From Neocallimastix lanati (nom. inval.) (lineage: Eukaryota; Neocallimastigomycota; Neocallimastigomycetes; Neocallimastigales; Neocallimastigaceae), in contig JACVTC010000070.1 of assembly GCA_016946835.1 (NCBI GenBank), positions 1 to 64,000 on the forward strand: a stretch of DNA of 64,000 nt, written 5' to 3'. Of this stretch, positions 1 through 64,000 are shown piece after piece (the stretch's first letter is position 1; each line of letters starts with the position of its first letter). The position numbers and the translations under genes were made by a program. Under the pieces are notes generated by a model. It saw only the letters and a list, made by a program, of their open reading frames with translations. It searched no databases and had not been told where the DNA came from.

Positions 1-25
1 ATTTATCTAAGTTTCTTACACACAG

Positions 26-638
26 TGATACGATATTTTATTAAATACCGTATATGTTAGTTGGGCGTTTGTGCAAAAGGGAATTACTCCAAGAATATTA
101 TATTACAATAATTATATTTACTTTTTATTTATTTATCTTTTATTATTTTATTTATTATATTTTATCATAAAAAAATACACGTTTTATTATTATTCCTTAA
201 AAAAAAAGAAAATATTTATTTATAATTATTTTCATAATTATATTTTTTACTAATTTTATAAATTTTATTTATCGAAACACTAAAATTAATTAATAAATAT
301 AAATATTCATAACTTTTTACTTATAACTATTAATTCATATTGTTTAACATTATTTAAAAATTATTTTAATATTAACATCAATTTAATTAAACATTCAATC
401 TCCGTTATAATTAATATAACTAATTTTACTATATTATCAACAATTCTTTTAATATTTTTAATATTATTATTTAATTTAATATTTTAATAATTAATAATAA
501 TAAATTATCTTTAATAATATATTAATAATATATTTTAAGATTCATTATATAAAATTAATTTTTAATAAATATTTATATTAATAATTTTTCTAAATAATTT
601 TTCTATTATTTTCTATTATTTTTACTGGACATGCATCA
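26..638 (-). repeat. LTR of element A (3' copy)
   Basis: It is a near-perfect direct repeat of 8608-9223. On the element strand it starts TGATGCATG and ends CGTATCA. It is the 3' LTR because pol ends next to it. Confidence 0.9.
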
Positions 639-650
639 AGATGCCCCCAC
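639..650 (-). other. Polypurine tract of element A
   Basis: On the element strand this reads GTGGGGGCATCT and abuts the 3' LTR. The same GGGGCATC core abuts the 3' LTRs of elements B and C. That is the position where plus-strand DNA synthesis is primed in LTR elements. Confidence 0.75.
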
Positions 651-737
651 TTAGCTTAGACTTCGTCCCTTGAAGTCTATAAGCATATTAAAATATTTAT
701 TAAACTAATAATACTATTATATATTTTATAATATTTT

Positions 738-808
738 TTTTATATTTTTTTTTTTTTTATATTTTTATATATATCAAAATTTTTTTTTTTTTTTTATATA
801 TATATCAT

Positions 809-863
<55 letters not shown>
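738..863. repeat. Poly-T rich tract
   Basis: This stretch is almost pure T, with some TATA, between the end of element A pol and its 3' LTR. On the element strand it is a poly-A tract just after the pol stop. Long homopolymers like this recur at about 8408-8449, 15623-15685, 20340-20400, 27120-27179 and 34644-34704. Confidence 0.9.
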
Positions 864-865
<2 letters not shown>

Positions 866-868
866 CTT

Positions 869-3800
869 TTAATTTAGGAAATTACTAATATATGGAATTA
901 CATTTTTTAGATGAATGTTTCTCTCTGCAATTTCGTTCGTATAAGGATCACATACTGTGACAGTATTAAATTGCTGTTTAACTATTTTTAATGGTCCGAT
1001 ATAATAAGGGTCTAGTTTCCTTCGATTGAAATTTCTAACTAAAACTAGGTCTCCTGGTTTGAATTCACTTCTTAATCTTTTAATCTGTCTTCTCCTATCT
1101 TTCCATAATTCATTTGCAGTTTCAATATTTTTGATTGCTTCAGAAATCCAATTATGGTGATTAATAAATTTTCGAACAAAATATTCTTCTTCTGATTCTT
1201 CAGGAAATCTTTTGTCAATATTAATTGCTAATTCAAATGGTTGTAAGTCTTTCCTACCATAGAGTAATTCGAAACTACTAAATTTAGTAACTTCATTTTT
1301 TGTTGTTCTTAAAGCCCAAAGTGCACTAGGTAAAATATCATCCCATTCTTGATTTTGTTTACTTAATTCTTTAAATTGGCTTTTAAGAATTCTAATATAT
1401 TTGACTATTTCTCTATTCCTGTTTTCAACTTCTCCGTTAGAAGCAGGATGATAAGTACTAATATAATGTACATAGACATCATTTAAATCTAGGAAAGCTT
1501 TTGTTTTATCAGATATGAATTGCGGGCCATTATCAGTAATTAATATCTCTGGAATCCCGTGTCTTGAAAATATATTATTTAAAAATCTAATGACATCTTC
1601 TGATTCTGTTTTGGCTAATGCTTCAGCTTCCACCCATTTTGTTAAATAATCTACAAGTACTATTATATATTTATTACCTCTGAAAGATTCGTATAAGGGT
1701 CCAACTAAATCCAATCCTACCCGAGTAAAAGGTAGACCTGGGGGTGTAGCTAAATCTTCTGTAAATACATTCGGTGGTTGTGGTTTACATAATTGACATA
1801 CATGACAAGATTTAATAAATAATCTGATATCCTTATTCATTCCTATCCAATAATAGTTCCTTTTCAAACGATGGTAGGTTTTAAAGTTACCTTCATGTCC
1901 TAAACAATGAGCTTTACTAATAAGTTCCCATTTTTCATTATCATTAAATATTACTTTTCTTAATTCATTATTATCTTTATAATACTGAACTCCATCAATT
2001 AATACAAATTTCTGGTTTATTATTTTTTTATAGAAATCATTTAGTATTTCAGTACTATCATCAATATCATTATTATTAGTATTAACATGATTAATATTAT
2101 TATTATTATTATCATTATTATTAAAACTATGTTTATTATTTTCTTCAGTTTGAAATACCATATAATTCACATTCAATTTATTTTCCACTCCATTATTTTC
2201 ACTATTATTATTATGTAATTTATTATTAAACTTATTAAACTTATTAATGTTATTTACATTATTTTTAATTTCCTCATATTCCATTTTGTAATTTTCATTA
2301 TTACTATTGATCTTAATTTCATCCACTAACTCTTTTATTTTATTAATTTTAGTATTTTTCTTATTTCTAATTTCTTCATTATTTTTAATTTCACAATTTT
2401 GAATTTCATTATTTATAACTTGGTTGAATACATCTTTATTATAATTTTTTATATTATTTCTTTTATTTTTATTTTTTATATGTTTATCATCATTTTTTAT
2501 ATTTTTGATTATATATTTTTCATTGTTAGAATGTAATCTAGATAGTGCATCAGCAACTACATTCCTCCTCCCCTCTTCATATAACACTTTAATTTTTAAA
2601 ATACTGAACTCAGTTATCCATTTGACATGCCTTGCTGAAGAAGGTTCTTTATTTTTAAATATGTAAACTAAAGGCTTATGATCGGTATAAAGAATTGTCT
2701 CAAAACTATTACCAGTGAGAAAAGGTTTAAATTTCATGACACAGTAAAATGCGGCAAGCCCCTCAAGTTCTGTAATGCTATAATTGATTTCAGAATTGGA
2801 AAGTGTCCTACTTTCATAATATAATGGCTTCTCAATGTTGTCATCGTCTAACTGAAGTAGTACCCCGCCAATTCCTGATTTAGATGCATCTGAACGAACA
2901 ATAAATGGTTTATCAAAATTTGGAGGTGACAATATAGGTGCATTAATAAGACGAATTTTTAAAAATTCAAATGCATTATTAGATTCGGTAGACCAAACAA
3001 AAGGAACATTCTTTTTTGTTAAATCATATAAAGGTTTAGCAATTTGGGCAAAATGGCTAATGAATTTCCGGTAATATCCAATTGCCCCTAAGAAAGAACG
3101 TAACTGTTTTAAATTAGAAGGAGGTAACCAATTAGCAATAACTTTTATTTTAGAATTCATAGGTTTTATACCCTTAGTAGAAAGAGTATGACCAAGGAGC
3201 TCAACTTCTTCTTTAAAGAAATCACATTTTTCAAAATTCACTTTTAATCCATTATTAGCAAGAATGAGGAATACTTTTTCTAGGTCTTTGATGTGTTGAT
3301 CTAATGAAGGAGAATAAATAACTAAGTCATCTATGTAAATAAAAACACATACTCCGATTAAATCAAAAAATATTCTGTTCATCTCCCTTTGAAAAGTAGC
3401 GGGAGCGTTGCATAGTCCAAAAGGCATAACTTCAAAATTAAAGTTTCCGTAAATGGTCGTAAAGCAAGTGATATCTTTATCATCAGAATGCATAGGAATC
3501 TGATGGTACCCTGAGAAGAGATCAATAGTAGACAAAATAGAAATATCACCGCTAACATAGTAAAGTATATCATCTATTAAAGGAAGTGCATAAGCGTCCT
3601 TTAATGTACAATTATTAATCTTCCTGTAGTCAACACACATTCTCACTTGACCATTCTTTTTCGGTACCAGTACTACAGGAGAAGACCAAGGAGAACTAGA
3701 AGGGACAATTAAGTTATTATTTATAAGTTTAATTAATTCCTTTTTAAGTGCATCAGCTTGCACTTTTGAAATACGGTAGGCCCTCTGTTTAATAGGTGTT

Positions 3801-6146
3801 GTTCCTGGTATTAAATTAATTCTATGAGGATATAGCTTTGACGAACCCAAATCGTCAGTTTTCAGTGCAAGAACACTAATATAATTTAAAAATAATTTTT
3901 CTACATCAGCTTTCAAATTTTCTGGTAATTTTTTTACAATAGAGTGAATCATTTCCAGTTTAGATATTGTGTCGTCTGTGCAAACCTCGTTTTCATTATG
4001 TAGTACTTCATTAGTTATTAATAAAAGAGATGGAATCAATTGTGTTGTAATATCAACCGTTTTATTCTTATATTCTTTCCTTTCAATATTTCTATCTACT
4101 AATTTATAATTACTATTTAATTTGTTATTGCCATTTTGATCAGAATCGATTTTTGATGGAAGTTTAGAATGTAGTATGGGATTTATATTGTTTGTAACTT
4201 TAGAATTAATTTTATGATCATTTATTTTATAATTGTCAATTTTATCATCATTCTTATTATTATTCGTTTTTATTTTGATATTATTTTCTTTATCGATGTC
4301 GACACTATTAAAGAAAGGTAATTTTACATTAAAATTATTTATGTTAATATTAGGTAACTCTGATTTAGCATATGTAAAAAGTATATTATTATTATCATTA
4401 TTATTATCATTGTCACTCCAACTAGTTTCAGAATCCTCATCATTCTCTTCAGAAGAATTATTATTTATATTATTCTCCTTATTCATATTATTTTCTTCGT
4501 CATTAATTCTATTTGTACTTTCAGAAGGACTCAAGCTAACATCATAAAATAAAGAAGCTAATTCTATAGGATTATTATTTTCATCAATATGATATAAGGT
4601 ATCATTAACTAAATTTATATCAAATCTATTTCGTTTAAGTGTGTCAATACCTATTAATATATCAAAGATATCATCCTTATCAATTTTCCTAAAGTAATCG
4701 ATAAAAGTGTAATTTCCAATAGATATTTTTAGTTCATAAATATCTGAACAAGTTGAATTGTTGGAATATACCTGAAAAATTTTTTCGGATATTCTCCCAA
4801 TAGGATTTTTATTAATTTTAAATTTTTTTAAAGCCGTAGTGGTAATCAAATTAACGCTAGCACACGAGTCCAAGAAAATTTCAGCTGGTTTCTTATCCAC
4901 AGTGCCTTTAACTTTAATCACTTTATGTTGGCTTATAATTGTCATTACATTTATTAAAGATGTATTCAAATTTTTCTTTATTTTCTCTTTTCCTTCGGTT
5001 AATTTTAATGCTTTTGTAAATTCTGACCTGAACTTTGGAAACAGGTCTAACAAATATACTAACTTCGTTATGACTTCGGTTGATGCTACTTCCTTGATAA
5101 AGTCCTTAATTTTAAATTCATTAAAATCTTCCATCATTTTTATGTGTTTCTCTGGCTTGGAATAACTTTTAACATTGATGGGTATATCATCTTTGTTACT
5201 GCTCAGTATTTCATTTATTTTATTCAATTTATTCGCTTTTTTTACATTTCTAATATTTGGTTGATTGATATAAGAAAGATCCAAATATTCTAATTTATTT
5301 GTATTATTATTAGTTATTGTTTGATTAGTTGGTGGTTGTGAATCCTCAAAAATTTCAATAGATTCATTGAAAGTAACATTTTTATGATCTTTATTTTCTT
5401 TAAATTCTTTACCTTCTTCTTTTTCTGTTGATAGTTTGACATTCGTTCCTCCCTCATCTATTATCATATCAGGTGTTCCTGTAGTTGCTAATTTATTAAC
5501 GTTTAATTTTCTTTTCATAATAGTATTTTTCTTCATAGCATTTGTAATAATTGGAACTGGATTATCTATAAGCTTTTTCTTTATTTCTTTGGTATATGGG
5601 GAGATTTTTATTGAATTATTTTTACCTTTCTTTTGGGCAACAGCGATAATTTCCTCATTATGGTAATTATCAAAATTATTATAAATATTATTTGAATTAG
5701 GTTCATTATTAATTTTCTTTTCATTATCATTTATAGAAATTCTATTTAAATCAATTTCATTGTTACTTTGATCATCATTATTATTTTTATAAGTATTATT
5801 TATATTAACATCATTGTTAACTTGTTTATTAATAGTGTCATTTTCATAGATGTTGTTATGATTACTATTATTTAATTTATAACCGTTACTAGTATTCTTA
5901 CTAAGATATTCTATATTATTTAAGTTATTATTATTATTATTATTGGAATAAATATTATCAATACTTGTATGATTATCATCAAATAAACTGTTTGTATAAT
6001 TTATTTTATTATTCTTATTTAAATAATTATTGTTTATATCATAATTATGTGAATTATCATTATAAGGATATCCATTATTTATTACATCATTATTTGAAGT
6101 TGCACTAGCATTATATGAATTATTATTATTATTATTATTATTATGT

Positions 6147-6177
<31 letters not shown>

Positions 6178-6220
6178 AATTATTATCATTAGTATTATTA
6201 TAATTATTTTTTATTTTCAT
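869..6220 (-). CDS. pol: Element A pol polyprotein (protease, RT, RNase H, integrase)
   Basis: This 1783-residue frame has the Ty3/gypsy order. An Asn-rich N-terminus is followed by an aspartic protease with FLDSCASVN near residue 450. Reverse transcriptase has YIDD near 963, RNase H has SDAS near 1112, and the integrase HHCC zinc finger (HCLGHEG ... CHVCQLC) starts near 1438. The DDE core follows (GLDLVGPL, TDNGPQF, GEVENRNRE, about 1505-1600). The frame is -1 relative to gag and stays open upstream of its first ATG to the gag end, so it is probably made as a Gag-Pol fusion by frameshifting. The protease motif has Cys where most relatives have Gly. Long Asn runs separate the RNase H and integrase. 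No break is visible. Confidence 0.93.
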
Positions 6221-6316
6221 AGTATTATTATTTAACTTGGGAGAGTATGTTAAATTTACATATTCTTCATTAATACTATTATTTTTATTATAAGTTTGAA
6301 GTTTGGTTTGGTTAAC

Positions 6317-6349
6317 GGGAGTTGTCCTTCTCCCATTATTTAGTTTAAA
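6317..6349 (-). promoter_or_regulatory. -1 ribosomal frameshift module of element A
   Basis: On the element strand the slippery heptamer TTTAAAC (6343-6349) is in gag phase as T TTA AAC, just before the gag stop. An 8-nt spacer follows, then a hairpin GGGAG/CTCCC (6330-6334 with 6317-6321 on the plus strand) with an 8-nt loop. Pol lies in the -1 frame. TTTAAAC is a classic -1 heptamer, and elements B and C carry the same layout. Confidence 0.85.
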
Positions 6350-7644
6350 TTATTAAAGCTATCTCCATTATTATTATTATTATTTACATTAGCTTTGAAA
6401 TTACTATTAATATTTGAACTAGTAGTATTAATATCCTGATTTATTCCATTAGAATTTCTATTAAAATTATTATTTCCAGTGGGAATATTATTCTCATTAA
6501 AATTATGATTATTTCTATTAGCAATATTATTTCCAGTAAATTTATTATTTTTATTAAAGTAATAATTACTACCATTAAAAGAATTATTGTAGCCATTTTT
6601 ATTACTATTATTATAATAATTGTTATATTTATTACTATTATTATTATAATCAAAATTATTATTATAATTATTACCCATATCATTATTATTCATATTATAA
6701 AGATTATTATTTCTATTACTACCATTATTTTTATTATTAGGACATTCATAAGCTTTATGTCCTACTTGTTTACATGAGTAACACATAACTGATTTTCTAG
6801 CTTTTGGTTCGTAGTTATTATAGAATCTTCTTGTATCATAAGTATTATTTTGTTGAATTTGTTCTACTCCGTGATAATAATTATTATTATTATTAAAACT
6901 TTTATTTTTATTGTTACTATATCTACCTGGTGTAAACATTCTATTATTGGTGGAGTTTTTATTTATATAACCCATAACATATGATGACGCTTGATATGAA
7001 TTATCTAAATTATTTCCATGTTCTCTTAAGCTCCTATAAATTGGATGATTTAATAAATTGTTACTATTTTTATTTATGTTGTTTTGATATACCATAACAT
7101 TCTGAGAATTTTTGTTTGTTATAGTTCGTACTTCAGCTTTTTCTGCACGTTCTGCTACTTCGAACGCTTCTGTTAATGTTTTACAGTTGGCCAAAATTAC
7201 TTGAGAATGTACATATACCCTATCATGTATAGCATTTAAATAATCATCGACACATATTAATTTTTTATATTCCAAGTCAAGTCGATGATAAAGAGTTAAA
7301 TAATTATAATTAAATCCTTTAATTGTTTCATTTCTTTTTATTTTTAAGGCCTTTAAAATTGAACACTTATCATTTTGAGTAATTTCTAAATAATCTTCAA
7401 TGGCTCTCTGGATTTCTTTATATGAGGGAAACCTTTTAACATTATTTCTTGTAGTACATAAAGATTTTAAAAGGTTTTTTATGTCAGCCTCTACTGCGTT
7501 CTTTACCCAAATAAAAATTCTGTTTGGTTCCTCGATGTTGTAAATTTCCATAACATTTTTGAAATCTTCTATCCAAGAATCTATGTCCTTACCATAATTT
7601 GCTAAGTATGGTAAGTCTCTTCTAATTTTCGAAGCGTCCGCCAT
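6340..7644 (-). CDS. gag: Element A Gag
   Basis: This 434-residue protein starts MADASKIRRD. The N-terminal capsid-like half is similar in outline to the gags of B and C (W-containing segment, then an IKRNETIKGFNYNYLTLYHRLD region). A single CCHC zinc knuckle, CYSCKQVGHKAYEC, lies near residue 288. The C-terminus is almost entirely Asn-rich low complexity. Gag forms the particle and binds element RNA through the knuckle. It ends inside the frameshift module. No break is visible. Confidence 0.92.
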   Translation of the reverse strand: MADASKIRRDLPYLANYGKDIDSWIEDFKNVMEIYNIEEPNRIFIWVKNAVEADIKNLLKSLCTTRNNVKRFPSYKEIQRAIEDYLEITQNDKCSILKALKIKRNETIKGFNYNYLTLYHRLDLEYKKLICVDDYLNAIHDRVYVHSQVILANCKTLTEAFEVAERAEKAEVRTITNKNSQNVMVYQNNINKNSNNLLNHPIYRSLREHGNNLDNSYQASSYVMGYINKNSTNNRMFTPGRYSNNKNKSFNNNNNYYHGVEQIQQNNTYDTRRFYNNYEPKARKSVMCYSCKQVGHKAYECPNNKNNGSNRNNNLYNMNNNDMGNNYNNNFDYNNNSNKYNNYYNNSNKNGYNNSFNGSNYYFNKNNKFTGNNIANRNNHNFNENNIPTGNNNFNRNSNGINQDINTTSSNINSNFKANVNNNNNNGDSFNNLN

Positions 7645-7730
7645 TTATCTAATTATTATTTTAATTTGAAATTATATTCTTATATACTTTTACGAGTATA
7701 ATAATATTATTTTTATTATTGTTATTATTA

Positions 7731-7780
<50 letters not shown>

Positions 7781-8408
7781 TCTTATTTTATATACTATTA
7801 CTAAAATATTACTATTATTAAAATATTATTTATTATTATTAATTATTAATTCACTATTACTAAAATATTATTTATTATTATTAATTATTACTTAATTCAC
7901 TATTACTAAAATATCATTTAATTATTATTATTATTATTATTAATTCTTATTTTATACACTATTACTAAAATATTACTATTACTAAAATATTATTTATTAT
8001 TATTAATTATTACTTAATTCACTATTACTAAAATATCATTTATTATTATTAATTATTACTTAATTCACCATTACTAAAATATTATTTATTATTATTATTA
8101 AAATATTATCTATTATTTTTTTTTTTTTTCTAAATATTATCACATATACTATTAATAAAATATTATTTAATATTAATTTTTATACTAAACTATTACTACT
8201 TTTTATTATAATATCATTTCTTAATTAAAGGTTTATTCGTTTTTATACTGGTCCGAATTCCCAGTTGTCTTTAATTACTAATAAAGATGATAATAAAAAA
8301 AATTAACTATACTAATAATAATAATTAAAGACTTATTCGTTTTTATTCTGGTTCGAACTCCCAGTTACCTTTAATTATTATTTAATAATAATCATAATAA
8401 TTTTAGGT

Positions 8409-8456
<48 letters not shown>

Positions 8457-8581
8457 TTTATATATTACTATTATAAAAAATTTAATTATTTAATTTTAAT
8501 TTAATATTAATTATTTAATTGTCTTTATTTTTTAAAAAGTAAATATCAATATAAATATAAATTTCATAATATTCTTGGTTT
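7645..8581 (-). other. Element A leader (5' untranslated)
   Basis: This is noncoding AT-rich sequence between the primer site and gag. It holds an (ATT)n microsatellite (about 7700-7780), several related copies of an ACTATTACTAAAATAT-type repeat (about 7795-8110), two structured hairpins (8221-8377) and a poly-T run (8408-8449). Confidence 0.8.
8221..8377 (-). repeat. Two two-stem hairpin repeats in element A leader
   Basis: Two copies of a unit of about 56 nt occur at 8222-8277 and 8322-8377. Each has a 9-bp outer stem TAATTAAAG/CTTTAATTA and an inner stem CTGG/CCAG enclosing a TYCGAAYTC loop. The copies differ in unpaired positions while both stems are kept, which suggests a functional RNA structure. 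Confidence 0.75.
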
Positions 8582-8602
8582 GCACGCCCGGATTCTCCAC
8601 CA
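8582..8602 (-). other. Primer binding site of element A
   Basis: On the element strand TGGTGGAGAATCCGGGC follows the 5' LTR after 5 nt. TGG pairs with the CCA end of a tRNA. The implied acceptor 3' strand is ATTCTCC plus discriminator A; the tRNA is not identified. Confidence 0.7.
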
Positions 8603-8607
8603 TTTTT

Positions 8608-9223
8608 TGATACGATATTTTATTAAATACCGTATATGTTAGTTGGGCGTTTGTGCAAAAGGGAATTACTCCAAGAATATTATATTACAATAATTATATT
8701 TACTTTTTATTTATTTATCTTTTATTATTTTATTTATTATATTTTATCATAAAAAAAAATACATGTTTTATTATTATTCCTTAAAAAAAAAGAAAATATT
8801 TATTTATAAATTATTTTCATAATTATATTTTTTACTAATTTTATAAATTTTATTTATCGAAACACTAAAATTAATTAATAAATATAAATATTCATAACTT
8901 TTTACTTATAACTATTAATTCATATTGTTTAACATTATTTAAAAATTATTTTAATATTAACATCAATTTAATTAAACATTCAATCTCCGTTATAATTAAT
9001 ATAACTAATTTTACTATATTATCAACAATTCTTTTAATATTTTTAATATTATTATTTAATTTAATATTTTAATAATTAATAATAATAAATTATCTTTAAT
9101 AATATATTAATAATATATTTTAAGATTCATTATATAAAATTAATTTTTAATAAATATTTATATTAATAATTTTTCTAAATAATTTTTCTATTATTTTCTA
9201 TTATTTTTACTGGACATGCATCA
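8608..9223 (-). repeat. LTR of element A (5' copy)
   Basis: This is the direct repeat partner of 26-638, with TG...CA ends. The adjoining primer site makes it the 5' LTR on the minus strand. Confidence 0.9.
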
Positions 9224-9300
9224 ACAGTTAGTAAAATTAGAACTTTGGTTCAATGGTTAGTTATACTGACCATGACCAATACTTCATGGGTTCGACTCAC
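9224..9300 (+). repeat. 77-bp fragment of the E/F-family LTR with pol III-like boxes
   Basis: The sequence matches the start of the E/F-family LTR (compare 18253, 35006, 40294 and 44642). It includes the A box TGGTTCAATGGTTAG (9246-9260) and the B box GGTTCGACTCA (9289-9299). It lies between element A and the left LTR of element B. Confidence 0.85.
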
Positions 9301-9304
9301 TTTA

Positions 9305-10381
9305 TGTTATGGTTCGAGGAATTCAAAAAAAAAATTATATAATATTAAAACACAAAAAAAAAATTTTATTCTTTCACAATAATTTTTATTTATTTATTAT
9401 ATTTTTATTTTAATTTTTATTTTATTTTTATTATTATTTTTATTTATTTATTTTATTTTTATTTTATTTTTATTATTATTTTTATTTATTTATTTTATTT
9501 TTATTTTATTTTTATTATTATTTTTATTTATTTATTTTATTTTTATTTTATTTTTATTATTATTTTTATTTATTTATTTTATTTTTTTTTTTTATTTATT
9601 TATTTTTATTATTTCTATTTTTTTTTTCTTTTTTTTTTTTTTTCTCTCCCTCCTAAAAAGGGGTTCCAAGGTAGTCAATTTATATCTTTTTGAAGATATA
9701 AAAGTAGCAAAGCCTCTGGAAGTAGTTGAAGAGATGGAAAAACAATAGATTTTTAAATCTTATTGATTATTTCCTTATTGTAATAAATAGAAATTTTATT
9801 ATTTCCTAATATTCAAATTAACCAAAATAAATCTATAATATAAAAGATGCATTATAGATAAGAATTAAACAAAAAAAAGAGAAGCAGTATTACAATAAAA
9901 TTGAATACTTTAACTTAATTTTGATACTAATTTAATATGTAATCTTATATATTAATTTGAATGACATAATAGAAAATAAAATACATTTATTAATATATGA
10001 AAAATCTTTTACAATTTTAAATACAGAAAATTTTATTTTATTTATTTCTTTCATTTCAATTATTTCTTAATTCGAAAGACAGAAATATTGATAAAGTTAT
10101 TTAAGTTGTTTATATACAGGAATTATTCCTTATTTAGAAAAATAATACTAAAAGTAATTAGTACTATGTTATTGCTAAACTCTCATAAATTTAATTTACC
10201 TTTATAAGGAATGAACATAAATTTAAATTAAATTTTATGTATAAACTTAAATTTTCAGATCAAATAATATAGTAAAATTATTAATGTAAAGAATACATAA
10301 ATTTATTAATATTTTAAAATTCACCTTGACTATATTAAAAGGTTTTTAATAAGAATCAATTTATTACTTCATTCTTTATCA
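9305..10381 (-). repeat. LTR of element B (3' copy)
   Basis: This is a direct repeat of 17176-18252, with TG...CA ends on both strands. It contains about four tandem copies of a roughly 41-bp T-rich minisatellite (about 9411-9590). Confidence 0.9.
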
Positions 10382-10393
10382 CGATGCCCCCGC
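10382..10393 (-). other. Polypurine tract of element B
   Basis: On the element strand GCGGGGGCATCG abuts the 3' LTR and shares its core with the tracts of A and C. Confidence 0.75.
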
Positions 10394-10404
10394 TAAGACT
10401 CAAG

Positions 10405-13400
10405 CTATATTGTAGCTGAGTTATATTTTACTATATTTTTGAGGTGTACATTCCGATTTAATAATATTCCTGAATTTGGATCAGCTAACGTAACTGTATT
10501 AAACTTTTTCTTGATTACTTTTAAAGGTCCATTAAAATAAGGTTCTAGTTTAGTTCTACTAAAGTTTCTAACTAGGACTAAATCTCCCTCCTTGATTTCC
10601 TTAGCCTGATTCATACTTTGTTTTTCTTCTCGTCTAACAGCCCAATATTTATTTGCATTTTTCACATTTTCTGATGCTTCTATGGTCCATCTATAATGAG
10701 ATATAAACTTTTCCAATAGAATTTCATCAGAAGATTTATTTATACCTTTAGTCGGTCTTGCAGCTATATCAAAAGGTTGTTGGTCTTCACGACCATAAAC
10801 TAATTCAAAACTAGAATGGTTAGTGGTACTATTTTTAACGGTTCTTAAAGCCCAGAGAGCAGAGGGTAATACCTCATCCCAATCTTTATTTTTTTGTCCC
10901 AAGCAATCTAAGGAGTTTACCAATTTCTTTATTACGATTTTCCGTAAGTCCATTAGATTCGGGATGATATGTTGTAACAAATTTTATATATACATCATAT
11001 AGATCTAAAAATATTTTAGTCATATCTGATGTAAATTGGGCACCATTATCGGTGGTAATTACTTGGGGAACTCCATGACGAGAAAATACGTTAATAAGGA
11101 ACTTAATTACGTCTTTAGAAGTGATATTTTCAGTCGGTTCTGCTTCTACCCACTTAGTGAAATAATCAACAGCTACTATTATATATTGATTATTACTTCT
11201 AGTTTTAACCAGTGGACCGATAATGTCCAAACCAAGATGTACAAAAGGTCCTTCCACTTTAGTAGGTAGATTTTCTGTAGGCTCTGGATAAGGTTGTGGT
11301 CGATTTAATTGACATTTTTCACACTTACTGACAACACGTTTAACATCATTCACCATGTCGTTCCAATAATAACTCTTACGTAAACGTTGATAAGTCTTAT
11401 AATAACCATCGTGTCCAATATTATGAGCCTCTAATATTAATTTTATTCTTTCATTAAGATCGGTTACTAATTTTCTATAATTGTTACCATCAATAAAGTA
11501 GTCAATACCATCAATAGTGGTGAATTTTTCATTGATAAAATCATGTATTACTTTGGATAATAAGGCTTCATTTTCATCATTCGTAATATCATGGTTAATT
11601 ATTTTCGTAGCTAAAACTACATTTTCTTTATTATTTTTCATTCGGGATAGGGCATCAGCAAGCACATTCTTTTTACCGGTTTCATATCTAATGTCTACAC
11701 CAAGCATACTAGCTGTCAAACACCATCTAGTTTGCCTTGCATTATGTGGTTCCTTATTTTTGAACAACCCTAGTAACGGTTTATGGTCCGTATATACAAT
11801 AGTTGGTATTGGATTTCCATCTATATACGGTTTTAATTTAGTTATACAATAATATAGGGCAGCACCTTCTAGGTCAGTTATACCATAATGCTTTTCTGCT
11901 CTGGTCAAACTTCTACTAATAAAGTGAATAGGGTGTTCTTTTCCAGTTTCATTATCTTTTTGTAATAACACACCTCCTATTCCATCATAAGAAGCATCGG
12001 TACGTATAATAAATTCTTTATCAAACTGAGGGAAACTTAATATGGGTGCATTTATTAGTTTTTCTTTCAGTACTTCAAACGATTTTTGGTGTTCACTAGT
12101 CCAAACATACTTCACACCTTTCCTTAATAATTTACACAAACACGCAGTAATTTGTGAATATTTATCGATGAAATTTCTATAGTATCCAACAGCTCCTAAA
12201 AATGAACGTAATTCATGGATGTCCTGAGGGGGTTTCCAATCTCTGATAACCTCGATTTTACTATCAAGAGGTTTTAAGCCTTTAGTGGTTAATCTATGCC
12301 CCAAAACATTCACTTCTGTTTTCATGAAGTGACACTTTTCAATATTAAGTTTTAATCTATTTTCTTTGAGTATGGATAAAACTTGTTGAATATGTTGGAG
12401 GTGTTCTTCAACTGTTTTAGAGTATATAAGTATATCATCGATAAAATTATAAACACACTTTCCTATTAAAGGAAATAGGATTCTATTCATTTCTCTTTGA
12501 AAGGTTGCAGGAGCGTTGGTTAGACCAAATGGCATAACTTTAAATTGGTAGTTACCAAACTTAGTGGTGAAAGTTGTTATACCAATACTTTCTTCCTCCA
12601 TTAAAATTTGGTGATATCCAGAGTATAAGTCAATGGTAGTGAAGATAGTTGCACCATTGAGACTATCAAAAATTTCATCAATGTATGGTATAGAATAAGA
12701 ATCCTTTATAGTAGAATCATTAACCTTCCTATAATCTACACACATACGCCATTTCCCATTAGGCTTTGGTACTAGAACAATAGGCGAAGACCATTCAGAA
12801 TTTGAAGGCTCAATTAACTTTTTATTAATTAACTTAGTTAATTCTTCCTTTAAAATATCTGTCTTTAATTTTGTTAGCCGATAAGCTCTTTGTTTTATAG
12901 GTTTGGTACCAGCTTTTAGATTTATTTTGTGTGGTGAAAGCAATGATGGTGTTAATTCCTCAGACGACGTAGCAACAATTTCTATATTGTCCTCTAATAG
13001 GTGTATTATATCAGTTCTATATTTTTCATTTAGAGTATTCATAAATATTGTATTATGTATATATTCCATAGGTGGTAATCCTTCTAATTTCTTTAATTCC
13101 CCACCAGCATATTTTTCCTTACTATTATCCTCAAGTAATTTGTTAACACTACAAATATATTTTTCGTCAATTGCAGAATTATTTATTGGTGTAATAGAAC
13201 TGATAGTACCATCCATGTTATATTTACATAAGCAATTATTTAAGGGATTAATAAATAATCTATTATCAACTATAGTTTTTAAATTAATTAGCATGTCATA
13301 AAATGGTTCCTCTTTTTCTACAATTCGGAAATCAATTAACAATGAAAGCTCATTAATTTTCACAGGTATCCTAACGACTATTCCTTCAGAGTATTCATCG

Positions 13401-14515
13401 TCTCTAGTGGCAAGCATTATTCTACCACAACTATGACCAACAACGGTATATTGGTATGGTAGAGAATTATAATATTTTTGTGACATAATATTTAAATTAC
13501 TACACGTATCAATAAGTAATTTTCCAGATACACCATCAACAGAGGCATCTACCATTGCAATATCCTCCTCTGTTATTTCTGTACTTTTACTTTTATAGTT
13601 ATGATCAACATTATTAACTAATGTTGTAGTAGCAACTACATTATTAATAGCGCCAACAACATTAGTGGTGGCTTTTACTAGTTTTAAACCTTGGGAAACT
13701 TGACTTCTTATTTTAGGCGCAGCATTCCAAAGCTGTCCAAAGGTAATATTACACTTGGTATTGCTTAAATCATCCCATACATCATATTCCTTATAATTAG
13801 AAAGCATTTTAATAATTCGATTTACCCGAGGTATTTTCATACTATTATTATTATCATTATTATTATTATTATTAATACCATCTGTATTAATTAATTTATT
13901 CAATATATTTTTATTATTCGTTACATGATTATTATCGATAATAGTTTCATTATTATTAATATTAATAGTATTATTATTATTAATATCATTTACGACTGGG
14001 GTTTTTCTAATAGTTCCGTTGTTTCTATTATTAGGATTACTAGTATTATTATTATTATTTTTGTCTTTTTTTCTTTCTCTAGTTTGGTTAATTTCCCTTG
14101 GAGCTTCTACATTATCAACTTTTGAAGTTATTTCCTCTTTATTAGTAATTAAGTTTACATTAGACTGACTGGATGATGCAGTTTCGAATTCTTTAGAATT
14201 AGTACTAGATTTCAAAAATCTTTCTTTATCACGTATTGCTTTTTCAATTTTCTTTTCTTTATTGATATTTGGTTGCATAATTATTGATGTTTGCAACTGT
14301 TTCTTATGAGGTATCACCTCTTCAGTTTCCAATTCTCTTTCTTTTCTTTTTCTTAATGCAGGAGTGTTTATAGGTCGTGGATTATCACGTAGGCTTTTAT
14401 GAATTTTCCTTCCTTTTCCATTATCTAACTCAACATCACTTTCATCAAGTTTTCTTTTTGCCGCACCGACAAAATATTCTCCTACCTGATCATGACTTTT
14501 GATAGTATAATCCAC
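10405..14515 (-). pseudogene. pol: Element B pol (protease, RT, RNase H, integrase), about one break
   Basis: The parts in order are a Lys/Asn-rich N-terminus, an aspartic protease motif LLIDTCSNLN near residue 335, RT with FIDD near 692, RNase H with TDASYDGIGG near 840, the integrase HHCC finger (HNIGHDG ... CEKCQLN) near 1028, and a DDE core. The sequence is close to element C pol, including FIDD rather than YIDD and Cys in the protease motif. It reads in the -1 frame relative to gag. The reading frame is broken about once, so this copy is a fossil despite young LTRs. Confidence 0.9.
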
Positions 14516-14581
14516 TCTGTAGTCTTTACTTTCTGCATCAGAAGAATTGGAAGTATATTTTAATGAAGCTATTTTTTTGAT

Positions 14582-14614
14582 GGGAGTGCTTCCTCTCCCT
14601 TCTACTGGTTTAAA
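14582..14614 (-). promoter_or_regulatory. -1 ribosomal frameshift module of element B
   Basis: On the element strand TTTAAAC (plus 14608-14614) is in gag phase just before the gag stop. An 8-nt spacer leads to a GGGAG/CTCCC hairpin (plus 14582-14586 with 14595-14599) with an 8-nt loop. Stem and heptamer match A and C, while loop and spacer differ. Confidence 0.87.
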
Positions 14615-15561
14615 GGTCCTTTGGAAAAAATCTGTTTCTTATTTTCTTCTATAATGGCTTGTAGTTTGGGACAATGTTGTTGATAATGTCCAGGTTCCTT
14701 ACAGAAGAAACAGGTTTTGACGGTAGAGTTTCTTGGTCCACGTGTAAGGTTCTCCCTTTCACTTTCATCAGAAACTTTCCTATTGTCCCTGTTTTCATAA
14801 GTATTTCTTGGTGGTGAACTACGACTCTTATTATAATTATTATTATTATTGTTGGAAACATTTCTATTAGGACTTGGTACACGATGTAACCTCACAGCAA
14901 GTCTATCCACTTTTTCTGCAATTTCATAAGCCTTTGAAAGTGGTATATCATCAATTAAAGTTACTCTTTTCCAGGCCTCAATATTATTCTCAAGTGCATC
15001 AGCATAGTCCAAGATACTGATTTGTTTTTTGTGAGTTTTATCTAATTTTAAATATAATGTCCGATATCTTTTATTAAAATCCCTTACTTTTTCATTTCTA
15101 CCAATTTTAAGAGCACGCAATTCCCTTAATAAGGTATTCTGATCTTCCTTTGCCCTATAGAATACTTCAAGAGCGTTGACGATCTCGACAAAAGAAGGAT
15201 AACGGTTAGTTCTAACACTATCATTACTAGAACTACTTGAACTAGTAGAGCTACTGGTGCTAGATCCTGACATCTCACCAGTATCAGTGGAACCATTCAA
15301 TTCTACATTTTCTTCTGCTGTAGTAGCAGGTAGTTCTAATTCTTGGATAATTTGTCTTGGTTCACCAGTAGACGTTAATAGGCAAGCAACAAAAATAGTT
15401 TTTGGATCAGTGATATTTTGTAATTGGATCCATAACTCAATTTCAGAAGCCCAAGATTTTATATCCAAATGGTCCTTGTTTAATTTATCAACATATTTTA
15501 GTTCCTTTTTAAGATCTTTAAATGAAGGAACATTAGTAGTATCATTAGTAACTGAAGCCAT
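14602..15561 (-). CDS. gag: Element B Gag
   Basis: The start at 15561 (MASVTNDTTNVPS) is preferred over an ATG 15 codons upstream because it aligns with the start of element C gag. The protein is about 319 residues. It has a conserved segment DLKKELKYVDKLNKDHLDIKSW near the N-terminus, a Ser-rich linker (GSSTSSSTSSSSSSND), a conserved LRALKIGRNEKVRDFN region, and one CCHC knuckle CFFCKEPGHYQQHC near residue 284. It ends within the frameshift module. Gag forms the particle and packages element RNA. No break is seen in gag. Confidence 0.9.
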   Translation of the reverse strand: MASVTNDTTNVPSFKDLKKELKYVDKLNKDHLDIKSWASEIELWIQLQNITDPKTIFVACLLTSTGEPRQIIQELELPATTAEENVELNGSTDTGEMSGSSTSSSTSSSSSSNDSVRTNRYPSFVEIVNALEVFYRAKEDQNTLLRELRALKIGRNEKVRDFNKRYRTLYLKLDKTHKKQISILDYADALENNIEAWKRVTLIDDIPLSKAYEIAEKVDRLAVRLHRVPSPNRNVSNNNNNNYNKSRSSPPRNTYENRDNRKVSDESERENLTRGPRNSTVKTCFFCKEPGHYQQHCPKLQAIIEENKKQIFSKGPLNQ

Positions 15562-15606
15562 ATTTCTTGAGTAGAAATTATACAGTAATATAGGTAAAAT
15601 ATTCAA

Positions 15607-15619
15607 AATAAAAATAATA

Positions 15620-15687
<68 letters not shown>

Positions 15688-16250
15688 TTGTGTGTGTGAG
15701 TATGTTATAGATATATATAATATAGTATTAGAATTTATAAGTTTACAAACACTTCAGAGATTAGAAAAAAAAATAGGTAAGTTTACAAACACTTCAGAGA
15801 TAAAAAAAAAAATAAGTAAAATTTTTTTTTTTTTTTTTTTTTGTTTTTTTTTTTTTTTTTTTTTTTTTGTTTTTTTTTTGTTTTGTTTTATTTTGATATC
15901 CAAGATTAAAATATTTTATAATTATTGTTTATTAAATTATATCTTTATAGTTATTTATATGAGGTTCGAAATACACTTCGACCACCTACAAGAAATATAT
16001 TTTTAGGTTCGAATAACACTCGACCACCTAAGGAAATTTTATATTATTGGTTCGAATACCTTTCGATCACCAATAGAAGATATAATTATATTAAGGTTAT
16101 AAGCTCGAATGACACTTCGACCACTTATAATGATAATTATTTGGTTCAAGATACACCTCGACAACCAAATCAAACAGGTAGTAAAAAAAATATAGTAGTC
16201 CTTCTTCTTTGGCTCAATTTCACTTAACCACAGAGTAAGAACAGTAAACA

Positions 16251-16283
<33 letters not shown>

Positions 16284-17151
16284 GGAATTCAGTACACTAG
16301 AATTTCTTATATGTAGCACGGAATAAATTAATTGCTAAATTAAAAAAATTAATATGGAAAATTTATAAATATTTCTTATATATATATTATTAGCTTTATA
16401 TTATTTTCGGATCCGCAGATTCTTTACAGGGCCGTTCGACCTCCACTATTGAACCGTCAGAATAGTGAATATAACAGAGTAGTGTGTGCCTGTACGAACA
16501 CGGGACCTTACCACTTTTTCTATTCTGTTATCACTTGTATCACTAAACCTTATTCAATAATGCTCTACTACCTCCCTATGTGTAAAGCAATCCTTCTCCT
16601 ATTCTCTAATATAAACGTCTAATTTTTATATCTATATATATCAACAGTCTTGGTATCAATATATAGATACTATATATATGTATATATTTATAAATTTGAA
16701 TTTATAATTTCAATTATAATATAATTTAGTCGATAATATAAATACGAATTACTATATACACTTAATTGTAACAAAGCCTTAAGCTAAGGAGTTTTTCATC
16801 CAACAGCCGCCGATTACAATAAGTTATAAATTGTATAAAAGTATTCTTATATTAATGAATAAATGTATAATATAATTAAATTATTATTCTTACTAATTAG
16901 TACTTGACAGGAATAAATATTTCAAAGTTTTATATCACACTGTTTCTCTTGCACAAACAGAAATATAACAACTTTGTTGAATGAAATTATTTATCCAACT
17001 AATATAGTAAGGACGTAGGTGCTACTTTAAATTATTAATATTTATTTATGTATATATTATATTTCTATATTATTGTAAAAAAAATTTTTTTTTTTATTTA
17101 ATTAAATAAAATTATTGTGTATGTTTTAATATTAGTTTTTAATTTTGAAAT
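15607..17151 (-). other. Element B leader (5' untranslated)
   Basis: This 1.5-kb noncoding leader between primer site and gag contains a long poly-T run (15623-15685), a second T-rich run (about 15824-15885), the five-hairpin array (15962-16170) and a GC-richer structured-looking stretch (about 16405-16610). Confidence 0.8.
15962..16170 (-). repeat. Array of five covarying hairpins in element B leader
   Basis: Five units on the plus strand have perfect but different stems: AGGT/ACCT (15962-15987), TAGGT/ACCTA (16004-16030), TATTGGT/ACCAATA (16045-16075), TTATAAG/CTTATAA (16097-16130) and ATTTGGTT/AACCAAAT (16139-16170). Each encloses a related core (TCGA or TCAA ... TCGAYCA; last unit TCGACA). 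On the element strand this is stem, GGTCGA, loop, TCGA, stem, the same plan as in element C. Changing stems with kept pairing are a strong sign of selected RNA structure. Confidence 0.85.
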
Positions 17152-17168
17152 CCCCGATATCTCCACCA
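17152..17168 (-). other. Primer binding site of element B
   Basis: On the element strand TGGTGGAGATATCGGGG is identical to the site in element C and related to that in A. It lies 7 nt inside the 5' LTR end. It implies a tRNA ending CCCGATATCTCCACCA, not identified further. Confidence 0.8.
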
Positions 17169-17175
17169 AACTTTA

Positions 17176-18252
17176 TGTTATGGTTCGAGGAATTCAAAAA
17201 AAAAATTATATAATATTAAAACACAAAAAAAAAATTTTATTCTTTCACAATAATTTTTATTTATTTATTATATTTTTATTTTAATTTTTATTTTATTTTT
17301 ATTATTATTTTTATTTATTTATTTTATTTTTATTTTATTTTTATTATTATTTTTATTTATTTATTTTATTTTTATTTTATTTTTATTATTATTTTTATTT
17401 ATTTATTTTATTTTTATTTTATTTTTATTATTATTTTTATTTATTTATTTTATTTTTTTTTTTTATTTATTTATTTTTATTATTTCTATTTTTTTTTTCT
17501 TTTTTTTTTTTTTTCTCTCCCTCCTAAAAAGGGGTTCCAAGGTAGTCAATTTATATCTTTTTGAAGATATAAAAGTAGCAAAGCCTCTGGAAGTAGTTGA
17601 AGAGATGGAAAAACAATAGATTTTTAAATCTTATTGATTATTTCCTTATTGTAATAAATAGAAATTTTATTATTTCCTAATATTCAAATTAACCAAAATA
17701 AATCTATAATATAAAAGATGCATTATAGATAAGAATTAAACAAAAAAAAGAGAAGCAGTATTACAATAAAATTGAATACTTTAACTTAATTTTGATACTA
17801 ATTTAATATGTAATCTTATATATTAATTTGAATGACATAATAGAAAATAAAATACATTTATTAATATATGAAAAATCTTTTACAATTTTAAATACAGAAA
17901 ATTTTATTTTATTTATTTCTTTCATTTCAATTATTTCTTAATTCGAAAGACAGAAATATTGATAAAGTTATTTAAGTTGTTTATATACAGGAATTATTCC
18001 TTATTTAGAAAAATAATACTAAAAGTAATTAGTACTATGTTATTGCTAAACTCTCATAAATTTAATTTACCTTTATAAGGAATGAACATAAATTTAAATT
18101 AAATTTTATGTATAAACTTAAATTTTCAGATCAAATAATATAGTAAAATTATTAATGTAAAGAATACATAAATTTATTAATATTTTAAAATTCACCTTGA
18201 CTATATTAAAAGGTTTTTAATAAGAATCAATTTATTACTTCATTCTTTATCA
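17176..18252 (-). repeat. LTR of element B (5' copy)
   Basis: It is 1077 bp, the same length as 9305-10381 and apparently identical in sequence. It is followed directly by ACAGTTAG and LTR0 of the E/F family. Confidence 0.9.
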
Positions 18253-18884
18253 ACAGTTAGTAAAATTAGAACTTTGGTTCAATGGTTAGTTATACTGACC
18301 ATGACCAATACTTCATGGGTTCGACTCACACCTCAACCCATTTTGCATTAATAATTATTTTATTAATTATTTTATTAATTATTAATAATATCTTCTTGAA
18401 TATTCTTTCTGTATAAAATTATAGAAAGTTAAAGATTCTTTCGGTTCGTAATTCAACCGAAATGAATTTAGAAATTCTTATTATATAAATTATTTTATTC
18501 TTTTTTGATAAGATTCATTTTCATCAACTAAAATCTATATTCTAGAAACTTTACATTATTAATTATTACAAACATATTTCTAAATATTTCTTTAAAATTA
18601 TTTTTACATGTTAAAACTGTTTTTCCGTTAAAAGTATAAATAGTGCGAACTTCACGAATGGAAATATTTTTCTTCGTGCTTTTATTAATAATAATTAACG
18701 TATAAGTAATTCGAAATATTACCTTGTTGATTAATATTAATAATTATTTTAAATTTTATAATTAATAAAAAATATTTCTAATAAAACGAATTATTTATAC
18801 AGATAGTGTAAACCTATTGAGTTTTCTTCTTTTGTGTGTTTCTATACCCCGTCCCGCCGTTACAATAGAAGCACCTCCGTTACA
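18253..18884 (+). repeat. LTR0 of the E/F family (5' end missing)
   Basis: This copy matches the 644-bp LTR of the E/F family from about its 15th base to the GTTACA end. It carries the pol III-like boxes (A box 18275-18289, B box 18318-18328), the TATA box, and GTGCTTTTAT (18676-18685). The PBS-like ATAAAAGCAC follows at 18885. Confidence 0.88.
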
Positions 18885-19357
18885 ATAAAAGCACCTGCTA
18901 ATCCAAGCCCTCAATACCTTTGCGCTATCCCGCAGACATTCTACCGCACTTTTAGGAATTCTACTTTCTTAATATCTTTTGGCAATCGTTGGGTTTCTAC
19001 TTTTACTAATACCTACTCTTCCGGTTCTCTCTATCTTAATCTAATAATCTTTGAATAAATCTTTTTATCTACTATCTCTTTAATACCGGACTTCTATATC
19101 TTTTAATCTCGGATTCTATCTCCTCCCAGACGAATAATTACTGCCTATTGATTCCTATTCAAATTATCACCTTGTCTGTTTTGAGTTACCCTCACTATTA
19201 TATAATTCAATCCTTTGTATCTATTATATTACCGGATAATCCTAATCCTATGGTTGTTGAAATTAATTTTTATAACAAAAATTCTTGTACTACCCGATCA
19301 TATAATTCAAATTAAACTTGTACTACCCTATTAAGATAAAACTTACATTACCTTAAC

Positions 19358-19402
<45 letters not shown>

Positions 19403-19655
19403 GATAATATTAAATTAATCTTGTATTACCTTAACCCTTCAAAATTAATTCTAATATTTACCCAACAAAATTAATTAATAATTAGATAAATAATATTAAA
19501 TTAATTTAATAAGAAAAAAATTTTTAATTTTTAGATAAATATTTTAGATTAATTTAGTGAATAAATCAATTAGTTCTAGATAAATAAAAAAAAAAAAAAA
19601 AATTTTTTTTCATTTAATTTATTACAAAAATAATAAATTTTTTAAATTAGCTTAG

Positions 19656-19700
<45 letters not shown>

Positions 19701-19823
19701 ATAATAATAATAATATTAATAATTGTAATAATAATTTTTTATTTTTAATTATTTTAATAAATTACTTGCTTGAAATAATAGCAAGAAAAACCTGTTCAAT
19801 TTTATTTTTTTTTATTTATTTAT
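18885..19823 (+). mobile_element. Leader-only unit of the E/F family between two LTRs
   Basis: The 939 bp are almost identical to the first part of the leader of element E (35635-36573), starting at the self-primer site and ending at a T-rich run. The next LTR follows directly. There is no gag or pol. It is either a minimal nonautonomous LTR derivative or the remnant of a collapsed tandem copy. It contains two long A runs (about 19362-19397 and 19661-19698). Confidence 0.75.
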
Positions 19824-19842
19824 TGTAACGAAATCTTCAGTT
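19824..19842 (+). repeat. First 19 bp of LTR1, cut off by element C
   Basis: TGTAACGAAATCTTCAGTT is the exact start of the LTR seen whole at 40279 and 44627. The remainder resumes at 35010 after element C, with AGTT duplicated (19839-19842 and 35006-35009). Confidence 0.88.
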
Positions 19843-20338
19843 TGATAAGAATGTACTAAATAATGCATTCTTAATTAAATCTACGATTTATTTCTAATAC
19901 ATTATGTGTACATTATTATTTTTGTACTTTAATAAATTTTTAAATCCAAAGATCAAAAATTAAATCAAAAATTATATTAAACTTTATATTTTTATATTAA
20001 ATCTTATATTAATAGTAATATTTTTATATATTTAAAACTTATATTAGCAATATTAATAATAAATCTTATTTTTTTTATATTAATAATGAAAATTTATATT
20101 AATAATATTTTTATATATTGATAATTAAAAATTTATATATTATATTTTAACTTTTTATTATAAAATTTTATATCGAAATGTTTTATTTTATATTGAAAAA
20201 TATTTTATTTTATTAAAAACCTTTATATTAGAATAGTATTTTTATTTTTATTTGAATATTTTAACAGATTGTAATAAAAATTATAGCCAATTAAATAAAT
20301 TCTTATTAGTAATATTTTAGATATTTTTAAATAAATAA

Positions 20339-20403
<65 letters not shown>

Positions 20404-20702
20404 TTTTATTAATATTATAAATGTATTTTATTTATATTGTTATAATTAAATTTTATATAATTAATTATAAAAATCAATTTAAATTTAATAGTTTTTAAAA
20501 AAAAAAAATAAATAAAATGTAATTTAGTGGCAAGAACAACTTTTATGCCTTGAAAAAAAGTATAAATAGTTGTAAATTTTGCTACTAATTTTTAAATATC
20601 ATCAAATAAAATCAAATAAATTTATAAATAAAAATAATAAATAAATAAATAAAATTTGTGTTTCCTTACTTTATTTTTATTTAATTCTCTAAAACCTTAA
20701 CA
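19843..20702 (+). repeat. LTR of element C (5' copy)
   Basis: 860 bp with TGATAAGAATG...CTTAACA ends, repeated at 34146-35005. A TATAAATAG box lies at 20561-20569, and an A run of about 60 lies at 20340-20400. Confidence 0.92.
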
Positions 20703-20708
20703 TTTATA

Positions 20709-20725
20709 TGGTGGAGATATCGGGG
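20709..20725 (+). other. Primer binding site of element C
   Basis: TGGTGGAGATATCGGGG lies 6 nt after the 5' LTR and is identical to the site of element B. It pairs with the CCA-bearing end of a cellular tRNA that I cannot assign. Confidence 0.8.
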
Positions 20726-21110
20726 AATTAAATAGAAATAATAGTAAATAACATAGATTTTTTTTTAATTTTTTTTTTATTTTATATTGATAAACAAGTA
20801 AGTCGTTAATCCTTTGATTAACCCATGGCGCTTGTTTGATATATATATATAAAAAAAATTTTTTTTAAATAAGTAAAATTAAGATTCTAAAAAAACAAAT
20901 TTTGTAAAATTATAACAAGGAGCGGATAGAGCTCATACACAGTGTATTCTCAGATAGCAACAAATTAACTCTATTCATAGTAGGTTATTGAATAGTAGTT
21001 AATTTGGAGATTAATTGGAAAGTAGACGAAGGTATTTGGTTACCGACCCGGTAATAATAGTTCAACCTTCAACGTTTCAACACACGAAGGTGCGGGTACT
21101 TTCCAAGCAC

Positions 21111-21149
21111 TGGCGAATAAGGAGCTTACGTCACCGAAGGCGTAAGATT
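21111..21149 (+). promoter_or_regulatory. 39-nt leader block shared with elements E and F
   Basis: The block starts TGGCGAATAAGGAG and contains a 6-bp hairpin CTTACG/CGTAAG around TCACCGAAGG. The identical block is at 36742-36780 (E) and 41096-41134 (F). Upstream, GATAGAGCTCATACACAG in C is also matched closely in E and F. Function unknown. Confidence 0.8.
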
Positions 21150-21720
21150 GTTTTTTTTATATAATTTTTTTTACTTTTCTTTGTGCTAGTTATAAGGCAC
21201 TTTATTATATAAAGTATCAGACTTTGGCTAACTTCGCCATTTAAATTTTTTTTATTTTTTTTTATTACTGGTACTTTATTTGTTATATAATTCCTGTAAT
21301 AGAATCTTAATTTACTTTGAAAATATTGTGTTTTTAGTTAATTTTTATTAGTTAATAAAAATATTATTGAATACTTTTAAAATTTTTTTATTCCGTACAT
21401 AGATTATCGGATTAAGTTTATCCTACATAGTAATTGGGCTAGTGGGCTCTGAACTGCTATATTTTATATTGAATATAGTAATCGTGGCACACGCGTGGCA
21501 TGACACCATTAGGTAAGCTGCACGTCAGACAGTGTGTACTATCAGATTGTACGACAATAAAGATTATTTTTTTGTATTTAATAATTATAATTAATTAATA
21601 ATTTTATTAGCTATAACAATACAATATTTATCGTTTAAAAAGAAAAATTTTTGAAAGGTGAAAATAATAAATAAAACTTTGCTTCTAAATTTATTACTAC
21701 AAATATACTAAATTACAAAA

Positions 21721-21912
21721 TTCAAGTGGTCGATAAAGATTTCGAGCTTGAAAAATATTCTATTAAGTTGTCGATAAAGATTTCGAACTTAAAATTATTC
21801 TATTAAGTTGTCGATAAAGATTTCGAACTTAAAATTATTCTTAAAAAAGTAGTCGAAAAGAACCTCGTGCTTTATAATTTCTACTAAGTTGTCGATAAGG
21901 ATTTCGAGCTTA
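21721..21912 (+). repeat. Array of five covarying hairpins in element C leader
   Basis: The units are TTCAAG/CTTGAA (21721-21752), TTAAG/CTTAA (21763-21792), TTAAG/CTTAA (21803-21832), AAAG/CTTT (21846-21873) and TAAG/CTTA (21885-21912). Four enclose TKGTCGATAARGATTTCGAR; the fourth is more divergent but keeps GTCGA...TCG. The plan matches element B on its own strand, and both arrays lie upstream of gag. A packaging or dimerisation role is a guess. Confidence 0.83.
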
Positions 21913-22093
21913 TACTTACTAAAGAAAGCAAATAAAATTATTATTTTCAAAAATTACTAAGATATATTGTTTTAAAATTTGATTCGATATTAAATTACTT
22001 GTTAAATTATATTTTTAAAGTTGGACTTTCAAATTTATTCGTATTTAATAACCTCGTTAATTTACAATAAAAAAATTATTAACTAAAAACGAA

Positions 22094-22999
22094 ATGTCTA
22101 CTAAAAGTACTTTAAGTTTTAAAGAATTAAAGAAAGAATTACGAGACATAGTGAAGCTTAGCAAGGACAATTTAGATATAAAGTCCTGGGCTACTGAATT
22201 AAAACTTTGGATCAAGATACAAGGTATCACAGATCCGGAAACAATATTTAATGCTTGTTTACTTACCAGCTCTGGTGAAGTACAACGCGTTATTGAAGAT
22301 TTGGGAGAAGATAGTGATGATGAAAGTGATGATTCATCAGATGAAGAAGAAGATGATGAAGAAGAAAATGTTGATGATGATAAATTTCCTTCTCTTGAAA
22401 AAATTATTTCAAGTCTTGAAAATTTTTACGGTATTAAAGAAGACCAAAATTTACTTCTTAAAGAACTTCGTGCAATGCGAATTAAAAGAAACGAAAAGAT
22501 TAAAGACTTTAATGTAAGATATAGAACTTTGTACACTAAACTTGATAAAAAGAGAAGAAAGCGCATTGGTGTACTAGATTATATTGACTCTATTCAAAAT
22601 AATTATGAAGCCTGGAAGAAATTATCCCTTAAAGATGATATAAGTATGGAGAAAGCTTTCAAAATTGCCGAGAAAGTAGATAGACTTTCTGTAAGGAACA
22701 ATAATATTAATACCTATAATGTTAATAATTCCCAGCATAATCAAAATAATCAAAACAGTACTACTTCAAGACTTTATCCTAAAAGAAGAAACGAAACTTT
22801 CCAAACAAGTCAAACAAATAATAAACTGAAACCTCAAGATATTATAGAAGAATCAACCCAGAAAATGAGAAATTTATCTGTTAAAACTTGCTTCTTCTGT
22901 AAGGAAGAAGGTCATTACTCATACTATTGCCCTCAATTAAATAAGATTATGGAAAAAAATAAAAAAGAAATATATTCCAAAAAGTCTTTAAACTTCTAA
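22094..22999 (+). CDS. gag: Element C Gag
   Basis: This 301-residue protein starts MSTKSTLSFKELKKEL, preceded by an A-rich context. It aligns with element B gag over the N-terminal DLKKEL...LDIKSW segment and the ELRAMRIKRNEKIKDFNVRYRTLY-type core (about 115-140). A very acidic linker (DSDDESDDSSDEEEDDEEEN, about 75-95) replaces the Ser-rich linker of B. One CCHC knuckle, CFFCKEEGHYSYYC, is near residue 266. It ends in the frameshift module. No break is seen. Confidence 0.92.
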   Translation: MSTKSTLSFKELKKELRDIVKLSKDNLDIKSWATELKLWIKIQGITDPETIFNACLLTSSGEVQRVIEDLGEDSDDESDDSSDEEEDDEEENVDDDKFPSLEKIISSLENFYGIKEDQNLLLKELRAMRIKRNEKIKDFNVRYRTLYTKLDKKRRKRIGVLDYIDSIQNNYEAWKKLSLKDDISMEKAFKIAEKVDRLSVRNNNINTYNVNNSQHNQNNQNSTTSRLYPKRRNETFQTSQTNNKLKPQDIIEESTQKMRNLSVKTCFFCKEEGHYSYYCPQLNKIMEKNKKEIYSKKSLNF

Positions 23000-23020
23000 A
23001 TGGGAGCAGAAGCACTCCCA
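22987..23020 (+). promoter_or_regulatory. -1 ribosomal frameshift module of element C
   Basis: The heptamer TTTAAAC (22987-22993) is in gag phase as T TTA AAC, two codons before the gag stop. A 7-nt spacer leads to the hairpin TGGGAG/CTCCCA (23001-23006 with 23015-23020), with an 8-nt loop. The pol frame is -1 and open across this site. The layout matches known viral -1 sites. Confidence 0.88.
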
Positions 23021-23181
23021 ATGACAAAACAATAGCTTCATTAAATAATTTACAAAATAATACTTTTACCAAGAATACCCCAATTGATAATAATTCCTTT
23101 AATAAAGAATCTGAAGAATCTGATTTTAGTGACACAACTGAAAGTGAGGATAATATCATTATAAATGCTATAAAAAGAAAA

Positions 23182-25798
23182 ATGAATGATAATAACAGCG
23201 AAAAGGAAGAAAATAATTCCAAGAAAGTACATAAAAGTTTAAAAGATAATCCACGTCCTTTCGCAACTCCTGCTTTAAGAAAGAAGAAAGAAAATGAGCT
23301 ACATAATAAACCAAATAAAGTTTATAAAAATCAAATACTTCCTTCAATTTTAACTCAACCAAATATTAACAAAGAAAAACAAAAAGAAAAGGAATTAAGA
23401 AATATAACAAGAGTAAGAGAAAGTAAAGAAGAAAACAACAATTATTCATCAAAAGGAAAGAAAAAAGTTGAATCTGAAGATATACTTGTAATCGATAATG
23501 AAATAGAAGATATAGAAATGAATAAAGATAATCAACAAAATAAAACTAATACTTTGGAAAAATTAATTTCAACAAAAACTAAAGAAACTAATAATGAAAA
23601 TACTCAGTTAGTAAAAAGGAATATCAAAATGATGAATAATAAAGAACCTTACAATATTATGGATGATTTAAATAATCTTAAATCCAGTATTACGATAGGT
23701 CAACTCTTGAATGCATGTCCGAAAATTCGTTCACAATTAACTCAAGGTTTAAAGTTAGAAAAATCTAAAATAATTGGAACTGTAGACAATGTAATAGCAC
23801 GAACTTTATTAGTGAATAACTATGATCATAGCTACATAAGTAAAAGTAATGAAGTAGCCGAAGAAGACTTAGCAATGGTTGATGCAAGTGTTGACGGAGT
23901 ACTAGGAAAACTTTTAATTGATTCTTGTAGTAACCTAAGCATCGTTACTAAGCAGTATTTTGATAAATTACCTGGTGAATATGAAACAGTTGGAAAAAGT
24001 CGTGGAAGAATCCAACTAGCAACACAAGATGAAGAATACTCGGAAGGAATTATTGTTCAATTACCAGTAAAAATTAATAATTATGAATTTAATGCGGACT
24101 TTAGAATTATTGAGAAAGAAGACTCATTTTATGATATGTTAATAAACTTTAAAACTCAAATCGATCATTGTTTATTTATTCATCCGACCTTAAACAGTTT
24201 ATGTAAACTTTTGTCAGAAAGTGAATACGAAGAAATAGCTAAAATAAATAATCAATATTATGATGAAGAAAGTATAATTTGCACTATTAGAAAAGTTAAA
24301 GAAACGAATAATGAAAAGGAAATTATAAAGGAATTAACTCCAATGGAATTTATTGAGAGTGATGAATTTTTAAGTACCTTAAATAAAGATTATAAAGAAC
24401 AAATTATTAAAATTCTCAAAGAAATGATTGACATAGTTGCCACTTCAACAGAAGAACTAACTCCTTCTAAACTTTCACCACATAAGATCCGTTTGAAAGC
24501 AAATGCAAAGCCAGTAAAATTAAGAAGTTATAGGTTAACTAAATTAAAATCAGATATCTTAAAAGAAGAACTTACAAAGCTTATTAAGAAAGGATTGATA
24601 GAACCATCCTGTTCAGAATGGTCATCTCCAGTAGTACTCATTCTAAAACACAATGGAAAGTGGCGCTTGTGTATTGACTACCGAAAAGTCAATGATATGA
24701 CAGAAAAAGATTCTTATTCAGTTCCATATATAGATGAAATTTTTGATAGTCTCGGAGGATCTAAAATATTTACAACTCTTGATTTATTTTCTGGTTTTCA
24801 CCAAATCTTAATGGATGAAGAAAGCGTTGAAGTAACCACTTTCACTACTAAGTTTGGAAATTATCAATTTAAGGTTATGCCTTTTGGACTTACTGGAGCT
24901 CCCTCAACCTTCCAAAGAGAAATGAATAAAATTTTATTCCCTTTTATTGGTGAATTTGTTTATGTATTTATTGATGATGTTTTGATCTATTCAAAAAGTA
25001 TCGAAGAACATTTAATTCATATTAAACAAGTATTAGAAGTATTTAAAGAAAACAAGTTAAAAATTAATATTGAAAAGTGCCATTTTCTTCAAACTGAAGT
25101 TGATGTATTAGGTCACAAACTTACTACTAAAGGATTAAGTCCCATGGAAAGTAAAATAACAGCTATTAAGAAGTGGGAAGCCCCTTCATCAATTCATGAA
25201 TTAAGATCATTTCTAGGAGCAATAGGGTATTATCGTGACTTTATCCCTAAATATGCTCAAATTACCTCACCTTTATGTAAATTATTGAAAAAGAATACTA
25301 AATATGAATGGAATAAAGAACAACAAGAAAGCTTTGAACTCCTAAAAGAAAAATTAATCAATGCACCTATTCTAAAATTTCCGTCATTTGACAAACCTTT
25401 TATCATTAGAACTGATGCTTCGTATAATGGAATTGGTGGAGTTCTTTTACAAAAAGAAGAAGAAACCGGTAAGGAGCATCCAATACACTTTATAAGTAGA
25501 AGTTTGAAGAAAACTGAAAAGAATTATGGTATCACAGATTTGGAAGGAACAGCTTTATTTTACTGTATGACTAAATTTAAATCTTATATTGAAGGAAATC
25601 CATTACCTACAACTATTTACACAGATCATAAACCATTAGTTGGTTTATTTAAGAATAAAGAACCTTTGAATGCAAGGCAAACAAGATGGTGTCTAACCGC
25701 TAGTATGCTTGGAATTAATATAAAATATGAATCAGGCAAAAAGAATGTGTTAGCTGATGCTCTTTCAAGAATGAAAAGTAAGGAAGAGAGAAAGATAT
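23182..25798 (+). pseudogene. pol: Element C pol, front part (protease, RT, RNase H), interrupted by element D
   Basis: The sequence holds a Lys/Glu-rich N-terminus, the protease motif LLIDSCSNLS near residue 250, RT with FIDD near 600, and RNase H (TDASYNGIGG near 745; TDHKPLVGLF near 815). It is closest to element B pol. Element D is inserted after the RNase H, with GATAT duplicated on both sides. The open frame also extends upstream of the first ATG to the gag end. Confidence 0.92.
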
Positions 25799-26567
25799 TG
25801 TAAAGATTTAATAAAATCTTTAATAAATTAATTATTACATAATTAATTAATGTAATAAAATTACATAAATTTATGATTTACGTATATGAAAATTAATTAT
25901 AAATTTATGTAAAGTTTTCATAAAGGAAAAATTATTATTTAAATAATTTTGGATAATAACTTAAATCTAAATAATTTATTTAAGTTAGTTAATTTAGTTT
26001 AGTTTATTTAAAATAGTTATTCTATTTAACTTAGTTAATTTAGTTTAGTTAGTTTAAAATACTTTAAAATTAATTTCGGAATAGTTTTAAATAGTTAAAA
26101 TTAGTTTAAATAGTTTACAAAAATAGTTTTGAATTGTAAATATATAAACATTAGTATTAATAATATTTATATAATAAATATATAATAAATGAGTTGTTAT
26201 TGAATTTAATTATTATTGTAAATAAGTTGAAAGTTTATTAAATTAATTATTGTTTAGTTTAGTTAATTATTATTTAATAAAATTATTAATAAATATTTTG
26301 TTTATAACTAAATAGTAATATATGTAAATTAGATAGAAATAATATATTATAATGTAATAATGAAAAAATATAAATACATGTAAATTTCTATAATTAAATC
26401 GATGTATTAGTTATTGACTATATGATAGTTAATAACAAAAAAGAGATTTAATTTTTTTAATTAATAAAGATTATTTTATTTAAAAAAACGAATTTTTATT
26501 ACGTGTTTTTTTTATTTTTGTGTTAAAATTTGTTATTTGTAATCTGTTTCTGATAGAACTCTTTACA
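25799..26567 (+). repeat. LTR of element D (5' copy)
   Basis: 769 bp, repeated at 32155-32923, with ends TGTAAAG and CTTTACA. A TATAAATA box is at 26369-26376. GTATTAGTTAT at 26404-26414, 35 nt downstream of the TATA box, is the likely RNA start and matches the self-primer model. Confidence 0.93.
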
Positions 26568-26578
26568 ATAACTAATAC
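26568..26578 (+). other. Self-primer binding site of element D
   Basis: ATAACTAATAC directly abuts the 5' LTR and is the exact reverse complement of GTATTAGTTAT (26404-26414) in the LTR. Tf1/sushi chromoviruses prime reverse transcription from the first 11 nt of their own RNA bound at this position. No TGG tRNA-type site is present. Confidence 0.8.
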
Positions 26579-26619
26579 CTTTTAAATAAAAAGAAACACG
26601 TTACAAATAATAAAATTTT

Positions 26620-26888
26620 CTACTGATTTAGGACTCTACTTTAGGACTCTACTTTCTACTGATTTAGGACTCTACTTTAGGACTCTACTTTCTACTGATT
26701 TAGGACTCTACTTTATAACTCTACTTTCTACTGATTTAGGACTCTACTTTAGGACTCTACTTTCTACTGATTTAGGACTCTACTTTAGAACTCTGCTTTC
26801 TACTCATCTAGGACTCTACTTTCTACTGATTTAGGACTCTGCTTTCTACTGATTTAGGACTCTGCTTTCTACTCATCTAGGACTCTAT
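26620..26888 (+). repeat. Tandem repeat in element D leader
   Basis: About ten copies of CTACTGATTTAGGACTCTAC-type units are present, with some shortened to TAGGACTCTACTT. Late units vary (CTCATCTAGG, CTCTGC). They lie between the primer site and a run of about 58 A at 27120-27179. Confidence 0.9.
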
Positions 26889-27117
26889 AATTTTGACTTT
26901 TAACATAGATTTTTATTGCTCTTAAGCATTGTTAACCCTTACTGATTTTGGACTCTTATTATTGTTGCTATTCAGGTTGAAATATTAATAATAGTTATAT
27001 TATTCTATATTTTCTTCGTTTACTCGTTCGACACCTTTTCAAGTGGATAGAGTCTGAACGACTTTACGATATTAAATATAGACATATTAATAACTTGTAT
27101 AATTAATAATAAGAGAT

Positions 27118-27182
<65 letters not shown>

Positions 27183-27260
27183 AATTATTAACGTCACTTT
27201 AACATTAACAATCTGGAAGAACTAAATCGCATATTTCAAAACCTTAATCTTGATGATAAC

Positions 27261-30200
27261 ATGGAGGGTCAACAACCAAACCAACTACCGATTCATCCTG
27301 CTACTCAACTGAAAATTATTAACGATCCACCGTTATTTTCTGGATCTACAAAGGATCTTGATGGTTTTTTAACTCGAGTGGAATTGGCAATTGAGGTGAA
27401 TCCTCATAGATTCCCCGATGATAGGAGAAGAGTAATGTTTGTAATCTCCTATTTAACAGGAAAAGCTTTAAATTGGGCTTCATGCCTCAGAAGGAATAAC
27501 AATCCTGTCTTAGGAAATTATGGAAATTTTATTGCTGAACTTCGTAGAAATTTCGGAGACCCTGATGTAGAAGCTGTTATTGCTAACGGAAAATTGTGTA
27601 ACATACGCCAATTTAAATATGGACATGTTGTAGAGTATATCTCCGAGTTCCAAAAAATAAGTCAATACTCCGACTTTAATGAACCGGCCAAGATATACAT
27701 GTTCATAAAAGGTCTCCATTATAAGATGAGAGAAAAACTTGCTATTGTTAATCCAAACCCAGACAATTTGGAAAACTTATTTAGAGAGGCCGTAACGATT
27801 GAAAATCTAACAAAAAGAAACGATCTTAGAGAATATTATCTTACTCATCAGGACAGACGGAACTACAACCAAAATGACCCCATGGATGTCGATCTTTACC
27901 GAATTAAAAAGGGTCAAACTGCTACTAGATACTTTCCCTCTCACAGAAAAAATTACAATGAGCAAAATAACCCTTTTAGGGAAGAACGAAAAAGAAAGGG
28001 CTTATGCTTCGTTTGTGGTAAGGCTGGGCATTTACAGTTTAATTGCCCTAACAAGAAAAGACCAAAAAATATAAAACACATCAATAGAGCATCTGATACA
28101 GAAGCAGCTTCAACTTCTTCCTCTGCGCCGACTTCTTCTGTCAGACGAATTAAAAAGATTTGTGAAAATGAAAATGTTTACAGAATTCTTGATATTGTTG
28201 AAAAAGAAAATATGTTCTTTAAAGGTAAAACAAATATCCTTGATTTCTACATTAAAACCAACAATTCCGAAGAAACTAAAGTGAAGGTTCTTATTGACTC
28301 AGGTTCTGACATTAACTGCATGCATCCTGAATTTGCTAGGGTTAATAAAATCAATTTGATCAATGCTGATAATTCCTTTAAAGTTGCTGGTCTTGGTTAT
28401 GGTTTATCTACTGTTAAGAAAATGACAGAAAAATGTATCCTCCGTTTTAAGAATCACTTGGAAGTTATTCAATTATACGCCCTTCGTATCCCCGATGTAG
28501 ATATCATTTTAGGACTCCCATGGATTGAAAAACATTGCCCTATTAACTACCATGATTCAAAGAAAATCTCTTTCAGTTCAGGATACTGTGCTCGACACTG
28601 TAATGTAGGGAAAAGAAATAGAAAAAATAAGAATAAAAAGAAGTTAAATAAAATTTCTACTAAAGGAAAGGAACCATATGAAGAACTTTCCGTAACAAAG
28701 GAAAAAAATAATCCTAAGCGTAAGTATTCCTTCGAATCTGATTCCGATATGGATTCTGATGAAGAAATTATGATTAGAGGTCGTCGTACTCGTATTAAAA
28801 CTTGTAGTGAAAAAGAAGAACTTAATGATGTAAAAAATTTTTGTATAATTAATTATGATAGTGATGTAAATGATAGTTTTATGTTTGATAATGATGATGA
28901 AATTTATGAATTTAGTGATAGTAATAATATTAATTTAGATGAATTAAATAAAATTTGTAAAATTGATATTTTATGTAATAATGTAACAAAAAATTGTAAT
29001 CATAATGATAATTTTAATAAAGATGAAAAAAAAAAGTATATTTCTAAAAAGTGTTCTGTGAAAAATTTGTGTTGTATCTGTAATTGTTTAAAAATTAGTA
29101 ATTTTGAGAATAAATTAAATCAAAAAATTATAGGAATACCTCCTATTTATAACAATTACGCAGAAGTATTCAATGAAAGAAATTGCAACATACTCCCTCC
29201 ACATCGTGAATATGATTGTGAAATAAGATTAAAGGATAATTCAAATTTATTTTATGGTCCAATATATCCTTTAACTGAGGCAGAACGAGATGAACTAAAA
29301 AAGTATATAAAAGAAAATTTAGAAAAAGGATTCATTAGGAAATCCAAATCACCCGCTGGTGCACCTGTATTATTTGTTAAAAAGAAAGATGGTTCATTGA
29401 GATTATGTGTTGATTATAGAAAATTGAATGAAATGACCATCCGTAATTCTTATCCTCTTCCTTTAATAAGTGAATTATTAGATAGAGTTAAAGGTGCAAA
29501 ATATTTTACCAAGTTGGACTTAAAGTCTGCCTATAATTTAGTAAGAATTAAAGAAGGTGATGAGTACAAGACTGCATTTCGTACTAGATATGGTCATTTT
29601 GAATATTTAGTTATGCCTTTTGGCTTAAAAAATGCTCCAGCCACCTTCCAGCATTTTATAAATGATGTTCTTAGCGATTACTTAGATGATTTTGTTATTT
29701 CTTACATTGATGACATATTAATTTATTCGAATAGTTTAGAGAAACATCATGAACACGTTAAAAAGGTGCTTAAAAAATTATTAGAAAATAACTTGTACAT
29801 TAAATTAGAGAAATGTGAATTCGATGTTACTGAAACCTCTTTCCTTGGTTACATTTTATCAAAAGATGGTTTGAAAGTTGATCCTGAAAAGGTTAAAGCT
29901 ATCCTAGATTGGCCTGTTCCTTCTAATGTAAAGGAAATACAATCATTTATTGGATTATGTAATTATTATAGAATTTTTATCAAGGATTTTGCTAAGATTG
30001 CGCGGCCCTTACATAAACTTACCAGGAAAAATGTTCCATTTCTCTGGGGTTCTGATCAACAAAAATCCTTTGATAAATTAAAAGAACTTTTTACTTCTGC
30101 TCCAATTTTAAGAAATCCTGATAGTAACAAACCTTTCATTGTGGAAACTGATGCTTCTAATTTCGCTGTTGGAGCTATACTTTCCCAAGAATTTGATGGT

Positions 30201-32144
30201 CAGTTACACCCAATTGCTTTTATTTCTACCAGTCTAACCAAATCTCAACTAAATTACCCCATTTATGATAAAGAGCTTCTTGCAATTAAAGTTGCTTTGG
30301 AAGAATGGCGTCATTACCTTGAAGGTGCTCGCCATCCATTTACTATTTATACCGATCATAAAAACCTTACTTTTCCTAGGAAGCCTGAGCTACTTTCTCA
30401 ACGACAAATTCGTTGGTATGAATTTCTTTCTCGTTTCGATTTTAATCTTGTGTATCGTTCTGGTAAAAAATCTGGTAAACCAGATATTTTGTCAAGAAGA
30501 AGTGATCATTTATTTGATTGTTCTCGTGATGTTTCTTGTTGTGTTATTAATCGTAACTCATGTGACGAGTCCTTAATTAATTCTATTTTGAAATCTTTAA
30601 ATAATGATGATCTTTTTATAAAAATTAAATCATTTATTTTAAATAATAGTAATGTTAATCCACCTATTAAATTTATTGATAAGTGTAAAATTGATAAGGA
30701 AGGTTTCTTACTTTTTGATAACTTAATTTATGTCCCTCAGAATCTTCGCACAAGAGTTCTTGAAATACACCATGACTCTGTTACTGCTGGTCATTTCGGT
30801 GTACGCAAAACATTTGATTTGATTAATCGTAACTTTTGGTGGCCTAAGTTACGTAATGATGTTAAAAAGTTTGTTAAGTCCTGTGAAACTTGCTGCAAAG
30901 CTAAAGTTCCAAGACATAAACCCTACGGTCTTTTATCTCCTTTGTCTACCCCCGACAGACCATGGTCAGACATCTCCATGGATTTTATTGTTGAATTACC
31001 GAAATCCAAAGATATGACCACTGTCATGACTGTTGTAGATAGATTGACTAAAATGGCACATTTTATTCCTTTACGTTGTCTTCCTACTGCTTCAATTGCT
31101 GCCGATTCTTTTATTAACCATATCTTTAGGTTACATGGCTTCCCTGATTCCATTGTTTCGGATAGAGGTACGCAATTTACTTCTGATTTTTGGAATCGTC
31201 TTTGCGAATTATTAAACATTAAGTTGTCATTCTCCACTTCGAACCATCCGCAGACTGATGGTCAAACGGAGAGGGTGAACGGAATATTGGAACAATATCT
31301 CCGTTGTTTCATAAATGAAAAACAAAATAATTGGGTTGACTTGTTGCCTTTTGCCGAATTTGCTTATAATATTACTCTGCAACAATCAATCAGTCAATCA
31401 CCATTTTTTGCAAACTATGGATTTAATCCAAAATTTAGTTTAGAAATTCCTTCTTCAGATAGTCCTCATAGAGCTGATGTTAGAGTGAAAGATATAAATG
31501 AAAATATTAAATTTTTAAAGGAAAATTTAGAGTCAGCTAAAGAAACTTATAAAAAGTATGCCGATTTCAAAAGATCATCCTCGCCAGATTTTGAAGTTGG
31601 TAAAAAAGTTTGGTTACTCAAAGGAAATACAACTAAGAATGTAAAAAGGAAATTAGCAGACCAAATGCTTGGTCCATTTGAAATTGTGAAGAAAGTTAGT
31701 TCATTAGCCTACGAACTCAAATTACCAAGTAATATGCGTTGTCACCCTGTTTTCCATGTATCTTTACTGGAACCATTTTATGAAAATGAATTTGCTAATA
31801 GAAATAATAGGAAAAGAAAGAATATTAAGTTAACTACCGATACCATAGATAAGATTCCTGAAAGAATTATTGATATGAGGACATATAGAGGAAAAAATCG
31901 TTTCCTCGTATCTTGGAAAGGCCTAGATTCTGTTGAAGATTCTTGGATCGATGAAGATCAAATTTACGATAGACAGCTAATTCAAGAGTACTTTCGTAAA
32001 TCTAAAAGGAATAAACGAAATAATGTGGTTGATGATGGTGATAAAGATTTTAATGAAGAATACATTAGGCATAAATATCAACCATTTATAATTGACATTC
32101 CTTCCCGGAGATTGAACTCTATAGTTCGCAGGAGCTCAACTTAA
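27261..32144 (+). CDS. gag-pol: Element D Gag-Pol polyprotein with chromodomain
   Basis: A single 1627-residue frame carries all parts. Capsid-like gag is followed by the CCHC knuckle CFVCGKAGHLQFNC near residue 248 and a protease with LIDSGSD near 343. RT has YIDD near 814, and RNase H has TDAS near 963. The integrase HHCC finger lies near 1170-1213 and the DDE core near 1240-1340 (DFIVELP, SDRGTQF, TERVNG). A C-terminal chromodomain (RIIDMRTYRGKNRFLVSWKG, about 1530-1577) completes it. The chromodomain usually guides integration to modified chromatin. One frame for gag and pol is typical of the Tf1/sushi group. No break is visible. Codon use is less extreme than in A. Confidence 0.95.
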   Translation: MEGQQPNQLPIHPATQLKIINDPPLFSGSTKDLDGFLTRVELAIEVNPHRFPDDRRRVMFVISYLTGKALNWASCLRRNNNPVLGNYGNFIAELRRNFGDPDVEAVIANGKLCNIRQFKYGHVVEYISEFQKISQYSDFNEPAKIYMFIKGLHYKMREKLAIVNPNPDNLENLFREAVTIENLTKRNDLREYYLTHQDRRNYNQNDPMDVDLYRIKKGQTATRYFPSHRKNYNEQNNPFREERKRKGLCFVCGKAGHLQFNCPNKKRPKNIKHINRASDTEAASTSSSAPTSSVRRIKKICENENVYRILDIVEKENMFFKGKTNILDFYIKTNNSEETKVKVLIDSGSDINCMHPEFARVNKINLINADNSFKVAGLGYGLSTVKKMTEKCILRFKNHLEVIQLYALRIPDVDIILGLPWIEKHCPINYHDSKKISFSSGYCARHCNVGKRNRKNKNKKKLNKISTKGKEPYEELSVTKEKNNPKRKYSFESDSDMDSDEEIMIRGRRTRIKTCSEKEELNDVKNFCIINYDSDVNDSFMFDNDDEIYEFSDSNNINLDELNKICKIDILCNNVTKNCNHNDNFNKDEKKKYISKKCSVKNLCCICNCLKISNFENKLNQKIIGIPPIYNNYAEVFNERNCNILPPHREYDCEIRLKDNSNLFYGPIYPLTEAERDELKKYIKENLEKGFIRKSKSPAGAPVLFVKKKDGSLRLCVDYRKLNEMTIRNSYPLPLISELLDRVKGAKYFTKLDLKSAYNLVRIKEGDEYKTAFRTRYGHFEYLVMPFGLKNAPATFQHFINDVLSDYLDDFVISYIDDILIYSNSLEKHHEHVKKVLKKLLENNLYIKLEKCEFDVTETSFLGYILSKDGLKVDPEKVKAILDWPVPSNVKEIQSFIGLCNYYRIFIKDFAKIARPLHKLTRKNVPFLWGSDQQKSFDKLKELFTSAPILRNPDSNKPFIVETDASNFAVGAILSQEFDGQLHPIAFISTSLTKSQLNYPIYDKELLAIKVALEEWRHYLEGARHPFTIYTDHKNLTFPRKPELLSQRQIRWYEFLSRFDFNLVYRSGKKSGKPDILSRRSDHLFDCSRDVSCCVINRNSCDESLINSILKSLNNDDLFIKIKSFILNNSNVNPPIKFIDKCKIDKEGFLLFDNLIYVPQNLRTRVLEIHHDSVTAGHFGVRKTFDLINRNFWWPKLRNDVKKFVKSCETCCKAKVPRHKPYGLLSPLSTPDRPWSDISMDFIVELPKSKDMTTVMTVVDRLTKMAHFIPLRCLPTASIAADSFINHIFRLHGFPDSIVSDRGTQFTSDFWNRLCELLNIKLSFSTSNHPQTDGQTERVNGILEQYLRCFINEKQNNWVDLLPFAEFAYNITLQQSISQSPFFANYGFNPKFSLEIPSSDSPHRADVRVKDINENIKFLKENLESAKETYKKYADFKRSSSPDFEVGKKVWLLKGNTTKNVKRKLADQMLGPFEIVKKVSSLAYELKLPSNMRCHPVFHVSLLEPFYENEFANRNNRKRKNIKLTTDTIDKIPERIIDMRTYRGKNRFLVSWKGLDSVEDSWIDEDQIYDRQLIQEYFRKSKRNKRNNVVDDGDKDFNEEYIRHKYQPFIIDIPSRRLNSIVRRSST

Positions 32145-32154
32145 AGGGCGAGAA

Positions 32155-32923
32155 TGTAAAGATTTAATAAAATCTTTAATAAATTAATTATTACATAATT
32201 AATTAATGTAATAAAATTACATAAATTTATGATTTACGTATATGAAAATTAATTATAAATTTATGTAAAGTTTTCATAAAGGAAAAATTATTATTTAAAT
32301 AATTTTGGATAATAACTTAAATCTAAATAATTTATTTAAGTTAGTTAATTTAGTTTAGTTTATTTAAAATAGTTATTCTATTTAACTTAGTTAATTTAGT
32401 TTAGTTAGTTTAAAATACTTTAAAATTAATTTCGGAATAGTTTTAAATAGTTAAAATTAGTTTAAATAGTTTACAAAAATAGTTTTGAATTGTAAATATA
32501 TAAACATTAGTATTAATAATATTTATATAATAAATATATAATAAATGAGTTGTTATTGAATTTAATTATTATTGTAAATAAGTTGAAAGTTTATTAAATT
32601 AATTATTGTTTAGTTTAGTTAATTATTATTTAATAAAATTATTAATAAATATTTTGTTTATAACTAAATAGTAATATATGTAAATTAGATAGAAATAATA
32701 TATTATAATGTAATAATGAAAAAATATAAATACATGTAAATTTCTATAATTAAATCGATGTATTAGTTATTGACTATATGATAGTTAATAACAAAAAAGA
32801 GATTTAATTTTTTTAATTAATAAAGATTATTTTATTTAAAAAAACGAATTTTTATTACGTGTTTTTTTTATTTTTGTGTTAAAATTTGTTATTTGTAATC
32901 TGTTTCTGATAGAACTCTTTACA
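32155..32923 (+). repeat. LTR of element D (3' copy)
   Basis: 769 bp, matching 25799-26567, preceded by the purine tract AAAGGGCGAGAA. Confidence 0.93.
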
Positions 32924-34127
32924 GATATTATTAACAAAAATTACTAATGGAAATAATGAAGAATTATTATCTAAGGTTGTAAAGGAATTTATTAATGAAA
33001 AGTTTACTGTTATTGATGGTGAAGATTACTTTATCGACAATGGAAATTATAGAAAATTAATAACGGACGAAAATGAAAGGTTTAAATTAATTTTAGAAGC
33101 TCATAATATTGGCCACGAAGGATATTACAAAACATATCAAAGACTTAAGAAAAACTTTTATTGGAATCATATGATTAAAGATATCAAAAGAATTGTTAGT
33201 AATTGTGAAAAATGCCAATTAAATCGTCCTCAACCATATCCAGAACCAACCGAAAACCATCCAACTAAAGTGGAGGGTCCCTTTGTGCATTTAGGATTAG
33301 ATATTATAGGACCGTTACCAAAAACAAGAAATAATAATCAATATATTATAGTAACTGTTGATTACTTTACCAAATGGGTTGAAGCCGAACCCACTGAAAA
33401 CATAACTTCCTCTGATATAATTAAATTTTTAATAAACGTTTTTGCAAGACATGGTGTACCTCAAGTTATTACTACTGATAATGGAGTCCAATTCACTTCT
33501 GATATGACTAAAATCTTTCTTGATCTTTATGATGTATATGTTAAATTTGTAGCTACTTACCACCCTGAATCAAATGGCCTTACTGAAAATCGAAATAAAG
33601 AAATTGGAAAATTACTCCGTTTATTAGGAAGGAAAAATCAAGATTGGGATGAAGTTTTACCTTCTGCTTTATGGGCACTTCGAACTACCAAAAATACAGC
33701 TACTGGACATTCTAGTTTTGAATTAGTATATGGAAGAGAAGACCAACAGCCTTATGATATAGCCATAAGAACAATTGAAAATGCAGGTAAATCATATGAT
33801 GAAATCTTAATGGAAAAATTTGTTCGTCATTATCAATGGACTAGAGAAGCATGCGAAAATGTGAAGAATGCTAACAAGTATTGGGCAACAAGACGAGAAG
33901 AACAAATAAGTATGAAAAAAGGAAAAGAATTAAAGGCTGGTGATCTTGTTCTTGTTAGAAACTTTAGCCGCACTAAGCTAGAACCATATTACAATGGACC
34001 ATTTAAAATTTTAAAAATTCAATTCAACACGGCAACCCTAATCGATCAGAAGACTGGAAAGCAACTCGATAGGAATGTTCACTTTAAAAATTTAGTAAAG
34101 TTTAACTCCGCTTACAGAGAAGCTTGA
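32924..34127 (+). pseudogene. pol: Element C pol, rear part (integrase), separated by element D
   Basis: The sequence begins at the duplicated GATAT. It holds the integrase HHCC finger (HNIGHEG ... CEKCQLN), the DDE core (GLDIIGPL, TDNGVQF, NGLTENRNKE) and a C-terminal domain (AGDLVLVRNFSR) ending FNSAYREA. It is closely related to element B integrase. Confidence 0.92.
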
Positions 34128-34133
34128 GTCTTC

Positions 34134-34145
34134 GTCGGGGCATCT
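34134..34145 (+). other. Polypurine tract of element C
   Basis: GTCGGGGCATCT abuts the 3' LTR, with the same GGGGCATC core as in A and B. Confidence 0.75.
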
Positions 34146-34641
34146 TGATAAGAATGTACTAAATAATGCATTCTTAATTAAATCTACGATTTATTTCTAA
34201 TACATTATGTGTACATTATTATTTTTGTACTTTAATAAATTTTTAAATCCAAAGATCAAAAATTAAATCAAAAATTATATTAAACTTTATATTTTTATAT
34301 TAAATCTTATATTAATAGTAATATTTTTATATATTTAAAACTTATATTAGCAATATTAATAATAAATCTTATTTTTTTTATATTAATAATGAAAATTTAT
34401 ATTAATAATATTTTTATATATTGATAATTAAAAATTTATATATTATATTTTAACTTTTTATTATAAAATTTTATATCGAAATGTTTTATTTTATATTGAA
34501 AAATATTTTATTTTATTAAAAACCTTTATATTAGAATAGTATTTTTATTTTTATTTGAATATTTTAACAGATTGTAATAAAAATTATAGCCAATTAAATA
34601 AATTCTTATTAGTAATATTTTAGATATTTTTAAATAAATAA

Positions 34642-34706
<65 letters not shown>

Positions 34707-35005
34707 TTTTATTAATATTATAAATGTATTTTATTTATATTGTTATAATTAAATTTTATATAATTAATTATAAAAATCAATTTAAATTTAATAGTTTTTA
34801 AAAAAAAAAAATAAATAAAATGTAATTTAGTGGCAAGAACAACTTTTATGCCTTGAAAAAAAGTATAAATAGTTGTAAATTTTGCTACTAATTTTTAAAT
34901 ATCATCAAATAAAATCAAATAAATTTATAAATAAAAATAATAAATAAATAAATAAAATTTGTGTTTCCTTACTTTATTTTTATTTAATTCTCTAAAACCT
35001 TAACA
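34146..35005 (+). repeat. LTR of element C (3' copy)
   Basis: 860 bp, equal in length and apparently identical to 19843-20702. Followed by the duplicated AGTT. Confidence 0.92.
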
Positions 35006-35634
35006 AGTTAGTAAAATTAGAACTTTGGTTCAATGGTTAGTTATACTGACCATGACCAATACTTCATGGGTTCGACTCACACCTCAACCCATTTTGCATT
35101 AATAATTATTTTATTAATTATTTTATTAATTATTAATAATATCTTCTTGAATATTCTTTCTGTATAAAATTATAGAAAGTTAAAGATTCTTTCGGTTCGT
35201 AATTCAACCGAAATGAATTTAGAAATTCTTATTATATAAATTATTTTATTCTTTTTTGATAAGATTCATTTTCATCAATTAAAATCTATATTCTAGAAAC
35301 TTTACATTATTAATTATTACAAACATATTTCTAAATATTTCTTTAAAATTATTTTTACATGTTAAAACTGTTTTTCCGTTAAAAGTATAAATAGTGCGAA
35401 CTTCACGAATGGAAATATTTTTCTTCGTGCTTTTATTAATAATAATTAACGTATAAGTAATTCGAAATATTACCTTGTTGATTAATATTAATAATTATTT
35501 TAAATTTTATAATTAATAAAAAATATTTCTAATAAAACGAATTATTTATACAGATAGTGTAAACCTATTGAGTTTTCTCCTTTCTGTGTTTCTATATCTC
35601 ATCCCGCCTTTACAATAGAAGCACCTCCGTTACA
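35006..35634 (+). repeat. LTR1 of the E/F family, continuation after element C
   Basis: Together with 19824-19842 it accounts for the 644-bp LTR (TGTAAC...GTTACA) that serves element E. It contains the pol III-like unit (35026-35095), TATAAATA (35386-35393) and GTGCTTTTAT (35427-35436), the presumed RNA start 41 nt downstream of the TATA box. Confidence 0.88.
35026..35095 (+). promoter_or_regulatory. tRNA-like pol III promoter unit inside the LTR
   Basis: The A box is TGGTTCAATGGTTAG (35026-35040), fitting the tRNA T8-A14-G18G19 pattern. The B box GGTTCGACTCA (35069-35079) is one base from the consensus, and a TTTT terminator lies at 35092-35095. Copies are at 9246-9299 (without terminator), 18275-18344, 40314-40383 and 44662-44731. 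I could not pair an acceptor stem, so it is not a normal tRNA gene. A 7-bp hairpin TGGTTAG/CTGACCA with one G-U pair covers the A box. Confidence 0.65.
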
Positions 35635-35644
35635 ATAAAAGCAC
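35635..35644 (+). other. Self-primer binding site of element E
   Basis: ATAAAAGCAC directly abuts LTR1 and is the reverse complement of GTGCTTTTAT (35427-35436) in the LTR, a 10-nt match. The same pair occurs at 18676-18685 and 18885-18894. Confidence 0.7.
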
Positions 35645-36107
35645 CTGCTAATCCAAGCCCTCAATACCTTTGCGCTATCCCGCAGACATTCTACCGCACT
35701 TTTAGGAATTCTACTTTCTTAATATCTTTTGGCAATCGTTGGGTTTCTACTTTTACTAATACCTACTCTTCCGGTTCTCTCTATCTTAATCTAATAATCT
35801 TTGAATAAATCTTTTTATCTACTATCTCTTTAATACCGGACTTCTATATCTTTTAATCTCGGATTCTATCTCCTCCCAGACGAATAATTACTGCCTATTG
35901 ATTCCTATTCAAATTATCACCTTGTCTGTTTTGAGTTACCCTCACTATTATATAATTCAATCCTTTGTATCTATTATATTACCGGATAATCCTAATCCTA
36001 TGGTTGTTGAAATTAATTTTTATAACAAAAATTCTTGTACTACCCGATCATATAATTCAAATTAAACTTGTACTACCCTATTAAGATAAAACTTACATTA
36101 CCTTAAC

Positions 36108-36158
<51 letters not shown>

Positions 36159-36412
36159 GATAATATTAAATTAATCTTGTATTACCTTAACCCTTCAAAA
36201 TTAATTCTAATATTTACCCAACAAAATTAATTAATAATTAGATAAATAATATTAAATTAATTTAATAAGAAAAAAATTTTTAATTTTTAGATAAATATTT
36301 TAGATTAATTTAGTGAATAAATCAATTAGTTCTAGATAAATAAAAAAAAAAAAAAAAAATTTTTTTTCATTTAATTTATTACAAAAATAATAAATTTTTT
36401 AAATTAGCTTAG

Positions 36413-36453
<41 letters not shown>

Positions 36454-37499
36454 ATAATAATAATAATATTAATAATTGTAATAATAATTTTTTATTTTTA
36501 ATTATTTTAATAAATTACTTGCTTGAAATAATAGCAAGAAAAACCTGTTCAATTTTATTTTTTATTTATTTATTTAAAAAAGCGTTTATACGAGCGAATA
36601 GAGCTCATATACAGAGTTAGAAGAATTGTCTTCTTTAGTGTTGCACTCGACGAATAGATTTGGTTCTAGACTAGGTAAAACTCTATAAGAGAGCACCGTA
36701 GCCTATTATAAAGGAAAACGGTTCTAGGTTTGCAACAACTCTGGCGAATAAGGAGCTTACGTCACCGAAGGCGTAAGATTAAAATTATATAGTATTTTAA
36801 AATTTTATTTCGTGCTTACTCGCGGCACTAGTTATAATAGTACTGACGGTTTTTTCTATAGTTGTGAGTCAATAGTACTATTCTATTTTATCAATCAATA
36901 ATTTTATAATTAATATTATAATTTTATAATTAAGAAAACAAAGATTAAAATATAAATATAAGGTTTATACGACTTCCAAAGCGACAGAAGTTGGTCTCTG
37001 TTTTCGTAACATTTTAGTGTTCAGATACTATTGATATAGGGGAAAATAATTTGTTTTATTCTTTTCAGCTAACAATAAGTTAGACATAATAAAGAATCTA
37101 ACAATATTACTTCCTTTTGTCTATAAGACATTAACAATCGATTTTATCTGCGTTATCACTAAAAGGCTAAAGGAACTTATCGTATAAAACTTTGATAGAT
37201 TATATATTTAGTTGGTCCAATACTATATAATCTAGTTTATATTTCAGTAATTTTTGATAAATAATTATAAAATAGAAATATTTAATTATAAAATATTATA
37301 AAGTGTTATTAAAATTTTGTGTTCTTATCCATTAACCTTGGAAACCTACCAATAAACAACTTTTGAACTTTTGGAATCGCTACTACCTATCTAACTTTTG
37401 GATTATTGGAATCTCTACTACCACTTTGGGAACTTCTGGATTCTACCGCCTATTTTTTACCTTTGAAAACTTATTCTACTCTACCTTATTTATTTCAAT
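35645..37499 (+). other. Element E leader (5' untranslated)
   Basis: This is noncoding. The first 930 bp or so are shared with the leader-only unit at 18885-19823. From about 36574 it is shared with element F and holds GCGAATAGAGCTCATATACA and the 39-nt block at 36742-36780. Confidence 0.8.
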
Positions 37500-39945
37500 A
37501 TGGACAACTATAACCAAGAAAATCCTACCTTTAAGGACGGTTTTGCTGGTGATCGTCGATTCTTTAAAGGATTTCTAGCTAAAATGGAACTTATTTTTAT
37601 GATTCAACCGGAAAGATTCGCAAACGATGAAGCTAAAGTAATCTATATCATTTCTCGTTTGTATGGAAACGCCATGAATTGGGCTGCTACTCTCATTGAA
37701 AACCAAGATCCTTGTCTCCTTAATTACAATCAATTCATTGCTAGATTAAAATCAGTATTTGGAAGCTACGATTCTACCTTTATTGCCAACCAGAAATTAA
37801 GAACAATCAAACAAAAACGAATTGGTGAAGTCAGAAATTATATTTTAGAATTTAATAAATACGCCGATGAATCTTCTTGGAATGAAGAAGCCAAGATGGA
37901 CGCCTTTCTTGCCGGTCTACATGACCATATTGCTACTAGAATTTTAGAAATGTTTCCTGGACCTCAAACCCTCTTTGCTATGCAAACAATTGCATCTCGA
38001 ATCGATAATCGTATTTCTACTCATAGACAATTTTCCAATCTTCATGGTCAAAATTCAAATAATAGTAATAATAATAAAAATAAAAAGGGCAAAAAATCAT
38101 TCTTTTTCCAAAAGCAATTTAAATCCAAACCTCATGGACCTCTATCTCAAGAAGAAAAAGAAAGAAGAAGAAGAGAAAATCTTTGTTTGTATTGTGGATC
38201 CTCTGAACATTCTCTCGACAATTGTCCACTTAAAAATAAATATAAAAATAAAAATAAACCTTCATCAAGTAGCACTTATGTTTCTAATCCCGAATCAAAA
38301 CCTATTTCTAGACCTAGAGTTTCTAACTCAAATCTTCCTATTTACGAATTTTCTTTGAGTATTGATAATACAAATTCTACTGCTAAAATTCTTCTCGATA
38401 CTGGTTCTCAAATCAATTTAATGGATATCTACTATATTAAAGAAAATAATATCCCGTATTCAACTAAAACTAATTTTCCTAAGGTATCTGGCATCGGTGG
38501 AAAGCAAACTATTCTTGGTAAAACTCTTCCTATTTCCATTACTTATAATAACCATAAATGTAAGACTCAATTCTATGTGGTTGACCTTCCTTCTTATTGT
38601 GCTATTTTAGGTTTCGAATGGATTTCTACTCACAATCCTGATATTGACTTCAAAAATAAAGTCTTAAGATTTAATTCCAATTATTGCGTTGAAAATTGTT
38701 TAATCATCCCTAACTCCTTTACTTCTTATGTTCCTTTAAATACTACTAAACAAAATGACAAAAATGAAAATGAAGAAATCAATAATAAAATAAGCAAATC
38801 ATTACAAAAAAAATTACTTCCATTTATAGACACTTTCAGTGGAATATACACTAATGAATCACCTCCTTATTGTCCTTTTGATAGCGAGATTAAACCCAAA
38901 CAAAATGAAAAACTTCATTATGATCCAATCTACCCCTTAACTGAAAAAGAATCTCTAGCTTCGAAGAAATATATTAAAGAAAATGAAGACAAAAAATTTA
39001 TTAGAAAATCTAAATCTCCAGCTGCTGCTTCTGTTTTAATTGTTCCCAAGAAAGACCTAAATGATCTCTTTCGTATTCATAAACCACCCTCCGATTTCTT
39101 TTCTGATAAAGGTTCTCAATTCACTTCAAAATTTTGGTCAGCTATTTGTAAATCTTTCAATATCACAACAAAACTTGCTTCTCCCTTCCATCACCAAACC
39201 AATGGTTTAACGGAGAGGGTGAACTCCGTTATTGAACAATACTTAAGATGTTATTCAAACTTTAAAGGTTCTGATTGGTATAATTTTTTTATTCCTAGCA
39301 GAATTCAGTTATAATAATTCAATTCAAGAATCAATTAAGCACTCACCTTTTTATGCAAACTATGGATATAATCCAAGATATTCACCATCAATTCCAAACA
39401 GTACAGATGTTCCTAGAGCTGATGAATTTACAAAAGATTTTTCAGAATTATTCAAAACACTTAATGGAAATTTACAACAAGCAAGAAATAAGCAAGAAGA
39501 ATTTGCAAACAAACATCGTATTGAAGCTCCAAATTTTAAACCTGGTGATAAAGTGTGGATTAATAGTTCACTTATAATTCATAATGGAAATAAAAAACTT
39601 AAACCCAGAAAACTTGGTCCATATAAAATCATTAAGAAAATTTCTCCCGTTTCATATAAGTTAGACTTACCAAAAGAAATCAGAATCCATCCTGTAATAC
39701 ATGTTTCTGAACTTGAACCATTTTATGAAGATCACTTTGGACGAAAGAAAGAACCACCACCACCGATAATTATTGACAATGAAGAAGAATACGAAGTTGA
39801 AAAAATTCTTGATAAAAGGAAACATTATGGCAAAACCCAATATCTTATTAAATGGAAAGGTTATCCTTTATCTGAAGCATCTTGGGAACCCGAAGAAAAT
39901 TTAAATTGCCCCAAACTCTTAAAAGAATTTAACAATAATAACTAA
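37500..39945 (+). pseudogene. Element E gag-pol derivative, about one break
   Basis: Parts seen are a capsid-like gag starting MDNYNQENPTFKDGF, a CCHC knuckle CLYCGSSEHSLDNC near residue 229, a protease with LLDTGSQ near 298, part of the RT N-terminus, part of the integrase core (SDKGSQFTSKFW, GLTERVNS), the integrase C-terminal [13 protein letters not shown] region and a chromodomain ([20 protein letters not shown]). The RT palm and RNase H are not found. There is about one break in the frame. Confidence 0.88.
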
Positions 39946-40278
39946 AATTAAAACTTGAAAATGAATCTTCACTTTATTAATATCAAACTTATATTAATTT
40001 ATTAATATCAATATTACTAAATATTATTTTATATTATTAAATATTATTAATATTCATGTATTCTTATTATATATTATATTCATGTAACTTTATTAATATC
40101 ATGTAATTTTATTCAAAAAAAGTTCGTACTATAAAATGGTTAATTATTATTTTTATTTTATTTTATTTTATTTTAGTTTAGTTTAATTTAGTTTAGTTTA
40201 GTTTAGTTTGCTTAATTTTAGTATAAGTTATGCCTAACTGTTAGATTCGTCTGGTATCCGAATCCTGGAGGCGGACCA

Positions 40279-40922
40279 TGTAACGAAATCTTCAGTTAGT
40301 AAAATTAGAACTTTGGTTCAATGGTTAGTTATACTGACCATGACCAATACTTCATGGGTTCGACTCACACCTCAACCCATTTTGCATTAATAATTATTTT
40401 ATTAATTATTTTATTAATTATTAATAATATCTTCTTGAATATTCTTTCTGTATAAAATTATAGAAAGTTAAAGATTCTTTCGGTTCGTAATTCAACCGAA
40501 ATGAATTTAGAAATTCTTATTATATAAATTATTTTATTCTTTTTTGATAAGATTCATTTTCATCAATTAAAATCTATATTCTAGAAACTTTACATTATTA
40601 ATTATTACAAACATATTTCTAAATATTTCTTTAAAATTATTTTTACATGTTAAAACTGTTTTTCCGTTAAAAGTATAAATAGTGCGAACTTCACGAATGG
40701 AAATATTTTTCTTCGTGCTTTTATTAATAATAATTAACGTATAAGTAATTCGAAATATTACCTTGTTGATTAATATTAATAATTATTTTAAATTTTATAA
40801 TTAATAAAAAATATTTCTAATAAAACGAATTATTTATACAGATAGTGTAAACCTATTGAGTTTTCTCCTTTCTGTGTTTCTATATCTCATCCCGCCTTTA
40901 CAATAGAAGCACCTCCGTTACA
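40279..40922 (+). repeat. LTR2, shared by elements E and F
   Basis: 644 bp with TGTAAC...GTTACA ends, carrying the pol III-like unit (A box 40314-40328, B box 40357-40367). It serves as 3' LTR of E and 5' LTR of F. Confidence 0.9.
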
Positions 40923-41853
40923 TTTATTTAAAAAGGCGTTTATACGAGCGAATAGAGCTCATATACAGAGTTAGAAGAATTATCTTCTTTAGTGTTGCAC
41001 TCGACGAATAGATTTGGTTCTAGACTAGGTAAAACTCTATAAGAGAGCACCGTAGCCTATTATAAAGGAAAACGGTTCTAGGTTTGCAACAACTCTGGCG
41101 AATAAGGAGCTTACGTCACCGAAGGCGTAAGATTAAAATTATATAGTATTTTAAAATTTTATTTCGTGCTTACTCGCGGCACTAGTTATAATAGTACTGA
41201 CGGTTTTTTCTATAGTTGTGAGTCAATAGTACTATTCTATTTTATCAATTAATAATTTTATAATTAATATTATAATTTTATAATTAAGAAAACAAAGATT
41301 AAAATATAAATATAAGGTTTATACGACTTCCAAAGCGACAGAAGTTGGTCTCTGTTTTCGTAACATTTTAGTGTTCAGATACTATTGATATAGGGGAAAA
41401 TAATTTGTTTTATTCTTTTCAGCTAACAATAAGTTAGACATAATAAAGAATCTAACAATATTACTTCCTTTTGTCTATAAGACATTAACAATCGATTTTA
41501 TCTGCGTTATCACTAAAAGGCTAAAGGAACTTATCGTATAAAACTTTGATAGATTATATATTTAGTTGGTCCAATACTATATAATCTAGTTTATATTTCA
41601 GTAATTTTTGATAAATAATTATAAAATAGAAATATTTAATTATAAAATATTATAAAGTGTTATTAAAATTTTGTGTTCTTATCCATTAACCTTGGAAACC
41701 TACCAATAAACAACTTTTGAACTTTTGGAATCGCTACTACCTATCTAACTTTTGGATTATTGGAATCTCTACTACCACTTTGGGAACTTCTGGATTCTAC
41801 CGCCTATTCTTTACCTTTGAAAACTTATTCTACTCTACCTTATTTATTTCAAT

Positions 41854-44298
41854 ATGGACAACTATAACCAAGAAAATCCTACCTTTAAGGACGGTTTTGC
41901 TGGTGATCGTCGATTCTTTAAAGGATTTCTAGCTAAAATGGAACTTATTTTTATGATTCAACCGGAAAGATTTGCAAACGATGAAGCTAAAGTAATCTAT
42001 ATCATTTCTCGTTTGTATGGAAACGCCATGAATTGGGCTGCTACCCTTATTGAAAACCAAGATCCTTGTCTCCTTAATTATAATCAATTCATTGCTAGAT
42101 TAAAATCAGTATTTGGAAGCTACGACTCTACCTTTATTGCCAACCAGAAATTAAGAACAATCAAACAAAAACGAATTGGTGAAGTCAGAAATTATATTTT
42201 AGAATTTAATAAATACGCCGATGAATCTTCTTGGAATGAAGAAGCCAAGATGGACGCCTTTCTTGTCGGTCTACATGACCATATTGCTACTAGAATTTTA
42301 GAAATGTTTCCTGGACCTCAAACCCTCTTTGCTATGCAAACAATTGCATCTCGAATCGATAATCGTATTTCTACTCATAGACAATTTTCCAATCTTCATG
42401 GTCAAAATTCAAATAATAGTAATAATAATAAAAATAAAAAGGGCAAAAAATCATTCTTTTTCCAAAAGCAATTTAAATCCAAACCTCATGGACCTCTATC
42501 TCAAGAAGAAAAAGAAAGAAGAAGAAGAGAAAATCTTTGTTTGTATTGTGGATCCTCTGAACATTCTCTCGACAATTGTCCACTTAAAAATAAATATAAA
42601 AATAAAAATAAACCTTCATCAAGTAGCACTTATGTTTCTAATCCCGAATCAAAACCTATTTCTAGACCTAGAGTTTCTAACTCAAATCTTCCTATTTACG
42701 AATTTTCTTTGAGTATTGATAATACAAATTCTACTGCTAAAATTCTTCTCGATACTGGTTCTCAAATCAATTTAATGGATATCTACTATATTAAAGAAAA
42801 TAATATCCCGTATTCAACTAAAACTAATTTCCCTAAGGTATCTGGCATCGGTGGAAAGCAAACTATTCTTGGTAAAACTCTTCCTATTTCCATCACTTAT
42901 AAAAATCACAAATGTAAAACTCAATTCTATGTGGTTGACCTTCCTTCTTATTGTGCTATTTTAGGTTTCGAATGGATTTCTACTCACAATCTCGACATTG
43001 ACTTCAAAAATAAAGTTTTAAGATTTAATTCCAATTATTGCGTTGAAAATTGTTTAATCATCCCTAACTCCTTTACTTCTTATGTTCCTTTAAATACTAC
43101 TAAACAAAATGATAAAAATGAAAATGAAGAAATCAATAATAAAATAAGCAAATCATTACCAAAAAAATTACTTCCCTTTATAGACACTTTCAGTAAAATA
43201 TACACTAATGAATCACCTCCTTATTGTCCTTTTGATAGCGAGATTAAACTCAAACAAAATGAAAAACTTCATTATGATCCAATCTACCCCTTAACTGAAA
43301 AAGAATCTCTAGCTTCGAAGAAATATATTAAAGAAAATGAAGACAAAAAATTTATTAGAAAATCTAAATCTCCAGCTGCTGCTTCTGTTTTAATTGTTCC
43401 CAAGAAAGACCTAAATGATCTCTTTCGTATTCATAAACCACCCTCCGATTTCTTTTCTGATAAAGGTTCTCAATTCACTTCAAAATTTTGGTCAGCTATT
43501 TGTAAATCTTTCAATATCACAACAAAACTTGCTTCTCCCTTCCATCACCAAACCAATGGTTTAACGGAGAGGGTGAACTCCGTTATTGAACAATACTTAA
43601 GATGTTATTCAAACTTTAAAGGTTCTGATTGGTATAATTTTTTATTCCTAGCAGAATTCAGTTATAATAATTCAATTCAAGAATCAATTAAGCACTCACC
43701 TTTTTATGCAAACTATGGATATAATCCAAGATATTCACCATCAATTCCAAACAGTACAGATGTTCCTAGAGCTGATGAATTTACAAAAGACCTTTCAGAA
43801 TTATTCAAAACACTTAATGGAAATTTACAACAAACAAGAAAAAAGCAAGAAGAATTCGCAAACAAACATCGTATTGAAGTTCCAAATTTTAAACCTGGTG
43901 ATAAAGTGTGGATTAATAGTTCACTTATAATTCATAATGGAAATAAAAAACTTAAACCCAGAAAACTTGGTCCATATAAAATCATTAAGAAAATTTCTCC
44001 CGTTTCATATAAGTTAGACTTACCAAAAGAAATCAGAATCCATCCTGTAATACATGTTTCTGAACTTGAACCATTTTATGAAGATCACTTTGGACGAAAG
44101 AAAGAACCACCACCACCGATAATTATTGACAATGAAGAAGAATACGAAGTTGAAAAAATTCTTGATAAAAGGAAACATTATGACAAAACCCAATATCTTA
44201 TTAAATGGAAAGGTTATCCTTTATCTGAAGCATCTTGGGAACCCGAAGAAAATTTAAATTGCTCTAAACTCTTAAAAGAATTTAACAAAAATAACTAA
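41854..44298 (+). pseudogene. Element F gag-pol derivative without RT palm or RNase H
   Basis: One continuous 814-residue frame carries capsid-like gag, CCHC knuckle CLYCGSSEHSLDNC, protease LLDTGSQ, part of the RT N-terminus, part of the integrase core, the integrase C-terminus and a chromodomain ([20 protein letters not shown]). RT catalytic and RNase H parts are absent, as in E, so the reduced form predates the split of E and F. Element D, with one frame and a chromodomain, is the kind of relative that could supply the missing activities. Confidence 0.9.
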
Positions 44299-44626
44299 AA
44301 TTAAAACTTGAAAATGAATCTTTACTTTATTAATATCAAACTTATATTAATTTATTAATATCAATATTACTAAATATTATTTTATATTATGAAATATTAT
44401 TAATATTCATGTATTCTTATTATATATTATATTCATGTAACTTTATTAATATCATGTAATTTTATTCAAAAAAGTTCGTACTATAAAATGGTTAATTAAT
44501 TATTTTTATTTTATTATATTTTATTTTATTTTAATTTAGTTTAGTTTAGTTTAGTTTGCTTAATTTTAGTATAAGTTATGCCTAACTGTTAGATTCGTCT
44601 GGTATCCGAATCCTGGAGGCGGACCA

Positions 44627-45271
44627 TGTAACGAAATCTTCAGTTAGTAAAATTAGAACTTTGGTTCAATGGTTAGTTATACTGACCATGACCAATACTT
44701 CATGGGTTCGACTCACACCTCAACCCATTTTGCATTAATAATTATTTTATTAATTATTTTATTAATTATTAATAATATCTTCTTGAATATTCTTTCTGTA
44801 TAAAATTATAGAAAGTTAAAGATTCTTTCGGTTCGTAATTCAACCGAAATGAATTTAGAAATTCTTATTATATAAATTATTTTATTCTTTTTTGATAAGA
44901 TTCATTTTCATCAATTAAAATCTATATTCTAGAAACTTTACATTATTAATTATTACAAACATATTTCTAAATATTTCTTTAAAATTATTTTTACATGTTA
45001 AAACTGTTTTTCCGTTAAAAGTATAAATAGTGCGAACTTCACGAATGGAAATATTTTTCTTCGTGCTTTTATTAATAATAATTAACGTATAAGTAATTCG
45101 AAATATTACCTTGTTGATTAATATTAATAATTATTTTAAATTTTATAATTAATAAAAAATATTTCTAATAAAACGAATTATTTATACAGATAGTGTAAAC
45201 CTATTGAGTTTTCTTCTTTTGTGTGTTTCTATACCCCGTCCCGCCGTTACAATAGAAGCACCTCCGTTACA
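44627..45271 (+). repeat. LTR3, 3' LTR of element F
   Basis: 645 bp with TGTAAC...GTTACA ends, the pol III-like unit (A box 44662-44676, B box 44705-44715), and a variant GTCCCGCCGTTAC near the end also seen in LTR0. It is the right edge of the retrotransposon stack, with host sequence following. Confidence 0.9.
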
Positions 45272-45451
45272 ATTTGTAATTCTAAAGTTTTGAATGTGAA
45301 ATTTATTAATTGTGTTGGTTTGAATATTTGGAGGTTCTACTTCGACAAGAGTATCATTCATTGTTGTACTCGATGTATTTGTAGTCTTTGTTGTCTTTGA
45401 AGAAGTTTTTGAAGAACTCCCCGTAACTGTTGAATTATCTGATTTAGTCAT
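45272..45451 (-). pseudogene. 5' end of an unrecognised host gene cut by LTR3
   Basis: A minus-strand frame starts at 45451 in the context TTAAAATGACT and gives about 60 residues: a Ser/Thr/Lys-rich start (MTKSDNSTVTGSSSKTSSKT), then VEVEPPNIQTNTINKFHIQN, before it meets the LTR at 45271. Codon use is more balanced than in noncoding DNA nearby and no intron is needed. I do not recognise the protein. The rest of the gene is not on the other side of the stack as far as the window shows. It may also be a short chance ORF. Confidence 0.45.
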
Positions 45452-46866
45452 TTTAATGTGGCTGCCAATATTTCTTTATTTTAATATTTAATGAATGTTT
45501 AATATTTAATATATTAGATTTTGATATCAGCAATTGTTAATGAATTATTGAGTCATGAGACTCTTAATCTGTTAAATATAACACTTAAATTCAGAAATGA
45601 TATTTATATTTTATTATGTGTTTATTTATTTATTTATTTATTTATTGCTTTTACATTTAGAAAGACCTTATTCATTTAAGAATATGTTATTACATGTTAT
45701 TAATATTTATTTTCTAGTCTAACATTATTGGTAACATTTAACGTTACACTGCATTATATTATCGAATAAAAGAAATATTTTTCACTTAATAATGTAGTAT
45801 AATGTACAATGTAATTAAACACATAACTGTGATATTTAACAAAAATAATAAATAAATAAATTTTAAATAAGTAAATAAATTTTAAATAATAAATAAATAA
45901 ATTTAAAATTATAAATAAATAAATAAATAGATAGATAAATATAAATAAAATTAAAATAAAAAAAAAAAAAATAAAATAGAATAGAATAAATAGTATTAAT
46001 AATATTTTAAATAAAAAAAGAATTATCAAACAAAATATAAATATAAACAAAAATATATAATAAATATGAAATATATGATATAAAAAACAATTTTTTGTTA
46101 TGTTTTTTATTAATAAAAATTTTTTTTTTGTTAAACTACCTATGATTAAAGAATAATAAGATATTTTTAATTTATATTTGATTATAAATTTAAATTAAAA
46201 TAAATAAAATGAATAGACATAAATCAATAAATAATAAATAAAAATTAAATTAATAGATAATTAATTTAAAGATTAAGATATTAGATATTTCGGACAAAAA
46301 CAAAAAATATATATATTCATATTTTTTGAATTTTTGTGTAGGTGTCAATAATTTATTATAGACAGAACAATAATATCTTTTTTAAATACGAAATTGTAGT
46401 ACATTACAAAGTTATATTATACATCATTATTAATAATATATTTATAATTCAATTATATATAATTGTTAATCAAACTTTTTACTTAATATGTAGAATTAAT
46501 ATATATAAATATGATTATTATTATTAAGTATAAAAAATATAATTTATATTTAACATCTTCATGTATTGATATTAATAAAAATTTAATATATTTCAATATT
46601 ATGAATAGAATATTAAATAAATAATTTTTATATTAAAAAAATTTTTTATTTCATCCTTTAACTCTGAACTTTTTTTTTAATAAAAAAGTAACAAAAATAA
46701 AATTTAACATCCATTCTGAGATAAAAAACGTAGGTTCCAAATCTGTACCATTGTATGTTCTAAAATTACTAAACTTTTATACTTCATATATCGACAGCGT
46801 TTTTATAACATCAATTCATCTGATTTCTTGTAAGAGAACAAGAAAAAAACAAATTTTTCTTAATTT

Positions 46867-46898
<32 letters not shown>

Positions 46899-47707
46899 CA
46901 TTAATATAAATAACAGAAATAAAAAAAAATTAATATTTTATTTCGTTAATTTTATTAAAATATAATTAAAATTTCATGGATTAAAATATTAAATAATACA
47001 CATTTATATATATAATTAAAAAAAGTAACTAATTCAGATTAATTCAAACAGTAATATATGTTTAATATAGCATATTTAAAGAATTTAAAAAAAATTAATA
47101 AATTAATTATTATATAATAATAATAATATTTATTTGTTAACCTTTAAAAATTATATATTTTTATCTTCATTATTTTCTTTTCTCTTTTTTTTTTTTTTTT
47201 TATTAATGATTAATTGATATATTTTTTTTCTTCTTTTAATTTATGTTTTTATATAAAATATATATATTTAAAATAAATAAATATATAATAAATAGATAAA
47301 ATTATATATACTTTTATGTATATAAATAGATTTTTCATAAGAAATTTTCCTTTAGTTAACCGACTTTTTTTAAATCCAACTTTTTTTATTGTAGTTAAAC
47401 CATATTATTTAATAATTAATGTAATATTTTCTCATTAAATAAAATATAATACAATATAATAAATGATATTATTTATGTTCTGAGATAAAAATCTTTTTAA
47501 AAATATTTTCAATTGTTATATATATTATATATCTCATATTATTTATTATATTTATCAAATATCTGACGCAAATGATTCCCATAAATTTTATTTATATAAT
47601 AATCAAAAGTATTACATTATTTATGAGTTTTCAAAATTGATTATTTTAATAAACGAATTTCATATATTAAATTTTAGCAAATATTTCAAATATATATTAA
47701 AGTATTA

Positions 47708-47741
<34 letters not shown>

Positions 47742-48096
47742 GTAATGTTAGTATAAAAAACATAATTTTTTTAATAATAAAAAATATATTAATAAAAATT
47801 TATTTCAAGAAATATAAAATTAATTAAAATAATTAATAAATATATATTTAATTTATAATTAAAATATCTAAAGTAAAAATTATTTATTAGAAGGTATGAT
47901 ATTATTTTAATATCATAAAAAATTATATAATTTTATATTATAAATATAAAGTTAATAATATAAATATTTACTTGTTATTTTAAATATTAATTATTATCAT
48001 TATTTAATAATCTGATTTGTTATTTATAAAATATTTATTTTATCTTTATAGTCGAAACTATCTTCAATTTTTTAATATTTTTATTCGTTATAATTA
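45452..48096. other. Intergenic AT-rich region
   Basis: It holds (TTTA)n and (AAAT)n runs, T and A homopolymers (about 46869, 47710-47738), and no convincing coding segment on either strand. A slightly less AT-rich stretch at about 46725-46860 has no clear frame. Confidence 0.7.
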
Positions 48097-50089
48097 ATGT
48101 CAATAACTGAAGAGACGAATGAAAGAATTGAAATTAATGCTAAACCTTTAGATTTATCCGGGTAAAAAGGAAATAAATGTCTTACTCAATTTAAACATTA
48201 CATTTTGTTATATGGTCATTAAATTGTGTATTGAATTAATATATATTTTTTAACAGATATGCCAAAACAAAAGAACAAAAATTAATTAGTCACTGGACTA
48301 ATCAACTTATTAGTTTTATTTTTTCAAATAAAATTTCAACCATTACTCGGCCAATTTTTTTATTAAGACATTTAAATAGTTCAAGTAGAAATACTTTAGC
48401 AGGTATTAATTTTCGAAAATATTATTTTTCTATTAATCAATTATGATTAAAATATTTTAATAGCTATAGAAATAAAATTTTCTATTAATATTAATCCATT
48501 TATGAATAAAATACTCTAAAAATATCATAAAATCTATAACGATATTATATACGTTTATGTCTATTTTTTAAGCAATATTCGTGTGAATAAAAAGTGAATC
48601 GTTGTCCAAATGTTACTTATGTGCCTGATCCATTTTAGGCTGATACCATTCAATCTATCTTTAATCAATTGAAAAACCCATCTGTTTTTACTTGGAAAAA
48701 TATTATTGAATGCTTAAAATCAGGATCTTTTAGTAGTATAATTAAAAAAGAAAAAGAGTAAAAAATCATATATATATAATAATATATAATAAAACGTTTA
48801 GTTATATTTAAGTTGACCTATTTTTATTTATTCATATAATGCTATATAGTAGATTTGAGGAAATTGATTTAACATCAATAGAATCGTTCTTTTTAGTATT
48901 GCTATATTTCATATGTTTTGCCCGTCAAGATGTGAATTATCAGTTGGAAGAACCATTTTCTGAAATTTTACAATTAATATTGAAAAAAGTTAGTAAATGT
49001 AATTAGAATTTAATATATAATAATATATATTTAAGTATTATTTAAATAATAATATAATATTCATTTTTTAAAAATAAATAATAAACATAATTATATTAAT
49101 AAATAAAATAAAAAAAAAAAAGGAATTAAAAATAATACAGAAAACGTCTTTATCAAGTAATATATAGGAAACAGTATTTAAGAGAAAAAATTTAAGATTT
49201 GAAAGTTATGTAACAGGAAATTCACCAAAGTATTATTTTTAAGCTATAATAATTATATATTTATATACATAATTTTATATTTCCAATTTATAATATTTAA
49301 ATTAAAAAAAAAAAAAAAAATTTATTTATTAACAACTAGATATTACCAAAGTAATGTTTATTTTAATGAAATATTGGATTGTATAAGACTACGTAATCAA
49401 AATCAAAGTAAATTCATTAAAATAATTAATTCAAAAAAAGGTGATTATTCACAAATGGAGTTAGAACAATTAAGTCGTCTTTTACAGTGCTCTTATTATA
49501 CGTTTTTGGAATTTTCAATGTTTAGTGAATATTTATTAAATTGTTAATTTATTGCATTCATTTTTTTTTTTTTTTTTAAGAAAAAAAAAAAAAAAAAAAA
49601 AAATAATGATTATAACAATATCATTAATAATCATAATAATATTTATAATATATTATATATTATAGACTATAGAAAATATCAAAGTTTTATCAAAATATGC
49701 TAAAAATATTACTCCCTCATGGTTTACCCAGGACTTTTTGCAAACAACATTAAATTTAGCTAAACATGAAAGGGAAAAATCTATAAATGAATCATGCCTT
49801 AAAGAAATATTAAAAATTTATGTTTGTTGGATGAAAAAAAAATTGTAAGTATTATTAAACATAATATATTTTTTAAATTTACTAATATTAAACTAATAAT
49901 ATATATTTTGATTTAGCATCTTTTCTTTCAATGACTCTTGCTACTGATATTATAGAATTTGTATTAGAAATTGCTTCATTACCAGATCTTATATATCATG
50001 CAACATGCAACACTTATTATTTGTTCAGCTGCTGGTAAATTATTATTTAGGTTTATAATAGTTTAATAATAAATATATAAATTTAGTAA

Positions 50090-50108
50090 TAATAATAATA
50101 ACAACAAC

Positions 50109-50144
<36 letters not shown>

Positions 50145-50250
50145 GTTGTTGTTATTGTTGTTGTTTTGTTGTTGTTATTGTTGTTGTTTTGTTGTTGTTA
50201 TTGTTGTTGTTTTGTTGTTGTTGTTGTTGTTGAAATTGTTGCTATTGTTG
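50090..50250. repeat. AAT/AAC palindrome followed by a TTG microsatellite
   Basis: About 30 bp of (ACA)(AAT) repeats at 50097-50126 are mirrored as the exact reverse complement at 50127-50156, followed by (TTG)n to about 50240. It lies in an intron of the decayed gene. Confidence 0.85.
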
Positions 50251-51052
50251 TTATTATTATTGATAAATTTTTCATTTTATTTAAATTTTTGATCTTTAAT
50301 TTATTTAAATTATTAGAAAAATTATCAACAGAATATGCATCACGGCTTTCAAATATACTAGCGGAGTTATTAAGTAATGATAAACAACTTTGGAAAGAGT
50401 AAGTATTTCACTTTTCAATATCATTAATATTTTGTATATCAATAATATTGATGTAATAAGATATATTTAAAAAAATATAATGTTATAAAATAATAAACTA
50501 TATATATATATTATGTTGATATATTTAAAATAAATTTTTCAAATATTAGTTCCAAAAAAATTAATTCATTTATACCGGAATTAGCACATTTTATGAAGAT
50601 AATTCCCTATCCAGGTGTGATATCAACAACATTAATTAATTCATGGAATCTACCAAAGGAAAATTATAAATTGGTACATATATATAATTTTATTTTGAAA
50701 GAAAAATTACAGGAAGCGGGTTTGATTGGTGTTGGTGTTATTAAAAAGAAGAAAAGAAATAATATAAACAATGGATGGTTAAATGAAATCATAAAGTCTT
50801 GTGATAATAAGGAAAAGCTAGTACAATCTTTATATGCTATGTCTGGTATATTGTAAATATTTAATATTATTTTTAATTGTAAAAAAAAAAAAAAAAAAAT
50901 TATTATTTAAATAGATCGTATTTATAATTATTATAAAATTTTAATTTGTTTATATATCATTATATATCAGAAAAGGATTTTATCCTTATACCACCGATAG
51001 TTTCTTAAAATCCAATGAATCATATCTTGTATTTGATAACATGACAAAAATA

Positions 51053-51300
51053 TTTTCACAAAAGATTCTAGCTTTATTAGATAAATTTGAAGAAATTCCT
51101 GGAGCTAAAGGTATAATATAAATATTGATTAGTAAATATATTGATATTATTTTTAATAATGATAATTAATAGATAATAATTTTCACAAAAGATTCTAGCT
51201 TTATTAGATAAATTTGAAGAAATTCCTGAAGCTAAAGGTATAATATAAATATTGATTAGTAAATATATTGATATTATTTTTAATAATGATAATTAATAAT
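51053..51300 (+). repeat. 127-bp tandem duplication covering an exon end and intron
   Basis: 51053-51179 and 51180-51300 are nearly identical, starting TTTTCACAAAAGATTCTAGC. The first copy is joined to upstream exon sequence. One coding base differs (CCTGGAGC against CCTGAAGC). Confidence 0.92.
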
Positions 51301-54021
51301 AATATAAAAAAATTATATAACTTAATGATTCATTAAAAAAAATTTTTTTTTATAAAAGAATGTATATCATACTATTTTGCTGGTTGTTTTAATATAATAG
51401 AATTAATCGAATTGGACCATAAAACTTTTTCAAAACTTTTTATTGATGAAAGATTATTAAAGATACTTTTTGATAACATGATTAATGAATTAAGACTTGA
51501 TGAAGATTTTTTTGAAAATATGTTTAAAGGAAGCATAACTAAAGTAAATATACCAAAAATTATTATTATTATATATATATTTTTATAATTTGTTATCTTT
51601 TATATATTCTTAATATTCTTAATTAATTAATTATTTGCTTTTTTTTTTTTTTTTTTTTTTTTTTTTGGATTATTTTAGAATGATTCATATCAGCAAGCAT
51701 TTACAAAAAAATTAGAAAGCCCATTATTTAGTTCATTAGGTAAACAATCATGGGCATTTGGTGTTTTATTATGGAATCAAATAGATCATCTTGAAAATAT
51801 TTATAATTTAGAAAGAAGATTAGTTGTTGAGAAAAGAATTTTACTAATTTATGAAGGGTAGATATATATATATAAAATGTAGTAATTATGTAATATAATA
51901 TAATATATATTTATGTAGATTAATTTTATGTGATTACAATCCTTTATTTTAATAATTTATTATTTATTTTAAATAATATAAACTTTTTAAAAGATATTAA
52001 ATGGAAAAATTGCAAATTAAATGATGACAATATTAAAACCACTAACAATAAGCCAATAAATAAGATTTTAATCTTTATATATATATATATATTAATTAGT
52101 CCATATCAATAATTTAGATTTTATATATGCAGTTTATTAATTTTTATAACAATTGAAATAACAAGAATTAATTTTAAAGTACTTGTTTATATATACTATG
52201 ATAACAAATTGCTTATATCTTAATCCACATACTCCAAGTGTCTATGATGGGGATAATAAATCGCAAAAGAAAAGAGAGATTGATTTTAGAACATGTATGA
52301 TTTTAAATTCTCTAAATACATTTTTATATTTACATTTTGTTACCATTTCATTTGGTAAAGATGGATTTGATGTATGGAGAGATGTTATTGAAGAAATTAT
52401 ATCTCAAATAGAACATTTAAAACCAAATGGTCTAATAGAAGATGTAGTTTCACAATTTAAAGTAGAAGATATTAACAGTAAGAGTTTAATAATATATTTA
52501 ATAGAAGATATTGATATTAATAAACTTTTATAATTGTTACTTATAATTTATTATAAATAACAACAATAAAAATAAAAGTTAATTCAAGTTCAATGGAAAA
52601 ATATAGGTTTATATTCTTTTTATATATTTCTAAAAAATTAATATCACATTTATCTCCACCCTTTGTTCATCAATTTATATATAGACCAATAACACAGTAA
52701 GTTTACTTATTTATTAAAATTATTTTATGAGTATAAATTAATAATTTGGTCATTAATTTATATATAATATAGGTTTTTATCAATACAGGTTATTGACCCA
52801 AAAAATAATTCTAATAATACAAATTATGATTTGTTTAATTCATCACATAAAATTTGTTTATCAATTTTTGAAAACCCTAAAAATTTTAAGCAACTAATAT
52901 TATCTATAGCAAATAATTATTCCAATATATTAATACATGTAAATTTTGAAATAATAATAATTCGTTAAATTGAATATATAAAATGATAATAAAGTAAAAA
53001 TTAAAGATTTAAGATATTAATTTTTATTTATTTATTTATTCATTAATATATTTATATATTTATATATATTAATTTATTTTTATATTTATATATTTATATA
53101 TTTATTATTTTATATATTTGTTATTTTATATATTTGATATTTTATATATTTGATATTTTATATATTTGTTATTTTTATTTAACTTAATTTAAAGAATTAC
53201 CCAAATAAAATTGCTTTTCAGGGAATAAAACAAGAATACTACTCATTGATTCGTGGTTTATCATCATCAATTTCGCTTAATAATTCAGAATCATTGTTTA
53301 CCGATAACGAAGAATATATGGCAATTAAAGATATAACGAATAGAACCGGAACAAAATAATCAAAATTCAAATATTGAAAATAATTTAAATAGTGAAGAAT
53401 GTGATATTGTAGTTTTAGGATGCTTATTAAAATTAACAAATAAGATTTTTAAATATTCAAAATTAGTTACATCGAGTTCATCGAATATTATAGATACTAG
53501 TAATATTAAAAATAATTCTTACAAGGCACAACTTATTATTGAATGGTCATTTCATTACAATATTATTTGATCAAATTCAATGTGTTAGTATTCCTGTAAT
53601 GGAAATTTTATTAGAAATAATAAAACAAATTGTTTTAAATAATTGTATTATAATTAATTTCAATTGTCAAAATATTCCTATGATAAATCATAAGAATAAA
53701 GAATTGAATGATGATAATCAATGTGATATAGAAGATAAATATGAAAATGGAGATGAGGAAGAAAAAATGTATGAGCAAAAAGACAATGAAAAAGAAAAAT
53801 CAATACTAAAATCATTAAAAAAAATTATTATTTATGAAGATTTAGTACCATTAAATTCTCAACTGTGGAAATCATTATATGATACTGTAAGTTCAACTCG
53901 ATTAGATAGAAGAAAAACGGAACGATGCGTTCTCTGGTATTTATCACTCCATAGCACAAAGAAAAATATTTATAAGGAATTAAATAATGATGATGGATTA
54001 AAATCTAAAAAAAACAAGTAA

Positions 54022-54210
54022 CATAGATAATAATAGTGAAGAATAAGAAAATGAAGATGTTCATAAACATTCTTTACTTACTCCTAAATCAAAATTATAA
54101 TTATTTAATGTTAATAATAATGAATAAATAAAAAATATTATGTTTTTAGTTTTTATTATTTTTATTTATTATATAATACTCATACTAATTAATCTCGATA
54201 TTATTAAGAT

Positions 54211-54242
<32 letters not shown>

Positions 54243-55239
54243 TAAATAATTTAAAAAAAAAAAAAAAAAAAAAATTACTATTTAAATATTTAAAAAATTT
54301 AAAATTTTATTTTTCAAGTTAAAACAAAAAAGAATAAAATGAGAATAAAATTAAAATAGTAATTATATTAAAAAAAATAACAATTATAATAATATATTAA
54401 AAATATAATAATTTAATAGAAAAAAAAAAAAAAGACATATAAATTAAAAAAAAAAAAAGTTAGATAGAAAAAATAATATAATAATTAAAATAATATAATT
54501 ACAGTTTTTTTTTTTTTTTTCTATTTAAAATAAATAAATGATAAATAAATAAATAATAAATAAAATAAAATAAAATAAAATAAAATAAAATAAAATAAAA
54601 TAAAATAAAATAAAATAAAATAAAAACGAAAAATTAACAAAATAAATTAAAATACATAAAATAAAAAAGAAATTAAAATTTCAAAATTATTAATCATTAA
54701 TTGTTATTTTATTTCAAATTATTCTTAAATAAAATGTATAGTGTATTAATTATAATAATATAAAGTAATAATAATAATAATAATAAATTGTAAATATTTA
54801 CATTAAAACGAATAAATAAAAAATATATATAGTATATATATATATATATATATATTATAAAATATGGTATAAAAAAAATAGCTAATAGCTAATTATTATT
54901 TCTAAAAATATTAATATATATTCGTTTTGTTTTTGTTTTTCGTTTTTGGATATTTATAATAAATATTTTTTTTTTCATGTAACTATTATTATTTATTATA
55001 ATATTAAATATTAAAATATTGAAAATTATAAATATTTAATAACTCCATAAAACTATTTCAACATATTGACTGTTTCTATAATAATCAAAATAAATAATTA
55101 TGTCCATATAAAAAAAATCTTTTCTTTTTTTTTTTTTTTTTTTTGTTATTTTTGTTTTTATGTTATCATTATATAGATGTATGTTTGATAATACTAAAAT
55201 CATTGATATTTCCTTTTTATTATTATTAAAATAACAATT
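54022..55239. other. Intergenic AT-rich region between converging genes
   Basis: It holds A and T homopolymers, an (AAATA)n run at about 54555-54625, (AT)n at about 54220-54240 and 54832-54855, and no coding signal. It is presumably the shared 3' region of the 48-54 kb gene and CDC20. Confidence 0.7.
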
Positions 55240-55711
55240 TTAACGAATTTCATTTTTATTTAAAAATGTTGACATCAATATATCGTTCTCTGAGTTTTTT
55301 GATGAGCTATCATTTTCTTTATTTAAATGACTTGTTGAAGCTGAATTCTTTTTATCCTTTTCTTTCCAAATTTTCCAAAATTTTAATGTCTCATCACCAG
55401 CTGCAGTAGCAACACATTGTCCATCGGGACTTATTGCTGAAAATAAGACGCGAGCATCATGTGCTTGAATATTAATGATTCTATCCATTGTTGGGTATTT
55501 CCAAAGAGTAATATTATTATTTGGGAAACCATGAGAGGATAGTATTTCTTTATAGTCCAAAGACCAAATTAAAGAAGTAACTTGTGATCCTGTAAAAATA
55601 GAATTTATTTTTTTCTCTGTAGTTGTATTCCAAAAATGAATTGTTTTATCCGAAGTACCACCACCAGTAGCCAAAATATTTGATTGCCATGGACACCATG
55701 CTAAAGCCTAA

Positions 55712-55770
<59 letters not shown>

Positions 55771-57709
55771 AATAAATAAATATATATATATATTTATATA
55801 TATATTATGCAATAAAAGCATTTTAACAAATTACAAACTTTTGAATATTTATTATTACTTATTTTTTTACCTTAACAGCGGCACGATGATTTGACTTCGT
55901 CATTTTTGGTAGGGATGAACGAATGTCCCAAATATTTACTAAATTATCATTTCCGCCACTTGCTAATAATTGGCCATCACTTTTCCACGATAAACCACAC
56001 ACTTCTGCACAATGTCCTAACAATTCCTGGGTTTTATGTTTCTCAATACGAACATCATGTTGATAAATACTACCATCACGACATCCTGATGAAAGTATAT
56101 ATTTATTCCAGGAAAGAACTCCTACTCTTGTAATATGGCCATACATAGATCTTAATTTTCTATCTTGTTCTACATCCCAAATTTGAGTATCACCTTCAGA
56201 AGTTCCAACTCCTAAATATTTACCATCTTGTGTCCAGGATATTGAACAAACATCACCATTAATTCTTGAATTATCTTCACAAATAACATTAACATCACCA
56301 TTATTAGCATTCCATAGATAAATTTTTGAATCTAACGCAATTGCAACTATATTTTTTGATGACCAATCTAAAAGATTTGTATAATAATCATCACCAATAC
56401 CTGGTGCATCCAATACTCTTTCAGCTTGTGTTGGAATTCTTCGTCTAACAACAGATGATACTGATTTTAATGATTCCCTCCATGAAGAACGTAATGGTGG
56501 TCTTTCATTTGTTGGTGGTTCAGCATTAAAAGTCAATATTCTTGAGTCAAAGTTAATAGATAATGCTTTAGCTATATTTTCTTGATAAAGAATATCTGAA
56601 TAACCAGCTAAACCTGAATCAGTGTATTTTGCATTATCCTTAATATTATTTCTTACCAAATTTAATTGTGATGAGTTCATACTCATTAATTGACGGTTGG
56701 GTATAAATCTATCACCATACTGTTTTTTATATTATATAAATTATTATCAAAGAGTAAAAAAGTAAATAAATAAATAAATAAATAAAAAAAAAAAAAAAAA
56801 GATTAAATAATTATTAGTATGAATTACATTTAATCATAAATAATTATAAAGTATCTTTTATTTATTTATTTATTTATTTTTATTGAACAACTATATATAT
56901 ATATATATATATTTTATGAATTATATAATTATATTTACCACAGCTTTAACTCTACGTTTTATACGTTGCATAATTGGTGAAGAATTAAGATTCCATTCAC
57001 TTAATGAGTTACTTATATTTTTACTACCATATTTTGATATTTTTGGGGAACGAATAGATTTAAATTTTATAGGAGTATTAAACAATCTTTTTGGTGAATA
57101 TTTGATTCTAGGGGAATAAAAAGGGTTTTTTTTTGAAGAAGATGTTATTGATCTTCTTATTGAATATGTTGGGGAATATAACTGGTTATAACCAGGGGAA
57201 TTTTTACTGCAAGGTGTAGTTGGTGAAGAAGTTATACAAAGACCAATACTACTTCTTCTTCTTTTTCTTACTGAACTATTTTTCTTATAAGGTGTTAATA
57301 TATTATTTGTAGAAATACTTCCACCATTACTATTGTTGTTGGTATTGTCTTTACTACTATTGTTTCGATTTAACTTTTTTTTTAAGGAATTTGATATGTT
57401 ACTACTTGAACTACAAGATGAAATACTTTCTTTTTTAAGAGGAGATAACTTTAATCTTTTATTTGAAAATATATTCCTTTGTGTAGGAGAAACATTTTCA
57501 TTGAATTCAAAAAATTCAGCAGTTAAATGTGATGGTGAAAATAAATTCTTTGATGATCCTGATAATGGAGATGAATTGATATTACTTTCTGAGAAAGAAA
57601 TTTCATCAAGTTTCCTTTTGCCTTTAGAAAAAGAGGATGTAGAGTATCTTCTTTGTTTATAATCTTTATTAATCGGTGTTACCGGATTATAAGATAAAGG
57701 GTCAGTCAT
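55240..57709 (-). CDS. CDC20: Cdc20/Slp1-type activator of the anaphase-promoting complex
   Basis: There are three exons: 57709-56939, 56719-55871 and 55707-55240, with GT/AG introns and phase 0 joins, giving 695 residues. The start MTDPLSYNP is chosen over an ATG ten codons upstream; either is possible. A 257-residue Ser/Asn-rich basic N-terminus precedes the C box (DRFIPNR), which contacts the APC/C. Then comes the fungal Cdc20 stretch SRILTFNAEPP and RVLDAPGIGDDYYTNLLDWS, followed by a seven-blade WD40 propeller (SGGNDNLVNIWD, AWCPWQSNILATGGG, KYPTM, DETLKFW). The protein ends in the IR tail. CPWQSN, KYPTM and GYLGVGTS-like wording favour Cdc20 over Cdh1. It recruits mitotic substrates such as securin and cyclin B. 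A KEN triplet lies near the C-terminus. The N-terminus is longer than usual (family about 450-600 residues). Confidence 0.93.
55708..55870 (-). other. CDC20 intron 2
   Basis: It has GTAAAA at the donor and TTAG at the acceptor on the minus strand. It contains a long ATT repeat (about 55711-55761) and TTTA repeats. Confidence 0.9.
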
Positions 57710-57739
57710 TATGATTATTTGTCTATTAATTATCAACAA

Positions 57740-58375
57740 TTATTTGCTTATTAACAAAAGATATTTATATATATAATTATAGAACCTTTATTGTAATTAT
57801 GAACTATTTATAATTTAATATAAAAAATATTTCTAAAAATATGTATACATATAATAAAAATATATATATATATAATTAATAAAAATAATAAATAAAAAAA
57901 ACATATATTATATATATAATAAAATTTTATAATATTTCTGTATTTAAATATGTAATTATATGATTAATTAATGATAATAAAATCATATTAAATGTATTAT
58001 ACATTTGCCTAACCCTTAGTAAATGAAAAATATAAATATTTTTAAATTAAAGATATAATAATATATATTAAATGATAGTTTTTCTTTATACCAATAAAAA
58101 TTGTATTGATATAACAAATATATAGTAAAAAAATTTTTAATTTAATGTACTTTTTTAATTTAATGTACATTTTATAATTTTAATGTACTTCATTAATAAA
58201 ATTATTATATCATGAAAAATATCATATGATATTTATTTTATAATAACATTTTTTAATCTTTTTATTTATTGATTTTTTTTATAAAAAGAAATTAATAAAA
58301 AAAAAAAAAATCAAAATTAATTTTAATAGTGGGAAATACTTATATATAATAAATAAAAGAATAACTGTAGAAAAG
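57740..58375. other. Divergent intergenic region between CDC20 and NAA30
   Basis: This is 0.6 kb of AT-rich DNA that must hold both promoters, as the genes point away from each other. TATAAAT-like words are too common here to choose one. A short direct repeat TTTAATGTAC occurs three times at about 58140-58190. Confidence 0.6.
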
Positions 58376-59360
58376 ATGTGTAAGGAAAAAGTTGTTATAA
58401 ATGATATATCTTATGAACCATTTGAATCTGAAAGTCAGATGCCTGAAATTATTTCATTAATTGAAAGTCATTTATCCGAACCATATTCAATTTATACATA
58501 TAGGTATTTTTTTATATAAATAAATAAATAAAAAATTATTTTAATTTAGAAAAAAACAATTTATAAAATTTATAATCTGAAAAATTAAAATGATAAAAAA
58601 ACTTATTCAAATTAAATATTTATATATTATATTACAACTTTTTTATTTTTTAAAAAAAAAGATATTTCATTCATTCTTGGCCAGATTTATGCATATTAGT
58701 AAATATTTATTTAGAATGTATTTAATTAAACTGAAAATTAAAATTATTTTTTTTAATACATATAAAATAATTATTGTTTAATAAATTATTAAATATTAAT
58801 AAGTGCTACGATAAAAATAGAAAGTGTGTTGGTGTAATTGTTTGTAAATTAGATTATCATAATAATTCATATCGTGGATATATAGCAATGCTTGCAGTTG
58901 ATAAAGACTATAGAAAAAGAAAAATAGGTTCATAACAATATATAATTATATTTAATGTTTCTTTAATAATGTTTTATTTCTTACTTATTCAATTATAATA
59001 TAAAAAGGAAGTACTTTAGTAAAAATGGTTGTTAATAAAATGAAAGAACAAAACGCAGATGAGGTAAATTGTTATTTTAAATATTTAAATATAACATGAA
59101 AAATATAATAATAAATTATTGAAAATAAAATATTGTTTTATAATATATTAATTCAGGTTGTTCTTGAAACTGAAAAGACAAATACAGGTGCGCTCGGTTT
59201 GTATGAATACTTAGGCTTTATAAGGGATAAAAGATTACCAAGATATTATTTAAATGGTGTAGATGCTTTTAGATTGAAATTATTTTTAAAAGATCCTCCA
59301 AACCTTTTACAAAATAATATAAATGAAAAAACTCAAACAAATGAAGAAGATTATATTTAA
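58376..59360 (+). CDS. NAA30: N-alpha-acetyltransferase 30 (NatC catalytic subunit, Mak3 type)
   Basis: Five exons are 58376-58503, 58662-58698, 58804-58927, 59008-59063 and 59157-59360. All introns are GT/AG and the phases agree, giving 182 residues (yeast Mak3 is 176). The GNAT fold shows [19 protein letters not shown], then [10 protein letters not shown], then [19 protein letters not shown], which holds the acetyl-CoA binding loop (RKRKIGS, of the Q/RxxGxG/A type but with K in place of the first G). [21 protein letters not shown] follows, the strongly conserved NatC signature. The C-terminus is [16 protein letters not shown]. NatC acetylates nascent N-termini such as Met-Leu and Met-Ile in the cytosol, with Naa35 and Naa38. 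Exon 2 is only 37 nt. Confidence 0.93.
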
Positions 59361-60279
59361 TTTCTAAATATATATTATCATATTAATAAAAACAATAATA
59401 TACCCAATAAATAATAAATTAAATGTAATTTTTCAATTTAATACAAACTAAAAAAATGAAATTATTAAATAAAAAAATATCTTAAATTATTCTTTAGACA
59501 ATTAAAGTGTTAATTATATAATTAAACTAATTATTCATATAATAAAAAATTTAAATATTAAATAATTTATTTAAAAAAAAAATTAATTAATTATAAGTAT
59601 TTTTTCAATATTCAAAATAATTTGATATTTAGAAAATTAAATAAAAAAACATTTAATAATATACATTATTAAAAACTTATTGATTATGTAAACATTAAGT
59701 TATTATAATATCAATACAACGTATAAAATATTATGATAAATATTACAATAAATAAATAAATAAATAAAATAGCAATAAATTATATATATTTAATTATATA
59801 TATATTTTTTGTTTTTTTTGTTTCTATGTGAAAATTAAAACTTATTATTTGTGCATATACTAAACTGTTAGATAAAGATTTTTATTATCATTATAATTAA
59901 TATTTTTTTTATATTTAATCAAGTAATTCTTTATTTTTTATTTTTATTTTATTTTATTTTATTTTTTTTTTTTTTATTTTATATATATATATTTATATTA
60001 TTAATTAATCATAACTTGTTAATCATTAATTTAATAAATTAAAAAATATAAAGTTAAAATAGTATATATTTATATAAGTATAATAAATTAAGAAATTGCT
60101 AAATTTATATATTTTTAATTATTTTTTAAAAAAAAATGTATATAGTTAAAACCAGGTATATTTAATATTATTAGTAGTAAAAGTATTTATTGAATATTGA
60201 GTTATACATTTCATTTAGAGGGCATTTAAATATACATCATAATAATAATATAGGTTATATTATAATATTAGATCAGTCA
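59361..60279. other. Intergenic AT-rich region
   Basis: No gene is seen. It contains homopolymers and (TTTTA)n at about 59940-59965. Confidence 0.7.
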
Positions 60280-61165
60280 GCCTTTCAAAAACTGCTTTTT
60301 TTTTTGAAGGTCATAAATGTGACTCTGTGGCCTCTTAACATATTTTTCAATTTCAGATAGAAGTAGAATGAATAGTTCAAGTATCTTTATTAAAAAGAGT
60401 TTTAAAAATCATTCTAATTCCTGTTTTTTTTTTTTTTTTTTTAGACTATCCCTTGTAAGTCTTGATCATATCATCCCAGCCACAACAGACAACTAATATC
60501 AGACAAACTTTATAGAGGGTGTATCAGGATACAACAAAGTGCTCCCATGCCATACCATTTTGGCGTCGACGCTCTCAGTCACGGATTACAGAACCACAAG
60601 ATTTGGAGATAATGGATACGGCAAGCCACAACCACATACACTATAACATTATTATTTATTTACTACATTACCTTTCTCCAAATTAGGAAATCTATCCTAA
60701 CACGTGATGAACACGCAGATACATTAACTAATGAGGATTTACAATACGCAGGAATCACCCCGCTTCAGGCAATGTATACGTACAACTGAGAAGCACGATC
60801 ATAGTGTAGACGATGACTTGTTCGATTTAGGGTTAGGCTGTCAAATGGATTATAATGGGTGGTAAGGTGGAATTGAACTCCGGACTATTGACCTTAATTC
60901 CTGTTGATGTTTCAATTTTTTTTTATAGGCTGAGGACTTTTGTCTCCCCCATATGTAATATGAGTGTATGTTTAACTGCCATACTGGTACCGCGTCGACC
61001 CTTGCAACTCCCCATAAACAAAGAAACTCCATATAGAAGCTCTCTGATCCTCAAGGGAAAGCAGAGCCCACTATAAGTGGCATCCTTGCCATTCTAGAGG
61101 AGATGGAAACTGTAATCCTCTCAGACAAGGCTTACGCAATGGGATTCTTAAAGTGTTAGAAATAT
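60280..61165. other. GC-richer island of unknown origin
   Basis: Base composition is clearly less AT-rich than anything else in the host part, with words such as GGCGTCGACGCTCTCAGTC and GGTACCGCGTCGACCC. Short frames on both strands are stopped often, and none matches a family I know. A stretch near 60862-60885 (GGTGGAATTGAACTCCGGAC) resembles the reverse complement of a tRNA T arm with acceptor, but I could not complete a cloverleaf. It could be a decayed transposon, a horizontally acquired scrap, or an old rRNA- or tRNA-derived sequence. Confidence 0.6.
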
Positions 61166-61805
61166 AGAAAAAATACCTACCTAAGTATCAGGGATCGTGC
61201 ATTTCGCAATCGTACATTTCGCAATGTGGTGCATAATATTTTTAATAATATTTTTAATAATATTTAATAATATTTTTAATAAATAAATAAATAATAATAA
61301 TAATAATAATAATTTTAATAAAAACTTATTAATATAAGGTTATATTATAGAATAAGTTCAATAAAATAAAAATCACATTAAATATATTGTAATTACAAAT
61401 CAAATATAAATTAATATATTTATATCAAGCCACAAATAAATAAAATATTTATTTTTATATTTTTATTTTCTTTAAGCCACAAGATTATATTTTAAATTAT
61501 TGATGTTATTATACTTCAATTAAATAGAAATAAGATTTAATGATGAAAAAATGTTCATTTATTCTTTTTTTTTCTATTATAATTTTATTTAGTTCTTAAA
61601 TTTTTTATATTTTTTTTTCTAATTTTTTAAAATAAAATTAAAAGTATAATATATAAAGAGAAGAAGATATATTTAAAAAAAAAAAAATAAAATAAAATAA
61701 AATAGTGTATCAATAAAATAAAAAAAGGTTAAAAAAAGTTATAATAAAATATTAAATTAAGATAAAGTAAAAAAAAATAATTATTAATAATAAATAATTG
61801 ATAAA
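61166..61805. other. Intergenic AT-rich region upstream of the SSSCA1-family gene
   Basis: It contains (AATAATATTTTT)n at about 61227-61285 and (ATA)n repeats. It presumably includes the promoter of the next gene. No coding signal is seen. Confidence 0.65.
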
Positions 61806-62585
61806 ATGGATTCATTCGAACAACGTCATGAAAGGGGAATAACAAATATGGGAGAATTGCTTTTAAAAGGATATGTAAAGAAAATTGATATTATTAAAAA
61901 TTATTGAACAAAGATTATTATTAATTAAATTTAAAATTTAGAAATACATAAATATTTAATGTAATAATAAATATATTTATAATTTAATAGATAATGTCAG
62001 CCGATTCATGTCCAAATTGCAATGTAATAAATAAATTTATAAATTTATTGAAAATTATGTAAAGATATATAATTTTATATATATAAATCCTAATACATGT
62101 AAAAAATTTATATTTAAAAATATATTATTTAATAGTGTGTGCTATTTAAAAAATCAAAAAATAGTCCATTGTTTTGTCCTATTTGTGATGATAAGAAAGA
62201 TAAAAATGATACTAAGAAAAATAAAATGAATAATAAAAATAATCAATCTTTACAATGTATATGTTAAAATTTTATATATATATATATTATATAATTTTAT
62301 ATATATTAATATCATGTTTTTTAATATTATATCTATTTTTATTAAAATTTAAATTATATTATTGTAATTTATATTATAATTAATATTTCTAAAATATTTA
62401 TTTTAAATTACATATATTAAACAATATAGATAGTGAAAGTAAAATTACAGATACTAAACCAACAGAAACTGGATCAAAAGAAAATGTTACAAATCAAATA
62501 AATTCAGTAAATAATAAAATGTCTGAGTTATTATTAGCTGGCTGGACTTTAACTAACGATAATTGTCCATTTTGCATTGGAGTTT

Positions 62586-62624
<39 letters not shown>

Positions 62625-63350
62625 ATTTTTTAACAATTTATTTATAATTTTAATATATTATTTTACAACAAATGAATAAAAATTTTAGGTTCCATTAATG
62701 AGAAATAAAGAAAAACTACAATATTGTGTAAAATGTGAAAAGTAATTATTCTTTATTATATATTTATTTATAAAAAAGAAAAAAAAAAAAATTAAAATGT
62801 AAATGTATAAATTATTTAACTATTATTTTTAAAGGAATTTCGTAAATGAAGAAGAAGCTAAAAAACAAAACCTAATTATTAATAATAGTAAAATTGGAAA
62901 TAATGTATTACAAGTAGAAAACAATGTACCACAAAAAGAAAACAATACATCATCCTTAGAAAAGGTATTTTTTTTTAAATATAGTTATAACTTTTATATA
63001 TTTTAATAATTATAAAAGTTTTGTTTTAGTTTATATTAATAAAATATGGATTATTAAAATAAATTTATTTATTTATTATTGTTATATTGATTTGTTTGGA
63101 AAAGAACTTCATGCCACCAACAAAAAAAGAAAATTTATCGGTAAATTATAATGATGAAATTAAATTAGAGTGTTCAAAAACTTCAACTGTATTACTTCAT
63201 CAGTTAACTTCATTAAGAAATAAATTAGAAGTTATGAATGAAAATAATGATAATATGATTCCAAATACTCAATACACTGTTCAAATTTGTGATGCAATTT
63301 CAAGTGTTTGTAATGCATTAAATGCATGTAATTCTATTTTATATAAATAA
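61806..63350 (+). CDS. SSSCA1/ZNRD2-family protein with two zinc ribbons
   Basis: Seven exons are 61806-61874, 61991-62023, 62136-62256, 62430-62581, 62689-62741, 62835-62964 and 63105-63350, with GT/AG introns and consistent phases, giving 267 residues. The first unit has NMGELLLKGY, then IMSADSCPNCNCVLF and SPLFCPICDD. The second has KMSELLLAGWTLTNDNCPFC, then GVPLMRNKEKLQYCVKCEK. Each is the family pattern of a short helix MxxLLLxGW followed by a CxxC...CxxC zinc-binding ribbon (human ZNRD2, formerly SSSCA1). The C-terminal third is unrelated, ending in a predicted helix (SSVCNALNACNSILYK). Biochemical role is poorly known; the human protein was linked to mitosis and the centromere autoantigen. 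Splice sites in low-complexity introns were read by eye. Confidence 0.75.
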
Positions 63351-64000
63351 TAAATATATTTGAACATTATTTTTTTCATTAAATAAAAAATAAATTTAAG
63401 TATTTTTTTCATTAAATAAAAAATAAATTTAAGTAATGTATAATTAAATATAAATAAAATATATTAATGAAAGGTATTATAAAAGCCTTTTATATAATAT
63501 AAAAATATTTAAATTAATATACTTAAGGTTGGAACAATGATATAATTCAAATCTAATTAAATATAAAAATTTAATGAAATTTTTAATATATTTTTAAATA
63601 TTTTATTATTAATTTATTTAATTTAATTTAATTTAGAGTTTTCTATTGTTATAGTTTTTTTGATATGTTATTTATTTATTGTTTGTTAATAATTATTCCC
63701 ATTGATTGTTTCATTCTTTCTAAATGTACTTTTCAACCTTCAGTCTTAATCGACAAGGATATATCACTATTATTCGGATAACGATAATGAAGAAAAGGCA
63801 CATGATAGGAAATGATAATGTACCTAAATTTCTTAGAATATATTGAATTTGATATTTCACTGTTAGAGATATTTATTTTATTTATTTTATTATGTATATA
63901 TATATATATATATATATAATGCTTTAACTAATTATGTGTTGGCTACATACTTTTCTTAATTATAATCAAACATTTCTTTTAATTATTCTTCAAAAAATGA
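63351..64000. other. Intergenic AT-rich region at the window end
   Basis: A 40-bp direct repeat (TTTTTTTCATTAAATAAAAA-type) occurs at about 63369-63440. A slightly less AT-rich stretch at 63690-63850 shows no frame I trust. Confidence 0.6.

Follow-up and report, generated by a model that had tools for sequence, protein, structure and literature searches.

Organisation of the locus and of the Pol III-like unit

The window analysed was a 64,000-nucleotide stretch of Neocallimastix lanati DNA (contig JACVTC010000070.1, positions 1 to 64,000, forward strand; 23% GC). It is occupied by nested Ty3/gypsy elements, labelled A, B and C, together with two copies of a chromovirus, E/F. Element A lies on the minus strand at 26–9223 and is bordered by the target-site duplication (TSD) ACAG at 22–25 and 9224–9227. 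Element B, also on the minus strand, extends from 9305 to 18252. Element C (19843–35005, plus strand) is interrupted by a further chromovirus, D, at 25799–32923; its terminal repeats are identical, 861 nt long and have the termini TGATAAG...CTTAACA, and its TSD, AGTT, is at 19839–19842 on the left and 35006–35009 on the right. The E/F 5′ LTR that C interrupted is divided into its first 19 nt, beyond C's left edge (19824–19842), and its remainder at 35010–35634, which ends in CGTTACA. Uninterrupted E/F LTRs are found at 40279–40922, with a Pol III-like unit whose A box is at 40314–40324, and at 44627–45271, the third LTR of a copy pair with a common LTR. In this pair (35010–45271) the order is LTR, internal, LTR, internal, LTR, the middle LTR being common to both copies, and the second copy lacks approximately 930 nt of 5′ internal sequence. 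Another E/F LTR adjoins B at 18253–18884 and continues into E/F 5′ internal sequence, which extends to about 19822, and a second copy of the unit, truncated directly after its B box, is at 9228–9300; all these E/F features are on the plus strand. A minus-strand ORF at 55859–56686 encodes a CDC20/Fizzy WD40 domain and was the sole host-like gene among the ORFs scanned.

Reverse transcriptase (RT), RNase H and integrase of B are encoded in one frame and in the Ty3/gypsy order, and its best solved match was Ty3. C encodes RT, RNase H and an integrase core in two pieces split by D; the integrase piece aligns with Ty3 over 8–311, its best match being a foamy virus integrase with Ty3 slightly below. 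The primer sites of A, B and C (TGGTGGAGA...) were placed at 8582–8602, 17151–17168 and 20709–20726; B and C have the same site, 6–8 nt from the LTR, and that of A is different. The E/F ORFs of the window encode gag, SH3_Tf2-1 and a chromodomain, and none of them contained RT, RNase H or an integrase core; in the E/F chromovirus the chromodomain and SH3_Tf2-1 come after integrase. A common internal deletion, from RT into integrase with gag and chromodomain kept, was observed at 37500–39314 and 41854–44298 of the window and at loci L008 and L010; common to many E/F copies, it is a successful deleted derivative. The integrase core is absent from L010 and present in L030, whose LTR units are 7025 bp apart, and judging from these sequences an autonomous E/F carrier is likely. 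A homologue of E/F was found under the label Orpsp1_1, which we take to be the JGI code of an Orpinomyces. Tf1/sushi-type chromoviruses self-prime, their primer site being complementary to their own 5′ RNA end. E/F resembles them in its chromodomain, its SH3_Tf2-1 domain and an LTR motif complementary to its own primer site, and differs from them in the Pol III unit carried by its LTR.

In the LTR interrupted by C, the unit consists of an A box (TGGTTCAATGG, 35026–35036), a B box (GGGTTCGACTC, 35068–35078, 43 nt after the A box) and TTTT at 35092–35095, by its sequence a possible Pol III terminator, all on the plus strand. The E/F LTR is 644 nt long in the copy at 40279–40922, with termini TGTAACG...CGTTACA and the A box at LTR position 36. 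The preliminary description had placed this unit at the very start of the LTR; the A box, B box and T4 are present as described, but the LTR (TGTAACGAAATCTTCAGTTAG...) begins 35 nt before the A box, after a polypurine tract (at 40279 and 44627). ARAGORN detected no tRNA cloverleaf in five LTR units, in six LTR units or in the window, and no Rfam family was found in the window. The LTRs of A, B, C and D, scanned in the same way as E/F, contained no A/B box pair on either strand, and viral contigs scanned for the unit gave no match. The T run is only four nucleotides long and lies upstream of the TATA motif of the E/F LTR. Because TTTT precedes this motif, the unit is hardly the promoter of the template or genome RNA, and it is unlikely that Pol III makes E/F template RNA. 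Use of the unit as a reverse-transcription primer was considered and rejected, because the E/F primer site corresponds to the presumed 5′ end of the element itself.

The TSD of C (AGTT, 35006–35009) lies 17–20 bp upstream of the A box at 35026–35036, and that of A (ACAG, 9224–9227) precedes the A box of the second unit copy, at 9246, by 19–22 bp, both in agreement with what had been proposed. The right edge of B (18252/18253) was likewise confirmed 22 bp upstream of an A box, at 18275. A simple third insertion is not what produced it, however, since B has no matching TSD and its left end (9305) abuts a unit truncated just after the B box. In the window (9228–9305) and at L075 (C5 near 601822), a B-type LTR edge truncates the unit at its B box or immediately behind it, and the LTR of B carries the motif GGTTCGAG. 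Such B-type edges perhaps reflect recombination or a second insertion spot.

Interrupted units across the assembly and families with the unit

The assembly of the window (199,045,447 bases, 762 contigs) was searched with a 28-nt core of the unit, yielding 162 matches with at most 2 mismatches. Upstream junctions were read for the 100 matches listed of these 162; only junctions in the roughly 35 nt preceding the A box could be recognised. The end of another element interrupted 44 of the 100 units; 30 followed a polypurine tract, being intact 3′ LTRs, and 26 had an intact LTR start behind other sequence. Insertions near A boxes had been predicted beyond the window, and among these 100 units they were not scattered: all 44 invading ends were 20–26 nt before the A box, a span of 7 nt, with 15 at 23 nt, 13 at 21 nt, 9 at 22 nt, 3 at 20 nt, 2 at 24 nt and one each at 25 and 26 nt. 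Fifteen kinds of invading end were distinguished (C start 15, S 5, K 4, A, G1 and B2 3 each, M and C end 2 each, seven kinds once each) under labels of this analysis's own, using motifs chosen after reading the junctions, and certain of these kinds are perhaps related to one another. Visual inspection separated the 44 into 33 junction types.

As a control, a region of the E/F LTR close to its TATA box was used. Twelve of 100 exact matches were without the exact 24-nt upstream flank, a value that is a maximum because loss for any reason, mismatches included, was counted. Interruption of 44 of 100 units against at most 12 of 100 controls, the two sets being different LTR copies, gave a Fisher p of 6e-7. 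The whole control counts (288 TATA-region cores, 266 with flank) differ in allowed mismatches, and the stricter exact comparison was used instead. A comparison of a 52-nt unit edge (124 matches) with the 28-nt core (162) was left unused, as its 3 mismatches admit some interrupted copies (C666:9220, C97:39105 and C106:226324). The TATA region identifies 288 E/F LTRs, more than the 162 close copies of the unit, and therefore many E/F LTRs carry a diverged or lost unit. It is well supported that the E/F LTR unit is a real and recurrent landing pad for Ty3-like elements.

LTRs were defined as 5′ when a 3′ partner lay 4–9 kb downstream. Within the 100 units listed of 162, the 5′ LTR units comprised 14 interrupted and 11 intact, and the intact 3′ LTR units numbered 30. 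Five interrupted units had a same-strand copy upstream within 30 kb. That at 18273 in the window was not taken as a 3′ LTR because it runs into 5′ internal sequence, nor was L134, because it follows a complete pair, so that at most 3 interrupted units were 3′ LTRs. The excess of interruption in 5′ over 3′ LTRs gave a Fisher p of 1.4e-4 with 3 interrupted 3′ LTRs and 1.5e-3 with 5, in a comparison that misses stacks larger than 30 kb. The partnerless units (15 intact, 30 interrupted) include solo LTRs. Passage of Pol II through the 3′ LTR may keep that unit free of TFIIIB, with mainly 5′ and solo LTRs being hit.

The unit was found near the LTR start in six families, E/F, G (L063, L080), H (L076), I (L072), J (L165, L203) and K2 (L192, L204), the last five being known here from their LTRs. 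E/F, G, H and I carry TATAAATAG downstream. An 11-nt self-priming match of an LTR motif to the element's own primer site was found in E/F, in the window LTRs at 35010–35700, and in G at L063, both of which have GTGCTTTTATT at the presumed RNA start (placed from the TATA motif in E/F) and AATAAAAGCAC after the LTR, and in H at L076 with a paired change relative to both (GTGTTTTTATT and AATAAAAACAC); it was not found in I, the fourth LTR of this comparison. The K2 LTR ends in CGTTACA followed by ATAAAAGCACC, and J has an E/F-like LTR end with CGTTACA. For I, an LTR end and a primer site were looked for and neither was found, its membership resting on similarity to E/F. At the L203 end (C13 near 1631750) an inverted copy of the unit's B-box region was seen near the J LTR.

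Mean identity across the LTRs of E/F, G and H was 76% in the A box, 94% in the B box and 51% in other U3 sequence. The A box was identical at 11 of 11 positions between E/F and G and at 7 of 11 in the other pairs. When 243 windows of 11 nt from other U3 sequence were compared by three-way identity, 1 equalled the B box and 14 equalled the A box. In the three LTRs compared, both boxes are more strongly conserved than the remaining U3. Each of the six units folds into two hairpins, with stems that differ between them; for E/F, G, H, I, J and K2 the fold z values were -2.5, -2.9, -1.8, -5.5, -2.0 and -4.8, and 4, 1, 12, 0, 7 and 0 of 200 shuffles folded as well, the folds of H (12/200) and J (7/200) thus being within reach of shuffles.

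These data bear on whether the unit is a functionless tRNA or SINE relic in the LTR, to which Pol III factors bind by accident. The lack of an ARAGORN cloverleaf in the units and the diverged unit of many E/F LTRs would fit such a relic, but its occurrence in six LTR families, the conservation of its boxes above other U3 in three of them and the two-hairpin fold with differing stems in all six (H and J with the reservation above) make this unlikely.

C elements at tRNA genes and at LTR-borne units

The start of the C LTR had 795 matches in the assembly. Outer START flanks were sampled in list order, blind to flank content (n = 39). Nineteen were from L061–L090, the head-to-head junction L070/L071 being counted twice, and 20 further flanks were from elements with both LTR starts among the matches listed; L201 (a C-to-C junction) and L202 (no readable edge) were omitted. 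A script assigned 9 flanks to tRNA genes, 12 to B-box units, 15 to LTR edges and 3 to other sequence, after which L180 was reassigned by eye from unit to tRNA and L075 from other to an E/F unit, its B box being cut by another LTR. The expected association of C with tRNA genes and LTR units was borne out in 22 of the 39 sampled START flanks, which adjoin a Pol III unit, namely a real tRNA gene in 10 flanks and a unit within an LTR in 12 (E/F 5, G 2, H 2, and I, J and K2 one each). Another 15 border an LTR (L199 and L081 doubtful), and 2 were unplaced (L062 and L182).

Eight of the nine tRNAs recognised by ARAGORN begin 14–17 nt from the C LTR end, and a tRNA-Met begins at 5 nt. The A box is 21–25 nt from the C end at 8 of the 10 tRNAs (11 nt in tRNA-Met, not found in tRNA-Ser) and at 10 of the 12 LTR units, those where the script found an A box; no standard A box was found by the script in the I unit and one H copy. 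The targets met by C at this spacing differ in sequence, the tRNA genes being Val, Thr, Glu, Gly, Ser, Pro and Val and the LTR units those of E/F, G, H, I, J and K2. Pol III units face the START of C in 22 of 39 flanks and its END in 2 of 32 (Fisher p 9e-6), and C's 5′ LTR end toward the Pol III gene is expected if a directional complex guides C. The earlier proposal that the landing pad yields nested stacks is supported by this spacing, the same as that of C at real tRNA genes, and by the recurrent junctions genome-wide.

GC-rich START flanks of C with A-box-like stretches, in which there is no ARAGORN tRNA and no LTR unit, were observed at L182 (C31 near 520060) and L199 (C48 near 479706) and by their sequence are possibly other Pol III genes. 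A first look at the genome gave 9278 tRNA candidates. C555 (approximately 170732–399007) accounted for 34 of 63 scored tRNA matches, 31 of them with an equal top score, on a single strand, forming a large dispersed tRNA array.

The unit had also been supposed to spare real tRNA genes. This was not borne out by the C sample, where tRNA genes and LTR units were met about equally (10 and 12), and a decoy benefit to tRNA genes is unproven. Retention of the unit for drawing tRNA-gene-targeting elements off host tRNA genes would agree with the 12 of 22 Pol III-adjacent sampled C elements at LTR units, and with the position of the inserts at the edge of the LTR, ahead of the TATA region, where they should harm a 5′ LTR little. 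With 10 of the 22 still at real tRNA genes, and as selection for such a benefit would be indirect, we consider such a true decoy quite unlikely.

Far ends were sought for ten C insertions at E/F units and eight were readable; of the two others, one was beyond its contig and one (L156) was without a C end. Duplications of 4 bp were present in 6 of the 8: CAGT in C224, C26, C7 and C50, TTCA in C5 and ACAT in C83. The C ends in C478 and C424 had mixed duplications, such as recombination between two copies carrying C, or their misjoining, would produce. The far side was the LTR's own first nucleotides in C50, C424 and C478, and the edge of another element, that is, a stack, in the other five. The duplication of C is 4 bp and differs from the 5 bp of Ty3; six uninterrupted E/F pairs had 5-bp duplications, read by eye.

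Common flanks were found in L011 and L012, in L021 and L022 and in C50 and C424, and L018 and L024 have a common junction. With the mixed duplications in C478 and C424, these point to haplotigs and recombination, which reduce the independence of the junctions, and the C-at-E/F junctions are not all independent. A few insertions, multiplied through segmental duplication, through haplotigs or through recombination among nested copies, could account for such cases. As an explanation of the whole, such multiplication is very unlikely, given 15 invading-end kinds and 33 junction types by eye among the 44 interrupted units (100 units listed of 162), and differing 3′ flanks of the E/F copies edged by C (L012, L016, L020 and L028). 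Recognition by the invaders of a local motif (TTCAGTTAG) or bend instead of Pol III factors, which the clustering of E/F junctions on few bases (CAGT, TTCA) might suggest, is very improbable, because the C family lies at equal distance from tRNA genes and from LTR units of other sequence and the duplications vary (AGTT, CAGT, TTCA, ACAT, ACAG).

Proposed mechanism and relation to known systems

We hold it highly probable that the LTR units mimic tRNA genes, recruit Ty3-like integrases via Pol III factors and build stacks. The E/F LTR and about five related LTR families would carry a tRNA-like internal Pol III promoter near the 5′ end, and TFIIIC and TFIIIB would assemble on this unit in the manner of a tRNA gene, with presumed occupancy and Pol III transcription. 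The integrases of A, B, C and other elements would dock on the unit's TFIIIB, as the position of their ends suggests, and Ty3-like insertion with a 4-bp duplication would take place approximately 17–26 nt upstream of the A box. Because the boxes stay intact beside the insert, the unit could be hit again, giving nested stacks, and E/F would insert elsewhere with 5-bp duplications, spreading new landing pads. Since the spacing is equal at tRNA genes and at LTR units, the simplest interpretation is that both recruit through the same factors. The integrase of Ty3 binds to TFIIIB immediately ahead of the sites where Pol III starts (PMC8632968, PMC5911963), and the direction of Ty3 is reportedly set by TFIIIC (PMC8632968).

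It is possible, though doubtful, that the chromovirus clade keeps a structured U3 Pol III unit by selection and that this unit absorbs about half of the Pol III-directed integrations made by the tRNA-gene-targeting retrotransposons of the genome. The unit might then serve as a short two-hairpin RNA or as a TFIIIC barrier, with absorption a consequence or a purpose. A cis function for the chromovirus, e.g. a chromatin barrier upstream of the Pol II promoter, is in our opinion likelier than selection for attracting competitors. A barrier role is plausible because tRNA genes block heterochromatin in fission yeast (PMC2040200).

The nearest known kind to the E/F unit is TRIMp3. Helenus and Cassandra (TRIMp3) carry Pol III promoters of tRNA-like or 5S-like type in their LTRs (PMC10886601, PMC10853983), Helenus being tiny non-coding LTR elements with tRNA-like promoters (PMC10886601). 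The likeness lies in conserved tRNA-type A and B boxes in the LTR, where a tRNA need not be encoded, with fungal hosts included. TRIMp3 elements are short and non-autonomous, with a promoter presumed to produce their template RNA; long partners, the author contends, must rely on Pol II (PMC10886601). E/F, in contrast, is a gag-coding chromovirus, one copy of which has an integrase core; its LTR has a TATA motif, its unit ends in TTTT upstream of TATA, and other elements use that unit as a target.

Like Ty3, Tj1 and DGLT-A, C inserts only a few bases away from where Pol III starts, and Pol III-targeting LTR elements insert approximately 12–15 bp before the mature tRNA (PMC8632968, PMC5911963, PMC4600332, PMC5006619); Tj1 and Tf1 are treated in PMC4600332. 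Unlike Ty3, C has about half of its sampled Pol III sites inside other retrotransposons, and its duplication is 4 bp instead of 5 bp. TRE5-A of Dictyostelium similarly reveals, as a targeted element, A/B-box sites other than tRNA genes, but these sites are on extrachromosomal rDNA and TRE5-A is a non-LTR element (PMC5391098). Nesting of plant LTR retrotransposons is also non-random, but LTRs are not commonly targeted there (PMC6911290). Within the portions accessible of open-licence PMC papers, no report was found of a Pol III unit in chromovirus LTRs or of an LTR-borne unit as a target, nor any retrotransposon study of this fungal group bearing on LTR targets, which is not proof of absence.

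With the LTR unit as a landing pad, it becomes a testable idea that one mobile element is a built-in integration target of another, and nested Ty3 stacks are given a mechanism. Dozens of natural insertions would represent a footprint of Pol III factors on LTRs, if these factors bind as proposed. Pol III units in LTRs are extended from miniature elements to coding chromoviruses, and targeting of tRNA genes need not confine insertions to their vicinity. If selection does keep the unit in the chromovirus clade, two guilds of mobile elements would be in a lasting interaction that decides where the genome grows.
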